Origin: a virus
IMG/VR virus record: IMGVR_UViG_3300032053_000212
Span: 1-38,060 of that record
Reading direction: 5' to 3' (one strand)
DNA length: 38,060 nt
The translations under genes were made by a program, and so were the position numbers. The first letter of the stretch is position 1, and the number at the start of each line of letters is the position of its first letter. Below the pieces are notes generated by a model. It was not told the origin of the DNA and searched no databases. It saw only the letters and a list, made by a program, of their open reading frames with translations. Of the stretch, positions 1-38,060 are shown piece by piece.

Positions 1-30
1 TCACTGCCTAGCAGTAGTTGAGGAGGCTTC

Positions 31-264
31 ATGGCTGCGGCTAAGTGGTTTGAGATCGTTACGGAGCTGAGATATCCCGCAGACGCCGTATCCCTCAAGA
101 AGGCCCTATCAGGCAAGTGGGAAGGCACGCTCAATTGGAAGACTGCTTACCCTGGGGATGTTGTGAATGATCTTCCCTCAGAGGTAACAGAGACCCTTTT
201 AGAGACAAGGGATATTAAGCCTGCAAAGGCCCCGAAGATCGAGACCGAAGAGAAGGAGGGTTGA
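31..264 (+). CDS. Small hypothetical structural-operon protein
   Basis: This 77-residue acidic protein is not recognised. An AGGAGG-type ribosome binding site lies just before the ATG. The C-terminal 15 residues are rich in Lys and Glu. Its pattern, a short beta-like N-terminal part followed by a Gly-Asp...Leu-Pro segment and a charged tail, resembles small proteins that sit between capsid and connector genes in many siphophages, but no function can be assigned. It is the first complete gene of the virion operon in this window, 3 bases before the tail-tube-like gene. Confidence 0.7.
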   Translation: MAAAKWFEIVTELRYPADAVSLKKALSGKWEGTLNWKTAYPGDVVNDLPSEVTETLLETRDIKPAKAPKIETEEKEG

Positions 265-267
265 TAA

Positions 268-1038
268 GTGGCTCAATATAGTTCATCGAGCATCGGGTAC
301 CTTCTCGTCGGGCAGTATAACCTGACTAATGTCAGTAGTAAGCTGGAAGACGGAGTTGAAGCTCCCATTGAAGATGTTACACCTTTTGGTGTTGGTACGC
401 AGGCATACGGTAGGCCAGGCTTCAAGAAGTATACCATCTCTGGTCATGAGGGTTGGTACGATGATGCCGCCGATAGTATTAACGCCGCAATGGTTAGTAT
501 GGCTTCAACTGAAGAAGTCCTCATGTTGGCATACCAAGGTAATACTGCTGGTAAGTATGCCGTTTGCGCTGGTGGGGCAATTCGTGCGGGCTACAAGAGG
601 GGGTTTGAGGTCGGTCAGTATCATAAGGCCTCCTTTGATCTAAGCCTCTCGGGGACCCGAGACGAAGCTATTATTCTGGCACCTCTTCAGGTGTATACCG
701 GTAATGGTAACACTGAGGGTGCGTACCTTGACTTGAACGCCTACGGGGGTTCAGGATCACCTTCAACGTCCCTTGGTTGTACCCTGTACGTTTGCATCAC
801 ATCTTTTACTCAGTCCACGAGTTCTGGTCTGACGATCACCTTTGAGGATAGTACTACTACAGGTACCTTCTTGTCTCAATGTGCAACTGCTAACATTACT
901 GCGCCCGGTATTACAGGATACAAGGTTGTTTCAGCCGACATGACCGTCAACAGGTATATCGCACTGAAGTGGGCTTGGGGTGGTACCGTCGGATCAGCCG
1001 CGGCTACCTTTACGGCTGCTGTAGCGATTAACAGATAA
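268..1038 (+). CDS. Tail-tube-like protein A (major tail protein candidate)
   Basis: A 256-residue protein starting at GTG behind AAGGAGGG. Residues 1-140 have the layout of siphophage tail tube proteins: a TPFG loop (about 38-41), a FKKYTISG strand and GWYDD motif (about 52-68), and a late YKRGFEVGQY segment (about 108-117). Residues 140-256 are a Gly/Ser/Thr-rich beta extension, possibly an Ig-like surface domain. The first half is paralogous to the next gene. Its place before the connector genes is unusual for a tail tube protein, so a capsid decoration role remains possible. High expression would be expected from its strong ribosome binding site. Confidence 0.6.
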   Translation: MAQYSSSSIGYLLVGQYNLTNVSSKLEDGVEAPIEDVTPFGVGTQAYGRPGFKKYTISGHEGWYDDAADSINAAMVSMASTEEVLMLAYQGNTAGKYAVCAGGAIRAGYKRGFEVGQYHKASFDLSLSGTRDEAIILAPLQVYTGNGNTEGAYLDLNAYGGSGSPSTSLGCTLYVCITSFTQSTSSGLTITFEDSTTTGTFLSQCATANITAPGITGYKVVSADMTVNRYIALKWAWGGTVGSAAATFTAAVAINR

Positions 1039-1050
1039 GGAGTGTGAGTA

Positions 1051-1497
1051 ATGGCTAAATATAGCAGCCCGAACCTTCTGTTCGAGATTGCTCGTTCAGA
1101 TGGGGGTGCACTGACTACAAGCTTTACTCAGTACATTACTAAGTTCGGGGAGATCAATGTTACTCGACCCCTGGTCGAGTCTACCCCGTTTGGAGCTGCG
1201 ATTGCCCAGTTCTTGGTAAGTGTCTTCAAGAAGTACGAGCCCTTCACGATCGAGGGTTACTACGACGACACCGCTACTGTTGGACCTGATGCCGTTCTTA
1301 ACATCGGTAAGTACACCAACGCGGCGTATCGGCAGTTTAGCCTCACGATTGGTGGTTCGAAGACCATCACGGGCGACGGCGTTGCAAGCACTGGTGGTGG
1401 TGTCTGGATCGTGAGTTACAAGAGGACCTTCACCGTTGGTGAGTACACCGGCTATAGCTGTGAGCTCCAGGCCACGGGTACCGTCGTCGAGAACTGA
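1051..1497 (+). CDS. Tail-tube-like protein B, paralogue of the preceding gene
   Basis: A 148-residue protein that lines up with the first half of its upstream neighbour: both start MA-x-YSS, share TPFG, FKKY, a YYDD/WYDD motif and YKR-x-F-x-VG-x-Y near the C-terminus. It lacks the C-terminal extension. AAGGAG lies before the ATG. The likely role is a tail tube subunit, with the longer gene A perhaps a minor decorated form, or the reverse. The duplication is visible in the sequence; the structural role is inferred from pattern and location. Confidence 0.6.
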   Translation: MAKYSSPNLLFEIARSDGGALTTSFTQYITKFGEINVTRPLVESTPFGAAIAQFLVSVFKKYEPFTIEGYYDDTATVGPDAVLNIGKYTNAAYRQFSLTIGGSKTITGDGVASTGGGVWIVSYKRTFTVGEYTGYSCELQATGTVVEN

Positions 1498-1523
1498 TCC
1501 TTTTAACGCCCGAGGAGGAAGCA

Positions 1524-1850
1524 ATGGCAGACAAAAAGAAGTTGGCTTTCGAGTACAACTATATTGATATCGTAGAGGGTGAAGATCGCATCGTCTCGAT
1601 TGAGGCTGGTACGATTCTCTCTGATGCCCAGTTGAAGGTCGTTCAGAAGGCCCAGCCTACGTGGGTTATTGGCGAGTTCGATGCCATGCCTGAGATATCT
1701 AACGGCGAGATGGTCATGGGCGAGAAGGATGCCCTTAAGAAGGGGCCTGCGAAGCCTCCCGTCGAGACTGCCGTTAAGTTGACGGCGGATGAGAAGCCTG
1801 CAGCTCCGAAGGACGAAGACCCCAAGGATCCTGACAAGAAGAAAGCGTAA
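1524..1850 (+). CDS. Hypothetical protein with a charged, proline/lysine-rich tail
   Basis: The 108-residue product is not recognised. It starts at ATG after GAGGAGG. The first 60 residues look folded (alternating hydrophobic pattern, a Gly-Thr-Ile-Leu-Ser-Asp turn), and the last 30 residues are a low-complexity Lys/Pro/Asp/Ala tail that is probably disordered. It lies between the tail-tube-like genes and the connector and may be a small head or neck accessory protein; this rests on position only. Confidence 0.65.
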   Translation: MADKKKLAFEYNYIDIVEGEDRIVSIEAGTILSDAQLKVVQKAQPTWVIGEFDAMPEISNGEMVMGEKDALKKGPAKPPVETAVKLTADEKPAAPKDEDPKDPDKKKA

Positions 1851-1855
1851 CGCAA

Positions 1856-2545
1856 ATGGCTGTCACTGTTCGACTCTCAGCAAAGGCCTTCGTCACCAAA
1901 CAGGAGATCCGTGAGGCTCTCTTTACGGAGACTTCAGAAGTAGACCGTACAGATGATGAGCTGAACACTCTGTATAACTTCGTTAACTGGGTTAGTGAGG
2001 GTATCGAGTCCTTTGTAGGACAGCCAGTAATTCAGAAGACTGTTATCGAGCACAATGATGGCGGCGGGGAGTACATCTTTTTCACAACCCTCCCCGTCGC
2101 CTCTTGTACCGCTGTAACTGAAGATGCTATCGAACTCACTGAGGGTACTGACTACCTATATGATCCTGATCTCGGAGCAGTGAGACGTCTTCTTACTGAT
2201 GCGACTACTCCTACTGCTAGTACTTTTGCCACAGGCCCTATGCTCGTAGAATGTGAATACATCGCAGGGTATGGCACACAAGTACGCGAAGCCGTCACCT
2301 ACGACCCCCCACTAGGTGAGGGTGAAGAGGGTGATCCGACCCTTGGGGAGCTTCTCAGTGTTACGGGAGTTCCCGAGGACTTTAAGCTCGCTACCTACAT
2401 TTGGGTTCAGAGCTTGTGGGAGAAAGGTCCTGCGAACTACTCTCCTGAGCAAGGTAGTGCTACTGGTTCCCGTGCTGCTATCCCTTACGCCGTGAAAGAG
2501 ATCCTGCGCAACCGTGTTCTCCAAGTACATTGGATTGGGTCATGA
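1856..2545 (+). CDS. Head-tail connector (HK97 gp6-like adaptor)
   Basis: A 229-residue protein with the arrangement of gp6-type connector proteins: N-terminal helices with acidic residues (about 15-50), a central beta segment with a tyrosine-aspartate turn and EYIAGYG (about 130-140), and C-terminal helices starting at VPEDFKLATYIWVQSLW (about 172-190) that end in a conserved-looking IPYAVKEIL helix. This family forms a 12-subunit ring under the portal. It begins 5 bases after the preceding stop and shares an ATGA overlap with the next gene, consistent with co-translation. Family assignment is by pattern, not by search. Confidence 0.65.
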   Translation: MAVTVRLSAKAFVTKQEIREALFTETSEVDRTDDELNTLYNFVNWVSEGIESFVGQPVIQKTVIEHNDGGGEYIFFTTLPVASCTAVTEDAIELTEGTDYLYDPDLGAVRRLLTDATTPTASTFATGPMLVECEYIAGYGTQVREAVTYDPPLGEGEEGDPTLGELLSVTGVPEDFKLATYIWVQSLWEKGPANYSPEQGSATGSRAAIPYAVKEILRNRVLQVHWIGS

Positions 2546-3045
2546 GCGTCACGGTCAATATGACCTTAATATATGCCCCACATAATCCTAATGGGCAGTT
2601 TGCTGCCTTTAAGGCTGAAGAGCCTTCTATTCGGTTGGCTGTTATGACCGAACTTCAACTTAAGTTGGCTACTATGGCTGCTGAGGGCGCTCCCATGGGG
2701 CTCTCTGGAAACCTTAAGCAAGAGATGTTTGTTGGAGGAGGCGGCGATTCAATTGTCACTCCAGATAAAGCTACGGTCGCACCGGGCGACCCTTATGGCC
2801 CTCAACAAGATAGTGGGTATCATAGTGGCCCTGCCAACCCTGACGGAGGGAAGTATTACTCCCTTCGTGAATGGGTAATGATAAAGCTTGGTGGGGATGA
2901 GGGCGACGTATACAGAATCGCTCAAACTTTGGAGTATAAGGGTACTGATTATATGGCCAAGACTAAAATTGCTGCCCCGGCACTCGTAACGGAAGCAGGC
3001 GTGCAACTTAACAAGCTGGCTTGGGTTGGCTTGGGGTTTAGATAA
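2542..3045 (+). CDS. Neck / minor head-tail joining protein (HK97 gp10-like candidate)
   Basis: I chose the ATG at 2542, which overlaps the upstream stop as ATGA, over a TTG 12 bases earlier; this gives 167 residues. A helical region near residues 25-55 and a later basic/aromatic segment fit small neck proteins of the gp10 class, which lie between connector and tail terminator genes. A Gly-rich loop (about 65-75) and Tyr/Pro-rich segment (about 80-105) are notable. The assignment depends mostly on gene order. Confidence 0.5.
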   Translation: MSVTVNMTLIYAPHNPNGQFAAFKAEEPSIRLAVMTELQLKLATMAAEGAPMGLSGNLKQEMFVGGGGDSIVTPDKATVAPGDPYGPQQDSGYHSGPANPDGGKYYSLREWVMIKLGGDEGDVYRIAQTLEYKGTDYMAKTKIAAPALVTEAGVQLNKLAWVGLGFR

Positions 3046-3473
3046 TGTCTAGCAACCTTCAAAATGTCGCGGAAGCTATTGGTGCCCTTGCTAGTACTGT
3101 TACGGGCATTGATCATGTTGAGACACGTCCAAAGCTTACAGCGGGTAGAAGCTTGCCTGCTATCTTTGTAACCTATGATGGTTTCAAACAAGGTCCTATG
3201 ACATTCAAGTCGTGGGAGATGCTCTATACATTTCAACTAACTTTGTATCTAGCCATTGATGGTCGTAACATAGAGGCCCAATGGGATAGCCTCCTTGATC
3301 TTTCAAATAAAATAGCGGATACTTTTCGTAGCAGCTTTACTTTGGAAGGTGCGGCCTTTAAGGCCGTAATTGTTTCAGGGAGGGCCATTATTGATCTACC
3401 AAGAACACCTAATCAGAAGTCCACTTGGATGGGACATCGTTTTCAGCTCGAAGTTACGATGGAAGAATCCTGA
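3045..3473 (+). CDS. Tail terminator protein
   Basis: A 142-residue alpha/beta protein starting in a TAATG overlap with the gene before it. An N-terminal helix, an ETRP...LPAIFVTYDGF strand pair (about 26-45), a long YTFQLTLYLAID strand (about 60-70) and a second helix with DSLLDLSNKIADTF (about 80-95) match the fold order of tail terminators such as lambda gpU, which cap the tail tube and join it to the head. Its place before the chaperone genes is typical. Confidence 0.6.
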   Translation: MSSNLQNVAEAIGALASTVTGIDHVETRPKLTAGRSLPAIFVTYDGFKQGPMTFKSWEMLYTFQLTLYLAIDGRNIEAQWDSLLDLSNKIADTFRSSFTLEGAAFKAVIVSGRAIIDLPRTPNQKSTWMGHRFQLEVTMEES

Positions 3474-3492
3474 AGCCCGATAAGGAGTAATC

Positions 3493-3909
3493 ATGTCTGT
3501 CAAGAGTACAATCGTCCATAAGCTCGATATCCCTCATGAGGCTGGAGAGTGGATCGAATTCAGAGAACTCGGCTGGCGCACCTTGGAACTTGCCCGTGAG
3601 ACTAAGTCCCGCGCGGCCCTTCTAGGCTTCCGCGACCTCGGACCAGACTTCCTCAAGTCCCTTACCCCCACCGAGGATGCGACTACCGACGCCCCTGAGA
3701 CTGTTCAGAAGCCTGTTGACACGTATGATATGGCAACTCTTCTTAAGGCTTCGATATCTGCTTGGTCATACACAGCTCCTTGTAATGAGGCCTCCATTGA
3801 CTCCCTTGACCAGGCCACAGCCACGTGGGCCTTTGAAGCGATCATCCAGATCCACTTCCCCACGGAGGACGAGTTGGGAAAAGTCTCAGAGCCTTCGAAA
3901 GAGCTCTAA
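3493..3909 (+). CDS. Tail assembly chaperone, short form (gpG-like)
   Basis: A 138-residue product starting at ATG after AAGGAG. It sits directly between the tail terminator and the tape measure gene, where gpG-like chaperones coat the tape measure before tail polymerisation. The protein is helical and acidic at its end. Its last nine codons follow a slippery GGGAAAA site, so a fraction of ribosomes should leave this frame before its TAA. Confidence 0.8.
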   Translation: MSVKSTIVHKLDIPHEAGEWIEFRELGWRTLELARETKSRAALLGFRDLGPDFLKSLTPTEDATTDAPETVQKPVDTYDMATLLKASISAWSYTAPCNEASIDSLDQATATWAFEAIIQIHFPTEDELGKVSEPSKEL

Positions 3910-4160
3910 GGGGAGATTCTAATACAGTCCCTATAGACTGGATCGTTGGCCAAATGTGTGAGGAGTTTAGATGCACTCCAGACATAGCGGTAGACCTTCC
4001 CTTTGGAATATCTTCTAGGATTATGGCTCTTCGTAATTATGCCCAGACGCGTTCTTTGATAGAGAACTCTGATCCTAAGGATCTTAAGCATACCCCAAGT
4101 ATTGAAAAGGTTCTGCTTATTCAAGCCAAGCTAGATATGGGTATAGAGGAAGAGGCCTAG
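3493..4160 (+). CDS. Tail assembly chaperone, frameshifted long form (gpG-T-like)
   Basis: The -1 frame is open from the slippery site through 4160, so ribosomes that slip at 3876-3882 make a fusion of 130 residues from the first frame and 92 from the second, about 222 residues. The downstream part has no need of its own start, although an internal ATG exists at 3954. The T-like part contains a helical FGISSRIMALRNYAQ segment. In lambda-like phages the G and GT forms bind the tape measure in a fixed ratio, and the tape measure gene follows here with no gap. Confidence 0.85.
3876..3907 (+). promoter_or_regulatory. Programmed -1 frameshift signal: slippery heptamer plus hairpin
   Basis: G GGA AAA at 3876-3882 is in the correct X XXY YYZ register relative to the start at 3493. 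Five bases downstream is a hairpin: AGAGC (3888-3892) pairs with GCTCT (3903-3907), continued by CTT (3893-3895) with AAG (3899-3901), leaving a bulged A3902 and a CGA loop. Spacing and stem fit a stimulatory element. Confidence 0.85.
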
Positions 4161-7100
4161 ATGCCTGGTTACACAGGCGAAATTCTTATCACCTCAGCTT
4201 GGGATGGCAAGGGGGTTGCTGCTGCCCAAGCACAGCTGAGAGGCCTTGAGTCTACCGTTAGGTCTAATCAGGCTCGTATGACCACTCTAGGTCAGGGACC
4301 TGCGACTGCCGCAAAGGGCGGCATGACTGATTGGATTCGCAAGAATCAGCTTGGCCTCCGTATGGTAGGTCATGACGCCCAAATGGTGGGGCAAACAATC
4401 TTCCGTTGGGTTACTATTCCACTAGGCCTTGTCAGTGTAGTTACTGCCAAGATGGCTTATGACTTTAATACCTCGATGACTAAGGTTCAGGCCCTTACGG
4501 GTACCTCTACAGAGATGATGAAGACCTATAATGAAGAGGTCCTAAGGCTGTCCAAGGCTACGGGTGTTATGCCCACAGCTGTTTCGGAGGGCTTGTACTT
4601 CATTGCCTCGTCAGGCTTTAAGGGTGCTTCGGCCTTGAAGATCCTTGCAGAGTCCACGAAGCTTGCTGCTACTGGTATGGGCGATATGATGTTCATGGGT
4701 CAGACACTGACGTCTGCCATGACAGCTTGGGGTGAGAAGACCCTTAGTGCTGCAGAAGCCGCTGATACCCTTGTGGCGGCCGTTCGAGAAGGTAAAGCTG
4801 AGCCAGATGAATTCTCTCGTTCCCTTGGTCGTGTTATCCCTGTTGCTTCTCAGGTAGGAATCAAGTTCCAAGAGGTGGCGGCTTCAATTGCTGCTATGAC
4901 CAATATTGGTTTGAGCGCTCGTATCTCCACCTTTGCCTTGCGTACCCTCTTGACGTCCTTCCTGAAGCCTCAGAAGCCTCTTATTGATGGTTTGAAGGAA
5001 GTTGGGCTTACAGTACCTAAGATTGTAAAGACCATGACGACTGATGGCTTCTTGCCTGCCATGAAGAAGATCTACGACGCTACCCATGGTAGTGCAACGA
5101 AGATCACTCGGATGTTCACTCAGAATGCTGGTACGGCTTTCCTTGCTCTCTTCCGGCAGTACGATAAGACTAAGGGTATCTTTGATAGGACTATTGGTAG
5201 CCAGGGTGACGCCGCTAAGGCCTTTGCCCTCGCAATGGAATCTCCTGCGGCTAAGTTCCGTGTAGCTTTGGCTAACTTGTCTGCAGCTGCAATTGTTCTG
5301 GGTAGTAAACTACTTCCTATATTTACCCAAATTGTTAGCTGGGTTAGTAGACTCGTTGACAAGTTTAATAACCTTTCATCGAGTACTCAAGGCTGGATTG
5401 GGAAAATCTTAATTGCTGTCTCTGCAATTGGTATACTTGCTAGTGTTGTTGGTAAAGTCGCTACCATTATGACCGGGGTTGCCGCTTTTAAGTTTATGGT
5501 CCAGGGGGGCTTCTCCGGTACAGGTATGATTGCCGAACAGGCTCGAGTGGCTCGTGAGGCTGCGGCGGGCGGTGCAGAGGTTGCAAATACAGGCGCCACG
5601 AATGCCAATACTGCAGCCAAGAATGCCAACGCCGCTGCTACGATTAGACAGATTGCAGTTAAAAACGGTCTAATTACTGCTAATATAACGGAGGCAACTA
5701 CCCTCACAGCTGGTGAGGCTGCTTTCTATAGTGCTCAAGTTGCTCGTGAGGCTGCGGTAGCCCGTACTGAAGCTGCTACAGCGGACCTTATGCTTACTGA
5801 AGGGCGTCTTGTTATGGCTCAAGGGGCTGTAGTTACTACTACTGCCGCTGAGACTGATGCCCTTAATGCTTATATTGCGGCCCAAGCTCGAGCTGCCGTA
5901 GTTGCAGCTGAGGCTAGTGCTGCCCAAACTAACTTGGCGACGTCCACGGTTCTTCTAGAAGGTACCCAGACTCGACAGTCGGCAAGCTATATAGCAGGTC
6001 TACGAGCACAAGTTGCTGCTACTGCTATGCTGGCTGCGGATGCTAATGCGGTTGCTGTAGAGCAGGGTGCCGCAGCCATGACAGCCTCTCGAGTACAGGC
6101 CATGGCGAAAGGCAACCTTGTTGCTGCCGAAGCAAATGCAGCACGCTCTGCTACGGGGGTAGCTACGGCCGCTACGGCCGCTGGGGCTGCCATAACGCTA
6201 GAGAAGACGGCTATAGATACTTTAGCTGCTTCTTCTAAAAAGGGTTTGACAGGGACAATTGCAAGTGTTGCCTCATGGCTTGGTCCTTGGAAGGCTGCGG
6301 GCCTTGTAATTGCTGCAATTGGGGCCGCTTTGCTAGTAATAAAGCTGAACGCCGATGCTGCTATGAATGCCATTGCTACCCCTGATATGATGAAGAGTAC
6401 TAAGGCCGCTATAGAAGGCCCTGACGGCCGACAGTTGCAAGAGTGGGCTGATAGAGCTCTTGGTGGGCGACTCGTTGTTAAGGATGGCGAGCTTGTATGG
6501 CAGCCTCGGTATTCCGTTAAGCCCATAGATGTTTCCACCTTGTCAAAGTGGGCTCATACTACTGCCGTTGAAGCCCGAAGGAAGCTTGTAGAAGCCGATA
6601 TTGAAGAGCAACGAGTCTATGCTAAGGTTAGTGCCCGCGAGGCTATGCGTGTTGCTAAGGAAGCTGAACTTGGAATTGGCTTCATAAAGTCTCAGAAGGC
6701 TTATGCAGGAAGGCTTGGGCCTGAGGCTCAGGCGAATGCAAAGGCTCAACTAGCCAACCTTGAGTACACTGCTAGAACCCAACGCGCCCTTTATGATGAG
6801 CTAGTAGGGAAGGCTGAAGGTCTAGCAGGACGTCTTGCACGAGCCCAAGGGAAGACTGAGGTTCTTGTTATCAAGGCGAAGCTTGTAGATATGGGTGATA
6901 GTGTTAAAAAGTTTGAGGGGCAGCTCTCAAAGGTTCGTGCCTCTATGAAGAAGGCTACTCCTGGCAGTGACCTCTATCTCAGACTCCAAATGAATGAACA
7001 AGAAATCCTCGACAAGCTTGCACGTTTAAGGTCCTCTATACAACAACTGCGCAAGGAAAACAAGCCTATCCTTCTTGAGGCTCGTGTCGAGTCTGCCAAG

Positions 7101-7886
7101 AAGAACGTTAAAACCCTTCAGCAACTCGTTACCCGCCTTAAGGCTCGCGATGCTCGAAACAATCTTCCATTCCAGGCTGATACAAAAGCAGCTATGGCCA
7201 AACTAAAAGCCCTCAGAGAACAAAGGGATAAGCTTAAGGAGAAACTTGAGATTGAAGTAGGCGTAAAGGGTCCAAGAAAGACTGCCCTAGGCCTTCCTAA
7301 TTGGATACGCGAAGGTAGTGGCACCCCTACTAAGACTGCTACCGTTCAAATTGCTGCTAATGCTGGAGACGTCTTTAAGAAGGCCCGTACTGTAACCAAC
7401 GCTCTAGCAATTGTAGGGGGCCTTACTCCAACTCCTAAAATTGGTGCCGATATCGGAGGGGTAACTAACGGCGTAACTAATGCTAGGATAGCCTTGGATG
7501 CTATTAACGGTAAGACCGTTACAACCTATATCAATGAGGTTACGAGACCTCGAGATCAAGCCTTCGGTGGCGTATACAATCTGACCTCTGCTACAAACTT
7601 CCGTGCAGGTGAGGCGGGCCCTGAAGTCGCCGCCTTCTTCCCACTGAATAATCCTACGCGGTCATCTTCGTTGTTGGCACAACTAAATGCTCAATTTGGT
7701 GCAACAGGCAATATGCCTGGCAGCGGTGGAGGCTCAAGGACAGTTCATTATCATTCACACGTCACCCTCCCACAGGGTATCGTCGTAGATGATACCGAAC
7801 GCTTCGCTAAGCGGTTGACGCCTTACCAGGCGAGCCAACTTTCTGTCGCCCAACGCCGTCGGCAGAGAGGAGTAGCAACTCTTTAA
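4161..7886 (+). CDS. Tail tape measure protein (TP901 family)
   Basis: The 1241-residue protein begins directly after the chaperone stop. A hydrophobic segment lies at about 78-98, followed by a TP901-type core domain (about 100-330). More hydrophobic stretches occur near 375-395, 412-440 and 700-730, then a long helical, Lys/Glu-rich coiled-coil region (about 760-1030). Residues 460-690 are extremely alanine-rich, made of short AREAA/AATA-like units. The C-terminus has the FRAGEAGPEVAAFFP-type motif often seen at tape measure ends. With the usual 1.5 Angstrom per residue the tail would be near 185 nm. It sets tail length and likely helps DNA cross the membrane. Confidence 0.95.
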   Translation: MPGYTGEILITSAWDGKGVAAAQAQLRGLESTVRSNQARMTTLGQGPATAAKGGMTDWIRKNQLGLRMVGHDAQMVGQTIFRWVTIPLGLVSVVTAKMAYDFNTSMTKVQALTGTSTEMMKTYNEEVLRLSKATGVMPTAVSEGLYFIASSGFKGASALKILAESTKLAATGMGDMMFMGQTLTSAMTAWGEKTLSAAEAADTLVAAVREGKAEPDEFSRSLGRVIPVASQVGIKFQEVAASIAAMTNIGLSARISTFALRTLLTSFLKPQKPLIDGLKEVGLTVPKIVKTMTTDGFLPAMKKIYDATHGSATKITRMFTQNAGTAFLALFRQYDKTKGIFDRTIGSQGDAAKAFALAMESPAAKFRVALANLSAAAIVLGSKLLPIFTQIVSWVSRLVDKFNNLSSSTQGWIGKILIAVSAIGILASVVGKVATIMTGVAAFKFMVQGGFSGTGMIAEQARVAREAAAGGAEVANTGATNANTAAKNANAAATIRQIAVKNGLITANITEATTLTAGEAAFYSAQVAREAAVARTEAATADLMLTEGRLVMAQGAVVTTTAAETDALNAYIAAQARAAVVAAEASAAQTNLATSTVLLEGTQTRQSASYIAGLRAQVAATAMLAADANAVAVEQGAAAMTASRVQAMAKGNLVAAEANAARSATGVATAATAAGAAITLEKTAIDTLAASSKKGLTGTIASVASWLGPWKAAGLVIAAIGAALLVIKLNADAAMNAIATPDMMKSTKAAIEGPDGRQLQEWADRALGGRLVVKDGELVWQPRYSVKPIDVSTLSKWAHTTAVEARRKLVEADIEEQRVYAKVSAREAMRVAKEAELGIGFIKSQKAYAGRLGPEAQANAKAQLANLEYTARTQRALYDELVGKAEGLAGRLARAQGKTEVLVIKAKLVDMGDSVKKFEGQLSKVRASMKKATPGSDLYLRLQMNEQEILDKLARLRSSIQQLRKENKPILLEARVESAKKNVKTLQQLVTRLKARDARNNLPFQADTKAAMAKLKALREQRDKLKEKLEIEVGVKGPRKTALGLPNWIREGSGTPTKTATVQIAANAGDVFKKARTVTNALAIVGGLTPTPKIGADIGGVTNGVTNARIALDAINGKTVTTYINEVTRPRDQAFGGVYNLTSATNFRAGEAGPEVAAFFPLNNPTRSSSLLAQLNAQFGATGNMPGSGGGSRTVHYHSHVTLPQGIVVDDTERFAKRLTPYQASQLSVAQRRRQRGVATL

Positions 7887-8311
7887 TGGCTACTGCAATT
7901 ACTCTTGGCCACGGCGGTACTCCTGCCAGCATCAACCTTAATAATCAGTCGACCCACTTTGTTGGTGAGTCAGGATTCAACTACGGCGGTCCACAGACCA
8001 CTTGGGACGAGGCTATTAGTTACTCCGGTGGCGCCTCGACACAAGTAAACGTGCAGCGCAAGCACCTCATCCCGGTGACGATCCCCATGTGGGTGGTCGG
8101 CTCCAGCGTGAGCAACCTGAACACCCTCTTGAGTACGCTGTGGACGTTGGTCGATACCTGCACCAACGCCGCCCCAGGCACCCTCCAGGTCGCCAGCGAG
8201 ACGGCCATGAACATCGTATACTCCACGCGCCCCGAGGATCTCGAGCGCAATACTGTCTATGAGCTTCAATTCCGTGCCTACTTCACGTTGGTCTTGATGA
8301 GGCAACCTTGA
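7886..8311 (+). CDS. Distal-tail-like protein, stand-alone copy
   Basis: A 141-residue protein in a TAATG overlap with the tape measure gene, where distal tail (Dit) proteins are normally encoded. Key features are a PQTTW motif (about 36-40), VTIPMWVVG (about 63-71), a Leu-rich helix and a NIVYSTRPE...RAYFTL C-terminal strand pair. About 60% of its residues by eye recur at the C-terminus of the next gene. The first 150 bases are AT-richer than the rest of the gene, which turns sharply GC-rich near 8040. It probably forms the ring at the tail tip. Confidence 0.65.
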   Translation: MATAITLGHGGTPASINLNNQSTHFVGESGFNYGGPQTTWDEAISYSGGASTQVNVQRKHLIPVTIPMWVVGSSVSNLNTLLSTLWTLVDTCTNAAPGTLQVASETAMNIVYSTRPEDLERNTVYELQFRAYFTLVLMRQP

Positions 8312-9975
8312 CGGCTCCCTGCGTCATCTCTGCCGGCACGGTTCTCGAGGACTTCGCTGACTACACCCAGTGGACTCAGGACACGGGTGCTTACGCACCG
8401 AAGGCCAGTTACATATCAGAGACGATCGGCAAGATTGGAGTCCAGCTATCACTTCAGGCGACAGCGGCCAGCACGACATACTACTTCTACACGAAGACCA
8501 TCAACCAGTCGTTCAACGTCTACAAGGCGAGTATCGAACTGCGAGTTTTCACCCATGCAGGATCCGTCGAGGGAGGGGCAGCAAGGCTGAGCGTCGAGCT
8601 TTCCTCGACCACAAACTGGTCGAAGAAGTTCAGCTATGTCACTACGTACTGCCTTAAGGCCGGCTGGACGCACATCCGCATCATCGAGAACGAGTGGACG
8701 AACACTGGTGGCGAGTCGTGGTCGAACACAATGCTGCGCTTGCGGATTGGAGCGAAGCCGCTCGTCACGGGCATGATGCCGAAAATCGATCTGGACTCGC
8801 TCATCGGTGGCATCCAGACCACGCCGGCCGTCTGCCTCTCGTTCTACGACACCTTCCGCACCCACGTCACCGACTGCCTCCCGCTCGTTGCTGCCAGGGG
8901 CTGGAAGGCGAGCTTCGGCATCGACCCCTCAGACCTGTGGTCCGACACGCGCTACACCCAGGAGGACATCGACGCCTTGAAGGCTGCGGGATGGTGGCCG
9001 TTCTTCGCGGCTAACCAAGTCGAGACGTTGAACATGGACGGCTACGGCTATAGCGGCCTCTCCCACACGAGCGTCACGATAATGGGCGCACGAGTCATGG
9101 ATGCGGCAATCACCGCCAACCTGCACTACTTTATGACGCACGGCTATGGTGGCAGTGGCAGCGTGTTCATCGGCGGCGGCGGCAACGTCAACCGAGACGA
9201 GCTTCAGGAGCTCTATCGGGTGCTGGAGAAGCACCACTGCAAGATGCTCTTCCAGACGCCAGCGACAGCGCTCACCACCTCTCCTGGCTACACTCTCAAC
9301 GCACATCCCATCGATGACCCATATCGAGTAGCCCAGTTTGCGCTCGGTGGGGAGACTCTTGCGACGGCGAAGTCCTACGTCGATTGGGCCGTATCTCACG
9401 GCCAGATGGTCAACTTCGATGTGCAGCAGTTGGTGGCGAGCAGCCCTGGAACCTGGGACTGGCTGGCCTCCGACTACGTCGCCCTGCTCGACTACATCGA
9501 ATCGCTCGGCGTGGCCGTGATGACGTTCCCTGAGTGGTATGCCTTCGCCGCTGATTTCCCGGTCTACGCGCCGACGCTGGACTACCCGGCGCACGTCACC
9601 CTCGGTAATATTAACCTTAATGACCAAATCAACTACTTTGTCGACTCTGTAGGTATGAATCTCGGGCAACCCCAAACTACTTGGGAAGAGACCGTTAGTT
9701 ACTCAGGGGCTATCAATCAGCAAATAAATGTCAGTCGCAAATCACTTGTCATGGTGACGATTCCTATGTGGGTCGTCGGCACCTCAATCTCCAACCTCAG
9801 TTCGCTGCTCAACGCCCTGTGGGTCGAGGTAGACAAGGCGAGCAACACCCTCGCGGTCGATGGCGAGATTCACAACATCGTCTACTCGACCAGACCAGAG
9901 ACGCTGGAGAGGGATAATGTCTATGAGAACCAGTACCGCGCGTACTTCACACTGACTCTGATGAGGACTCCCTAA
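8308..9975 (+). CDS. Fusion: beta domain + deacetylase-like domain + second distal-tail domain
   Basis: A 555-residue protein that starts at TTG in a TTGA overlap, with GAGG five bases upstream. Residues 1-165 look like a beta-sandwich carbohydrate-binding domain. Residues about 172-405 resemble a polysaccharide deacetylase/NodB-type barrel: a first strand CLSFYDT in place of the usual TFDDG, later HYFMTHGYGG (about 271-280) and MTFPEWYAF (about 408-416). The metal-binding triad is not clearly intact, so it may bind rather than cut sugar. Residues about 430-555 repeat the preceding Dit-like protein. It is likely a tail-tip component that touches cell-surface glycans. Confidence 0.7.
   Translation: MTAPCVISAGTVLEDFADYTQWTQDTGAYAPKASYISETIGKIGVQLSLQATAASTTYYFYTKTINQSFNVYKASIELRVFTHAGSVEGGAARLSVELSSTTNWSKKFSYVTTYCLKAGWTHIRIIENEWTNTGGESWSNTMLRLRIGAKPLVTGMMPKIDLDSLIGGIQTTPAVCLSFYDTFRTHVTDCLPLVAARGWKASFGIDPSDLWSDTRYTQEDIDALKAAGWWPFFAANQVETLNMDGYGYSGLSHTSVTIMGARVMDAAITANLHYFMTHGYGGSGSVFIGGGGNVNRDELQELYRVLEKHHCKMLFQTPATALTTSPGYTLNAHPIDDPYRVAQFALGGETLATAKSYVDWAVSHGQMVNFDVQQLVASSPGTWDWLASDYVALLDYIESLGVAVMTFPEWYAFAADFPVYAPTLDYPAHVTLGNINLNDQINYFVDSVGMNLGQPQTTWEETVSYSGAINQQINVSRKSLVMVTIPMWVVGTSISNLSSLLNALWVEVDKASNTLAVDGEIHNIVYSTRPETLERDNVYENQYRAYFTLTLMRTP
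9595..9972 (+). repeat. Second copy of the distal-tail domain (protein-level duplication of 7886-8308)
   Basis: Aligned by eye, the two copies share INLN, FV, PQTTW, SYSG, VTIPMWVVG, SNL, NIVYSTRPE, LER, VYE, RAYFTL and LMR in the same order with little gap, near 60% identity. DNA similarity is lower, so the duplication is not recent. Both copies change from AT-richer to GC-richer DNA part-way through the domain. Confidence 0.85.
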
Positions 9976-12900
9976 TGGCAGTTCCGACCGTAACAGGATT
10001 AGATCCGGCTAGCGGCCCCGAAGGGACGCTCGTCGTCATAACCGGTACCGACTTCCTCGAGGATGCCTCGGCGGTTCACTTCGGCACGTACTCAGCAGGC
10101 CTAGAGTATTCCGTCATTAGCGATACCCAGATCTCCTGCATCGTTCCGGCAGGCACCGGCACGGTGACCGTAAAGGTCACGACCTCTGGCGGACAGAACT
10201 CCTCAGGCGCCTCGTTCATCTATTCGAGCTATGAAGGCGGCTCCGGTTCAGCTCCCACGGTCACCAGTGTGACCCCGAACAGCAGTGCCTATTTCGATGG
10301 CCACGGTACCGATCAAGTAGCTATAGTTGGTACTGGCTTCACTACCGCCAGGGCAGTCTACTTCGGCCCCACCCTGGTGACCGCTGTACAGGCGACCTTC
10401 AACGTCGTGAGTTCGACGCAGATCACCGCGTGGGCGCCGCAGGGCGAGGCCGGCGTGCAGGCCTACGTCTTCGTGGAAACGAACTACGGCACTAACTCCA
10501 ACCTCGACACAGCCAACGATTTCATGTACCCGGCGAGCGCCGTGCCGACCTTGACCAGCGTGGTGCCGGCCAGCGGCTTCCCTGGCGACGAAATCGTCCT
10601 CACCGGCACCAACTTCAGCGAGGCGACCTACGTCAGTTGGGGCACCCTGTACGCTGGCTTCCGCATCGACTCCTCGACCGTGATTCGCGCCACCGTACCA
10701 GGCGACCAGACGTTCCTTGGCAGCGCGGTCAACGTCTACGTCAGCAACCCTTGGGGGATCTCCGCGGATACCCGCACGTTCACCTACGGCGCCCTGGTGG
10801 CGAAGAACCTGAAGACCAGCGTCAGCCTGTCGGACGGCTTTGTCCTCGGCAAGACTCCCAACGACAGTTGGGGCGTCAAGGGATCGCCCTTCACGGTCAC
10901 GGCCACGCTCTCGGCGGCCTACAGCGGGATGCCTAGCGGATCGGTTGACTCGACGTGGTATCGTCTTGACAATGGAAACGACGTCAAGTACGTCTCGGGA
11001 TTCTCGGTCACCGGCGCGGGTTCGCACAAGCTCGAGTACTGGTCGGTCGGCAAGGATGGCTACGTCGAGCCGACAAACGTCGGCTACATCAACATCGTCG
11101 GCACAAAGACCATCAACCTTTCCGCGACGCCGACGATCGGTGCCATCGTCTTCTCCTGGGATCCCATCGGCATTCCAGGCGAGTCCTATCTGGTGTTCAT
11201 CGAGGCCGACCCGAATCCCGCGCCGCCACCGCCGGCGTACGCCACCACCGGCACGAGTCTCACCTATCAGTTCGACTACGGTTCCTCGGCGGTGTACTGC
11301 CGGCTCAAGACCGTCGATCCTGATGGCACCATCTCGGGCTACTCTGCCACGGTCGGCCCGGTGTCGTCGCTTCAGAGCGTCGCCACCGACATCGCTGACG
11401 ATGCCATCACCGGCGCGAAGATGGCTCCCAGCATCATGCCGCCGCACATCGAGAGTTCGTTGCCGGTGCTGCCCAACGACGAGTACCCGACCGGCTCCTT
11501 GGTCTATCTGACCACCGACAAGCGGCTCTATCGCAACGACGGCGGCGGCCCGAACACGAACACGCACACCAACAAGGCGACGTGGTACGACCGCTCGGGA
11601 TCGGGTAACAACGGCACACTCAACAGCTTCGGATACACCGAGGCCAGCGGCTGGGACGGCGTCGGCATGGGCGGCGACCTTTACGCGCTCCAGTTCGGAG
11701 GCACCGACGACCGCGTGAACCTGACGCCGATCCAGCAGTTCACCGACAAGGTGTGGACAATGGAGTTCTGGGTGCGGAACCTGAACGCCGCAGCGACGCA
11801 GTTCCTCGGCTTCTTCGGGCAGGCGGGAGCGACCACCTATGTCGGACTCAACATTTCTGCGGGGAACCGCCCGTCGATGGGGGTCAAGAGTACCTCGGGA
11901 ACGACGCTCTTCTCGCCGTCCTCTGGCTACTATCCCTTCTACGACGGCCTCTGGCATCACGTTGTCGGCTGCGGCGACGGGACGTATTTCCGCTGCTACT
12001 TGGATGGTGTGCAGTGCGGGACCGATACAGCCTTCGACGGGGGCACTTTCAACACCGCTGACATAGCGACCCTCGGACGCAGCGAGTTGGCGACTCCCGC
12101 AGCCTACTTCACGGGCAGCATGGCGGCGGTGCGCGTCTATGACCGCTGCCTGAGCGCAGCCGAAGTCGCCGCTCAGAGTGCGCTGGGACCGACGAGTCCG
12201 AACTACTCCACCTCAAGCCTCATCCTCGACCTGAACGCGAAGCGTGCGCTGTTGAGCAACGCCTGGACCCCGGTAATCGACGCCGCCGAGATGGACGGCA
12301 TCATCTCGGGCAACCTCATCCAAGGCAACAGCATCACCGCCGGCCAGATGTCAGTTGGGGCTATCGGGGCTGGCGAAATCGCCGCCAACGCTGTCTACGC
12401 CAAGCACCTCATCGTGGCCGACTACGAGAACCTCATCCCGAATGCCAACAGTGAGGTCGTCCCGACCTACACGAGGGACGCGAGTATCACCAGCGCCGAC
12501 GTGGAGTTCCGCGGCGTCGCCACCGGCGACCCCTACCGAGGACTCAACCAGCGCCGCATCTCCGGCATCGCGGCCGGCACCGTACAGACGATCGCCCTGT
12601 GCAACCCGGTGCCGTGCAAGGGAACCGACTGGTTCCACTTCTATGCCATGACGAAGTGCCAGTCAGATCAGAGTCCTTGGGGCGGCCGGGTCCAGATTGT
12701 CGGCATGTCGTGCAACTCCTCGGGCGTGTTCACCGACGTGGACAGCGCCGAGTCGAGTTGGCAGTCGAGTACTACTTACACCGAACGCACAATCGACTAC
12801 AACGTGGCTGCTCACGGCGCGACTGTCACCTACGTCCAAGCGCGGCTCTCCGCGAGTTCGGCTTACAACGTGTACGTCGATTTCGATGAACTCCTGTTCC

Positions 12901-14174
12901 GCAAGAAGGTCGGCGGCACGCTCGTCGTGGAAGGCTCCATCGTTGCCGATCACATAGAGAGCAACACCCTGGTCGCGACGAAGATAAGTGGCGGCGAGAT
13001 ATACGGCGGCAAGATCACCGGCGCCACTGTGAACGTCGAGAGCGAGCTCTTGATGGGCACCGCCACCGAAAACGGCACCATCACCTTGGCCGGTAGTGCC
13101 GGGAAGACGGGCCTACTGCGAACCACGTCTGTGGCAAATGTCCCGCGAATCGAACTTCAGAGTGGGGCTTACGCTGGCTATCTCAAGCTGTTCACTGGTC
13201 TGGAAACTGGCGCGGAGGGCAAGCTGTATGTCACCGGCAACGCCACGTCGGGGACAGTCGCTCTTGAGAGTCCTGAGTACAGCACCTATGGCGGTATTGA
13301 CCTCTCCCTCTACGATTCCACCACCTCCAAGTACGCTCTTTTGGGTGGGGCATCCAGGGACGACAACACGACTACGCGGATTCGCGTTGACGCAGATGGT
13401 AAGTACATCGAACTTCAGTCTCCGACCATCGATGTCGGTAACGAAACGGTTCAGCCCACAGCGGTCAACGTCTACGGCCCAGTCTTCATTCCCAAGTTGC
13501 AGCCGTCCTATGACCACGCCATCTTTGACGAGTGCGACTTCATGCTCCCAGCAGGAGCCTACATCGACAAGACGGTCGGGCGCTCCTGGTACATGCAGGA
13601 GTTCGGTGACGCGACGCCGACGATGACCAGTATCGCGGTCCAAAACCATCCCGGCGTAGCGAAGTTCACGACCGGCACCAGTTCGACCACGGGCTACCAA
13701 GTCCAGACGAGTGCCCTGGCGATGGAGGCCATCGTAGGCGACTTCTGCGAGTTCGTCTTCAGGCTCCCGTATCTCACTTCGACTCAACAGATGGTCTATT
13801 TGGGCTTCATGGATCAGTTCTCTGGTTCTGCTCCGACCAAGGGCGCCTATGTGCTCATGGGATACCACTCGGGCGATGGTGGATATAGGTTCGTCGCCTC
13901 GAGCAACGCCACGGCTGGGACTACTCGTGTCACTGCCGCCGTTGGCGACACGGGCGTCTGGTGGAAGCTTCGCATCGAGATAGGGGCGACCTTGCACCCG
14001 ACGTTCACGCTGTTGAAGAACGGTGCAGCTACAGCTTGGGAAGAATACGAAGTAGCCACCGCCGTCAGTGCTAGCTACGGTCACGGTTTCTGCCAGTTTT
14101 CAGGTTCCGCGACTCCACAGAACAACCTTGATATGGACTACATGAACTACTATCTGGTCCCGAGAGATCGCTGA
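9975..14174 (+). CDS. Large tail-tip adhesin with IPT/TIG repeats and LamG-like domain
   Basis: A 1399-residue protein in a TAATG overlap. Three IPT/TIG beta domains lie at about 4-87, 93-188 and 189-273, each starting PT-x-T-x-(L/V)-x-P and containing ITGTDF/VGTGF/LTGTNF. A further beta region (about 275-480, fibronectin-like in part) leads to a LamG/concanavalin-like domain (about 530-735) with WTMEFWVRN and DGLWHHVVGC. Next comes a fibre-like ISGNLIQGNSITAGQ...GEIAANAV stretch (about 775-810), then beta-rich segments, and a final ligand-binding-like domain (about 1185-1399). It is the likely receptor-binding protein. The DNA is markedly GC-rich relative to the tape measure gene. Confidence 0.8.
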   Translation: MAVPTVTGLDPASGPEGTLVVITGTDFLEDASAVHFGTYSAGLEYSVISDTQISCIVPAGTGTVTVKVTTSGGQNSSGASFIYSSYEGGSGSAPTVTSVTPNSSAYFDGHGTDQVAIVGTGFTTARAVYFGPTLVTAVQATFNVVSSTQITAWAPQGEAGVQAYVFVETNYGTNSNLDTANDFMYPASAVPTLTSVVPASGFPGDEIVLTGTNFSEATYVSWGTLYAGFRIDSSTVIRATVPGDQTFLGSAVNVYVSNPWGISADTRTFTYGALVAKNLKTSVSLSDGFVLGKTPNDSWGVKGSPFTVTATLSAAYSGMPSGSVDSTWYRLDNGNDVKYVSGFSVTGAGSHKLEYWSVGKDGYVEPTNVGYINIVGTKTINLSATPTIGAIVFSWDPIGIPGESYLVFIEADPNPAPPPPAYATTGTSLTYQFDYGSSAVYCRLKTVDPDGTISGYSATVGPVSSLQSVATDIADDAITGAKMAPSIMPPHIESSLPVLPNDEYPTGSLVYLTTDKRLYRNDGGGPNTNTHTNKATWYDRSGSGNNGTLNSFGYTEASGWDGVGMGGDLYALQFGGTDDRVNLTPIQQFTDKVWTMEFWVRNLNAAATQFLGFFGQAGATTYVGLNISAGNRPSMGVKSTSGTTLFSPSSGYYPFYDGLWHHVVGCGDGTYFRCYLDGVQCGTDTAFDGGTFNTADIATLGRSELATPAAYFTGSMAAVRVYDRCLSAAEVAAQSALGPTSPNYSTSSLILDLNAKRALLSNAWTPVIDAAEMDGIISGNLIQGNSITAGQMSVGAIGAGEIAANAVYAKHLIVADYENLIPNANSEVVPTYTRDASITSADVEFRGVATGDPYRGLNQRRISGIAAGTVQTIALCNPVPCKGTDWFHFYAMTKCQSDQSPWGGRVQIVGMSCNSSGVFTDVDSAESSWQSSTTYTERTIDYNVAAHGATVTYVQARLSASSAYNVYVDFDELLFRKKVGGTLVVEGSIVADHIESNTLVATKISGGEIYGGKITGATVNVESELLMGTATENGTITLAGSAGKTGLLRTTSVANVPRIELQSGAYAGYLKLFTGLETGAEGKLYVTGNATSGTVALESPEYSTYGGIDLSLYDSTTSKYALLGGASRDDNTTTRIRVDADGKYIELQSPTIDVGNETVQPTAVNVYGPVFIPKLQPSYDHAIFDECDFMLPAGAYIDKTVGRSWYMQEFGDATPTMTSIAVQNHPGVAKFTTGTSSTTGYQVQTSALAMEAIVGDFCEFVFRLPYLTSTQQMVYLGFMDQFSGSAPTKGAYVLMGYHSGDGGYRFVASSNATAGTTRVTAAVGDTGVWWKLRIEIGATLHPTFTLLKNGAATAWEEYEVATAVSASYGHGFCQFSGSATPQNNLDMDYMNYYLVPRDR

Positions 14175-15904
14175 TGGCTTACACGAACCTCAAGGACGGC
14201 GGCCTGCACTGCAAGATCGGGGAGACGGCCTGGGGCACTGGGGGCACCGACGCCATCGATCTCGTCCACGAGCTCCAGTTCGACTCGACCATCAACGGCA
14301 GTGGTTCGGCGTCCTTTTGGATCGAGGTAGCAGATCCGTTTAGCGTCGGTATGTCCTACCTTCGTCATGGTTCGCGGGTGAACATCTACCACACCGTGGA
14401 CGCCGTCACGACCTACCTGTACAAGGGCTTCATCATCAGCGACCCGCGGCGCGCGATCGCTGCCCAGAACGCACGCGTGTTCGTGGAGTGCGGCGGCGTC
14501 TTGGAGGTTGCCAAGTGGCGCACCGACTGCGCCTTCCTCTTCACCGATTGCGATGCCTCTGAGTGGGTCATTAACAAGCGCAACAACAAGGTCTACAGCG
14601 TTTCCAACGACGACTGCCTCGAGATCTCCGTCGAGAAGGGCGAGAAGGTTCCCAGCAACGGTATGGGCGGCATCGTCGGCTACGTCGCCTACCTGGGCGC
14701 ACAGTACATGGGTGGCGCGGACACCAACCAGCGCAACCTCATCAAGCGCATCGACGGACAGGTGACCACTCGGCTGGGCGACGATATGCGTGCCAAACTC
14801 TTGGTTGCCGATTCCTACACCGACTCCCGCGACATCTCCTCCTACTCGTCCATCAAGACGTGGGGAGACGTCGAGCCAGAGCGCCATCTAAACCAGAAGT
14901 ACTTCGATAGCAACTCCTTCTGGAATCCCTCTGGAGTAGGCAGGCGGTATCTCGCCCTGGCTCTGTACTGCCTCGACGTGACTGGAGGCAACAGCCTCAT
15001 GTCTGCGGATCGTTCCGTCCGTATAGACTACCCTCGCGTCTACACGGGCACCATCAGCCGCCGCATCGATGAGGCGATGGTCGAGATCGCTGACTGGGTG
15101 GGCCTGCATCAGGCTGCCGTGTCGACCACTATCAGGAGCGTCATCCCCAACCTCGTAGCGCGTCCCTACTGCGACCCGGTGAGCGCTATCAACCAGTTCG
15201 GCGTCCAAGCGGAGATCCTTGTCGAGTGGGGCTGGTGGCCGAGCCGCAGCACCAACCAGATCGAGTTCCGAGCCCGTGAACTCCTCATCGGAGAGGCCGC
15301 TCGCATCGCCTCCGGTCGTTGTTACACGATCGACTCCACCGTTCCCGGCATCTCCTGGGACGTCCGTCCGCATCCTGAAGACGGCATGGGCGATACACGC
15401 GCCGTACGCTTGATCTACGGTATGCTAGGACGCCATTCAGACTTTCCCGCTGGAACGCCGGCTGCCGCCATCGGGCCTGGAGATCCCGGCTTCAGCAACG
15501 TGCGTGGCCCGTTCCAGGGTTCGACGGCCTGTGTGACGACGGTCGACTTCAGCGGTCGCAACTTCTCTGGTGAACACGCCCGCCGCATCGCCAGGAATCT
15601 GGGCCGCCAACTGGGCAACGCGGAAAAGTCTACCGGCACGGTAATCTCGAACGTGACCGAGCCGGGTTCCTCTGGACTCATCAAGTCCTCCAACTCCACC
15701 GCCTTCCCGTGGCCGTATATTCAGGGCGGCGACTTCGTGAAGTGTAGTCAGGACGCCGACGTGAAGCCCCTCGTGGTTACCCGAGCGAGCGTGAACGTGG
15801 ACACAGAGACGGTGGAACTCGAAGTAGGTATGCCCGCGGATACATTGATGCGACAGTTCGAGGCCGCTGGTAGCGTAAAGCGTGCGAAGCTCCATCGTAG
15901 GTAG
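14174..15904 (+). CDS. Tail hub / minor tail protein
   Basis: A 576-residue protein in a TGATG overlap with the adhesin. The N-terminal half has the beta-rich start of tail hub (Tal/gp27-like) proteins: ELQFDSTINGSGSASFWIE, then a Tyr-Lys-Gly-Phe-Ile segment near residue 80. The C-terminal half ends with strands TRASVNVDTETVELEVG (about 540-556), common in proteins that compute a local coordinate or hub ring. Cysteines are scattered, with no metal-binding pattern. No peptidase motif was seen. Its position as the last large tail gene before the holin-like gene supports a baseplate/tip role; the exact family is not certain. Confidence 0.6.
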   Translation: MAYTNLKDGGLHCKIGETAWGTGGTDAIDLVHELQFDSTINGSGSASFWIEVADPFSVGMSYLRHGSRVNIYHTVDAVTTYLYKGFIISDPRRAIAAQNARVFVECGGVLEVAKWRTDCAFLFTDCDASEWVINKRNNKVYSVSNDDCLEISVEKGEKVPSNGMGGIVGYVAYLGAQYMGGADTNQRNLIKRIDGQVTTRLGDDMRAKLLVADSYTDSRDISSYSSIKTWGDVEPERHLNQKYFDSNSFWNPSGVGRRYLALALYCLDVTGGNSLMSADRSVRIDYPRVYTGTISRRIDEAMVEIADWVGLHQAAVSTTIRSVIPNLVARPYCDPVSAINQFGVQAEILVEWGWWPSRSTNQIEFRARELLIGEAARIASGRCYTIDSTVPGISWDVRPHPEDGMGDTRAVRLIYGMLGRHSDFPAGTPAAAIGPGDPGFSNVRGPFQGSTACVTTVDFSGRNFSGEHARRIARNLGRQLGNAEKSTGTVISNVTEPGSSGLIKSSNSTAFPWPYIQGGDFVKCSQDADVKPLVVTRASVNVDTETVELEVGMPADTLMRQFEAAGSVKRAKLHRR

Positions 15905-15940
15905 AGGTTCATTATCTAAGCAAGAAGAGGGGGTGACAAT

Positions 15941-16156
15941 ATGACAGGTTGGAAGCGTTTGCTGTGGACCCTCGGCCTCGCGGCCGTCTGGGCGTTCCTC
16001 GGCGCGATGGCTGTCCTTCAGTGGGACATCTTCTCCATCGGCACGACCGAGATCCAGGCCATCGTTACTGCTGTAATTACGGCGGTCGGTATGGCAGCGA
16101 CGAACTACCTGGCCCCCTGGATCCCTCAGTATGGTATTGGATCTAAGACCGAGTAG
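15941..16156 (+). CDS. Holin-like small membrane protein
   Basis: This 71-residue protein has two predicted membrane segments (about 8-28 and 37-59), a short positively charged N-terminus and a charged tail, the usual look of a class II holin. It is the last gene of the plus-strand unit, with an AGAGGGGG ribosome binding site 7 bases before the ATG and a strong hairpin 11 bases after the stop. No endolysin follows it. Other small phage membrane proteins could look the same. Confidence 0.6.
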   Translation: MTGWKRLLWTLGLAAVWAFLGAMAVLQWDIFSIGTTEIQAIVTAVITAVGMAATNYLAPWIPQYGIGSKTE

Positions 16157-16166
16157 GTTCTAAAAT

Positions 16167-16211
16167 GTGGGAGTGGGGGTAGGACGATCGGGCGCGTCTC
16201 TCCACTCCCAC
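16167..16211. terminator. Bidirectional terminator between convergent units
   Basis: GTGGGAGTGG (16167-16176) pairs perfectly with CCACTCCCAC (16202-16211); GACG and CGTC inside the loop can add an inner stem. The plus strand continues with TCTTTT, and AAAA at 16162-16165 gives a U-run for the minus strand. It separates the stop of the holin-like gene from the end of the minus-strand genes. Confidence 0.9.
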
Positions 16212-16219
16212 TCTTTTGC

Positions 16220-16495
16220 TCAATCGTAGAGGCCTTCAGGAATTGTTAAAGGTCCTAGCTCCCAATTCTTTCGAGGGGCTGTAAACTTGAGCGTTTCAAA
16301 TGGAATATAGGTTCCGGGACCTTCTTCCCATAAAGGGATCATTGCAGATGAAGCTACAGGGATCTCATAGGTCCTCGTATTGGGATGTATGGCTCTAATC
16401 TGCCCTCTGATGATGATTAGCAGGTTCTTGCCGTCCCAACCCCAAGTACCGCAGTGGCATGGATAACTCTGCGAAAGGACGTAGTCTAGCAGCAT
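16220..16495 (-). CDS. Hypothetical protein, start uncertain
   Basis: A 91-residue product from the first available ATG; not recognised. It contains a CHCG motif near residue 13-16 and Trp/Pro-rich beta-like segments. No good ribosome binding site precedes this ATG. The same frame stays open for another 38 codons upstream, right back to the TGA of the HNH gene, with no ATG, GTG or TTG in it. The protein may therefore be longer and start at a rare codon, or the gene may be decayed at its 5' end. It is the last gene of the minus-strand block. Confidence 0.5.
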   Translation of the reverse strand: MLLDYVLSQSYPCHCGTWGWDGKNLLIIIRGQIRAIHPNTRTYEIPVASSAMIPLWEEGPGTYIPFETLKFTAPRKNWELGPLTIPEGLYD

Positions 16496-16609
16496 ATCAG
16501 CATAGCTTTCGTTGAGGTGATGCCCTTGAGTTTGCCTTATTTGCCCGAATAAATGCTGTGTGCGTCTACTAAAATCATATACTCCTGCGCATGAAAAGAT
16601 TTCTCCGTC

Positions 16610-16909
16610 TCAGCTCTCTTGCCAATAAGCTCTACCCTTATTAATCATATCGCGGGTATTGTCCTTAAACGTCCCAAGAAATAGATGTTCTGGATTAACG
16701 CAGTCGGGGGTATCGCAAGTATGGCATACAAGCATATCAGGGGGTATTGGTCCTACAAAGAGTTTATAGGAAGCCCTATGTGCCAACTTCTTCTTAAAGA
16801 TTCCATATCCTTTGGAATTTAGATGCCCTGTCCAATACCAACAAGTCTCAGTCTTAGCGACTCTTTCTAAGAATATGTCCTCAGGCCACTTCATAGTCTC
16901 ATAGTCCAT
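16610..16909 (-). CDS. HNH endonuclease
   Basis: A 99-residue HNH_3-type protein. The N-terminal CWYWTG motif (23-28), H44-R45, then C62-H63, C65 and C70 with N72-P-E-H75 form the usual beta-beta-alpha metal site of free-standing phage HNH nucleases. GAGGAAC lies 4 bases before the ATG. It overlaps the helicase stop by 11 bases. Such proteins are often homing endonucleases that spread between phages, but some are packaging-linked; here the location by a helicase favours a homing type. Confidence 0.85.
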   Translation of the reverse strand: MDYETMKWPEDIFLERVAKTETCWYWTGHLNSKGYGIFKKKLAHRASYKLFVGPIPPDMLVCHTCDTPDCVNPEHLFLGTFKDNTRDMINKGRAYWQES

Positions 16910-18395
16910 ACAGTTCCTCTAGAAGCTGCCGCCCAGTTAAACGTTCCTGCACGACCATTTCCCCACGAGCTTCAAGGGCCTCCTCGGATTCAATGACCCA
17001 ATCAAATAGGTTCTGCTTGAATCTTAACATACCCTCGATGCGCCCTTCAACGGAGTTCTCTGCCAGGAGCTCAATGATGGTAACAGGCTCAGTTTGTCCA
17101 ATACGATGTAGACGATCCTGAGCCTGGGTATTCATTGCTGGTGTCCAGAGCTTGTCCAAGAATACGGCAGTTGATGCAGCAGTGAGTGTAAGCCCTGTAC
17201 CACCAGCCTGAGTGGTGATAAACAGAATCCGAGGATCCTCCTTCTCCTGGAAATCGGAGACAGCTTGATTGCGGATAGGCATGGGGACGGAGCCTGTAAG
17301 ATAGGCCAGTTGTCTCCCAGTAACTCGGCGGGAATCAACCAAGTATTTTCCGAGACGTTCGAGGGCTGTTCGGAACTGACTGAAGACAACGAGCTTTTTG
17401 TCATCGTTCGCTTCCAGGATATCGAGGAAAGCCGTAATCTTTGCGCCACTGATTCCCTCCATCTCTTTGAACATCAGTTCAGGGCCCACGGTGATCTGCT
17501 TGAGGCGGATGATCTGGGCAATAACGGCAGCAGCCGTAATGGTTTCATCGTTAAAGTGGGCAAGCATATCCTTTTCCATTTCAAGGTATGCTTCGAGTTG
17601 TTCGCCATGGAGCTCTACCCAGACCTTCTTAATTGTCTTGGCAGGCATATCCTTTAGGACTTCTGGTTTCGTTCTGCGAAGCATCAGAGGTTGGATTGTA
17701 TTCCGTAGGGCCTTCGCTCTCGGGTGATTGGGGTCTACGATGTCCTTAACTTCCCAGCCAAAGACACCTCGCTGGACGTCACAATGCTCCCTCACGAAGC
17801 GCCAATAACTGGCATACTTCTTGTCCTTGGGGAACATCATATTAAGTGGTGGCCACATCTCCTGGCCATGATTTAGGAGTGGGGTACCACTAAGCATCCA
17901 GATGTAATCAGCATCCTTACAGATCTTCTTGCAGGCCTTGGTCGACTTGGCGTTGCGGTTCTTGATCTTGTGATGCTCATCGAAGATAATAACGTCCCAG
18001 TGCCTCGAGAGCTCAGCCGCTAAGTCAATACCCGTTTTCCCCACCAAGGCTTCGTAGTTGATAATGAGGTAATTGATGTCAGAGCATTTGACCATGAATT
18101 TCCTGTATGAGGCAGGGCCTTCAACTACACCGATGCTCTTCCCTGGAGCCCAAGTATGAATCTCTTCAGCCCAGCCACCAATATACTCTGTTACCATTAC
18201 ACCATTTTTAGGCACTGATCGAATCATGCCCTTCATAGAATTCTGGCATACAACTAGGATCTTCTTGGCATCTAGTTCCTCAGCAGCCCTAATAGCTTGA
18301 ATGGTCTTCCCGAGGCCCATATCATCAGCCAGGAATAGCCTCTCGGACTGAACGAGGCGTCCTACACCGAGCATTTGAAAGTCGTATAGCTTCAC
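16899..18395 (-). CDS. SNF2/DEAD-type helicase
   Basis: A 498-residue superfamily 2 helicase. Visible motifs are Walker A DMGLGKT (25-31), motif II DEHH (139-142), SGTP (169-172), an inter-domain LMLRRTK segment (about 238-244), then the C-terminal domain with VVFSQF (about 330), TQAGGTGLTLT and the QAQDRLHRIGQ motif VI (about 430-440). These belong to the SNF2 group, ATP-driven DNA translocases. Phage members are thought to help replication restart or recombination. It starts at GTG in a GTGA overlap with the gene before it. Confidence 0.93.
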   Translation of the reverse strand: MKLYDFQMLGVGRLVQSERLFLADDMGLGKTIQAIRAAEELDAKKILVVCQNSMKGMIRSVPKNGVMVTEYIGGWAEEIHTWAPGKSIGVVEGPASYRKFMVKCSDINYLIINYEALVGKTGIDLAAELSRHWDVIIFDEHHKIKNRNAKSTKACKKICKDADYIWMLSGTPLLNHGQEMWPPLNMMFPKDKKYASYWRFVREHCDVQRGVFGWEVKDIVDPNHPRAKALRNTIQPLMLRRTKPEVLKDMPAKTIKKVWVELHGEQLEAYLEMEKDMLAHFNDETITAAAVIAQIIRLKQITVGPELMFKEMEGISGAKITAFLDILEANDDKKLVVFSQFRTALERLGKYLVDSRRVTGRQLAYLTGSVPMPIRNQAVSDFQEKEDPRILFITTQAGGTGLTLTAASTAVFLDKLWTPAMNTQAQDRLHRIGQTEPVTIIELLAENSVEGRIEGMLRFKQNLFDWVIESEEALEARGEMVVQERLTGRQLLEELYGL

Positions 18396-18886
18396 GGCTT
18401 CTCCTCGGAGCGGGCGTGCATCTCGTCCAGCCGTTTCTTCACTTGTTCATCTAGCTCGGCTTTCGTCTGGATGTGCAGATTGGGGATGTTCGTTGAATAG
18501 TCGGTACTGGCGCGGGCCTTCCGCCACCCCACCACAGAACAGATGTCCCGATGCTCTGTGAACGGCTCCGCTCCGCAGACGTGGCACGGAAGGTACGTCT
18601 GCTCTTCCTCGGCGCGGGCGAGTAAGTAGTTCTCAACGACGCTAAGGGGTATCTGGCCGCTGGCCCGACAATGTTCAATGAAGGCGTCCCGCTCTGCCAG
18701 TGCGGCCTCGGCCTGCTCGCATTTCTGGACTTCGTCAAAGATGCGCTCCGTGATTCCCTTCGTTAGTGCTGCAAGCGCGGCCTCCAGCTCGGCGATGTAC
18801 ACAGCAGCAGCGGTGCGTAGTTCGCTGGCATAGAACTCGTTGTCGTCGGCGTCGAGCCAGTGCTGGTGCTTCTGCTCAAGACTCAT
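18392..18886 (-). CDS. Hypothetical coiled-coil protein with a zinc-knuckle-like CxxC
   Basis: A 164-residue protein of unknown function. Residues about 20-85 are helical with many Ala and Glu (coiled coil likely); CHVC occurs near residue 100, followed by His and Cys residues that could complete a metal site. The gene is clearly more GC-rich than the helicase and polymerase genes around it, like its upstream neighbour, which suggests separate acquisition. GAGTC-type weak ribosome binding and a short overlap with the preceding gene suggest coupled translation. Confidence 0.7.
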   Translation of the reverse strand: MSLEQKHQHWLDADDNEFYASELRTAAAVYIAELEAALAALTKGITERIFDEVQKCEQAEAALAERDAFIEHCRASGQIPLSVVENYLLARAEEEQTYLPCHVCGAEPFTEHRDICSVVGWRKARASTDYSTNIPNLHIQTKAELDEQVKKRLDEMHARSEEKP

Positions 18887-19085
18887 CCTTGCTCCCTTCC
18901 CCGGCGCGGGCGCGAGGAAACTCGACTTTCAGCAGTCGCTCGGAACACTCCTTGCAAATCCAGTTGTGATGCACCGTGTCCCAGCCTTCAGGAATCCCGT
19001 CCCGCTTGTTTGGGTAGCTCCAACTCACGATGCGCTCAACGCGGGTATGGCAGAAATCGCACTCATAGACCTCTAGATAGGCCAT
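18876..19085 (-). CDS. Small zinc-ribbon protein
   Basis: A 69-residue protein with two CxxC pairs, CDFC near residue 9-12 and CKEC near 44-47, spaced as in a treble-clef or zinc-ribbon fold. I chose the ATG at 19085 rather than a GTG one codon before it because GGAGGGG sits 8 bases upstream. The Arg/Glu/Lys-rich tail is probably flexible. It lies in the small GC-rich patch 18392-19085. The function is unknown; DNA or protein binding is likely. Confidence 0.7.
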   Translation of the reverse strand: MAYLEVYECDFCHTRVERIVSWSYPNKRDGIPEGWDTVHHNWICKECSERLLKVEFPRARAGEGSKDES

Positions 19086-19269
19086 CACTTGCTCCCCTCC
19101 TCGTTAGTTCCTTGTTGAGACGCCGCTGTAACTGATTGACCTTCTTTCGTAGGTTCTCGTTATCGGCTTGTAGGCTCGCATTTACCGACATGAGTTCCCA
19201 TGAGGTCGTCTTGATGTCGTTGATATCACGACAAATACGATCCCATTCGGCTTTGCGGAGCAGCCTCAT
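19063..19269 (-). CDS. Small coiled-coil protein
   Basis: A 68-residue protein starting at ATG in an ATGA overlap with the tiny membrane gene before it; an upstream TTG in the same frame is rejected because that region encodes the membrane peptide in another frame. Residues about 25-58 show heptad Leu/Val spacing with many polar residues (SLQADNENLRKKVNQLQRR-type), a coiled coil. It overlaps the zinc-ribbon gene by 23 bases. Function is unknown. Confidence 0.6.
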   Translation of the reverse strand: MRLLRKAEWDRICRDINDIKTTSWELMSVNASLQADNENLRKKVNQLQRRLNKELTRRGASDGLSRGL

Positions 19270-19352
19270 CCACCCCACCGTGCCCAGGTTATTAGTGCTA
19301 TCAATGTACCAATGATGCCGAAGAATACACCCATATAGAATTGCCAATCCAT
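19266..19352 (-). CDS. Tiny membrane peptide, 28 residues
   Basis: An ORF of 28 codons encodes Met-Asp-Trp-Gln-Phe-Tyr, then a single hydrophobic segment GVFFGIIGTLIALITW and a short Arg-Trp-Gly-Gly tail. AAGAGG lies 5 bases before the ATG. Its start overlaps the upstream stop as TAATG and its stop overlaps the coiled-coil start as ATGA, exactly the coupling seen in the rest of the operon. That coupling, rather than length, is the reason to accept it. Confidence 0.65.
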   Translation of the reverse strand: MDWQFYMGVFFGIIGTLIALITWARWGG

Positions 19353-19597
19353 TAGGACCTCTTACTAATAGTAATATCTGGTACCTCTCCGTGGGGGATC
19401 TTCTTACGGTCTATCTTACGTCGTTCTTCGTGCCCACAAACCATGCACCTGAGTACAATAGTCTTTTGGTTGAAACGTTTACAACCCCAATAATGTATGT
19501 GGTTGGGGTCAAGCGCCGTATCAGCAAACAGGGCCTTCGTCTTGTAAAGAGTCCCTTTAGATTTCTTCACCTTTCCAGCTTCTTTAGGCTCCCCCAT
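19352..19597 (-). CDS. Small basic zinc-finger-like protein
   Basis: I chose the ATG at 19597 (81 residues), preceded by GGAGG at 6 bases, over one 30 bases upstream without a site. The gene therefore begins 31 bases inside the 3' end of the polymerase gene in another frame. A lone Cys near residue 49 and CMVC near 61-64 suggest a partial zinc site with nearby His residues. The protein is Lys/Arg-rich, consistent with nucleic-acid binding, and its overlap with the polymerase implies linked expression. Function unknown. Confidence 0.65.
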   Translation of the reverse strand: MGEPKEAGKVKKSKGTLYKTKALFADTALDPNHIHYWGCKRFNQKTIVLRCMVCGHEERRKIDRKKIPHGEVPDITISKRS

Positions 19598-21861
19598 CTT
19601 GTACCTCCCTTCACTTCGATACTCCATGCAAATGGTGCATCTGATAGTGGTGCGTTATCAACCATCTCTTCGTAGATAGCCTCTATAACTTCTTCTTCAT
19701 ACCCTTTCTTAACTTCGAAAAGGAGGCTGTCATGGACAGTTACTAATATGTGGGCAATCTCGGGGTCTAGCCTGGCGTGCAACCTTGTTAAGGACATCAG
19801 GTTAAGATCGGATGCGGCACTTTGGATTGGGGCGTTAATTGCTTGTCTCTCAATCTCGTGTTTGTTCTTCTCAGTTACGAGTGCGAATCGACGCTTCCGG
19901 CCAAAGGCAGATTCGATGTATCCCTGCTTGACTGCGAGTCCTTGATTTCTAAGCATCCACTTATGCAAGTCAGGAAATCCCCCAAGAAAGTTATTGAGGT
20001 AACTTTGGGCTTTACGTACAGAACAGTTAAGCTCGCCTTCCGCGAGTGATTTTGCTCCACGTCCATAAAGTATTCCAAAGTCAACGAATTTTGCCCCGTA
20101 ACGTTGATCTTTAGTGACTGGATCATTTGGCCCGAGGCCGAAAATATCTCGTGCGACCCTGGCATGGATGTCTTCTTCATTAGCAAAGGTTTCACATAGT
20201 TTACGGTCTCGAGAATAGTAAGCGGCAATACGAAGCTCCAACTGATTGTAGTCGGCCTCGAGAAGAGTCCACCCAGGCGACGCCACAAAAGCATCGCGGA
20301 TAATGACGCCCGCTCTTGCTGGGATATTTTGTAGATTAGGGTCGCGAGAGCTAAGCCGTCCGGTAACGGTTCCATGGAGAAGGAAACTGGCTCGTATCCT
20401 TCCATCTGCGGAAACGCGCTCAAGGAGCCCCCTTACGTAAGTGGATAGAAGCTTTTGCTTTTGTCTCAGCTCTAGGATCCTGGTAGCAAAGGGATGATTT
20501 AGTTCCGCTAGTTCAACCTTCCCCGTTTTTGTTCCTGCTGGTCGAAGCTTAAGGGATCCATACAAGTAATCTGCAACCTGCTTTGGGGAGTTGGGATTGA
20601 ACTTAGGATTCTGGGTCTCAAGCTGCAGCTCAATAGTTGCTGCAGCGATATCCTTTTCCAACTTCTTCCCAAGGGTCTTTAGGTGGTACTGGTCGATAGT
20701 TATACCGTGATGTTCAATCTCACCGAGGGCGTGGCTGGCAGGCAGCAAGATATCATCATGTATGTGGCGTAACTTGCTCTCGTTGAGCTCCCCAGCCAAA
20801 ACCCAGGCGAGCTTATGCGTGTAGTAGACATCATAAGCGAGGTACTGGTAGAGTTGGTCAACTGGAAGTTCATCTAGTTTCCCCTTTCGTCCCTTAAGAG
20901 CGGAGTCGTACTCTCCTGCCTGAAAGTATCGTCGAGCGAGCGTCTTGAGACCGTGACTACCCTGTCGTTCATCAAGACAGTAATGAGCCAGCATGGTATC
21001 GAAGTCAACATGCCAGTCTATCTGGAGCTGGTGCGTTATGAACTTCCTATCGAACTGCGGCCCATTTTGGGCTACCCATACATTACCCTCAGACTCCATG
21101 AAGTCCTTTAGAACAGCTAAAGCCCCACGATCCCCATACAGCAGATCCCCCACAATGATGAAGATTTCCGTTCCATCGTTAAGGCCCATAACGAGAATCT
21201 CGTCTTCAATCTCATCAAGACCAGTAGTCTCAAGGTCAAGAGCAATATGAGTAGGGGTATGAAGAGCAATCTTACATACCATCTTACGAAGGTCCTCAAG
21301 AGTCTCTACCAACGTATAGTCTGGTGGCGGTTCCTCCTCTTCGTACTCTGTGGGGCATTCGGCGAGCAGCTGGAGGTCACTCATGAGGTCTGGGAAGTAG
21401 TCTGGGGCTCTAAGGACTGCGGCTGGGTGATATGTAGGGATGCAATACACCCCAAGATCATCGATCCAGAGCCTTGCCCCGCGTACCGACATAATACTTG
21501 TAGGGCCATATACAGCAGTCAAAGCCGTAGCCCCTAGAGTAAGAATCTTTGTACAACCTTGCAGCTCTTCCATCAAGCGCTCATTGCAGGCATCAATAGC
21601 AGAGTTGGGGGGCGTATCGTTCTTGGAAGGTTGACAGAGACAAGAGTTCGTTATCCAAACCTGGGTCTCGTCGATGCCGACCTCTTGCAGGAGCTTTCTT
21701 AAAAGGATACCGCTCATCCCAATGAATGGTCTACCATCCTGAACTTCTTGGCGCCCAGGAGCCTCACCTACAATTGCAAGGCCTCCCTTAACACCCGAGC
21801 TGGGAACTAATGGTCGATCGATCAGTGGGCAGGATTCGCAAAAGTCGAACTTGTCACTCAT
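19567..21861 (-). CDS. UDG-exonuclease-DNA polymerase A fusion, copy 1 (glycosylase motifs intact)
   Basis: A 764-residue three-domain enzyme. Residues 1-165 are a family-4-type uracil-DNA glycosylase: four Fe-S cysteines C8, C11, C76, C92 (16-residue spacing as in the family), motif 1 GEAPG (32-36) with E39 and GRPF (43-46), motif 2 H145-P-A-A-V-L-R. Residues about 200-350 are a 3'-5' exonuclease with D209/E211, N266/D271 and Y340/D344. The polymerase has motif A D537, motif B R587, K591, F595, Y599 and motif C H710-D711. No 5'-nuclease domain is present. GGAG precedes the ATG by 5 bases. It likely replicates phage DNA and may excise uracil from it. Confidence 0.95.
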   Translation of the reverse strand: MSDKFDFCESCPLIDRPLVPSSGVKGGLAIVGEAPGRQEVQDGRPFIGMSGILLRKLLQEVGIDETQVWITNSCLCQPSKNDTPPNSAIDACNERLMEELQGCTKILTLGATALTAVYGPTSIMSVRGARLWIDDLGVYCIPTYHPAAVLRAPDYFPDLMSDLQLLAECPTEYEEEEPPPDYTLVETLEDLRKMVCKIALHTPTHIALDLETTGLDEIEDEILVMGLNDGTEIFIIVGDLLYGDRGALAVLKDFMESEGNVWVAQNGPQFDRKFITHQLQIDWHVDFDTMLAHYCLDERQGSHGLKTLARRYFQAGEYDSALKGRKGKLDELPVDQLYQYLAYDVYYTHKLAWVLAGELNESKLRHIHDDILLPASHALGEIEHHGITIDQYHLKTLGKKLEKDIAAATIELQLETQNPKFNPNSPKQVADYLYGSLKLRPAGTKTGKVELAELNHPFATRILELRQKQKLLSTYVRGLLERVSADGRIRASFLLHGTVTGRLSSRDPNLQNIPARAGVIIRDAFVASPGWTLLEADYNQLELRIAAYYSRDRKLCETFANEEDIHARVARDIFGLGPNDPVTKDQRYGAKFVDFGILYGRGAKSLAEGELNCSVRKAQSYLNNFLGGFPDLHKWMLRNQGLAVKQGYIESAFGRKRRFALVTEKNKHEIERQAINAPIQSAASDLNLMSLTRLHARLDPEIAHILVTVHDSLLFEVKKGYEEEVIEAIYEEMVDNAPLSDAPFAWSIEVKGGTRWGSLKKLER

Positions 21862-22045
21862 AGGGTCTCCAACCAGCTTCCTCGGGGTGCTTTATTGAAG
21901 TCACTTGCATTTGGTTGTCATACAAAGAGATGATTGTACCGCAACTGTAGATGCGCCGCCCCTTGAGAGCCGTCTGCTCAGGCCCTGTACGCTCAACGAT
22001 CTCAGCACCGCACCAAGGACAATGCCTAGGAACCTTGATTGACAT
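21854..22045 (-). CDS. Small zinc-ribbon protein between the two polymerases
   Basis: A 63-residue protein with CPWC (9-12) and a single later Cys near residue 35, a likely partial zinc ribbon. It starts within the last 20 bases of the upstream polymerase gene with GAGGAG 4 bases before the ATG, and it overlaps the start of the downstream polymerase by 8 bases. This tight packing makes the two polymerases and this protein one translational unit. It could be a polymerase accessory protein, but nothing in the sequence proves that. Confidence 0.7.
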   Translation of the reverse strand: MSIKVPRHCPWCGAEIVERTGPEQTALKGRRIYSCGTIISLYDNQMQVTSIKHPEEAGWRPYE

Positions 22046-24278
22046 ACCACTCCTCAGGCTTCATTAAGGAGCCCCAACGGTCCCCCACACTAAAATCAAC
22101 TGTGAGCGGTATTTGATCCGCAAAGGGGACCTCTTCTTCGAGTACTCCTTTTATTACTTTAATTATATAGGAAACCTTAGATGGACTCACGTTTAACAAA
22201 ATGGAGTCATGGACTGTTAAGATGATCTCAGCGTCATCAGGGTCTAGGACTTCTTCCAGCCTAATCAATCCAGAGAGACAGATATCCGAGGCCATACTCT
22301 GAATTGGCATATTACTGGCTTTGCGCTCAATGTCTCCGCGATGTTCCGAGAGGATAGCCGGAAAGCGGCGTCTACGGCCAAAGGAAGACTCAACGTATCC
22401 TAGACGAAGCGCTTGGCGTTGCATCTTTCGGATCCATTTCCAGAGTCCGTTAAACTGCTTGAAGTACTCGTTGATGAATCGCTGGGCCTCGTTGGGCGCG
22501 CAATGGAGAATTGATAGCGCAAGCGAGTTAGCTCCGCGACCGTAAAGTATTCCAAAGGCAACATGCTTGGCATGATAACGTTGGATCTTCGTAACCTTTC
22601 CCACGGGAACTTTGTACATCTCGGCTGCTGCAAGGACGTGTGCATCCCCTCCGGACTTATAGATGGCTTGGAGCTTTACGTCTCCACTATACCAGGCAGC
22701 GATCTTTAGTTCCAACTGAGCATAGTCAACCTCAAGAAGAACCTTTCCCGGTGGGGCAATGAAGGCATCCCTAATAATGGCTCCTACAACGACGGGCATG
22801 TTCTGGAGGTTTGGGGCTCGAGAAGACAAGCGGCCTGTTACTGTTGCGTGGAGAAGGAAGTGCGGGTAGATTAGTCCCTTTTCACCTGAGAAGTTAAGAA
22901 GGCCAATAATAAATGTGGACAGGAGTTTGTACTTGAGTTTGTACTCTATAAGGACGTCTACAATAGGGTGTCGTAGGCTCTCAAGTGCCAATTTATCGAC
23001 GCGTCGGTTATCTGAAGGGATTTGTAAGGTGTCGTATAACAGACGCTGGACTTGCTGTCGGGAATTCGCATTGAAAGTCGGGGTACCGTTAGCCTCGCAG
23101 AGTAGCTTATTAAGACCCTCAAGCTCGAGGACAAGTTGCTCACCAGAGAGTCTGAGGTAATCCTGATCAACATAAGCACCTCTCATTTCGATCTGTGCTA
23201 GGGCCCGAGCTGCGGGTATCAGGAGAGTATTATGGATATGAGTTACGTTCTCTTCATCCATTTCCTCTAGAAGAGGGTCAACAAGATTCCAAGTAAAATA
23301 GCAATCGTAAGCCAAGTAGGTGTACAGCAGGTCAGGAGCATACTTAGCCAGGTTTGCCATATCCATATTCGTAGACCAGTTAGGAATGTGGAAGTAGTTC
23401 ATTGCAACAACCTTGAGTGAGTGCCCCCAAGGGCGCTCATCAAGGTTGTAGGACATCAAGAGGGTATCGTACTTAGGCTTGCATTTGATACCATATTGTA
23501 TCTCGAGGAACTTACAATCAAATTGATAGACATTGTGCCCTGCCCAGTTGAGGTCTTCATTCTCGAGAAGATCCTTGATGTGGGGGATCATAGGCTCCGT
23601 TACGATCCAAATATAGTGGGGGCTAGCTGCAATTCCTAAGCAGATAACTGCATCGTCCTGCGCGTCTAAGCCTGTCGTTTCTATGTCGATTGTGTGCAGA
23701 CTAGAGTTGAGTATGTCTATGCAGTCAAAAAGATTATCCACTCCCGATTCATCTTCCACAAGGGTGTACTTGACTTCAGGGAGCTGGTTCCTAGGCCCAG
23801 GAGGCCCAAGTTTCAGTTGAGTGAGATCATCCAATAGTACTGACAAAAGACTAGGATCCCGAACAACTTGAATAGGATGAATTGTGCTGAGGATCCAAGT
23901 TCGATAATCGTCGTCCCATTGCCAACCGTGGCGCTCCCCAAACACCAGAACCCCCTGGGGATGCTGGTGTTGAATTTCATGTATGTGACGCCCACGACAG
24001 CATTCGATGGCCCTATCGATTGTTTGGGAGTCATAAGCCTTCTCCGGGTAGCAGGGGACCTTCGTCGTGACATACAAAGTGTCGGGAGACACCCCGACAG
24101 ACTTTAGAGCCTCACGAAGTACATCCCCGATTTTCCCCACGAAGAGCATCTGGTGGGCGGTCTCATAGTAAGAGGGGAATTCCCCCACAACAGTGTAGCC
24201 ATACTTAACGCCCCTACCAACGACCTTCGGACGGCCCTTAAGAGGGCAGATATCGCAATTAGAGGAATAGGTTGTCAA
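22026..24278 (-). CDS. UDG-like-exonuclease-DNA polymerase A fusion, copy 2 (glycosylase motif eroded)
   Basis: I chose TTG at 24278 (750 residues) because it places the cysteines at 8, 11 and 76 as in copy 1 and has AAGGG upstream; a TTG at 24305 is the longer alternative. Fe-S cysteines C8, C11, C76 and C93 or C94 remain, but motif 1 reads GEFPS (32-36) with E39 kept and GRPF changed to QMLF; motif 2 is H134-P-I-Q-V-V-R. Exonuclease residues D198/E200, N249/D254 and D325 are intact. The polymerase has D518 (motif A, DYAQLELK), K571, F575, Y579 and H690-D691. The polymerase core looks active; the glycosylase may have lost or changed activity. Confidence 0.93.
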   Translation of the reverse strand: MTTYSSNCDICPLKGRPKVVGRGVKYGYTVVGEFPSYYETAHQMLFVGKIGDVLREALKSVGVSPDTLYVTTKVPCYPEKAYDSQTIDRAIECCRGRHIHEIQHQHPQGVLVFGERHGWQWDDDYRTWILSTIHPIQVVRDPSLLSVLLDDLTQLKLGPPGPRNQLPEVKYTLVEDESGVDNLFDCIDILNSSLHTIDIETTGLDAQDDAVICLGIAASPHYIWIVTEPMIPHIKDLLENEDLNWAGHNVYQFDCKFLEIQYGIKCKPKYDTLLMSYNLDERPWGHSLKVVAMNYFHIPNWSTNMDMANLAKYAPDLLYTYLAYDCYFTWNLVDPLLEEMDEENVTHIHNTLLIPAARALAQIEMRGAYVDQDYLRLSGEQLVLELEGLNKLLCEANGTPTFNANSRQQVQRLLYDTLQIPSDNRRVDKLALESLRHPIVDVLIEYKLKYKLLSTFIIGLLNFSGEKGLIYPHFLLHATVTGRLSSRAPNLQNMPVVVGAIIRDAFIAPPGKVLLEVDYAQLELKIAAWYSGDVKLQAIYKSGGDAHVLAAAEMYKVPVGKVTKIQRYHAKHVAFGILYGRGANSLALSILHCAPNEAQRFINEYFKQFNGLWKWIRKMQRQALRLGYVESSFGRRRRFPAILSEHRGDIERKASNMPIQSMASDICLSGLIRLEEVLDPDDAEIILTVHDSILLNVSPSKVSYIIKVIKGVLEEEVPFADQIPLTVDFSVGDRWGSLMKPEEWYVNQGS
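22162..22190 (-). promoter_or_regulatory. Promoter-like site inside the 3' part of polymerase copy 2
   Basis: On the minus strand, GTGAGT, a 17-base spacer ending GGTTTCCTA, and TATAAT. The GGTTTCCTATATAAT string is identical to that of two intergenic promoters in this window. It could add transcription of the zinc-ribbon gene and polymerase copy 1. It is inside coding DNA, so chance or codon constraint is possible. Confidence 0.45.
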
Positions 24279-25047
24279 GATGCCCTTCGGCAGCCATGTA
24301 TACAAGGTCGAGATTCACGTCTAGATAATCAGGATCGAAGGCCTTTGGACCTAGAGTGAAATAGCCCTCAGGACGTCTGACATTCCTACCGCTATATAGA
24401 GTTACGGGATCCGCTACACGGGAGAAGTAGAAAGGCTTAGCGGAATCGATACTACGTACAATGAGAGGGAAGTCCCTTGCATAGCAGTGGAGCTTGTAGA
24501 GATCTCCGTCCCACCCCAGAAGATGGATATCAGGTTGATACGTCTTGTCATTTGAAAGGTACTTTAGAACGTTCTTAATCAGAATCCCTCGACCCATTTT
24601 GGTCTCATAGATTACTGGGATCCCAATGACATCGGGTCTAACATCATGGATAAGGCCTGCAAGGCAAGCCATCCAACTGGCCGTAGTAGCCCCTTGAGGT
24701 ACAACCATAAGATTCGTTGTTGCCCACCAATCGGGTTCGGCCTCAAGGATCTTAAAAGCTTCATGGGTCTCTCTAAGGGTAGCATGACCATCTAGAAATA
24801 CATCCGGAAGAACAAGTTCATCGGGCTGAATGTCTTGTGCGATCTCTAGGACATGCTCAAAAGGAAAACTACGACCGAGTTCGTAGGCTCCATTATCAAG
24901 TATGACGTAGTCATCCAGACTGGCGGAGCGTTCTTTATAGTAATCCACTTGCCTTCCATCACCGGATAGCACGTGGGCAAGGCACAAGTGTAGAGTAGAT
25001 GAGAACTCACCCAGTAGCGCCGTTGGGGGAATGGGAGCGAATTTCAT
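24259..25047 (-). CDS. dpdA: DpdA-like 7-deazaguanine DNA transglycosylase
   Basis: A 262-residue protein of the TGT-like superfamily. VILDNGAYE (48-56, acid D51) corresponds to the DSGGFQ motif of tRNA-guanine transglycosylase and has the DNGAYE form known from phage DpdA proteins. LPDVFLD (80-86), VPQG (116-119), HLLGWDGDLY (175-184) and RSIDSAKP (198-205, putative nucleophile D201) follow in order. The zinc-binding cysteines of bacterial tRNA enzymes are absent. It should swap guanine for preQ0 in DNA, using the product of the que genes at 28884-31233. It starts in a TGATG overlap and overlaps the following polymerase gene. Confidence 0.85.
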   Translation of the reverse strand: MKFAPIPPTALLGEFSSTLHLCLAHVLSGDGRQVDYYKERSASLDDYVILDNGAYELGRSFPFEHVLEIAQDIQPDELVLPDVFLDGHATLRETHEAFKILEAEPDWWATTNLMVVPQGATTASWMACLAGLIHDVRPDVIGIPVIYETKMGRGILIKNVLKYLSNDKTYQPDIHLLGWDGDLYKLHCYARDFPLIVRSIDSAKPFYFSRVADPVTLYSGRNVRRPEGYFTLGPKAFDPDYLDVNLDLVYMAAEGHLDNLFL

Positions 25048-25367
25048 CAGATCTTCCCTGTCGTCTTAATGTAGGCGGTCTCGGGTATAGGGGCTGTTGA
25101 CAGGATCTGAAGGGCCGCAAGGAAGCGGGCGTAGTTAACGAGGTCCAGACAAGAGTCTTGTGCGTCATTAAACTTTGATGCCCCAAGCTGATCCTCAATT
25201 CGAGTCAGCTTTATGAAACAAAGGTCCAGGCATGTTTCAGCTCCACGACGGAAATAATCTGGTACGCTATGTCCATGATTATACGCTTCGTCCCTTGAGT
25301 TATACAAGCCTGCCGTGAGTTCATCTACTTTTGTTAAGGCGACATTGAATTCAGCGTTTGTAGTCAT
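25047..25367 (-). CDS. Small helical protein, possibly nucleotide-modification associated
   Basis: A 106-residue all-helical protein. The segment RIEDQ...DSCLDLVNYARFL (about 55-83) resembles DUF1599/DUF6378-type phage proteins, which are linked to nucleotide metabolism and share MazG-like helices, but this is pattern memory only. AGGAGG lies before the ATG and the stop overlaps the dpdA start as TGATG, so it is expressed with dpdA and could act in the same pathway. A role in hydrolysing nucleotides is a guess. Confidence 0.6.
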   Translation of the reverse strand: MTTNAEFNVALTKVDELTAGLYNSRDEAYNHGHSVPDYFRRGAETCLDLCFIKLTRIEDQLGASKFNDAQDSCLDLVNYARFLAALQILSTAPIPETAYIKTTGKI

Positions 25368-25391
25368 TTCACCTCCTAAGAGAATGAGGGA

Positions 25392-25540
25392 CGGGTAGGT
25401 ACTCAGTGCAGTTTCCCTACCCGCCCCCTGTTATGGGCCCGCAATGGATCCTACGAAGCCCACTAGACCGAACTGCCACCTTCGGTCTATCGTTGCCAGC
25501 TCCAGCGGAGGCCTCTCTTACGATCCTTGCGTAGCTGGCA
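25392..25540. ncRNA. Structured intergenic region with three stacked inverted repeats
   Basis: No gene is visible in 25368-25622. Three perfect inverted repeats follow each other: CGGGTAGG/CCTACCCG (25392-25399, 25416-25423), AGACCGAA/TTCGGTCT (25465-25472, 25481-25488, loop of 8) and TGCCAGCT/AGCTGGCA (25494-25501, 25533-25540). A larger hairpin follows at 25553-25614. There is no T-run after these stems. A structured leader or small RNA is possible; neither strand can be preferred. Confidence 0.4.
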
Positions 25541-25552
25541 GACGACTTTAAG

Positions 25553-25614
25553 AAGTAGGGTGGGGCCCCATGAAGGATGTCAAAGTGGTCTTTGACTAGA
25601 GCCCCACCCTACTT
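25553..25614. terminator. Large nested hairpin, probable terminator
   Basis: AAGTAGGGTGGGGC (25553-25566) pairs perfectly over 14 bases with GCCCCACCCTACTT (25601-25614). Inside the loop GTCAAAG (25579-25585) pairs with CTTTGAC (25590-25596). It starts 9 bases after the stop of the ssDNA-binding gene. Only the plus strand has a T-rich follow-up (TTTCGTTTT), so simple Rho-independent action on the minus strand is not certain. Confidence 0.6.
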
Positions 25615-25622
25615 TCGTTTTG

Positions 25623-26057
25623 CTACCTGAAACTCTTCTTGCCCTTAGGGGCAGCCTTCTTGGGAGAAGCTTCACCCTCAGCGGCAATGAAGTTAGTCAC
25701 CGTGTTCTTGATCCTACCCTCGTAGGACTCCTGCTTGACAGCAACGTCGGCAGTGGCACCCTCATACTCATCAGGATCGAACTCGAACTCGCCACCGAGA
25801 TCCTCCTCAGAGACGCCAACGCCGAGGAGGAACTCCTTGACCTTGAAGGCGGCCTTGGGGCTCATGCTCAGGTTTGTCCAGAGCTTACGATTCTCGAAAT
25901 CCCCATCGTTAACAGTCATCTCAACGATGATGTACGGATAGCCACTAGGACCATCCTCTTCACTCTGCTTGAGAGCGGTAACGGTAATGGGATACACACC
26001 AGCAGGGATGGGATCAAAGCCTTCACTAACGTCTGACATGTCAATCTTGAACGGCAT
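25623..26057 (-). CDS. DUF669-like single-stranded DNA-binding protein
   Basis: A 144-residue protein with a beta-barrel-like body (IPAGVYPITVTALKQS, about 17-32; GYPYIIVEMTVNDG, about 38-52; NRKLWTNLSM, about 56-65) and a basic Lys/Ala/Pro tail at 130-144. This is the pattern of phage DUF669 proteins, found next to Sak4-type ATPases and described as ssDNA binders. It starts in a TAATG overlap with the ATPase, so the two are made together. Its basic rather than acidic tail differs from bacterial SSB. Confidence 0.7.
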   Translation of the reverse strand: MPFKIDMSDVSEGFDPIPAGVYPITVTALKQSEEDGPSGYPYIIVEMTVNDGDFENRKLWTNLSMSPKAAFKVKEFLLGVGVSEEDLGGEFEFDPDEYEGATADVAVKQESYEGRIKNTVTNFIAAEGEASPKKAAPKGKKSFR

Positions 26058-26878
26058 TATTTGGTACCTCCATCGAGTAGATTCATGATCTTGGGCAGGG
26101 TTGGATTATCTACTGATTCACCAAGACGTCCATCCTCGTCACGCGCCTTGGCCATAAAACGACCTGTGGGCTGAACAAGGAGTGAGCGGACGGTGATTGG
26201 CTCACCTTCTGCATCGGCATCTTCCATAACGCCAAGATAGGCAACGATGTCAACCAATCCCGGAACCTCATATACAAGCTTCCCCGTAAGGTTAGGAACA
26301 GCTTGCATGCGCTTGGTCTGGGGATTCTCTTTCTCGTTAGCCTGCGCTGTGAAGATGGTATTCATATCCAGATCCCTGAAGAAGCGGATGAGCTTCCTCA
26401 TCTGGGTACTGCTACGAAGATAGTCCTGGCGCTCAGGCACATCAGGATCGTGTCCCCGATCACTCTTGACGGCAGATGCCACAACCTCAGAGAGGATCAA
26501 GTAGTTCAGCTCTGAGAGGGAATCGATGACAAGAGTACGATAGGGGTTATCAGAAGAATGTACGACCTCGTAGAGAGCGTCGAAATCCTCCCAATGCTTG
26601 ATCCGCACCACGACGATCTTGTCCATTGAAGGCACGAAGTCTGCAAACTCCTCCAGCGGTACAATGGTCGTCTTAGAACGAATGGATCTGGTGCCGCCTT
26701 CAAAGTCTGCAATTACCATAGGCATCAAGCGCTTGTCTCCGACAGCAGTACCGGCAAGAAAAGTCTTCCCGTGTCCCGATGGAGCATAGACCAACATTTT
26801 CAGAGGGTCCGTAACGGTCACAGGTTGACTTTTTACGGCAGCTGTAGACGTCTTGGTGCTCGGCACTTTATTAGTCAT
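26057..26878 (-). CDS. Sak4-like RecA-fold ATPase
   Basis: A 273-residue AAA_24/RecA-fold protein. Walker A is APSGHGKT (32-39), Walker B RTLVIDSLSE with D119, and later IFTAQANEKENP gives the sensor strand (about 172-183). Phage Sak4 proteins act in single-strand annealing or recombination with a partner SSB, which is the next gene here. It begins in an ATGA overlap with the HNH-like gene. A dimeric DNA-repair ATPase of another RecA branch is the main alternative. Confidence 0.8.
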   Translation of the reverse strand: MTNKVPSTKTSTAAVKSQPVTVTDPLKMLVYAPSGHGKTFLAGTAVGDKRLMPMVIADFEGGTRSIRSKTTIVPLEEFADFVPSMDKIVVVRIKHWEDFDALYEVVHSSDNPYRTLVIDSLSELNYLILSEVVASAVKSDRGHDPDVPERQDYLRSSTQMRKLIRFFRDLDMNTIFTAQANEKENPQTKRMQAVPNLTGKLVYEVPGLVDIVAYLGVMEDADAEGEPITVRSLLVQPTGRFMAKARDEDGRLGESVDNPTLPKIMNLLDGGTK

Positions 26879-27186
26879 AGAGCATCCCCTCTCCTTTCTA
26901 CATGATGGAGGTTACATAGCCATTCTACTTCAAGAGGCTTTGAGTAGTCCTCATGATGAGCTTCGGACGAAATACTCCCACAAACTTCACAAGGAAGTCT
27001 CTTAAGAGTACCTTTAGCAAGGGCTTGCTTGACAGCATTACGGGCAGCTTGCTTCTCTGGGTACTTAGCATTGTAACGTCGACCAGCATCAACCATACTA
27101 TGCTCTTGACGCCACTTCTTATTGTACTCACTATAGTACTCTTTGTGAGAGTCGTAGTACTGTTTGTTGTACGCCTTCTTATTCAC
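26875..27186 (-). CDS. HNH-like zinc protein inserted in the recombination operon
   Basis: A 103-residue protein. The N-terminal 60 residues are basic and Tyr-rich (likely DNA-binding helices). The C-terminal part holds C66-E-V-C69, A-H77-H78-E-D, then L-C91-N-L-H94-H95, the layout of phage HNH/zinc proteins of the type with an AHHEDYSKPLEVEWLC core. It starts with GTG in a TAGTG overlap and ends in ATGA with the ATPase. It may be a homing-type nuclease or an inactive zinc-binding relative. Confidence 0.75.
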   Translation of the reverse strand: MNKKAYNKQYYDSHKEYYSEYNKKWRQEHSMVDAGRRYNAKYPEKQAARNAVKQALAKGTLKRLPCEVCGSISSEAHHEDYSKPLEVEWLCNLHHVERRGDAL

Positions 27187-28169
27187 TAGATTTGTCTACG
27201 CCCACCATCTGCATGTTCATAGAGGCTCTCGATAAGATCGTCCAAGTAACCTCCAGTTGTTTCACAGAGGCAAAGATCTCTGTATTGGCAATCCCATGAA
27301 CAATCCCTTGTGGGGGAAGGATACAATGGGGTATTCTTACTGTTCATTGCCCTTACTTCGGGGACTAGGTTCTCGGCGAAGTGCTCGAGTTCATATTTGG
27401 TTCTAGCGATCGCTTCACGTCGATAGAAGCCGTCCGGCTTGTGCCGAAGGAACTCGAGGATATCTGTATAGTCCTCAGGATTAAGATCGTTGTCCTTAAT
27501 AGCTTGTAGGTAGATCTCGTACGTGGTGTCAACGTTCTTCTTCTTCGATAGGCCTCCATTCATAAGGGTTTCAGGCCTTGCAGGAACCTTCTTGCGGAGT
27601 TCATTGTACAATGCTCCACCAGGAATCTCTCCGTGGACCTGCCAAGTCAACCAAAGATATGCCGTAACCTGATCATCCATCTCGAGGTTAACGACATCGA
27701 TGTACCTAGCAGCCGTCTTATGATCCATTACCCACAGACGCCGCTGAGCCTCACGACGTACTAAGACGTCAACTTTCCCACCAAGATTCACGCGGGTACC
27801 GGGAACATGAACTTCTAGATTCTCTTCCACACCGACGACCTCAAAGTCGTCATGCTCTTGAGCAAAGGGTATATACCCTGTTAGTATCGAAGCCATGAGA
27901 TCTGTAGTCTCGTTAAACTGTGCCCGCTCTTCAGGCCACATATCTCCCAAGTTGAGCTCAGGGAGTTTCAAATCCAGCCACTCTTGGGTAGCTGTCCAGG
28001 GATCAATCCCATCCCTGTAGTACTGCTCGAGGCCATAGTGGACGCCTGTACCAAGCCATAAAGCCCCTCGAGGCTCAGCTATAGGTACAAGCTCCATCAG
28101 GGATTGGTAGCGCCATTTCCTTCTACACCTCTTGAAGGTTGCACGCTCGGTCACACGAACAGTTTGCAT
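27186..28169 (-). CDS. PD-(D/E)XK nuclease with Fe-S cluster cysteines (Cas4/RecB-like)
   Basis: A 327-residue nuclease. The active-site order is H44, D134 (GGKVDVLVRR), D149-H-K151 (WVMDHKTA), matching RecB-family PD-(D/E)XK enzymes. C15 near the N-terminus together with C290, C294 and C300 near the C-terminus forms the cysteine set of a 4Fe-4S cluster as in AddB and Cas4. It probably resects phage or host DNA to give single strands for the Sak4-DUF669 pair downstream. CGGAGG lies 7 bases before the ATG, and a strong promoter is upstream. No CRISPR genes are nearby, so a Cas4 adaptation role is not implied. Confidence 0.87.
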   Translation of the reverse strand: MQTVRVTERATFKRCRRKWRYQSLMELVPIAEPRGALWLGTGVHYGLEQYYRDGIDPWTATQEWLDLKLPELNLGDMWPEERAQFNETTDLMASILTGYIPFAQEHDDFEVVGVEENLEVHVPGTRVNLGGKVDVLVRREAQRRLWVMDHKTAARYIDVVNLEMDDQVTAYLWLTWQVHGEIPGGALYNELRKKVPARPETLMNGGLSKKKNVDTTYEIYLQAIKDNDLNPEDYTDILEFLRHKPDGFYRREAIARTKYELEHFAENLVPEVRAMNSKNTPLYPSPTRDCSWDCQYRDLCLCETTGGYLDDLIESLYEHADGGRRQI

Positions 28170-28210
28170 CAGGTTCCTCCGGAAGTTTGATGCTTTATGT
28201 TTCTAATTAT

Positions 28211-28239
28211 ATTATATAGGAGACTTAAATGAAACTCAA
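28211..28239 (-). promoter_or_regulatory. Sigma70-type promoter for the recombination operon
   Basis: On the minus strand: TTGAGT, 17 bases ending GTCTCCTA, then TATAAT. A second overlapping TATAAT lies 5 bases further on. The site is in the 78-base gap before the nuclease gene and would drive it and the HNH, Sak4 and DUF669-like genes. Confidence 0.85.
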
Positions 28240-28247
28240 GCGGGACC

Positions 28248-28676
28248 TTAAGATTGGCCTATCGGAGGCCTGGTCATATTCATGTTCTTCAAACCAAGGT
28301 ACGTTACACCATGATAGAATGCATCCAGGGCATGTTGCTGGCCTTTGAACCATTTCCTAGCCTCATCAAGATCTGGCCATACCTTAGCCCCCGATAGAAT
28401 GCCAGGAGACTGTCCGATATAAGTATTGCCCTCAATCTGACACCACATCTTAATAGCTCCAATGACCTCAAGACCGATGGGATCAAATCCTAGGTGGAGC
28501 ATGTGTATACGTTCGAAGACTACGAGGTCTCCTGGCACGATAAGTTCCGGAATGCACTTCAGTAGGTCCGTTGAGAATTGCCCAAGGGTGTTCACCCTCC
28601 AGGTATTCCCATACATACGTTCAAAGCGGCACCAGCCCGTTGTGCCTCCTGGATCGAATGTAATTAGAGTATCTAT
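28248..28676 (-). CDS. RuvC-like (RNase H-fold) nuclease with apparent ATA start
   Basis: The reading frame extends upstream of its first ATG (28616) to encode TLITFDPGGTTGW, the conserved first strand of RuvC-like nucleases. With ATA at 28676 as start (142 residues), candidate acidic residues are D8, E55 (VVFERIHM) and D118 (HALDAFYHG). GAGGAG lies 5 bases upstream of this ATA, and ATA overlaps the previous TAG stop as ATAG, the same geometry as the ATGA overlaps elsewhere. No ATG, GTG or TTG is available between the stop and the motif. It likely cuts branched DNA such as Holliday junctions. Confidence 0.75.
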   Translation of the reverse strand: MDTLITFDPGGTTGWCRFERMYGNTWRVNTLGQFSTDLLKCIPELIVPGDLVVFERIHMLHLGFDPIGLEVIGAIKMWCQIEGNTYIGQSPGILSGAKVWPDLDEARKWFKGQQHALDAFYHGVTYLGLKNMNMTRPPIGQS

Positions 28677-28849
28677 GATGGCTCCTCACTATTCCCAAGA
28701 TCTTGAGGTTCCGATTTAAGGGTCTGAGCTACTAAGTAGAGGGCTTCCTTCTTGGTAAACCCTGCTGCTTGAAAGGCCGAATACATCTCGTGACAAGATA
28801 TGGCAGCCCCGACAAGTTCGGTCATAGGATCTTTAGGCCCCAGGGGCAT
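28673..28849 (-). CDS. Small hypothetical protein, 58 residues
   Basis: This short gene lies between folE and the RuvC-like gene. ATG at 28849 follows GAGGAG by 7 bases. The product starts Met-Pro-Leu-Gly-Pro-Lys-Asp-Pro, then two helices around AAISCHEMYSAFQAAGF and KKEALYLVAQTL, and an acidic Ser/Glu/Pro end. Helix-turn-helix-like spacing is possible but not clear. It shares the ATAG overlap with the RuvC-like gene. Function unknown. Confidence 0.7.
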   Translation of the reverse strand: MPLGPKDPMTELVGAAISCHEMYSAFQAAGFTKKEALYLVAQTLKSEPQDLGNSEEPS

Positions 28850-28883
28850 TGATCAACTCCTCTCGAAATGATGCATTCATTGA

Positions 28884-29519
28884 TCAGTGATGCATTACAA
28901 GGGCCAAGAACTCTTCACGAGCAGGACCGTTATCAATGAAGACTCCACGAATGGCTGAGGTCGTTGTAGTAGACCCTGCCTTTCGAATCCCTCTCATGGT
29001 CATGCACATGTGCTCGCACTGATCGATGACAACAATAACACCCTTAGGATTCATTGAGTTCATGACGGCTTCAGCAACCTCGTTAGTCAAGCGTTCTTGG
29101 ATCGAGAGTTTCTTGGAAGCCATCTCAACCACACGGGCCAGCTTAGATAGACCAACAACCTCCCCATCTGGAATATAACCAATGTGCGCCTTACCGGAGT
29201 AGGGTACCATATGATGTTCACAGAGACTGTGGAAGGGGATATCTTTGACAATGACCATTTGGTCATGAGGCTCCTTAAAGGTGGCCGTTAACAATGTTGA
29301 AAGATCAACCCCTAGACCAACGGTTAGTTCATTGAGATACATACGAGCGACTCGTGACGGAGTATCTTTGAGTCCCTCACGTTCCGGATCTTCGCCGATA
29401 GCCAGTAGTATGTTACGGACTGCATCTTCGATGAGTTTAGACCTCTCATCGTAGTCGTCAAGTGGAACGTTGGCCCGACGAGTCGAACAGTAAAGAGCAT
29501 CCGAAAGGGCATCTCCCAT
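28884..29519 (-). CDS. folE: GTP cyclohydrolase I
   Basis: A 211-residue enzyme with all family hallmarks: DPEREGLKDTPSRVARM (about 44-60), the zinc motif SLC100-E-H-H103, GKAHIGYIP (109-117), GLSKLARVVE (123-132), QERLT (141-145) and QCEHMC172MTMRGIRK. It converts GTP to dihydroneopterin triphosphate, the first step toward preQ0. I chose the ATG at 29519 (GGAGG 7 bases upstream, TGATG overlap with queE) over a GTG one codon earlier. With queC, queD and queE it forms a full preQ0 operon. Confidence 0.97.
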   Translation of the reverse strand: MGDALSDALYCSTRRANVPLDDYDERSKLIEDAVRNILLAIGEDPEREGLKDTPSRVARMYLNELTVGLGVDLSTLLTATFKEPHDQMVIVKDIPFHSLCEHHMVPYSGKAHIGYIPDGEVVGLSKLARVVEMASKKLSIQERLTNEVAEAVMNSMNPKGVIVVIDQCEHMCMTMRGIRKAGSTTTTSAIRGVFIDNGPAREEFLALVMHH

Positions 29520-30169
29520 CACCTAACCTCCAACAGTTTATGAAGCTGTAGGTTGAGACGTACAAGTGGATGATCAGGGATAAGAGTATTTGCAATCCAC
29601 GCCGCTGTCTCTAAATCGTTATCCTGGGGTTGTACCCACAACCGGGGGCAGATCCCGCCCCACTCATCGAACTTATGTTGGTACTCATAGTACCATTCAG
29701 CTGTCTTTGTCCTAGGTATAACAATCTTGATCTCACTTATAGGGCCGTCAGCAATATAGTATAGAGGGGGCTTAGGACTTACTGTCCACCAGATCTTATT
29801 GCCGTGAGGTAACGCCCTCTTAATAGTACCATTAGTTTCGAACGCAATGACCCTCTGAGCTTCCTCTTCAAAGGCCACAGTTTTTTCAAGCCAATACTTA
29901 AGATCTGCCTTTTGTAAGAGGGGCTCGCCCCCAGTGAAAACAACAAGAGGCATTTTAGATTTTAATATCTCATCCTCTGTACGATCAGACGTCCATAGTA
30001 AAGCGGGAGAGGTATCTTCCCATGAGTACTTAGTATCGCACCATTGAGCACATTCCAACTTTGCATGAACAGCATTGCATCCCTGTAGACGGATGAACAT
30101 AGCGCCAGTGCCACTAAGGGTACCTTCGCCTTGAACACTCTCAAAGACCTCTTCAAGCTTAAGAGCCAT
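29519..30169 (-). CDS. queE: 7-carboxy-7-deazaguanine synthase (radical SAM) with unusual cysteine spacing
   Basis: A 216-residue radical SAM protein. The start EEVFESVQGEG (6-16) and the GEPL motif in FTGGEPLLQ (about 78-86) identify QueE, which makes CDG from carboxytetrahydropterin. The cluster cysteines are C31, C40 and C44, i.e. C-x8-C-x3-C, followed by the usual D-T-K-Y; common QueE proteins have C-x3-C-x2-C, and some have C-x14-C-x2-C. The gene overlaps queD by 11 bases and folE by 1. The cysteine spacing is directly read from the DNA and has no obvious frameshift. Confidence 0.92.
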   Translation of the reverse strand: MALKLEEVFESVQGEGTLSGTGAMFIRLQGCNAVHAKLECAQWCDTKYSWEDTSPALLWTSDRTEDEILKSKMPLVVFTGGEPLLQKADLKYWLEKTVAFEEEAQRVIAFETNGTIKRALPHGNKIWWTVSPKPPLYYIADGPISEIKIVIPRTKTAEWYYEYQHKFDEWGGICPRLWVQPQDNDLETAAWIANTLIPDHPLVRLNLQLHKLLEVR

Positions 30170-30557
30170 GAGTCACCCGACACTTACTCTCTGGGGACTC
30201 AAAGACCTCGACTGCATATAGCTTTGCGGTTGCAGACAGCTCTGCAGAAGCCCTAATTATCTGCTTCATATCCCTGAATATCCTGAGGGCGATTAGCTCA
30301 GCCGACGGACGCTCAAAGAAGTTGTTCAGATACTCATGATCAAAGGGATCAATTACGTCATTCAAGACCTTCTTCACGGCTTTGAAATCTACCGCAATAC
30401 CGGCTTGATCAAGCTCGACCTCTGTATAAGGCCCAAACTCCGCCTTAACGACCCAACGGTGCCCATGCATTTGAGCACACTTCCCCACATAGTTAACTAG
30501 ATTATGGGCCGCATCAAAGTGACCCTCACCTGTTAGAAAGATCTGTTCGTTATTCAT
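30159..30557 (-). CDS. queD: 6-carboxytetrahydropterin synthase
   Basis: A 132-residue enzyme from the ATG at 30557, which has GAGG 9 bases upstream; an in-frame ATG 21 bases earlier is less well placed. Zinc ligands H18 (FDAAHNL), H31 and H33 (HGHRW) and catalytic C27 (GKCAQM) are present, followed by FDHEYLNNF and a Glu-rich end. It converts dihydroneopterin triphosphate to carboxytetrahydropterin, the QueE substrate. It overlaps queC by 8 bases. Confidence 0.95.
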   Translation of the reverse strand: MNNEQIFLTGEGHFDAAHNLVNYVGKCAQMHGHRWVVKAEFGPYTEVELDQAGIAVDFKAVKKVLNDVIDPFDHEYLNNFFERPSAELIALRIFRDMKQIIRASAELSATAKLYAVEVFESPESKCRVTHGS

Positions 30558-31233
30558 CGTTGGAAACCTCATCTGCATAGCACACCGGATCCTTTAAGTT
30601 CCAGTACGTGAAAGCCTCGCGCCGGCTCCGACATGTGGGGCATACTCCGCAAGCTACTTCTCCACCATTGTAACAGCTCCATGTCAACCAGTAAGGGGCA
30701 TTAAGATCCTTACCAGTTCCTACAACATCCCTTTTAGCCATCCATTGCAAAGGAGTTAGAAGCCGCACTTTATGGTACGTACCTACATAGATGGCTGCTG
30801 CCATGCTCCCTATGAATTCAGGTGTACAGTCAGGATAAGCCCAGTTTTCTCCATCTTCAGCATGGGCACCGAAGTAGATGAAATCCGCGCCACGAGTAAG
30901 CGCAACAGCTGCTGCATAACTTGTAAGGATTCCATTTCTGAATGGCACGTAAGTTGGACTGACACCCTCGAGCTCGTCATAAGAACAAGTAGGATTTGGT
31001 AGGCCAGGATCAATGAGTGTTGAGCCTGATCCTTTGAAGACGTTGGGGAGTTGGATAATTTCGTGGGGCATGTTGTAGTACTCTGCGACGGCTCGAGCGG
31101 CCCAGACTTCTTTATCATGTTTTTGTCCGTAGACAAATGAGACTCCTATGATGTGATCGTGTGCCTCGCGGGCGATCGCAGCACAGGTGGTCGAGTCAAG
31201 CCCTCCGCTAAGGAGAACTAGAGCAGTGGTCAT
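30550..31233 (-). CDS. queC: 7-cyano-7-deazaguanine (preQ0) synthase
   Basis: A 227-residue protein with the PP-loop SGGLDS (9-14) and a C-terminal zinc site C187-Y-N-G-G, C195, C198, C201. QueC turns CDG into preQ0 with ATP and ammonia. The protein has no added amidotransferase (GAT) domain, which matters because GAT-QueC fusions give archaeosine-like bases; the product here should stay preQ0. AAGGAGG lies 4 bases before the ATG at 31233; a TTG one codon upstream is less likely. It is first in the que operon. Confidence 0.96.
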   Translation of the reverse strand: MTTALVLLSGGLDSTTCAAIAREAHDHIIGVSFVYGQKHDKEVWAARAVAEYYNMPHEIIQLPNVFKGSGSTLIDPGLPNPTCSYDELEGVSPTYVPFRNGILTSYAAAVALTRGADFIYFGAHAEDGENWAYPDCTPEFIGSMAAAIYVGTYHKVRLLTPLQWMAKRDVVGTGKDLNAPYWLTWSCYNGGEVACGVCPTCRSRREAFTYWNLKDPVCYADEVSNDE

Positions 31234-31249
31234 CAAGCCTCCTTAACTC

Positions 31250-31645
31250 TTAGTGACCAGCCCAGTTACTCCAGCCGCCTAATGTATCTGGGTGACGGAG
31301 CACATAGACCATGACACGGATACTTAGCACAGGATTATATGGATCGAAGTGCCAGCGTCCCGCATACCATGAGGACCCGAATTGCACTAGACCCTTATAC
31401 GTACCGTTGTGTGCGTACCGATCCCAACGACTCTCCCCATAGATGGTGTTACAAATACGGTTATATTCGAACCTACGTAGATGCCAGATCCAATGCTTCC
31501 AAAGAGCCTTACCATGAAGTGTCCCATTCGTAAGTGTAGAACACTTTGCATCTGGTAGTGGTGACGGCAACGTTGAAGCTTTCGCCGTTGCTGCAAAGGT
31601 TCCGAGAGCAGCAGTCAGCAAAAGTACCACAATAGTACGTCGCAT
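31250..31645 (-). CDS. Secreted transglycosylase/lysozyme-like protein
   Basis: A 131-residue protein with a signal peptide (1-23, basic start, hydrophobic core, Ala-Lys-Ala cleavage site). The mature part has the lysozyme-fold pattern of small Rpf/SLT-like enzymes: IYGESRWDRYAHN with candidate catalytic E71, GLVQFGSSWY (about 85-94), and a C-terminal WSNWAGH. C35 and C65 may form a disulfide. It would cleave peptidoglycan outside the membrane. It sits between the HTH gene and queC, far from the holin-like gene; it is the only muralytic candidate in this window. Confidence 0.75.
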   Translation of the reverse strand: MRRTIVVLLLTAALGTFAATAKASTLPSPLPDAKCSTLTNGTLHGKALWKHWIWHLRRFEYNRICNTIYGESRWDRYAHNGTYKGLVQFGSSWYAGRWHFDPYNPVLSIRVMVYVLRHPDTLGGWSNWAGH

Positions 31646-31660
31646 AGGCCCTCCCAGCCG

Positions 31661-31903
31661 TTATTTTAGGACAGTTCGATTCTCAGCTCGAAACTTGGCC
31701 TCTAGCCACTCTACGTAGTCCAGCATAAGTTCATCCTTAGGAGTCCTCAGAAGATGAGCAATCTTATCCAGGGTCTCCTCCTTAGGCGTGACCTTCCCGC
31801 GCTCGATCATCGAGATCTCGGCCTGCGTGATGCCAACCGCGTTAGCCAGGTCGATCTGCGTGATCTCCTTTTCCTTTCGAGCAATAGCCATTACAGTAAT
31901 CAT
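31661..31903 (-). CDS. HTH (Cro/C1-type) transcriptional regulator
   Basis: An 80-residue protein. Residues about 12-62 form an HTH_3 domain: ITQIDLANAVGITQAEISMIERG with a typical recognition helix, then LDKIAHLLRTPKDEL. The ATG at 31903 is chosen because AAGGAGG sits 5 bases upstream. Its own promoter is at 31921-31949. It could repress the GGTTTCC-type early promoters of this strand or its own promoter. No partner repressor or integrase is seen, so lysogeny is not implied. Confidence 0.85.
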   Translation of the reverse strand: MITVMAIARKEKEITQIDLANAVGITQAEISMIERGKVTPKEETLDKIAHLLRTPKDELMLDYVEWLEAKFRAENRTVLK

Positions 31904-31920
31904 GTACACCTCCTTTTGTT

Positions 31921-31949
31921 ATTATAGATGATGGCCATAATAGAATCAA
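31921..31949 (-). promoter_or_regulatory. Sigma70-type promoter upstream of the HTH gene
   Basis: On the minus strand: TTGATT, 17 bases, TATAAT, followed closely by AAAAGGAGG and the HTH start. It lacks the GGTTTCC box of other sites in this strand. It could also serve the muralytic and que genes downstream. Confidence 0.8.
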
Positions 31950-31956
31950 CGGGAGT

Positions 31957-33942
31957 TTATTCCTTCACCACCTTGTACTCTTTAGGCTGACCCTTAAGAC
32001 CAGTACCACGAACATCAATAAGACTTTCACGCTCTAGTGCCAAGAGATGCTTTCTAGCAGGGTTGCGAGACAAGCTACATGCCGACATAACATCGTCGAT
32101 AGTAGCCCACTCGTCACGCTCCTCTAGGTACTCCTTAACTTGGGCAATAGCACCATCACCTACCTCTATTGCGTGCATGACCCGCGCTTGTGGGGAAATA
32201 CTAAAGTTATCTGCTGGGGCGAATCTGCCGGTCATGCTATCCATTATGAATTCGAGGCCGCCCTCCGTCTCGTCCGGGAGGTCCCTTTCGTCAATCCTGA
32301 GGAGCACCCTCCCTGGGTCGAGCTTGGACACTCTAAGCATGACATCGCCAGCGCCCCACAAGGCGCCAGAACCTCTTGGCCCGTCGCCTCCCTTTGGCGT
32401 GTGATGTAGAACCACGATGGCTGCCGACGGTAAAGCTCTAAGAATCTCGTTGAGTGCATCTTGTACAACTATTGCCCCCTGTACGGTGTTCTCATCTTGT
32501 GTGTGGATACTGGCATATGGGTCGAAGAAAATTATATCTGGTCGGAGTCGTAAGATTTGTTGTCGCAACTTACTAAAGCTCTCGACGTTATCAATCTTGA
32601 CTCCCTGCCGGTGTATGACCCACAGATTCTCAGTATTGTCGTTCCCGAAGACCTTCGCGAACCTTTGACCGAGCCTGTATGAGGGCCCCTCTTCCTCGAT
32701 GAGCATCGCTGAGAAGGTCTCTGTTGGCTTCCAGGAAGCGTTCCCCATAAAAGAGGTTGCGGTACATGCCGCATGGATGAGATTGATGGCAATCCATGTT
32801 TTGTACGACTTCGGTTCACCCACCAGAAGTGTCTTAGTCCCTCGTTCGATAAGGTTGGGTATAATCCAACGAGCCTCCGTCTTGGCTTCTTCGCGTAACG
32901 AACTGAGTGTGTATGCATATGGTCTTCTCTCAGAGTCATCTGCAGACAGTCCTAGAAGTTGTACGAACTCACCGATATCGTTAGGACAAGCCCTGGTGTA
33001 GTCGGAAATGTCGTTTCCGCCATAGACGTTAGCAGGCCAAGGAAGCGGGACCACTTCAAGCCTGGCCCCGAAGACGCTTCGAAGGTTATTAACGAAAGTT
33101 TGTTGGGATGCCCTGTCGCTTTGAGGGACCACGATAATACGCGTGTAGTCCTGGAAATGTCTAGCCCACTCATGACGGAAGTCAACTCCTGGAGATCCGA
33201 TGACCGGAACGTGAGTGTAGCCAGCATCATCAATCAACTGCCTCAGGACGAGGGTGTCCGTTTCGCCTTCGCATACAAGGGTTGTTCGAGAATCAGCATC
33301 GAGTAATGTATCACCCAGGAATAGTGCTTGACAACTATTCTTAATGTACCGCTTCCGGGTGCCGTGCCAAGATCTAAGACGGATTGCAACGAGTTGACCT
33401 CCGGCAAAGTAAGGAAGACCGATGTATTCATGCCCGCCAATGTCTTCAAAGTAGCCCGCCCCAGCTTCTCGGAGAGTCTCAAATCTAATTCCTCGAGACT
33501 CACAATAGTCTCGCACCAACGGCGTATCATCATTGAGTGCCAATTGTGCATCGCTTAGCCTTTCAACTTCTTGTCTTGGCAGGACTCGAAAAGCCTTTTC
33601 TAGTTGCTGGTCCTCTTTCTTCGTACCATTTAACGATATTGCAAACTCACTAACAAGCCTTTGTGCGTCCCACGTACTAAGGTTCTGCGATATCTCTAGG
33701 AACTCTGTGGGAGAGATCGCTTCTACACGCTCTCTTCCGACGGCCTTGCGCACCTGTGTTCGACACTTTTCATGTACACAACGATAGTTACCACTAAGAA
33801 GATTGACTGCTGCATGCCTGTCAGTATCTTGATGCCATGGCAGAATACAGTTAAAGTTTATCCAGCCATCAAGACTGGGTTTTCCTAAGTCAATCCCCAG
33901 GTAGTTTTCATAAAATGAGACCCAACTAGCACTGGGCGGCAA
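31957..33942 (-). CDS. Primase-helicase (zinc finger, TOPRIM, RecA-like ATPase)
   Basis: A 661-residue replication protein. C32, H37, C55 and C60 form a CHC2-like zinc site. A TOPRIM-like part holds VCEGETDTL (about 223-231, E225) with a less regular second acidic motif near D276. The ATPase has Walker A GEPKSYKT (375-382) and Walker B IIFFDP with D474, as in RepA/AAA_25 helicases; a winged-helix end spans about 610-655. It starts at TTG with AAGGAG 5 bases upstream, giving Met-Pro-Pro. It likely primes and unwinds phage DNA for the PolA-type polymerases. Confidence 0.87.
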   Translation of the reverse strand: MPPSASWVSFYENYLGIDLGKPSLDGWINFNCILPWHQDTDRHAAVNLLSGNYRCVHEKCRTQVRKAVGRERVEAISPTEFLEISQNLSTWDAQRLVSEFAISLNGTKKEDQQLEKAFRVLPRQEVERLSDAQLALNDDTPLVRDYCESRGIRFETLREAGAGYFEDIGGHEYIGLPYFAGGQLVAIRLRSWHGTRKRYIKNSCQALFLGDTLLDADSRTTLVCEGETDTLVLRQLIDDAGYTHVPVIGSPGVDFRHEWARHFQDYTRIIVVPQSDRASQQTFVNNLRSVFGARLEVVPLPWPANVYGGNDISDYTRACPNDIGEFVQLLGLSADDSERRPYAYTLSSLREEAKTEARWIIPNLIERGTKTLLVGEPKSYKTWIAINLIHAACTATSFMGNASWKPTETFSAMLIEEEGPSYRLGQRFAKVFGNDNTENLWVIHRQGVKIDNVESFSKLRQQILRLRPDIIFFDPYASIHTQDENTVQGAIVVQDALNEILRALPSAAIVVLHHTPKGGDGPRGSGALWGAGDVMLRVSKLDPGRVLLRIDERDLPDETEGGLEFIMDSMTGRFAPADNFSISPQARVMHAIEVGDGAIAQVKEYLEERDEWATIDDVMSACSLSRNPARKHLLALERESLIDVRGTGLKGQPKEYKVVKE

Positions 33943-33986
33943 AGGGACTCCTTAGGCAAATCGGGCGTAGTTAAGCGGGCCTATTT

Positions 33987-34016
33987 ATTATACTTCTTTA
34001 CCCCTTAGGACTTCAA
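33987..34016 (-). promoter_or_regulatory. Promoter upstream of the primase-helicase gene
   Basis: On the minus strand: TTGAAG, 18 bases, TATAAT. The site overlaps the 3' end of the small membrane gene. It lacks the GGTTTCC box. Confidence 0.65.
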
Positions 34017-34149
34017 CTAGAGCCTTCATGAGCAGCGTTCTCATATGGGCTTCCTTATTGATTTCACGAAGTTTCTCACTAATTGACATTAGGGAAAATA
34101 CCGCGGAAACTGCCAGGACAGCCCAGAAGATTCCAAAGAGCGTATGCAT
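33988..34149 (-). CDS. Small membrane protein with a helical tail
   Basis: A 53-residue protein. One hydrophobic segment (about 3-22, LFGIFWAVLAVSAVFSL) is followed by an amphipathic, charged helix (about 24-53). The ATG lies 1 base after the upstream TAA, so translation is coupled. A promoter for the next gene overlaps its 3' end. Function unknown. Confidence 0.65.
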   Translation of the reverse strand: MHTLFGIFWAVLAVSAVFSLMSISEKLREINKEAHMRTLLMKALVEVLRGKEV

Positions 34150-34150
34150 G

Positions 34151-34699
34151 TTACGGCAGCAGCTTAAGACAGCTCTTACCAAGAGTTACTACGGTACCAT
34201 GATCCTCAAACTTGTCACTGTCGTACTCAACCGTCGTCCCACATGAGTACGTGTAGACCGTGACTTCCTTCCACTCACTAGAACTCTTGTTCGGCGTGCC
34301 GTAAGGATCGAACTTCGGACGATCAGGATCGCCAGCTGAGAAGAGAACCTTCTTACGACCGGTATTAACTTCGACCTGCGGAGCCTGACAAAGATGGCAA
34401 CGTTCATGACCCATGAGTGTAACTCCTTTTCCCTGTTGTAAGAACCCCTCCATAGTGAAGGAGGGTATTCCTCCGACTTCAAACGTTTGATCGAACCTTG
34501 TAACACCGAGGATATGGCTCTCAAAATAGCGCGCGAATGCCTCGCCATATCCCCACTTGGAGATGTCAATAAACATGTCACTTGCCTCTATAGGCGGTTG
34601 ATAGTACTCTCGGATGGAAGATCCCATCGGTGTGATATCAATGCAAGCCCTGTGAGAGGATGTAGAGAACTCCCTCAGGTGATTGAAGTCTAGGATCAT
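34151..34699 (-). CDS. Hypothetical protein with a possible zinc site
   Basis: A 182-residue protein; the ATG at 34699, one base after the stop of the previous gene, is chosen over an upstream start that would lie inside that gene. CHLC near residue 100-103, a single Cys in YSCGTT and one near the C-terminus could form a zinc ribbon. Beta-like segments rich in Tyr, Gly and Asp dominate. Not recognised. Confidence 0.7.
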   Translation of the reverse strand: MILDFNHLREFSTSSHRACIDITPMGSSIREYYQPPIEASDMFIDISKWGYGEAFARYFESHILGVTRFDQTFEVGGIPSFTMEGFLQQGKGVTLMGHERCHLCQAPQVEVNTGRKKVLFSAGDPDRPKFDPYGTPNKSSSEWKEVTVYTYSCGTTVEYDSDKFEDHGTVVTLGKSCLKLLP

Positions 34700-34700
34700 G

Positions 34701-35018
34701 TTAGCGCTGCAAGAACGACAGCTTCTTCTTGAGATCCTCGAGCTGGGTCTCCAACTTCTCCTTCTCACGCTCCATCTTAGTTGTCCAGCGAACCGACAAC
34801 TTAGTCATGAGAGCAAGCTCCTCAAGCTCTTCAAGAGACATGATAGCCTTCTCTTTCTCATGACGCTCGATGGCCACATCGAACTCCCACTCGAACTCAC
34901 CCTTCTTCTCTCCTGGCACCTGCTTCGGCGTCAAGATCACATTCAAGCTTGGGCCGAATTCCAGAACGAATGGGGGATCAGGAATCTGGAGATTCGGCGT
35001 ACCCATCGGGCGCGGCAT
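34701..35018 (-). CDS. Hypothetical protein with C-terminal coiled coil
   Basis: A 105-residue protein, starting after AGGAGGG. The first 45 residues are Pro/Gly-rich and beta-like. Residues 50-105 are charged helices with heptad Leu/Met pattern (MEREKEKLETQLEDLKKKL-type), a coiled coil. It is one base before the zinc-site gene. Function unknown. Confidence 0.7.
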   Translation of the reverse strand: MPRPMGTPNLQIPDPPFVLEFGPSLNVILTPKQVPGEKKGEFEWEFDVAIERHEKEKAIMSLEELEELALMTKLSVRWTTKMEREKEKLETQLEDLKKKLSFLQR

Positions 35019-35050
35019 AGTTACCCTCCTAGCAAGTTGATTGAATAAAT

Positions 35051-35077
35051 GGTAGCACCCCCATCCGCTGTGCTACC
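35051..35077 (-). terminator. Hairpin after the small paralogue gene
   Basis: GGTAGCAC (35051-35058) pairs perfectly with GTGCTACC (35070-35077). On the minus strand it is followed by ATTTATTC, a short T-rich stretch. It lies in the 101-base gap between the stop at 35120 and the start at 35018. Confidence 0.6.
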
Positions 35078-35119
35078 CACCTACGCGCATTAGAGACTGT
35101 AGGCGCCCAATACTTCTTG

Positions 35120-35326
35120 TTAGTCGATCTCGGTGATCACTTCTTCTTTCTTACGGGAGCGCCTCTTCTTGGGCTTCGTGGGAGCACTTGGGAAGTCTTC
35201 TCCTGCGGTGTCCAGAGCGTCATCCCTTTCAGATCTCTGCCGACCTACATGAGCGGTAGGAAGATCCTCACGAACAAGCGTTGCGAATACGACACCTTCA
35301 CATACAACATCAATTGAGTTTGACAC
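35120..35326 (-). CDS. Small acidic/basic protein, paralogue of the gene at 35437
   Basis: A 68-residue protein from a GTG with AAGGA 6 bases upstream; a TTG 15 bases earlier is the alternative. Residues 4-18 (SIDVVCEGVVFATLV) match the start of the gene at 35437. The remainder is polar, with an Arg/Lys-rich cluster near residues 53-60 (KPKKRRSRKKE). Likely nucleic-acid or protein binding; not recognised. A strong promoter is just upstream. Confidence 0.65.
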   Translation of the reverse strand: MSNSIDVVCEGVVFATLVREDLPTAHVGRQRSERDDALDTAGEDFPSAPTKPKKRRSRKKEEVITEID

Positions 35327-35396
35327 TCTGGTTCCTTTCAATTTAATGGATACTATCCGGGACTTCGTTACAACCTCCTTTCATATCTATAATAAT

Positions 35397-35425
35397 ATTA
35401 TATAGTAAACCTCTTGAGGCCACAA
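35397..35425 (-). promoter_or_regulatory. Strong promoter with GGTTT box
   Basis: On the minus strand: TTGTGG, 17 bases ending GGTTTACTA, then TATAAT. The -35 hexamer is identical to that at 37068-37073. The transcript would carry a leader of about 60 bases with an AAAGGAGG that has no good start codon. Confidence 0.85.
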
Positions 35426-35436
35426 GTGGGCCCATA

Positions 35437-35808
35437 TTAAGACTTATGTTGACCCTCAAAGTACTCATCAATCAAATCCAAAAGCCTACCAGTAGCCTGA
35501 AAGAGTCCCTCAAGATCTTCCTGAGTCAAGCCTCGCAAGTACTTTTGGTAGCTCCCGGGGCGAGTCCTATCAGGGACTGAAACCTTTGCTCGCTTAGCAC
35601 CGATGAAGAACGCCGCATGCACATCCGCAGAATCCGAGTGTGCATGAATCTTATGTCCCTTATCAAACTCTTCGTGGGCATCCTCATCGCCACCAGCAGC
35701 TCTTCGCTTTCGAGTCTGCTTTACCTGCTTCTCTGGTGGGGCATCGCGAATAAGCGTTGCGTATACCTGCCCCTCAAAGATGACATCTACAGAGTCGTTG
35801 TCATCCAT
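35437..35808 (-). CDS. Hypothetical protein, longer paralogue of the gene at 35120
   Basis: A 123-residue protein. Its start (SVDVIFEGQVYATLI) matches the N-terminus of the downstream gene; the middle is Lys/Arg/His-rich and the end (about 88-118) is a helical, acidic region. It starts 8 bases before the stop of the zinc gene upstream. Shared N-termini suggest a common binding partner or a duplicated module. Function unknown. Confidence 0.65.
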   Translation of the reverse strand: MDDNDSVDVIFEGQVYATLIRDAPPEKQVKQTRKRRAAGGDEDAHEEFDKGHKIHAHSDSADVHAAFFIGAKRAKVSVPDRTRPGSYQKYLRGLTQEDLEGLFQATGRLLDLIDEYFEGQHKS

Positions 35809-35986
35809 CGGCTTGCATATTCACTTTGAAGGGTACTATAGGCCCCTTAAGCTTAGCGAAGCAAACGGGACAAATAGCTTCGCTTGCCCAACGCTCTGCC
35901 AATGGATCATAAAAGCGGTAGTAAATTACCCCGTCAGGAGTAGTTGCGTTATGATCGCACAGGAAGCAGGGCTCACAGTTAGTCAT
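35801..35986 (-). CDS. Small zinc-finger protein
   Basis: A 61-residue protein from the ATG at 35986, with GGAG 8 bases upstream; this overlaps the upstream stop by 8 bases. C4, C7 and C10 with CPVC near 39-42 form a likely zinc ribbon. Aromatic residues lie between the two cysteine groups. Function unknown. Confidence 0.65.
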   Translation of the reverse strand: MTNCEPCFLCDHNATTPDGVIYYRFYDPLAERWASEAICPVCFAKLKGPIVPFKVNMQADG

Positions 35987-36233
35987 CGGCACATCTCCGT
36001 TCGTCGAAGTCCTGCGGCTCATCACCCTTCAACGATCTCTGATATTCCTCCACGGTAACAAGTTCGTCCTCAGCGAGGATGTGATCACACGTGGGGCATT
36101 GCCAGCCGCTTTCGAGTTCCCCCATGTCTTCAGCACTGGTACCATCATAAGAACAGACTAGCTCTTTGACGGAATCTTCACCATAGTTCCCTGTGATGAA
36201 GCGATCGAGACTCTCGGACATTTGTCTATCCAT
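35979..36233 (-). CDS. Small zinc-ribbon protein
   Basis: An 84-residue protein; the ATG at 36233 has AAAGGAG 5 bases upstream and is preferred over the GTG before it. CPTC near residue 46-49 and single cysteines near 27 and 80 may bind zinc. The end is acidic. It follows its own promoter with a leader of only a few bases. Function unknown. Confidence 0.65.
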   Translation of the reverse strand: MDRQMSESLDRFITGNYGEDSVKELVCSYDGTSAEDMGELESGWQCPTCDHILAEDELVTVEEYQRSLKGDEPQDFDERRCADD

Positions 36234-36246
36234 CACATCTCCTTTA

Positions 36247-36276
36247 ATTATATATTAGAAACCCTTAAGCCGGCAA
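36247..36276 (-). promoter_or_regulatory. Promoter overlapping the end of the upstream gene
   Basis: On the minus strand: TTGCCG, 18 bases containing GGGTTTC, then TATAAT. The -35 hexamer lies in the last codons of the upstream zinc protein. The predicted start is just before the AAAGGAG of the next gene. Confidence 0.75.
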
Positions 36277-36744
36277 CGCCGACCCTTTAGTTACACCCTG
36301 CCCAGCAACTACTGAAACAGAAGGCTGCCACTTGGATACCTTTACACCATGACGTGCCTTGTTGTGGAACCTGTTAGAGCATTTCCGACTACAGAATTGC
36401 TTCTGGTCCTTCGTTAAAGGCCTGAGGCACTCCTTACAAAAGGACTGATTCAAGGAAGCTGTAAGTTTATTGGTCTTACGAGTAGCATTCCTCTTCTTAA
36501 CGGTACCCAGAGTTGAGCACCTGCGGGAGCAGAAACGATTGCCCTGATTGATCTGCTTGACCGTTAGAACCTTAGTGCAGTACTCACAGTACGCAGGCTT
36601 CTGATCGAACTTAAGGATCTCGTCCTCTGGAATCCTAGGAGCCCCGACAAGTTTGTACTCTACAGGTTCCCCCACGAACTGTTTGAAGGCCTCTAGAATC
36701 TCCTCAGAGGTACCTTCGATTTCCAACCTAATCTTGGCAGCCAC
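36265..36744 (-). CDS. Protein with two zinc-ribbon pairs
   Basis: A 159-residue protein starting at GTG in a TAGTG overlap. Two similar halves are visible: CEYC (about 53-56) with FCSRRC (about 71-76), and CKEC (about 103-106) with FCSRKC (about 117-122), so the zinc motif is internally duplicated. A basic linker joins them. DNA or RNA binding is likely; the function is not known. Confidence 0.75.
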   Translation of the reverse strand: MAAKIRLEIEGTSEEILEAFKQFVGEPVEYKLVGAPRIPEDEILKFDQKPAYCEYCTKVLTVKQINQGNRFCSRRCSTLGTVKKRNATRKTNKLTASLNQSFCKECLRPLTKDQKQFCSRKCSNRFHNKARHGVKVSKWQPSVSVVAGQGVTKGSALPA

Positions 36745-36950
36745 TAGAACTCCTCATCGTCGCATTTTAGGTCTTCTGGCAGGTTTGGCACTGGAGTTTC
36801 TTCTCGCTGACAGTCTTGCTCGACTATCCTAGCCGCACTCAAGTTAACTAGGGCAATAGCGATTGTAGTAAGGGAATCATTCAGCTTCTTCAACTCGTTG
36901 AGGAGAGATCCGAATTGCTGATAATCGCCGTTCGTCTCGAGGAACCCCAT
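36744..36950 (-). CDS. Small helical protein
   Basis: A 68-residue protein with one long helix (about 10-45, SLLNELKKLNDSLTTIAIALVNL-like) and an acidic tail. The ATG overlaps the stop of an 18-residue gene as TAATG. No homology recognised. Confidence 0.65.
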   Translation of the reverse strand: MGFLETNGDYQQFGSLLNELKKLNDSLTTIAIALVNLSAARIVEQDCQREETPVPNLPEDLKCDDEEF

Positions 36951-37006
36951 TAGAGATCACCCGCCCTCATCTTACGCCACTCATAGCTACCTTGGTAGGC
37001 TTTCAT
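36950..37006 (-). CDS. Tiny 18-residue gene, translationally coupled
   Basis: ATG at 37006 is preceded by AAAGGGG at 3 bases and encodes MKAYQGSYEWRKMRAGDL. Its TAA overlaps the next ATG as TAATG. It is the first reading frame after the promoter at 37045-37073. It may be a real peptide or a leader that sets translation of the next gene. Confidence 0.55.
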   Translation of the reverse strand: MKAYQGSYEWRKMRAGDL

Positions 37007-37044
37007 TATCCCCTTTCTAAGTAGTCTTTTCTGGTCTTCTATTT

Positions 37045-37073
37045 ATTATATAGGAAACCAAAAATGTCCACAA
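37045..37073 (-). promoter_or_regulatory. Strong promoter with GGTTTCC box
   Basis: On the minus strand: TTGTGG, 17 bases ending GGTTTCCTA, then TATAAT. It drives the small genes from 37006 downward. Confidence 0.87.
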
Positions 37074-37105
37074 GCTGGGCCTAGTTAAGACCTGCCTGCA
37101 GCAGA

Positions 37106-37303
37106 TCAGTCTCCAAAGAGGTAGAGGAGGAGAGCCAACCCTAACAGGACAGCAGGGAGGACGAAGAGCAAACAGGTTAAGGTACCAAGCACGTTCCCCA
37201 CAGAGTTATTACCGAATGCAGGTTCGGAGTTCTCGCCTTTACGCGTTACTGTCCGTCGAACTTGTCTACCTGAGCGCCTTACGGTATACGAACGTCGACT
37301 CAT
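37106..37303 (-). CDS. Basic protein with a C-terminal membrane segment
   Basis: A 65-residue protein from the ATG at 37303, one base after the preceding stop. The first 30 residues are strongly basic (SRRSYTVRRSGRQVRRTVTRK-like pattern) and the last 25 form a hydrophobic segment. Tail-anchored topology is likely. It follows another membrane peptide. Function unknown. Confidence 0.65.
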   Translation of the reverse strand: MSRRSYTVRRSGRQVRRTVTRKGENSEPAFGNNSVGNVLGTLTCLLFVLPAVLLGLALLLYLFGD

Positions 37304-37304
37304 A

Positions 37305-37433
37305 TCAACAACCCGCAACGGCGATAGCGAACAAGATTACAACAAAGACTGCGACCAAGATTGCACATGCAATGAAGAGAACGTAGCCACAACCAGTAGC
37401 AGTGCTACTAATAACGTTGTCTAGCTTATTCAT
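37305..37433 (-). CDS. Small membrane peptide, 42 residues
   Basis: ATG at 37433 follows AAAGGAA by 6 bases. After a polar start (MNKLDNVISSTATGCG) the rest is a hydrophobic segment (YVLFIACAILVAVFVVILFAI) ending Val-Ala-Gly-Cys. The stop is one base before the next ATG, so both membrane proteins are likely co-translated. Confidence 0.65.
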   Translation of the reverse strand: MNKLDNVISSTATGCGYVLFIACAILVAVFVVILFAIAVAGC

Positions 37434-37470
37434 ATGGCATTCCTTTTGTGGGCCTATATAGAGCGCAGCA

Positions 37471-37546
37471 GGGCCCCCAACCTACTACTATCTTCAGTTG
37501 GGGGCCCCGCGCAGAGGCAGGAGCGAAAGGGAATAACTCTCCTGCC
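37471..37546. terminator. Pair of GC-rich hairpins between small genes
   Basis: GGGCCCCCAAC (37471-37481) pairs with GTTGGGGGCCC (37497-37507), and GGCAGGAG (37516-37523) pairs with CTCCTGCC (37539-37546). No clear T-run follows on the minus strand. They lie in the gap 37434-37556, just after the stop at 37557. Terminator or processing site is likely. Confidence 0.5.
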
Positions 37547-37556
37547 ATTCTTAAGG

Positions 37557-37832
37557 TCACACGAGGATCAGGAACACCACACCCTCACGCTTGGAAGCCT
37601 TGATGCCGGCGTACGCCTCAGCGTCAGCCTTGATGGCCTTCGTCAGCTGCTGGTACAGCGTGCTGACGTTCGCGTCACTCTTGATCCGAGCACTCGCGAA
37701 ACCGCTCGTCTTGAACTCATCGAGGATCGCACGATACTTGCTCGACGTGCCGCGCTGCGTACCCGCAGGAACGCTCTCTTCCACGAGTGCCATACCCGCG
37801 GTCTCTTCGGTCTGCTCGGCGGTCTTAGTCAT
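37557..37832 (-). CDS. Hypothetical small protein
   Basis: A 91-residue protein. The ATG at 37832 has AAAGGAG 7 bases upstream and is preferred over one 30 bases earlier. Residues 1-30 are polar and Glu/Thr-rich; residues 33-80 are helical with KYRAILDEFKTSGF and TLYQQLTKAIKADAEAY; the end is hydrophobic (VVFLILV). It is more GC-rich than its neighbours. Possible DNA-binding helices, but not recognised. Confidence 0.7.
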   Translation of the reverse strand: MTKTAEQTEETAGMALVEESVPAGTQRGTSSKYRAILDEFKTSGFASARIKSDANVSTLYQQLTKAIKADAEAYAGIKASKREGVVFLILV

Positions 37833-37880
37833 TACAACTCTCCTTTGTCGGTGCGAATGCACGTGACTGATGACTCTCTA

Positions 37881-37909
37881 ATTATATAAGACACACGCTT
37901 GAAACACAA
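37881..37909 (-). promoter_or_regulatory. Promoter upstream of the 37557-37832 gene
   Basis: On the minus strand: TTGTGT, 17 bases ending GTGTCTTA, then TATAAT. A CACAAC/GTTGTG inverted repeat (37905-37910, 37923-37928) overlaps the -35 region and could be an operator. Confidence 0.8.
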
Positions 37910-37919
37910 CGGGAAACCT

Positions 37920-37931
37920 TCAGTTGTGCAT
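37920..37931 (-). other. Possible three-codon minigene (Met-His-Asn-stop)
   Basis: A perfect AAAGGAGG (37941-37948) lies 9 bases before ATG CAC AAC TGA. No other start codon is available near this strong site. It lies downstream of the promoter-like site at 37976-38004. It may be a true minigene, a leader, or a relic of a lost gene. Confidence 0.3.
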
Positions 37932-37975
37932 GAAAACGAACCTCCTTTATAGGTCTAATCTGTCGGACTATAAAG

Positions 37976-38004
37976 ATTATATAGGAAACCAAAGGGAGAC
38001 ACCC
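37976..38004 (-). promoter_or_regulatory. Promoter-like site with GGTTTCC box and weak -35
   Basis: On the minus strand: GGGTGT, 17 bases ending GGTTTCCTA, then TATAAT. The -10 context is identical to the site at 37045, but the -35 hexamer is poor. Confidence 0.65.
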
Positions 38005-38018
38005 GTTTGGACATCCAA

Positions 38019-38060
38019 TTACTCATCTAGTTCTTCTAAATCGAACACCTCGCCGGTACG
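38019..38060 (-). CDS. C-terminal end of a gene that continues past the window
   Basis: The last 13 codons of a minus-strand reading frame (RTGEVFDLEELDE, then TAA) run off the right edge. The acidic end is typical of many small phage proteins. A promoter follows its stop. Nothing can be said about function. Confidence 0.5.
   Translation of the reverse strand, partial: RTGEVFDLEELDE

Follow-up and report, generated by a model that had tools for sequence, protein, structure and literature searches.

A predicted second tail-tip paralogue with a probable pseudo-deacetylase head beside a plain copy in a viral genome

Why would a virus encode the same small tail-tip domain twice in succession, once on its own and once behind a large module resembling a polysaccharide deacetylase? 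The question is raised by two adjacent genes in the window analyzed here, a stretch of 38,060 bases from one virus record. Our preferred answer, to which we assign a probability of roughly 58%, is that the second gene encodes an accessory paralogue of the “evolved Dit” (distal tail protein) type, in which a glycan-binding head is mounted on a tail-tip docking domain, beside a plain copy that forms the ring.

Both genes lie on the plus strand within a run of tail genes. The tail tape-measure gene (4161–7886; PF10145 with an E of 2.9e-24, and PHROG tape-measure families down to 5e-46) overlaps, with its stop codon, the start of a gene for a 141-residue protein (7886–8311; copy A). The next open reading frame (8308–9975) encodes 555 residues, and both frames agree with the coordinates and lengths of the sequence-only reading. 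The longer frame starts with a TTG that overlaps the stop codon of copy A and has a GAGG five bases upstream. A −1 frameshift joining copy A to this frame was considered and rejected, as this frame stays open for just 15 codons when followed back from the TTG, and the overlap contains no slippery heptamer. A GATGAGG at the 3′ end of the 555-residue frame is positioned as the ribosome-binding site of the following gene, which encodes a tail protein of 1399 residues that contains three IPT/TIG domains and one LamG-like domain (9975–14174; PF01833, 5.6e-26; PF13385, 4e-22). Next is a conserved tail protein of 576 residues (14174–15904), 49–55% identical in relatives, whose position and size suggest that it is probably the baseplate hub. 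Family searches (Pfam, PHROGs and others) returned no match for this protein, and it had no relatives among genome contigs, so that no host was found.

Other parts of the window also contain paired or clustered genes. Two tail-tube-like proteins are encoded at 268–1038 and 1051–1497 on the plus strand; by eye, they appear to have a TPFG...YDD motif in common, and the longer one has an extra C-terminal part. This pair is kept in related records (3288–4289 and 4349–4780 in L005; 1252–2010 and 2026–2457 in L002). On the minus strand, two full-length family A DNA polymerases are adjacent (19567–21861 and 22026–24305), each carrying a domain of the uracil-DNA-glycosylase superfamily at its N-terminus as well as a 3′-5′ exonuclease domain. 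Consecutive genes for FolE, a QueE-like protein (called by reading of the sequence), QueD and QueC, also on the minus strand (28884–31236), represent a 7-deazaguanine (preQ0-type) pathway, and DNA modification is possible.

The sequence-only reading had proposed that the 141-residue protein recurs as the C-terminal domain of its neighbor, and BLASTP confirms this: residues 12–141 of copy A align with residues 431–555 of the longer protein at 59% identity over 130 positions (E 7e-48). A profile of the 130-residue domain gives two clear matches within the window, corresponding to copy A and to the C-terminal domain of the fusion (copy B, 129 residues, 9586–9972). In the multiple alignment the two copies are 62% identical, being separated by two indels and by 38% of their residues, while the protein of the related record L002 is 65% identical to copy A and 50% identical to copy B.

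Profile scans of viral contigs returned six related records from about three lineages, given that this protein has one and the same sequence in L005 and L006 and that both L008 and L009 are similar to L007. Each record has exactly one copy of the gene, of 130–145 residues, and a profile scan found no NodB match in any of the six, several of which are fragmentary. The single gene of L002, L005, L006 and L007 is the orthologue of copy A at the equivalent site, between the tape measure and an IPT/TIG tail protein directly 3′ of it, and no deacetylase gene is found there; in L008 and L009 the contig ends inside the gene. Among the window and its six relatives, a second, decorated copy is present in the window only.

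The gene that directly follows the tape measure is characteristically that for the Dit (PMC6115969); copy A and its orthologues in the same four relatives occupy this position, and small Dits of 121 residues exist (PMC9128512). From this gene order and size we infer that the 141-residue domain is a Dit. Searches of Pfam, PHROGs, NCBIfam and PDB sequences gave no match of the domain to a known Dit, and comparison of a five-row profile with lambda gpM gave a probability of 0.2%. A Pfam L27 match and PHROG matches (E of at least 0.0045) to the 141- and 555-residue proteins were judged to be noise. The five-row model of copy A is poor (pLDDT 42), with a strand-helix-hairpin order; neck and terminator proteins of phages match it at Z 5–6, mixed with ribosomal, kinase and other unrelated proteins, and no known Dit is among the fold matches listed. 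The Dit-like assignment of the sequence-only reading is supported by position and size; sequence gives no match, and structure contributes a weak, low-confidence topology. The same lack of a sequence match or a reliable fold match to known Dits favors a different assignment, in which the domain is another tail accessory or adaptor domain and the fusion docks elsewhere on the tail. We consider this unlikely, though far from negligible; the Dit position in the window and its relatives and the fit to the small Dits speak against it.

The duplication does not appear to be recent. In an unrooted tree, copy A groups with L002 and copy B lies towards L005 (support 0.91), and the two indels (one N-terminal, near GHGGTPA, and one about four residues before TL) are common to copy A and L002 and absent from copy B and L005. 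Together, these observations suggest that copies A and B separated before copy A separated from L002, its nearest relative. Copy B would then be either an old paralogue that L002 has lost or an acquisition from another phage. Substitutions between the copies (pS 0.72, pN 0.29) fit purifying selection on both.

The segment of about 426 residues that precedes copy B consists of a β-sandwich resembling carbohydrate-binding modules (CBMs; residues 10–170, 8335–8817) followed by a NodB/CE4-like barrel (residues 171–415, 8818–9552). The N-terminal 427 residues were modeled alone; a joint alignment of the full-length 555-residue protein had put the NodB rows in the wrong place at their ends. In the resulting model (15 rows, pLDDT 62, pTM 0.62), the barrel superposes onto CE4 deacetylases with VIA Z scores of 12.6 (7ax7) and 12.3 (Bc1960, 4l1g). 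The β-sandwich matches CBM11, CBM15, CBM27 and CBM30 (several with Foldseek E of 4e-5 to 1e-3, and VIA Z up to 10.5), and also CBM2 of the J-1 evoDit (5ly8, E 0.011). Both domains together match the HFTV1 turret (E 4.6e-11, Z 16.9). At the sequence level, residues 1–427 align with gp36 of Arthrobacter phage Gorpy, an annotated glucosaminyl deacetylase (BLASTP E 2e-11 in a single comparison) that itself belongs to PF01522 (2.2e-12), and against a profile built from 14 phage homologues the window protein scores 45.1 bits, compared to 10.0 bits for the best of 1,000 shuffles. The barrel is therefore related to the NodB/CE4 deacetylases in both fold and sequence. Both the β domain and the deacetylase-like barrel, as first read from the sequence, are supported by these comparisons, and structure prediction did not refute the barrel.

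Homologues of Gorpy gp36 were found in 65 phage records, mostly of Gordonia phages, and are often named minor tail proteins; some of their genes adjoin that of the major tail protein, and others follow lysis and minor tail genes. Many actinophages carry this module of CBM and NodB domains in a tail or virion protein, and the HFTV1 capsid turret has it as well. Gp88 of Gordonia phage Mareelih (L018, 4926–7883; 985 residues), encoded between capsid and head-tail genes, starts with the same module and continues for ~530 more residues. A search with the aligned module returned solely a known protein of Gordonia phage Eyre, and no direct relatives of the whole fusion were found in viral or genome contigs. 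As the fusion has no counterpart in the relatives, constraint on the barrel is not measurable.

In CE4 enzymes, the first Asp of the active site acts as the base, an Asp-His-His triad holds the metal, and the final His serves as the catalytic acid. Seven positions are invariant in all 14 phage homologues (Asp180, Asp181, Glu242, His246, His253, Pro288 and His373, in the numbering of the window protein), which are occupied in the window protein by Tyr, Asp, Asn, Tyr, His, Ile and Gln, respectively. An 11-residue insertion lies just before the metal motif. The SFYDT that the sequence-only reading had noticed in place of the usual motif is confirmed, with Tyr180 followed by Asp181, and the loss goes further than was claimed there: the base Asp is replaced by Tyr180 (codon at 8845), one metal His by Tyr246 (codon at 9043) and the C-terminal catalytic His by Gln373 (codon at 9424). 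A separate HMM alignment gives identical assignments at these three residues. With base, metal ligand and catalytic His replaced, the barrel very probably lacks CE4 activity, and its sequence makes a pseudo-deacetylase most likely. An altered or weak metal site is possible, since Asp181 and His253 remain.

These two retained residues, the apparently intact catalytic sites of the homologous phage proteins and the zinc bound by the HFTV1 turret (PMC12494034) could instead indicate an esterase or deacetylase that is still active through a changed site and trims host glycans at entry. The three replacements and the insertion next to the metal motif make this improbable. The earlier suggestion of a lectin-like derivative agrees with the catalytic losses and with a β-sandwich that matches CBMs of known structure; the glycan binding itself is a prediction.

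The loss of catalytic residues, together with the presence of the fusion in one genome only, would also be expected if a tandem duplicate of recent origin had captured a tail module and were decaying, without a function of its own. Such decay is hard to reconcile with a split between the copies that predates that of copy A from L002, with an intact frame of 555 codons and with a pN that is much lower than pS when the copies are compared; we regard it as very improbable.

The accessory paralogue that we favor could work as follows. Copy A, as an ordinary short Dit, would keep the essential ring, and the 555-residue protein would present its β-sandwich and catalytically dead barrel ahead of the docking domain. 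Copy B would anchor this head in the tail tip of the virion, either in a ring common with copy A or in a second ring, and the head would bind host surface glycans reversibly, aiding adsorption. Evolved Dits with CBMs, some of them N-terminal, bind host glycans (PMC9128512) and help adsorption (PMC9128512, PMC7291167), and glycan adhesion has been proposed for the HFTV1 turret, with its two-domain head on the capsid (PMC12494034). Provided that the 130-residue domain is a Dit, the fusion would be a new variant of evolved Dit.

The stoichiometry of the two copies could take either form. The sequence-only reading had proposed a mixed ring, and the coupled TTG start would be compatible with a lower dosage and fewer decorated subunits. 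A heteromeric adhesion ring, in which the TTG fixes an unequal dosage of two Dit paralogues and only some subunits carry the glycan-binding pseudo-deacetylase, is a tentative and rather doubtful proposal. A sub-case of the accessory paralogue contradicts it: copy B may form a complete ring of its own stacked on that of copy A, so that six decorated subunits are always present. Baseplates of p2 and SPP1 contain two Dit hexamers made from one gene (PMC6115969, PMC9863714), and the indels and divergent residues between copies A and B would suit separate rings; their 62% identity would equally permit co-assembly. Stacking is a credible arrangement, short of an even chance.

If the accessory-paralogue reading is correct, the tail tip has been decorated without risk to the essential ring protein, by duplicating it and fusing an adhesive head to the spare copy, and a phage enzyme module has been turned into a probable lectin. 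The locus would also allow heteromeric and stacked Dit rings to be told apart by experiment.

Among the papers searched, none mentions a polysaccharide deacetylase alongside a distal tail protein. Close parallels in architecture are the evolved Dits of Lactobacillus phage J-1 (Gp16), the 936-group lactococcal phages and Deep-Purple (Gp28), which have a CBM on a protein at the Dit position, as is predicted for the window protein; in phBC6A51 and vB_BtS_BMBtp2, the CBM is N-terminal. The window protein differs from these in that its head adds a NodB/CE4 barrel and is carried by a separate, second Dit-like gene that accompanies an intact plain copy. The glucosaminyl deacetylase minor tail proteins of actinophages (Arthrobacter Gorpy gp36, Gordonia Eyre gp26, Angelicage gp24 and others) have the same order of β-sandwich and NodB barrel and are homologous over both domains. 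However, they keep the catalytic residues, and those aligned have no Dit-like domain, whereas the window protein has lost these residues and is fused to one. The closest solved structure over both domains is the HFTV1 turret head protein gp31 (8qpg; matched over 324 residues), which, unlike the window protein, is located on the capsid, binds zinc (PMC12494034) and keeps the DD and HxxxH motifs and the C-terminal His.

Follow-up and report, generated by a model that had tools for sequence, protein, structure and literature searches.

Why would a phage carry two complete DNA polymerases of the PolA family in tandem, each with a uracil-DNA glycosylase (UDG) domain at its N-terminus, and why is the glycosylase site of only one of them altered? 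The locus that raises these questions lies on a stretch of 38,060 bases that is the whole of one virus record in IMG/VR and is termed the window in the following. It is very rare for one phage to carry two complete PolA genes, and the role of the fused UDG domain in phage polymerases is not settled in the literature found. An intact and an altered version in the same phage therefore represent a natural side-by-side comparison of uracil removal, DNA grip, and the handling of another base. The explanation that we favor, with a probability of roughly one half, is a tandem-duplicated phage polymerase of which both copies work, copy 1 as a uracil-removing or uracil-recognizing enzyme, and copy 2 with a UDG fold that binds or scans DNA but does not excise uracil. 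The enzymatic activities, the DNA-binding role, and the separate expression of the copies are what we infer from the comparisons described below.

Gene order and domain layout of the polymerase pair

The two polymerase genes were found where a previous sequence-only reading of this DNA had placed them (Table 1). That reading had called them adjacent, but the conserved Zn-ribbon ORF intervenes. The genes form a chain of overlaps, with 20 bases shared by the DpdA-like ORF and copy 2, 20 by copy 2 and the Zn-ribbon ORF, and 8 by the Zn-ribbon ORF and copy 1, and the order DpdA-like ORF, copy 2, Zn-ribbon ORF, copy 1 is unchanged in the relatives. The record is unclosed, so that its 38 kb need not equal the genome size, and the earlier description as a compact phage genome had to be given up. 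None of the ORFs tested in the 38-kb record could be recognized as a terminase, portal, or capsid gene, and the long ORFs at 9975-14174, 14174-15904, and 8308-9975 (plus strand), in the tail region and beyond, were without a convincing family match.

Table 1. Positions in the window of the polymerase genes, their UDG domains, and neighboring features.
Feature	Position	Strand	Remarks
Copy 1, UDG-exonuclease-PolA polymerase, intact family-4 uracil pocket	19567..21861	-	764 aa, ATG start
UDG domain of copy 1	21358..21840	-	residues 8-168; alignment to Tth UDGa
Zn-ribbon ORF between the polymerase genes	21854..22045	-	63 aa; overlaps both frames; conserved in relatives
Copy 2, UDG-exonuclease-PolA polymerase	22026..24278	-	750 aa; TTG start, overlaps upstream gene
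Candidate internal promoter GGTTTCCTATATAAT	22162..22176	-	inside 3' end of copy 2; consensus match only
UDG domain of copy 2	23808..24257	-	residues 8-157
DpdA-like ORF, phrog_20335	24259..25047	-	262 aa; overlaps start of copy 2
FolE, GTP cyclohydrolase I	28884..29522	-	
QueE-like radical SAM protein	29519..30169	-	
QueD-like 6-pyruvoyl-tetrahydropterin synthase family protein	30159..30578	-	
QueC, preQ0 synthase	30550..31236	-	
Other GGTTTNCTATATAAT sites	28211-28225, 35397-35411, 37045-37059, 37976-37990	-	

Both genes encode the same three domains, as had been proposed. The Pfam families UDG, DNA_pol_A_exo1, and DNA_pol_A all exceeded their gathering scores in copy 1 (E = 4e-22, 2e-18, and 4e-92) as well as in copy 2 (E = 5e-10, 2e-7, and 4e-87), and the polymerase family of the two copies is taken in by phrog_17. 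The AlphaFold2 models were confident across all three domains, with a mean pLDDT of 91.1 for copy 1 and 88.7 for copy 2. In the alignment to E. coli Pol I, the exonuclease residues D355, E357, D424, Y497, and D501 and the polymerase residues D705, E710, R754, K758, F762, Y766, and D882 (E. coli numbering) are present in both copies, which confirms the earlier view that the catalytic residues of both modules are intact. By these residues, both copies belong to the family A DNA polymerases with proofreading. Both copies have a Ser in place of the second acid of motif C (E883 in E. coli), and several relatives share this exchange.

With UDG, 3'-5' exonuclease, and PolA domains on a single polypeptide, both copies are of the kind found in the phages PaBG, SPO1, and phiLo. 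In Pseudomonas phage PaBG and its group, gp205 is a single chain that combines an N-terminal UDG with a 3'-5' exonuclease and a 5'-3' polymerase (PMC7412058), but the description of this jumbo phage gives each genome a single enzyme of this type, without a paired copy with an altered uracil site. The polymerase of Thermus phage phiLo, which has been solved as PDB entry 9qhs (its sequence is that of phiLo_158 from residue 34 on), is likewise a UDG-domain PolA, and the UDG domains of both copies match it; however, it is longer (1142 residues in the structure) and represents the sole PolA place in the phiLo genome. Bacillus phage BSP7 and Weizmannia phage Youna2 resemble the window in having a DpdA-like ORF directly upstream of the polymerase, with QueC, QueD, QueE, and FolE nearby, and a degenerate UDG site (GDSPI, Y at 80), whereas their single polymerase gene is present in two exon-like pieces. 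Bacillus phage SPO1 is known for its hydroxymethyluracil DNA; like copy 2, its polymerase joins a UDG-like domain with a degenerate site (QENPF, S at 80, and here also no Fe-S cysteines) to PolA, but it is a single, intron-split copy without a second intact version.

No described tandem of this kind was known to the sequence-only reading. The three-domain layout itself is already known from PaBG, SPO1, and phiLo, a fact which that reading had missed, and it is the unequal tandem that seems to be new; we found no paper on such a pair in the openly licensed literature. Two side observations may be mentioned here. In L041, a PolA gene at positions 5021-7501 has a UDG-type domain without any glycosylase residue and directly follows a DpdA-like ORF. 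In the Pseudomonas phages nickie (MG018927) and hairong (OM223115), weak matches to the UDG domain (E = 3e-3 and 4e-4) coincide with genes that carry the annotation DNA polymerase III alpha, which could be a UDG fusion with another polymerase family.

The uracil pockets of the two copies

In the alignment of copy 1 to Tth UDGa (1ui0; E = 7.5e-21), every characterized pocket residue of a family-4 UDG is present. E33, A34, E39, F46, N72, N81, and H145 of copy 1 correspond to E41, the small residue at 42 (G/A), E47, F54, N80, N89, and H155 of this stand-alone enzyme, which also shares the four Fe-S cysteines (C8, C11, C76, and C92 in copy 1, all invariant). The domain scored above the cut-off of the Pfam UDG superfamily (79.2 vs 24.3 bits) and below that of NCBIfam TIGR00758 (95.0 vs 125.3 bits). 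Most likely, copy 1 excises, or at least recognizes, uracil that lies in the template strand during copying or ahead of it.

Copy 2 has retained the Fe-S cysteines (C8, C11, C76, and C94), in agreement with the earlier reading, and also belongs to the UDG superfamily by its match to 1ui0 (E = 6.8e-7) and its Pfam score (40.1 bits vs the cut-off of 24.3). The placement of both N-terminal domains in the UDG fold was thus upheld. As Foldseek searches with the full-length models yielded only polymerases among the matches listed, this placement is based on the sequence matches and on the secondary structure of the models.

The pocket itself is different. In Tth numbering, copy 2 keeps E41, E47, F54, and H155, but unlike Tth UDGa it has a Phe at 42 (G42F), a Thr at 80 (N80T), and no Asn at 89, where the exact partner is uncertain at a small insertion. 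In addition, 15 residues after residue 115, between the third and fourth strands, are missing. The complete uracil pocket of a family 4 UDG is thus absent from copy 2. The Phe at 42, the Thr at 80, and the lack of Asn at 89 are common to all six copy 2 homologues, and L008 additionally carries E41S. The glycosylase motifs had already been described as unequal, and this holds across the relatives, with copy 1 intact and copy 2 altered. However, the contrast between GRPF and QMLF overstated the difference, because the stacking Phe F54 is present in both copies, and the more telling changes, N80T, the loss of Asn 89, and the 15-residue deletion, had been missed.

The pocket of Tth UDGa consists of E41, G42, E47, F54, N80, and H155, with N80 contributing two hydrogen bonds to uracil, and k2/Km of this enzyme dropped about 890-fold in E41Q, 89-fold in G42D, 44-fold in N80A, and 7-fold in N89A (PMC5387724). 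Based on these mutant data, copy 2 should excise uracil very poorly. The sequence-only reading had suggested a second polymerase that only senses or binds uracil. As the exchanges include N80 with its double hydrogen bond (PMC5387724), uracil binding by copy 2 is less likely than a structural role or a different ligand. With E41, E47, F54, and H155 present in most members, copy 2 may show weak excision, or excision of another base.

As a comparison with UdgX had been proposed, both copies were also compared with this group. UdgX is characterized by a GEQPG motif and an Arg-rich loop before the cross-linking His. The copies have GEAPG (copy 1) and GEFPS (copy 2) instead, and the residues up to the His, CIPTYHP and ILSTIHP, respectively, contain no insert. 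In agreement with this lack of a UdgX-type motif, the TIGR03914 scores of 79.3 bits (copy 1) and 26.9 bits (copy 2) were far below the cut-off of 189.95 bits, and UdgX was rejected for copy 2 and is not supported for copy 1.

Degenerate UDG sites also occur on sole PolA enzymes, namely in BSP7, Youna2, L033, L041, Serbin, and SPO1, so that the UDG domain is kept there without a uracil-excising site. Across the family, the site is intact in L023, L029, and L043, and wholly or largely lost in L041, SPO1, and Serbin. Uracil excision would thus seem to be dispensable in enzymes that nevertheless retain the UDG fold, and this pattern is the main support for a non-excising role. A parallel may be seen in the vaccinia UDG D4, which is a glycosylase as well as a processivity factor and thus a UDG fold that serves in a viral replication complex and as a repair enzyme (PMC10253040). 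D4 is, however, a separate subunit that acts with an unrelated viral polymerase, and it is an analogy rather than a family 4 relative.

Age, conservation, and rarity of the pair

IMG/VR contains six further contigs of the clade (L003-L008). The evidence for the tandem comes from seven contigs of one clade, which is a point against the explanation that we favor. In agreement with the proposal to look for the pair in related phage genomes, both copies lie side by side in five of the six, with copy 1 being cut by the contig end in L005 and L007; the L008 contig ends right after copy 2. The two copies are 38% identical over their full length. In a tree of 29 rows, each copy forms a monophyletic clade (100/100), and the two clades are sisters (99/99), a relation that was recovered in a quick tree of 69 rows (SH-aLRT 93). 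The branching within the copy 1 clade is compatible with that within the copy 2 clade, pointing to one duplication after which the pair was inherited together. The duplication itself, the conservation, the residue changes, and the gene order are read directly from the sequences; the duplication probably took place long before the known clade members separated.

The dN/dS values, determined by NG86 with dS saturated in some pairs, ranged from 0.02 to 0.05 in the UDG domain of copy 1, from 0.07 to 0.22 in that of copy 2, and from about 0.03 to 0.12 in the exonuclease and polymerase domains of both copies. The copy 2 UDG is thus relaxed but constrained. As dN/dS is well below 1 in every domain and the pair is conserved in the relatives, neither copy is a decayed pseudogene, and a pseudogene or artefact was rejected. 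Chance retention of a recent or assembly-made duplication, or of a decaying second copy, is accordingly very improbable: the rare and clade-limited occurrence of the tandem is the only point in its favor, and it conflicts with the low identity of the copies, the congruent copy trees, the frames that are open in all relatives, and the strong purifying selection in independent contigs.

The plainest of the alternatives is a division of labor in the polymerase modules, such as between leading and lagging strand or between replication and repair, with the UDG difference being a side effect of relaxed constraint in whichever copy had ceased to need surveillance for uracil. It would explain why the copy 2 UDG has a higher dN/dS than any other domain next to a highly constrained copy 2 polymerase. 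The O-helix and nearby residues also differ consistently between the copies, with D in copy 1 and A in copy 2 at the position of E. coli N761, and R and V, respectively, at that of R682. However, the relatives show hardly any variation in the N-terminal half of the UDG domain of copy 2, including the altered GEFPS...HQMLFVG and CYPEKAYD, which is beyond the needs of a passive remnant. We regard this explanation as unlikely, though worth serious attention.

Copy-specific profile scans of IMG/VR detected no further tandem members beyond the same contigs. Among the 39 records with a UDG-PolA or a near relative, there were no two separate PolA genes outside this clade, and where other records gave double PolA matches, an intron or insert had divided a single gene. 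Among 80 loci, a second PolA within a distance of 10 kb was likewise seen only in this clade. In INPHARED, the best 5,000 of 50,697 phage records contained 5,002 places matching copy 2 and 5,006 places matching copy 1; scans of this type could miss fragments and very divergent second copies. When GTDB genomes were scanned with copy 1, the matches listed covered the UDG part only and came from organisms that are expected to have cellular family-4 enzymes.

7-Deazaguanine genes and expression of the two copies

The same genome encodes FolE, QueE, QueD, and QueC, which had escaped the sequence-only reading. These proteins constitute the preQ0 pathway that is used by phages inserting 7-deazaguanine in their DNA (PMC6884629). 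The ORF that overlaps the start of copy 2 is homologous to the BSP7 ORF at the same position and has the invariant residues D51, N52, G142, R153, H175, G178, and D201. Its family is strongly linked to the preQ0 genes, as it is present in eight of nine PolA loci with deazaguanine genes and in none of 69 without; five of these eight helped to build the profile, and the three independent ones alone give p = 2e-5. As profile comparison by hhalign failed to link the ORF to 9g DpdA (probability 1.0%) or nt-1 DpdA2 (1.6%), and as PADLOC and PDB searches gave no match, we call it DpdA-like in name only. It is a candidate for a new or divergent DpdA-type DNA guanine transglycosylase.

This neighborhood leads to the most interesting alternative, in which the pocket of copy 2 would be retuned to 7-deazaguanine (preQ0-type) bases inserted by the DpdA-like enzyme, with copy 2 serving the modified template and copy 1 acting as uracil guard. 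The overlap of copy 2 with the DpdA-like gene and the presence of the four pathway genes would fit, as would the occurrence of a DpdA-like ORF directly before UDG-PolA also in BSP7, Youna2, MaInes, and L041, of which three (BSP7, Youna2, and L041) have a degenerate UDG site. Of 46 UDG-PolA loci, 9 have deazaguanine genes at a distance of at most 10 kb, vs none of 32 PolA loci without UDG (Fisher p = 0.009, with the window clade excluded). This statistic is not independent of phylogeny, and the independent pairs were too few for a tree-based test to decide. An earlier count based on QueC had given 9 of 33 vs 0 of 50 records (p = 1e-4), but many loci were reassigned to the UDG group when a broader UDG profile was used. 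A strong link was therefore rejected, and the link of the fused UDG with deazaguanine genes is modest. Furthermore, many phages with a UDG-PolA enzyme lack these genes, the deazaguanine phages L029, L043, and L066 have an intact uracil site, and the degenerate sites differ from one another (GEFPS, GDSPI, GSHPN, VFDTL), so that a new ligand common to all of them is not suggested. In our view, such a retuning is doubtful. Its most far-reaching form, with two dedicated replicative polymerases, one excising uracil and the other with a glycosylase fold retuned to 7-deazaguanine-modified DNA beside the base-installing enzyme, is more doubtful still; if true, a polymerase would contain a former repair fold that now reads modified bases. 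As other phages with modified DNA have repeatedly lost the uracil site, there may be a wider pattern that can be tested.

In the explanation that we favor, the non-excising role of copy 2, an ancestral replicative UDG-exonuclease-PolA polymerase would have been duplicated in tandem before the known clade members diverged, and both copies would have been retained as working, proofreading polymerases. Copy 1 would have kept the family-4 pocket and its action on, or at least recognition of, uracil, whereas copy 2 would have kept the UDG fold and the Fe-S cluster with a rebuilt pocket and without uracil excision, its UDG domain now most likely gripping or scanning DNA for the polymerase, comparable to D4. 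Translation of copy 2 overlaps with that of the DpdA-like gene, and a candidate internal promoter could permit the Zn-ribbon protein and copy 1 to be made separately. If so, the copies may be active at separate times, or on DNA with different modifications.

This candidate promoter, GGTTTCCTATATAAT, precedes the genes of the Zn-ribbon protein and copy 1 by about 117 bp. The motif GGTTTNCTATATAAT occurs five times on the minus strand of the window with at most two mismatches (0.13 expected), in most cases upstream of minus-strand genes, and it is likely to be a phage promoter. The internal motif has at most one change in L003, L004, L005, L006, and L008, and three changes in L007. It sits in a conserved protein stretch, where codon conservation alone is not decisive, and as the encoded residues VSYII account for part of the motif conservation, we treat it as a lead that could uncouple copy 1 from copy 2 expression. 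Possibly, there is a further nucleotide-level signal in the exonuclease motif DIETTGLDA of copy 2 (codons 198-206; 23661-23687, minus strand), of which the window, L004, L006, and L008 share all nine codons, with a codon identity of only about 31% at amino-acid-invariant sites of these copy 2 genes. Downstream of the polymerases, the minus strand encodes an HNH endonuclease and a SNF2-type helicase at 16610-18395.
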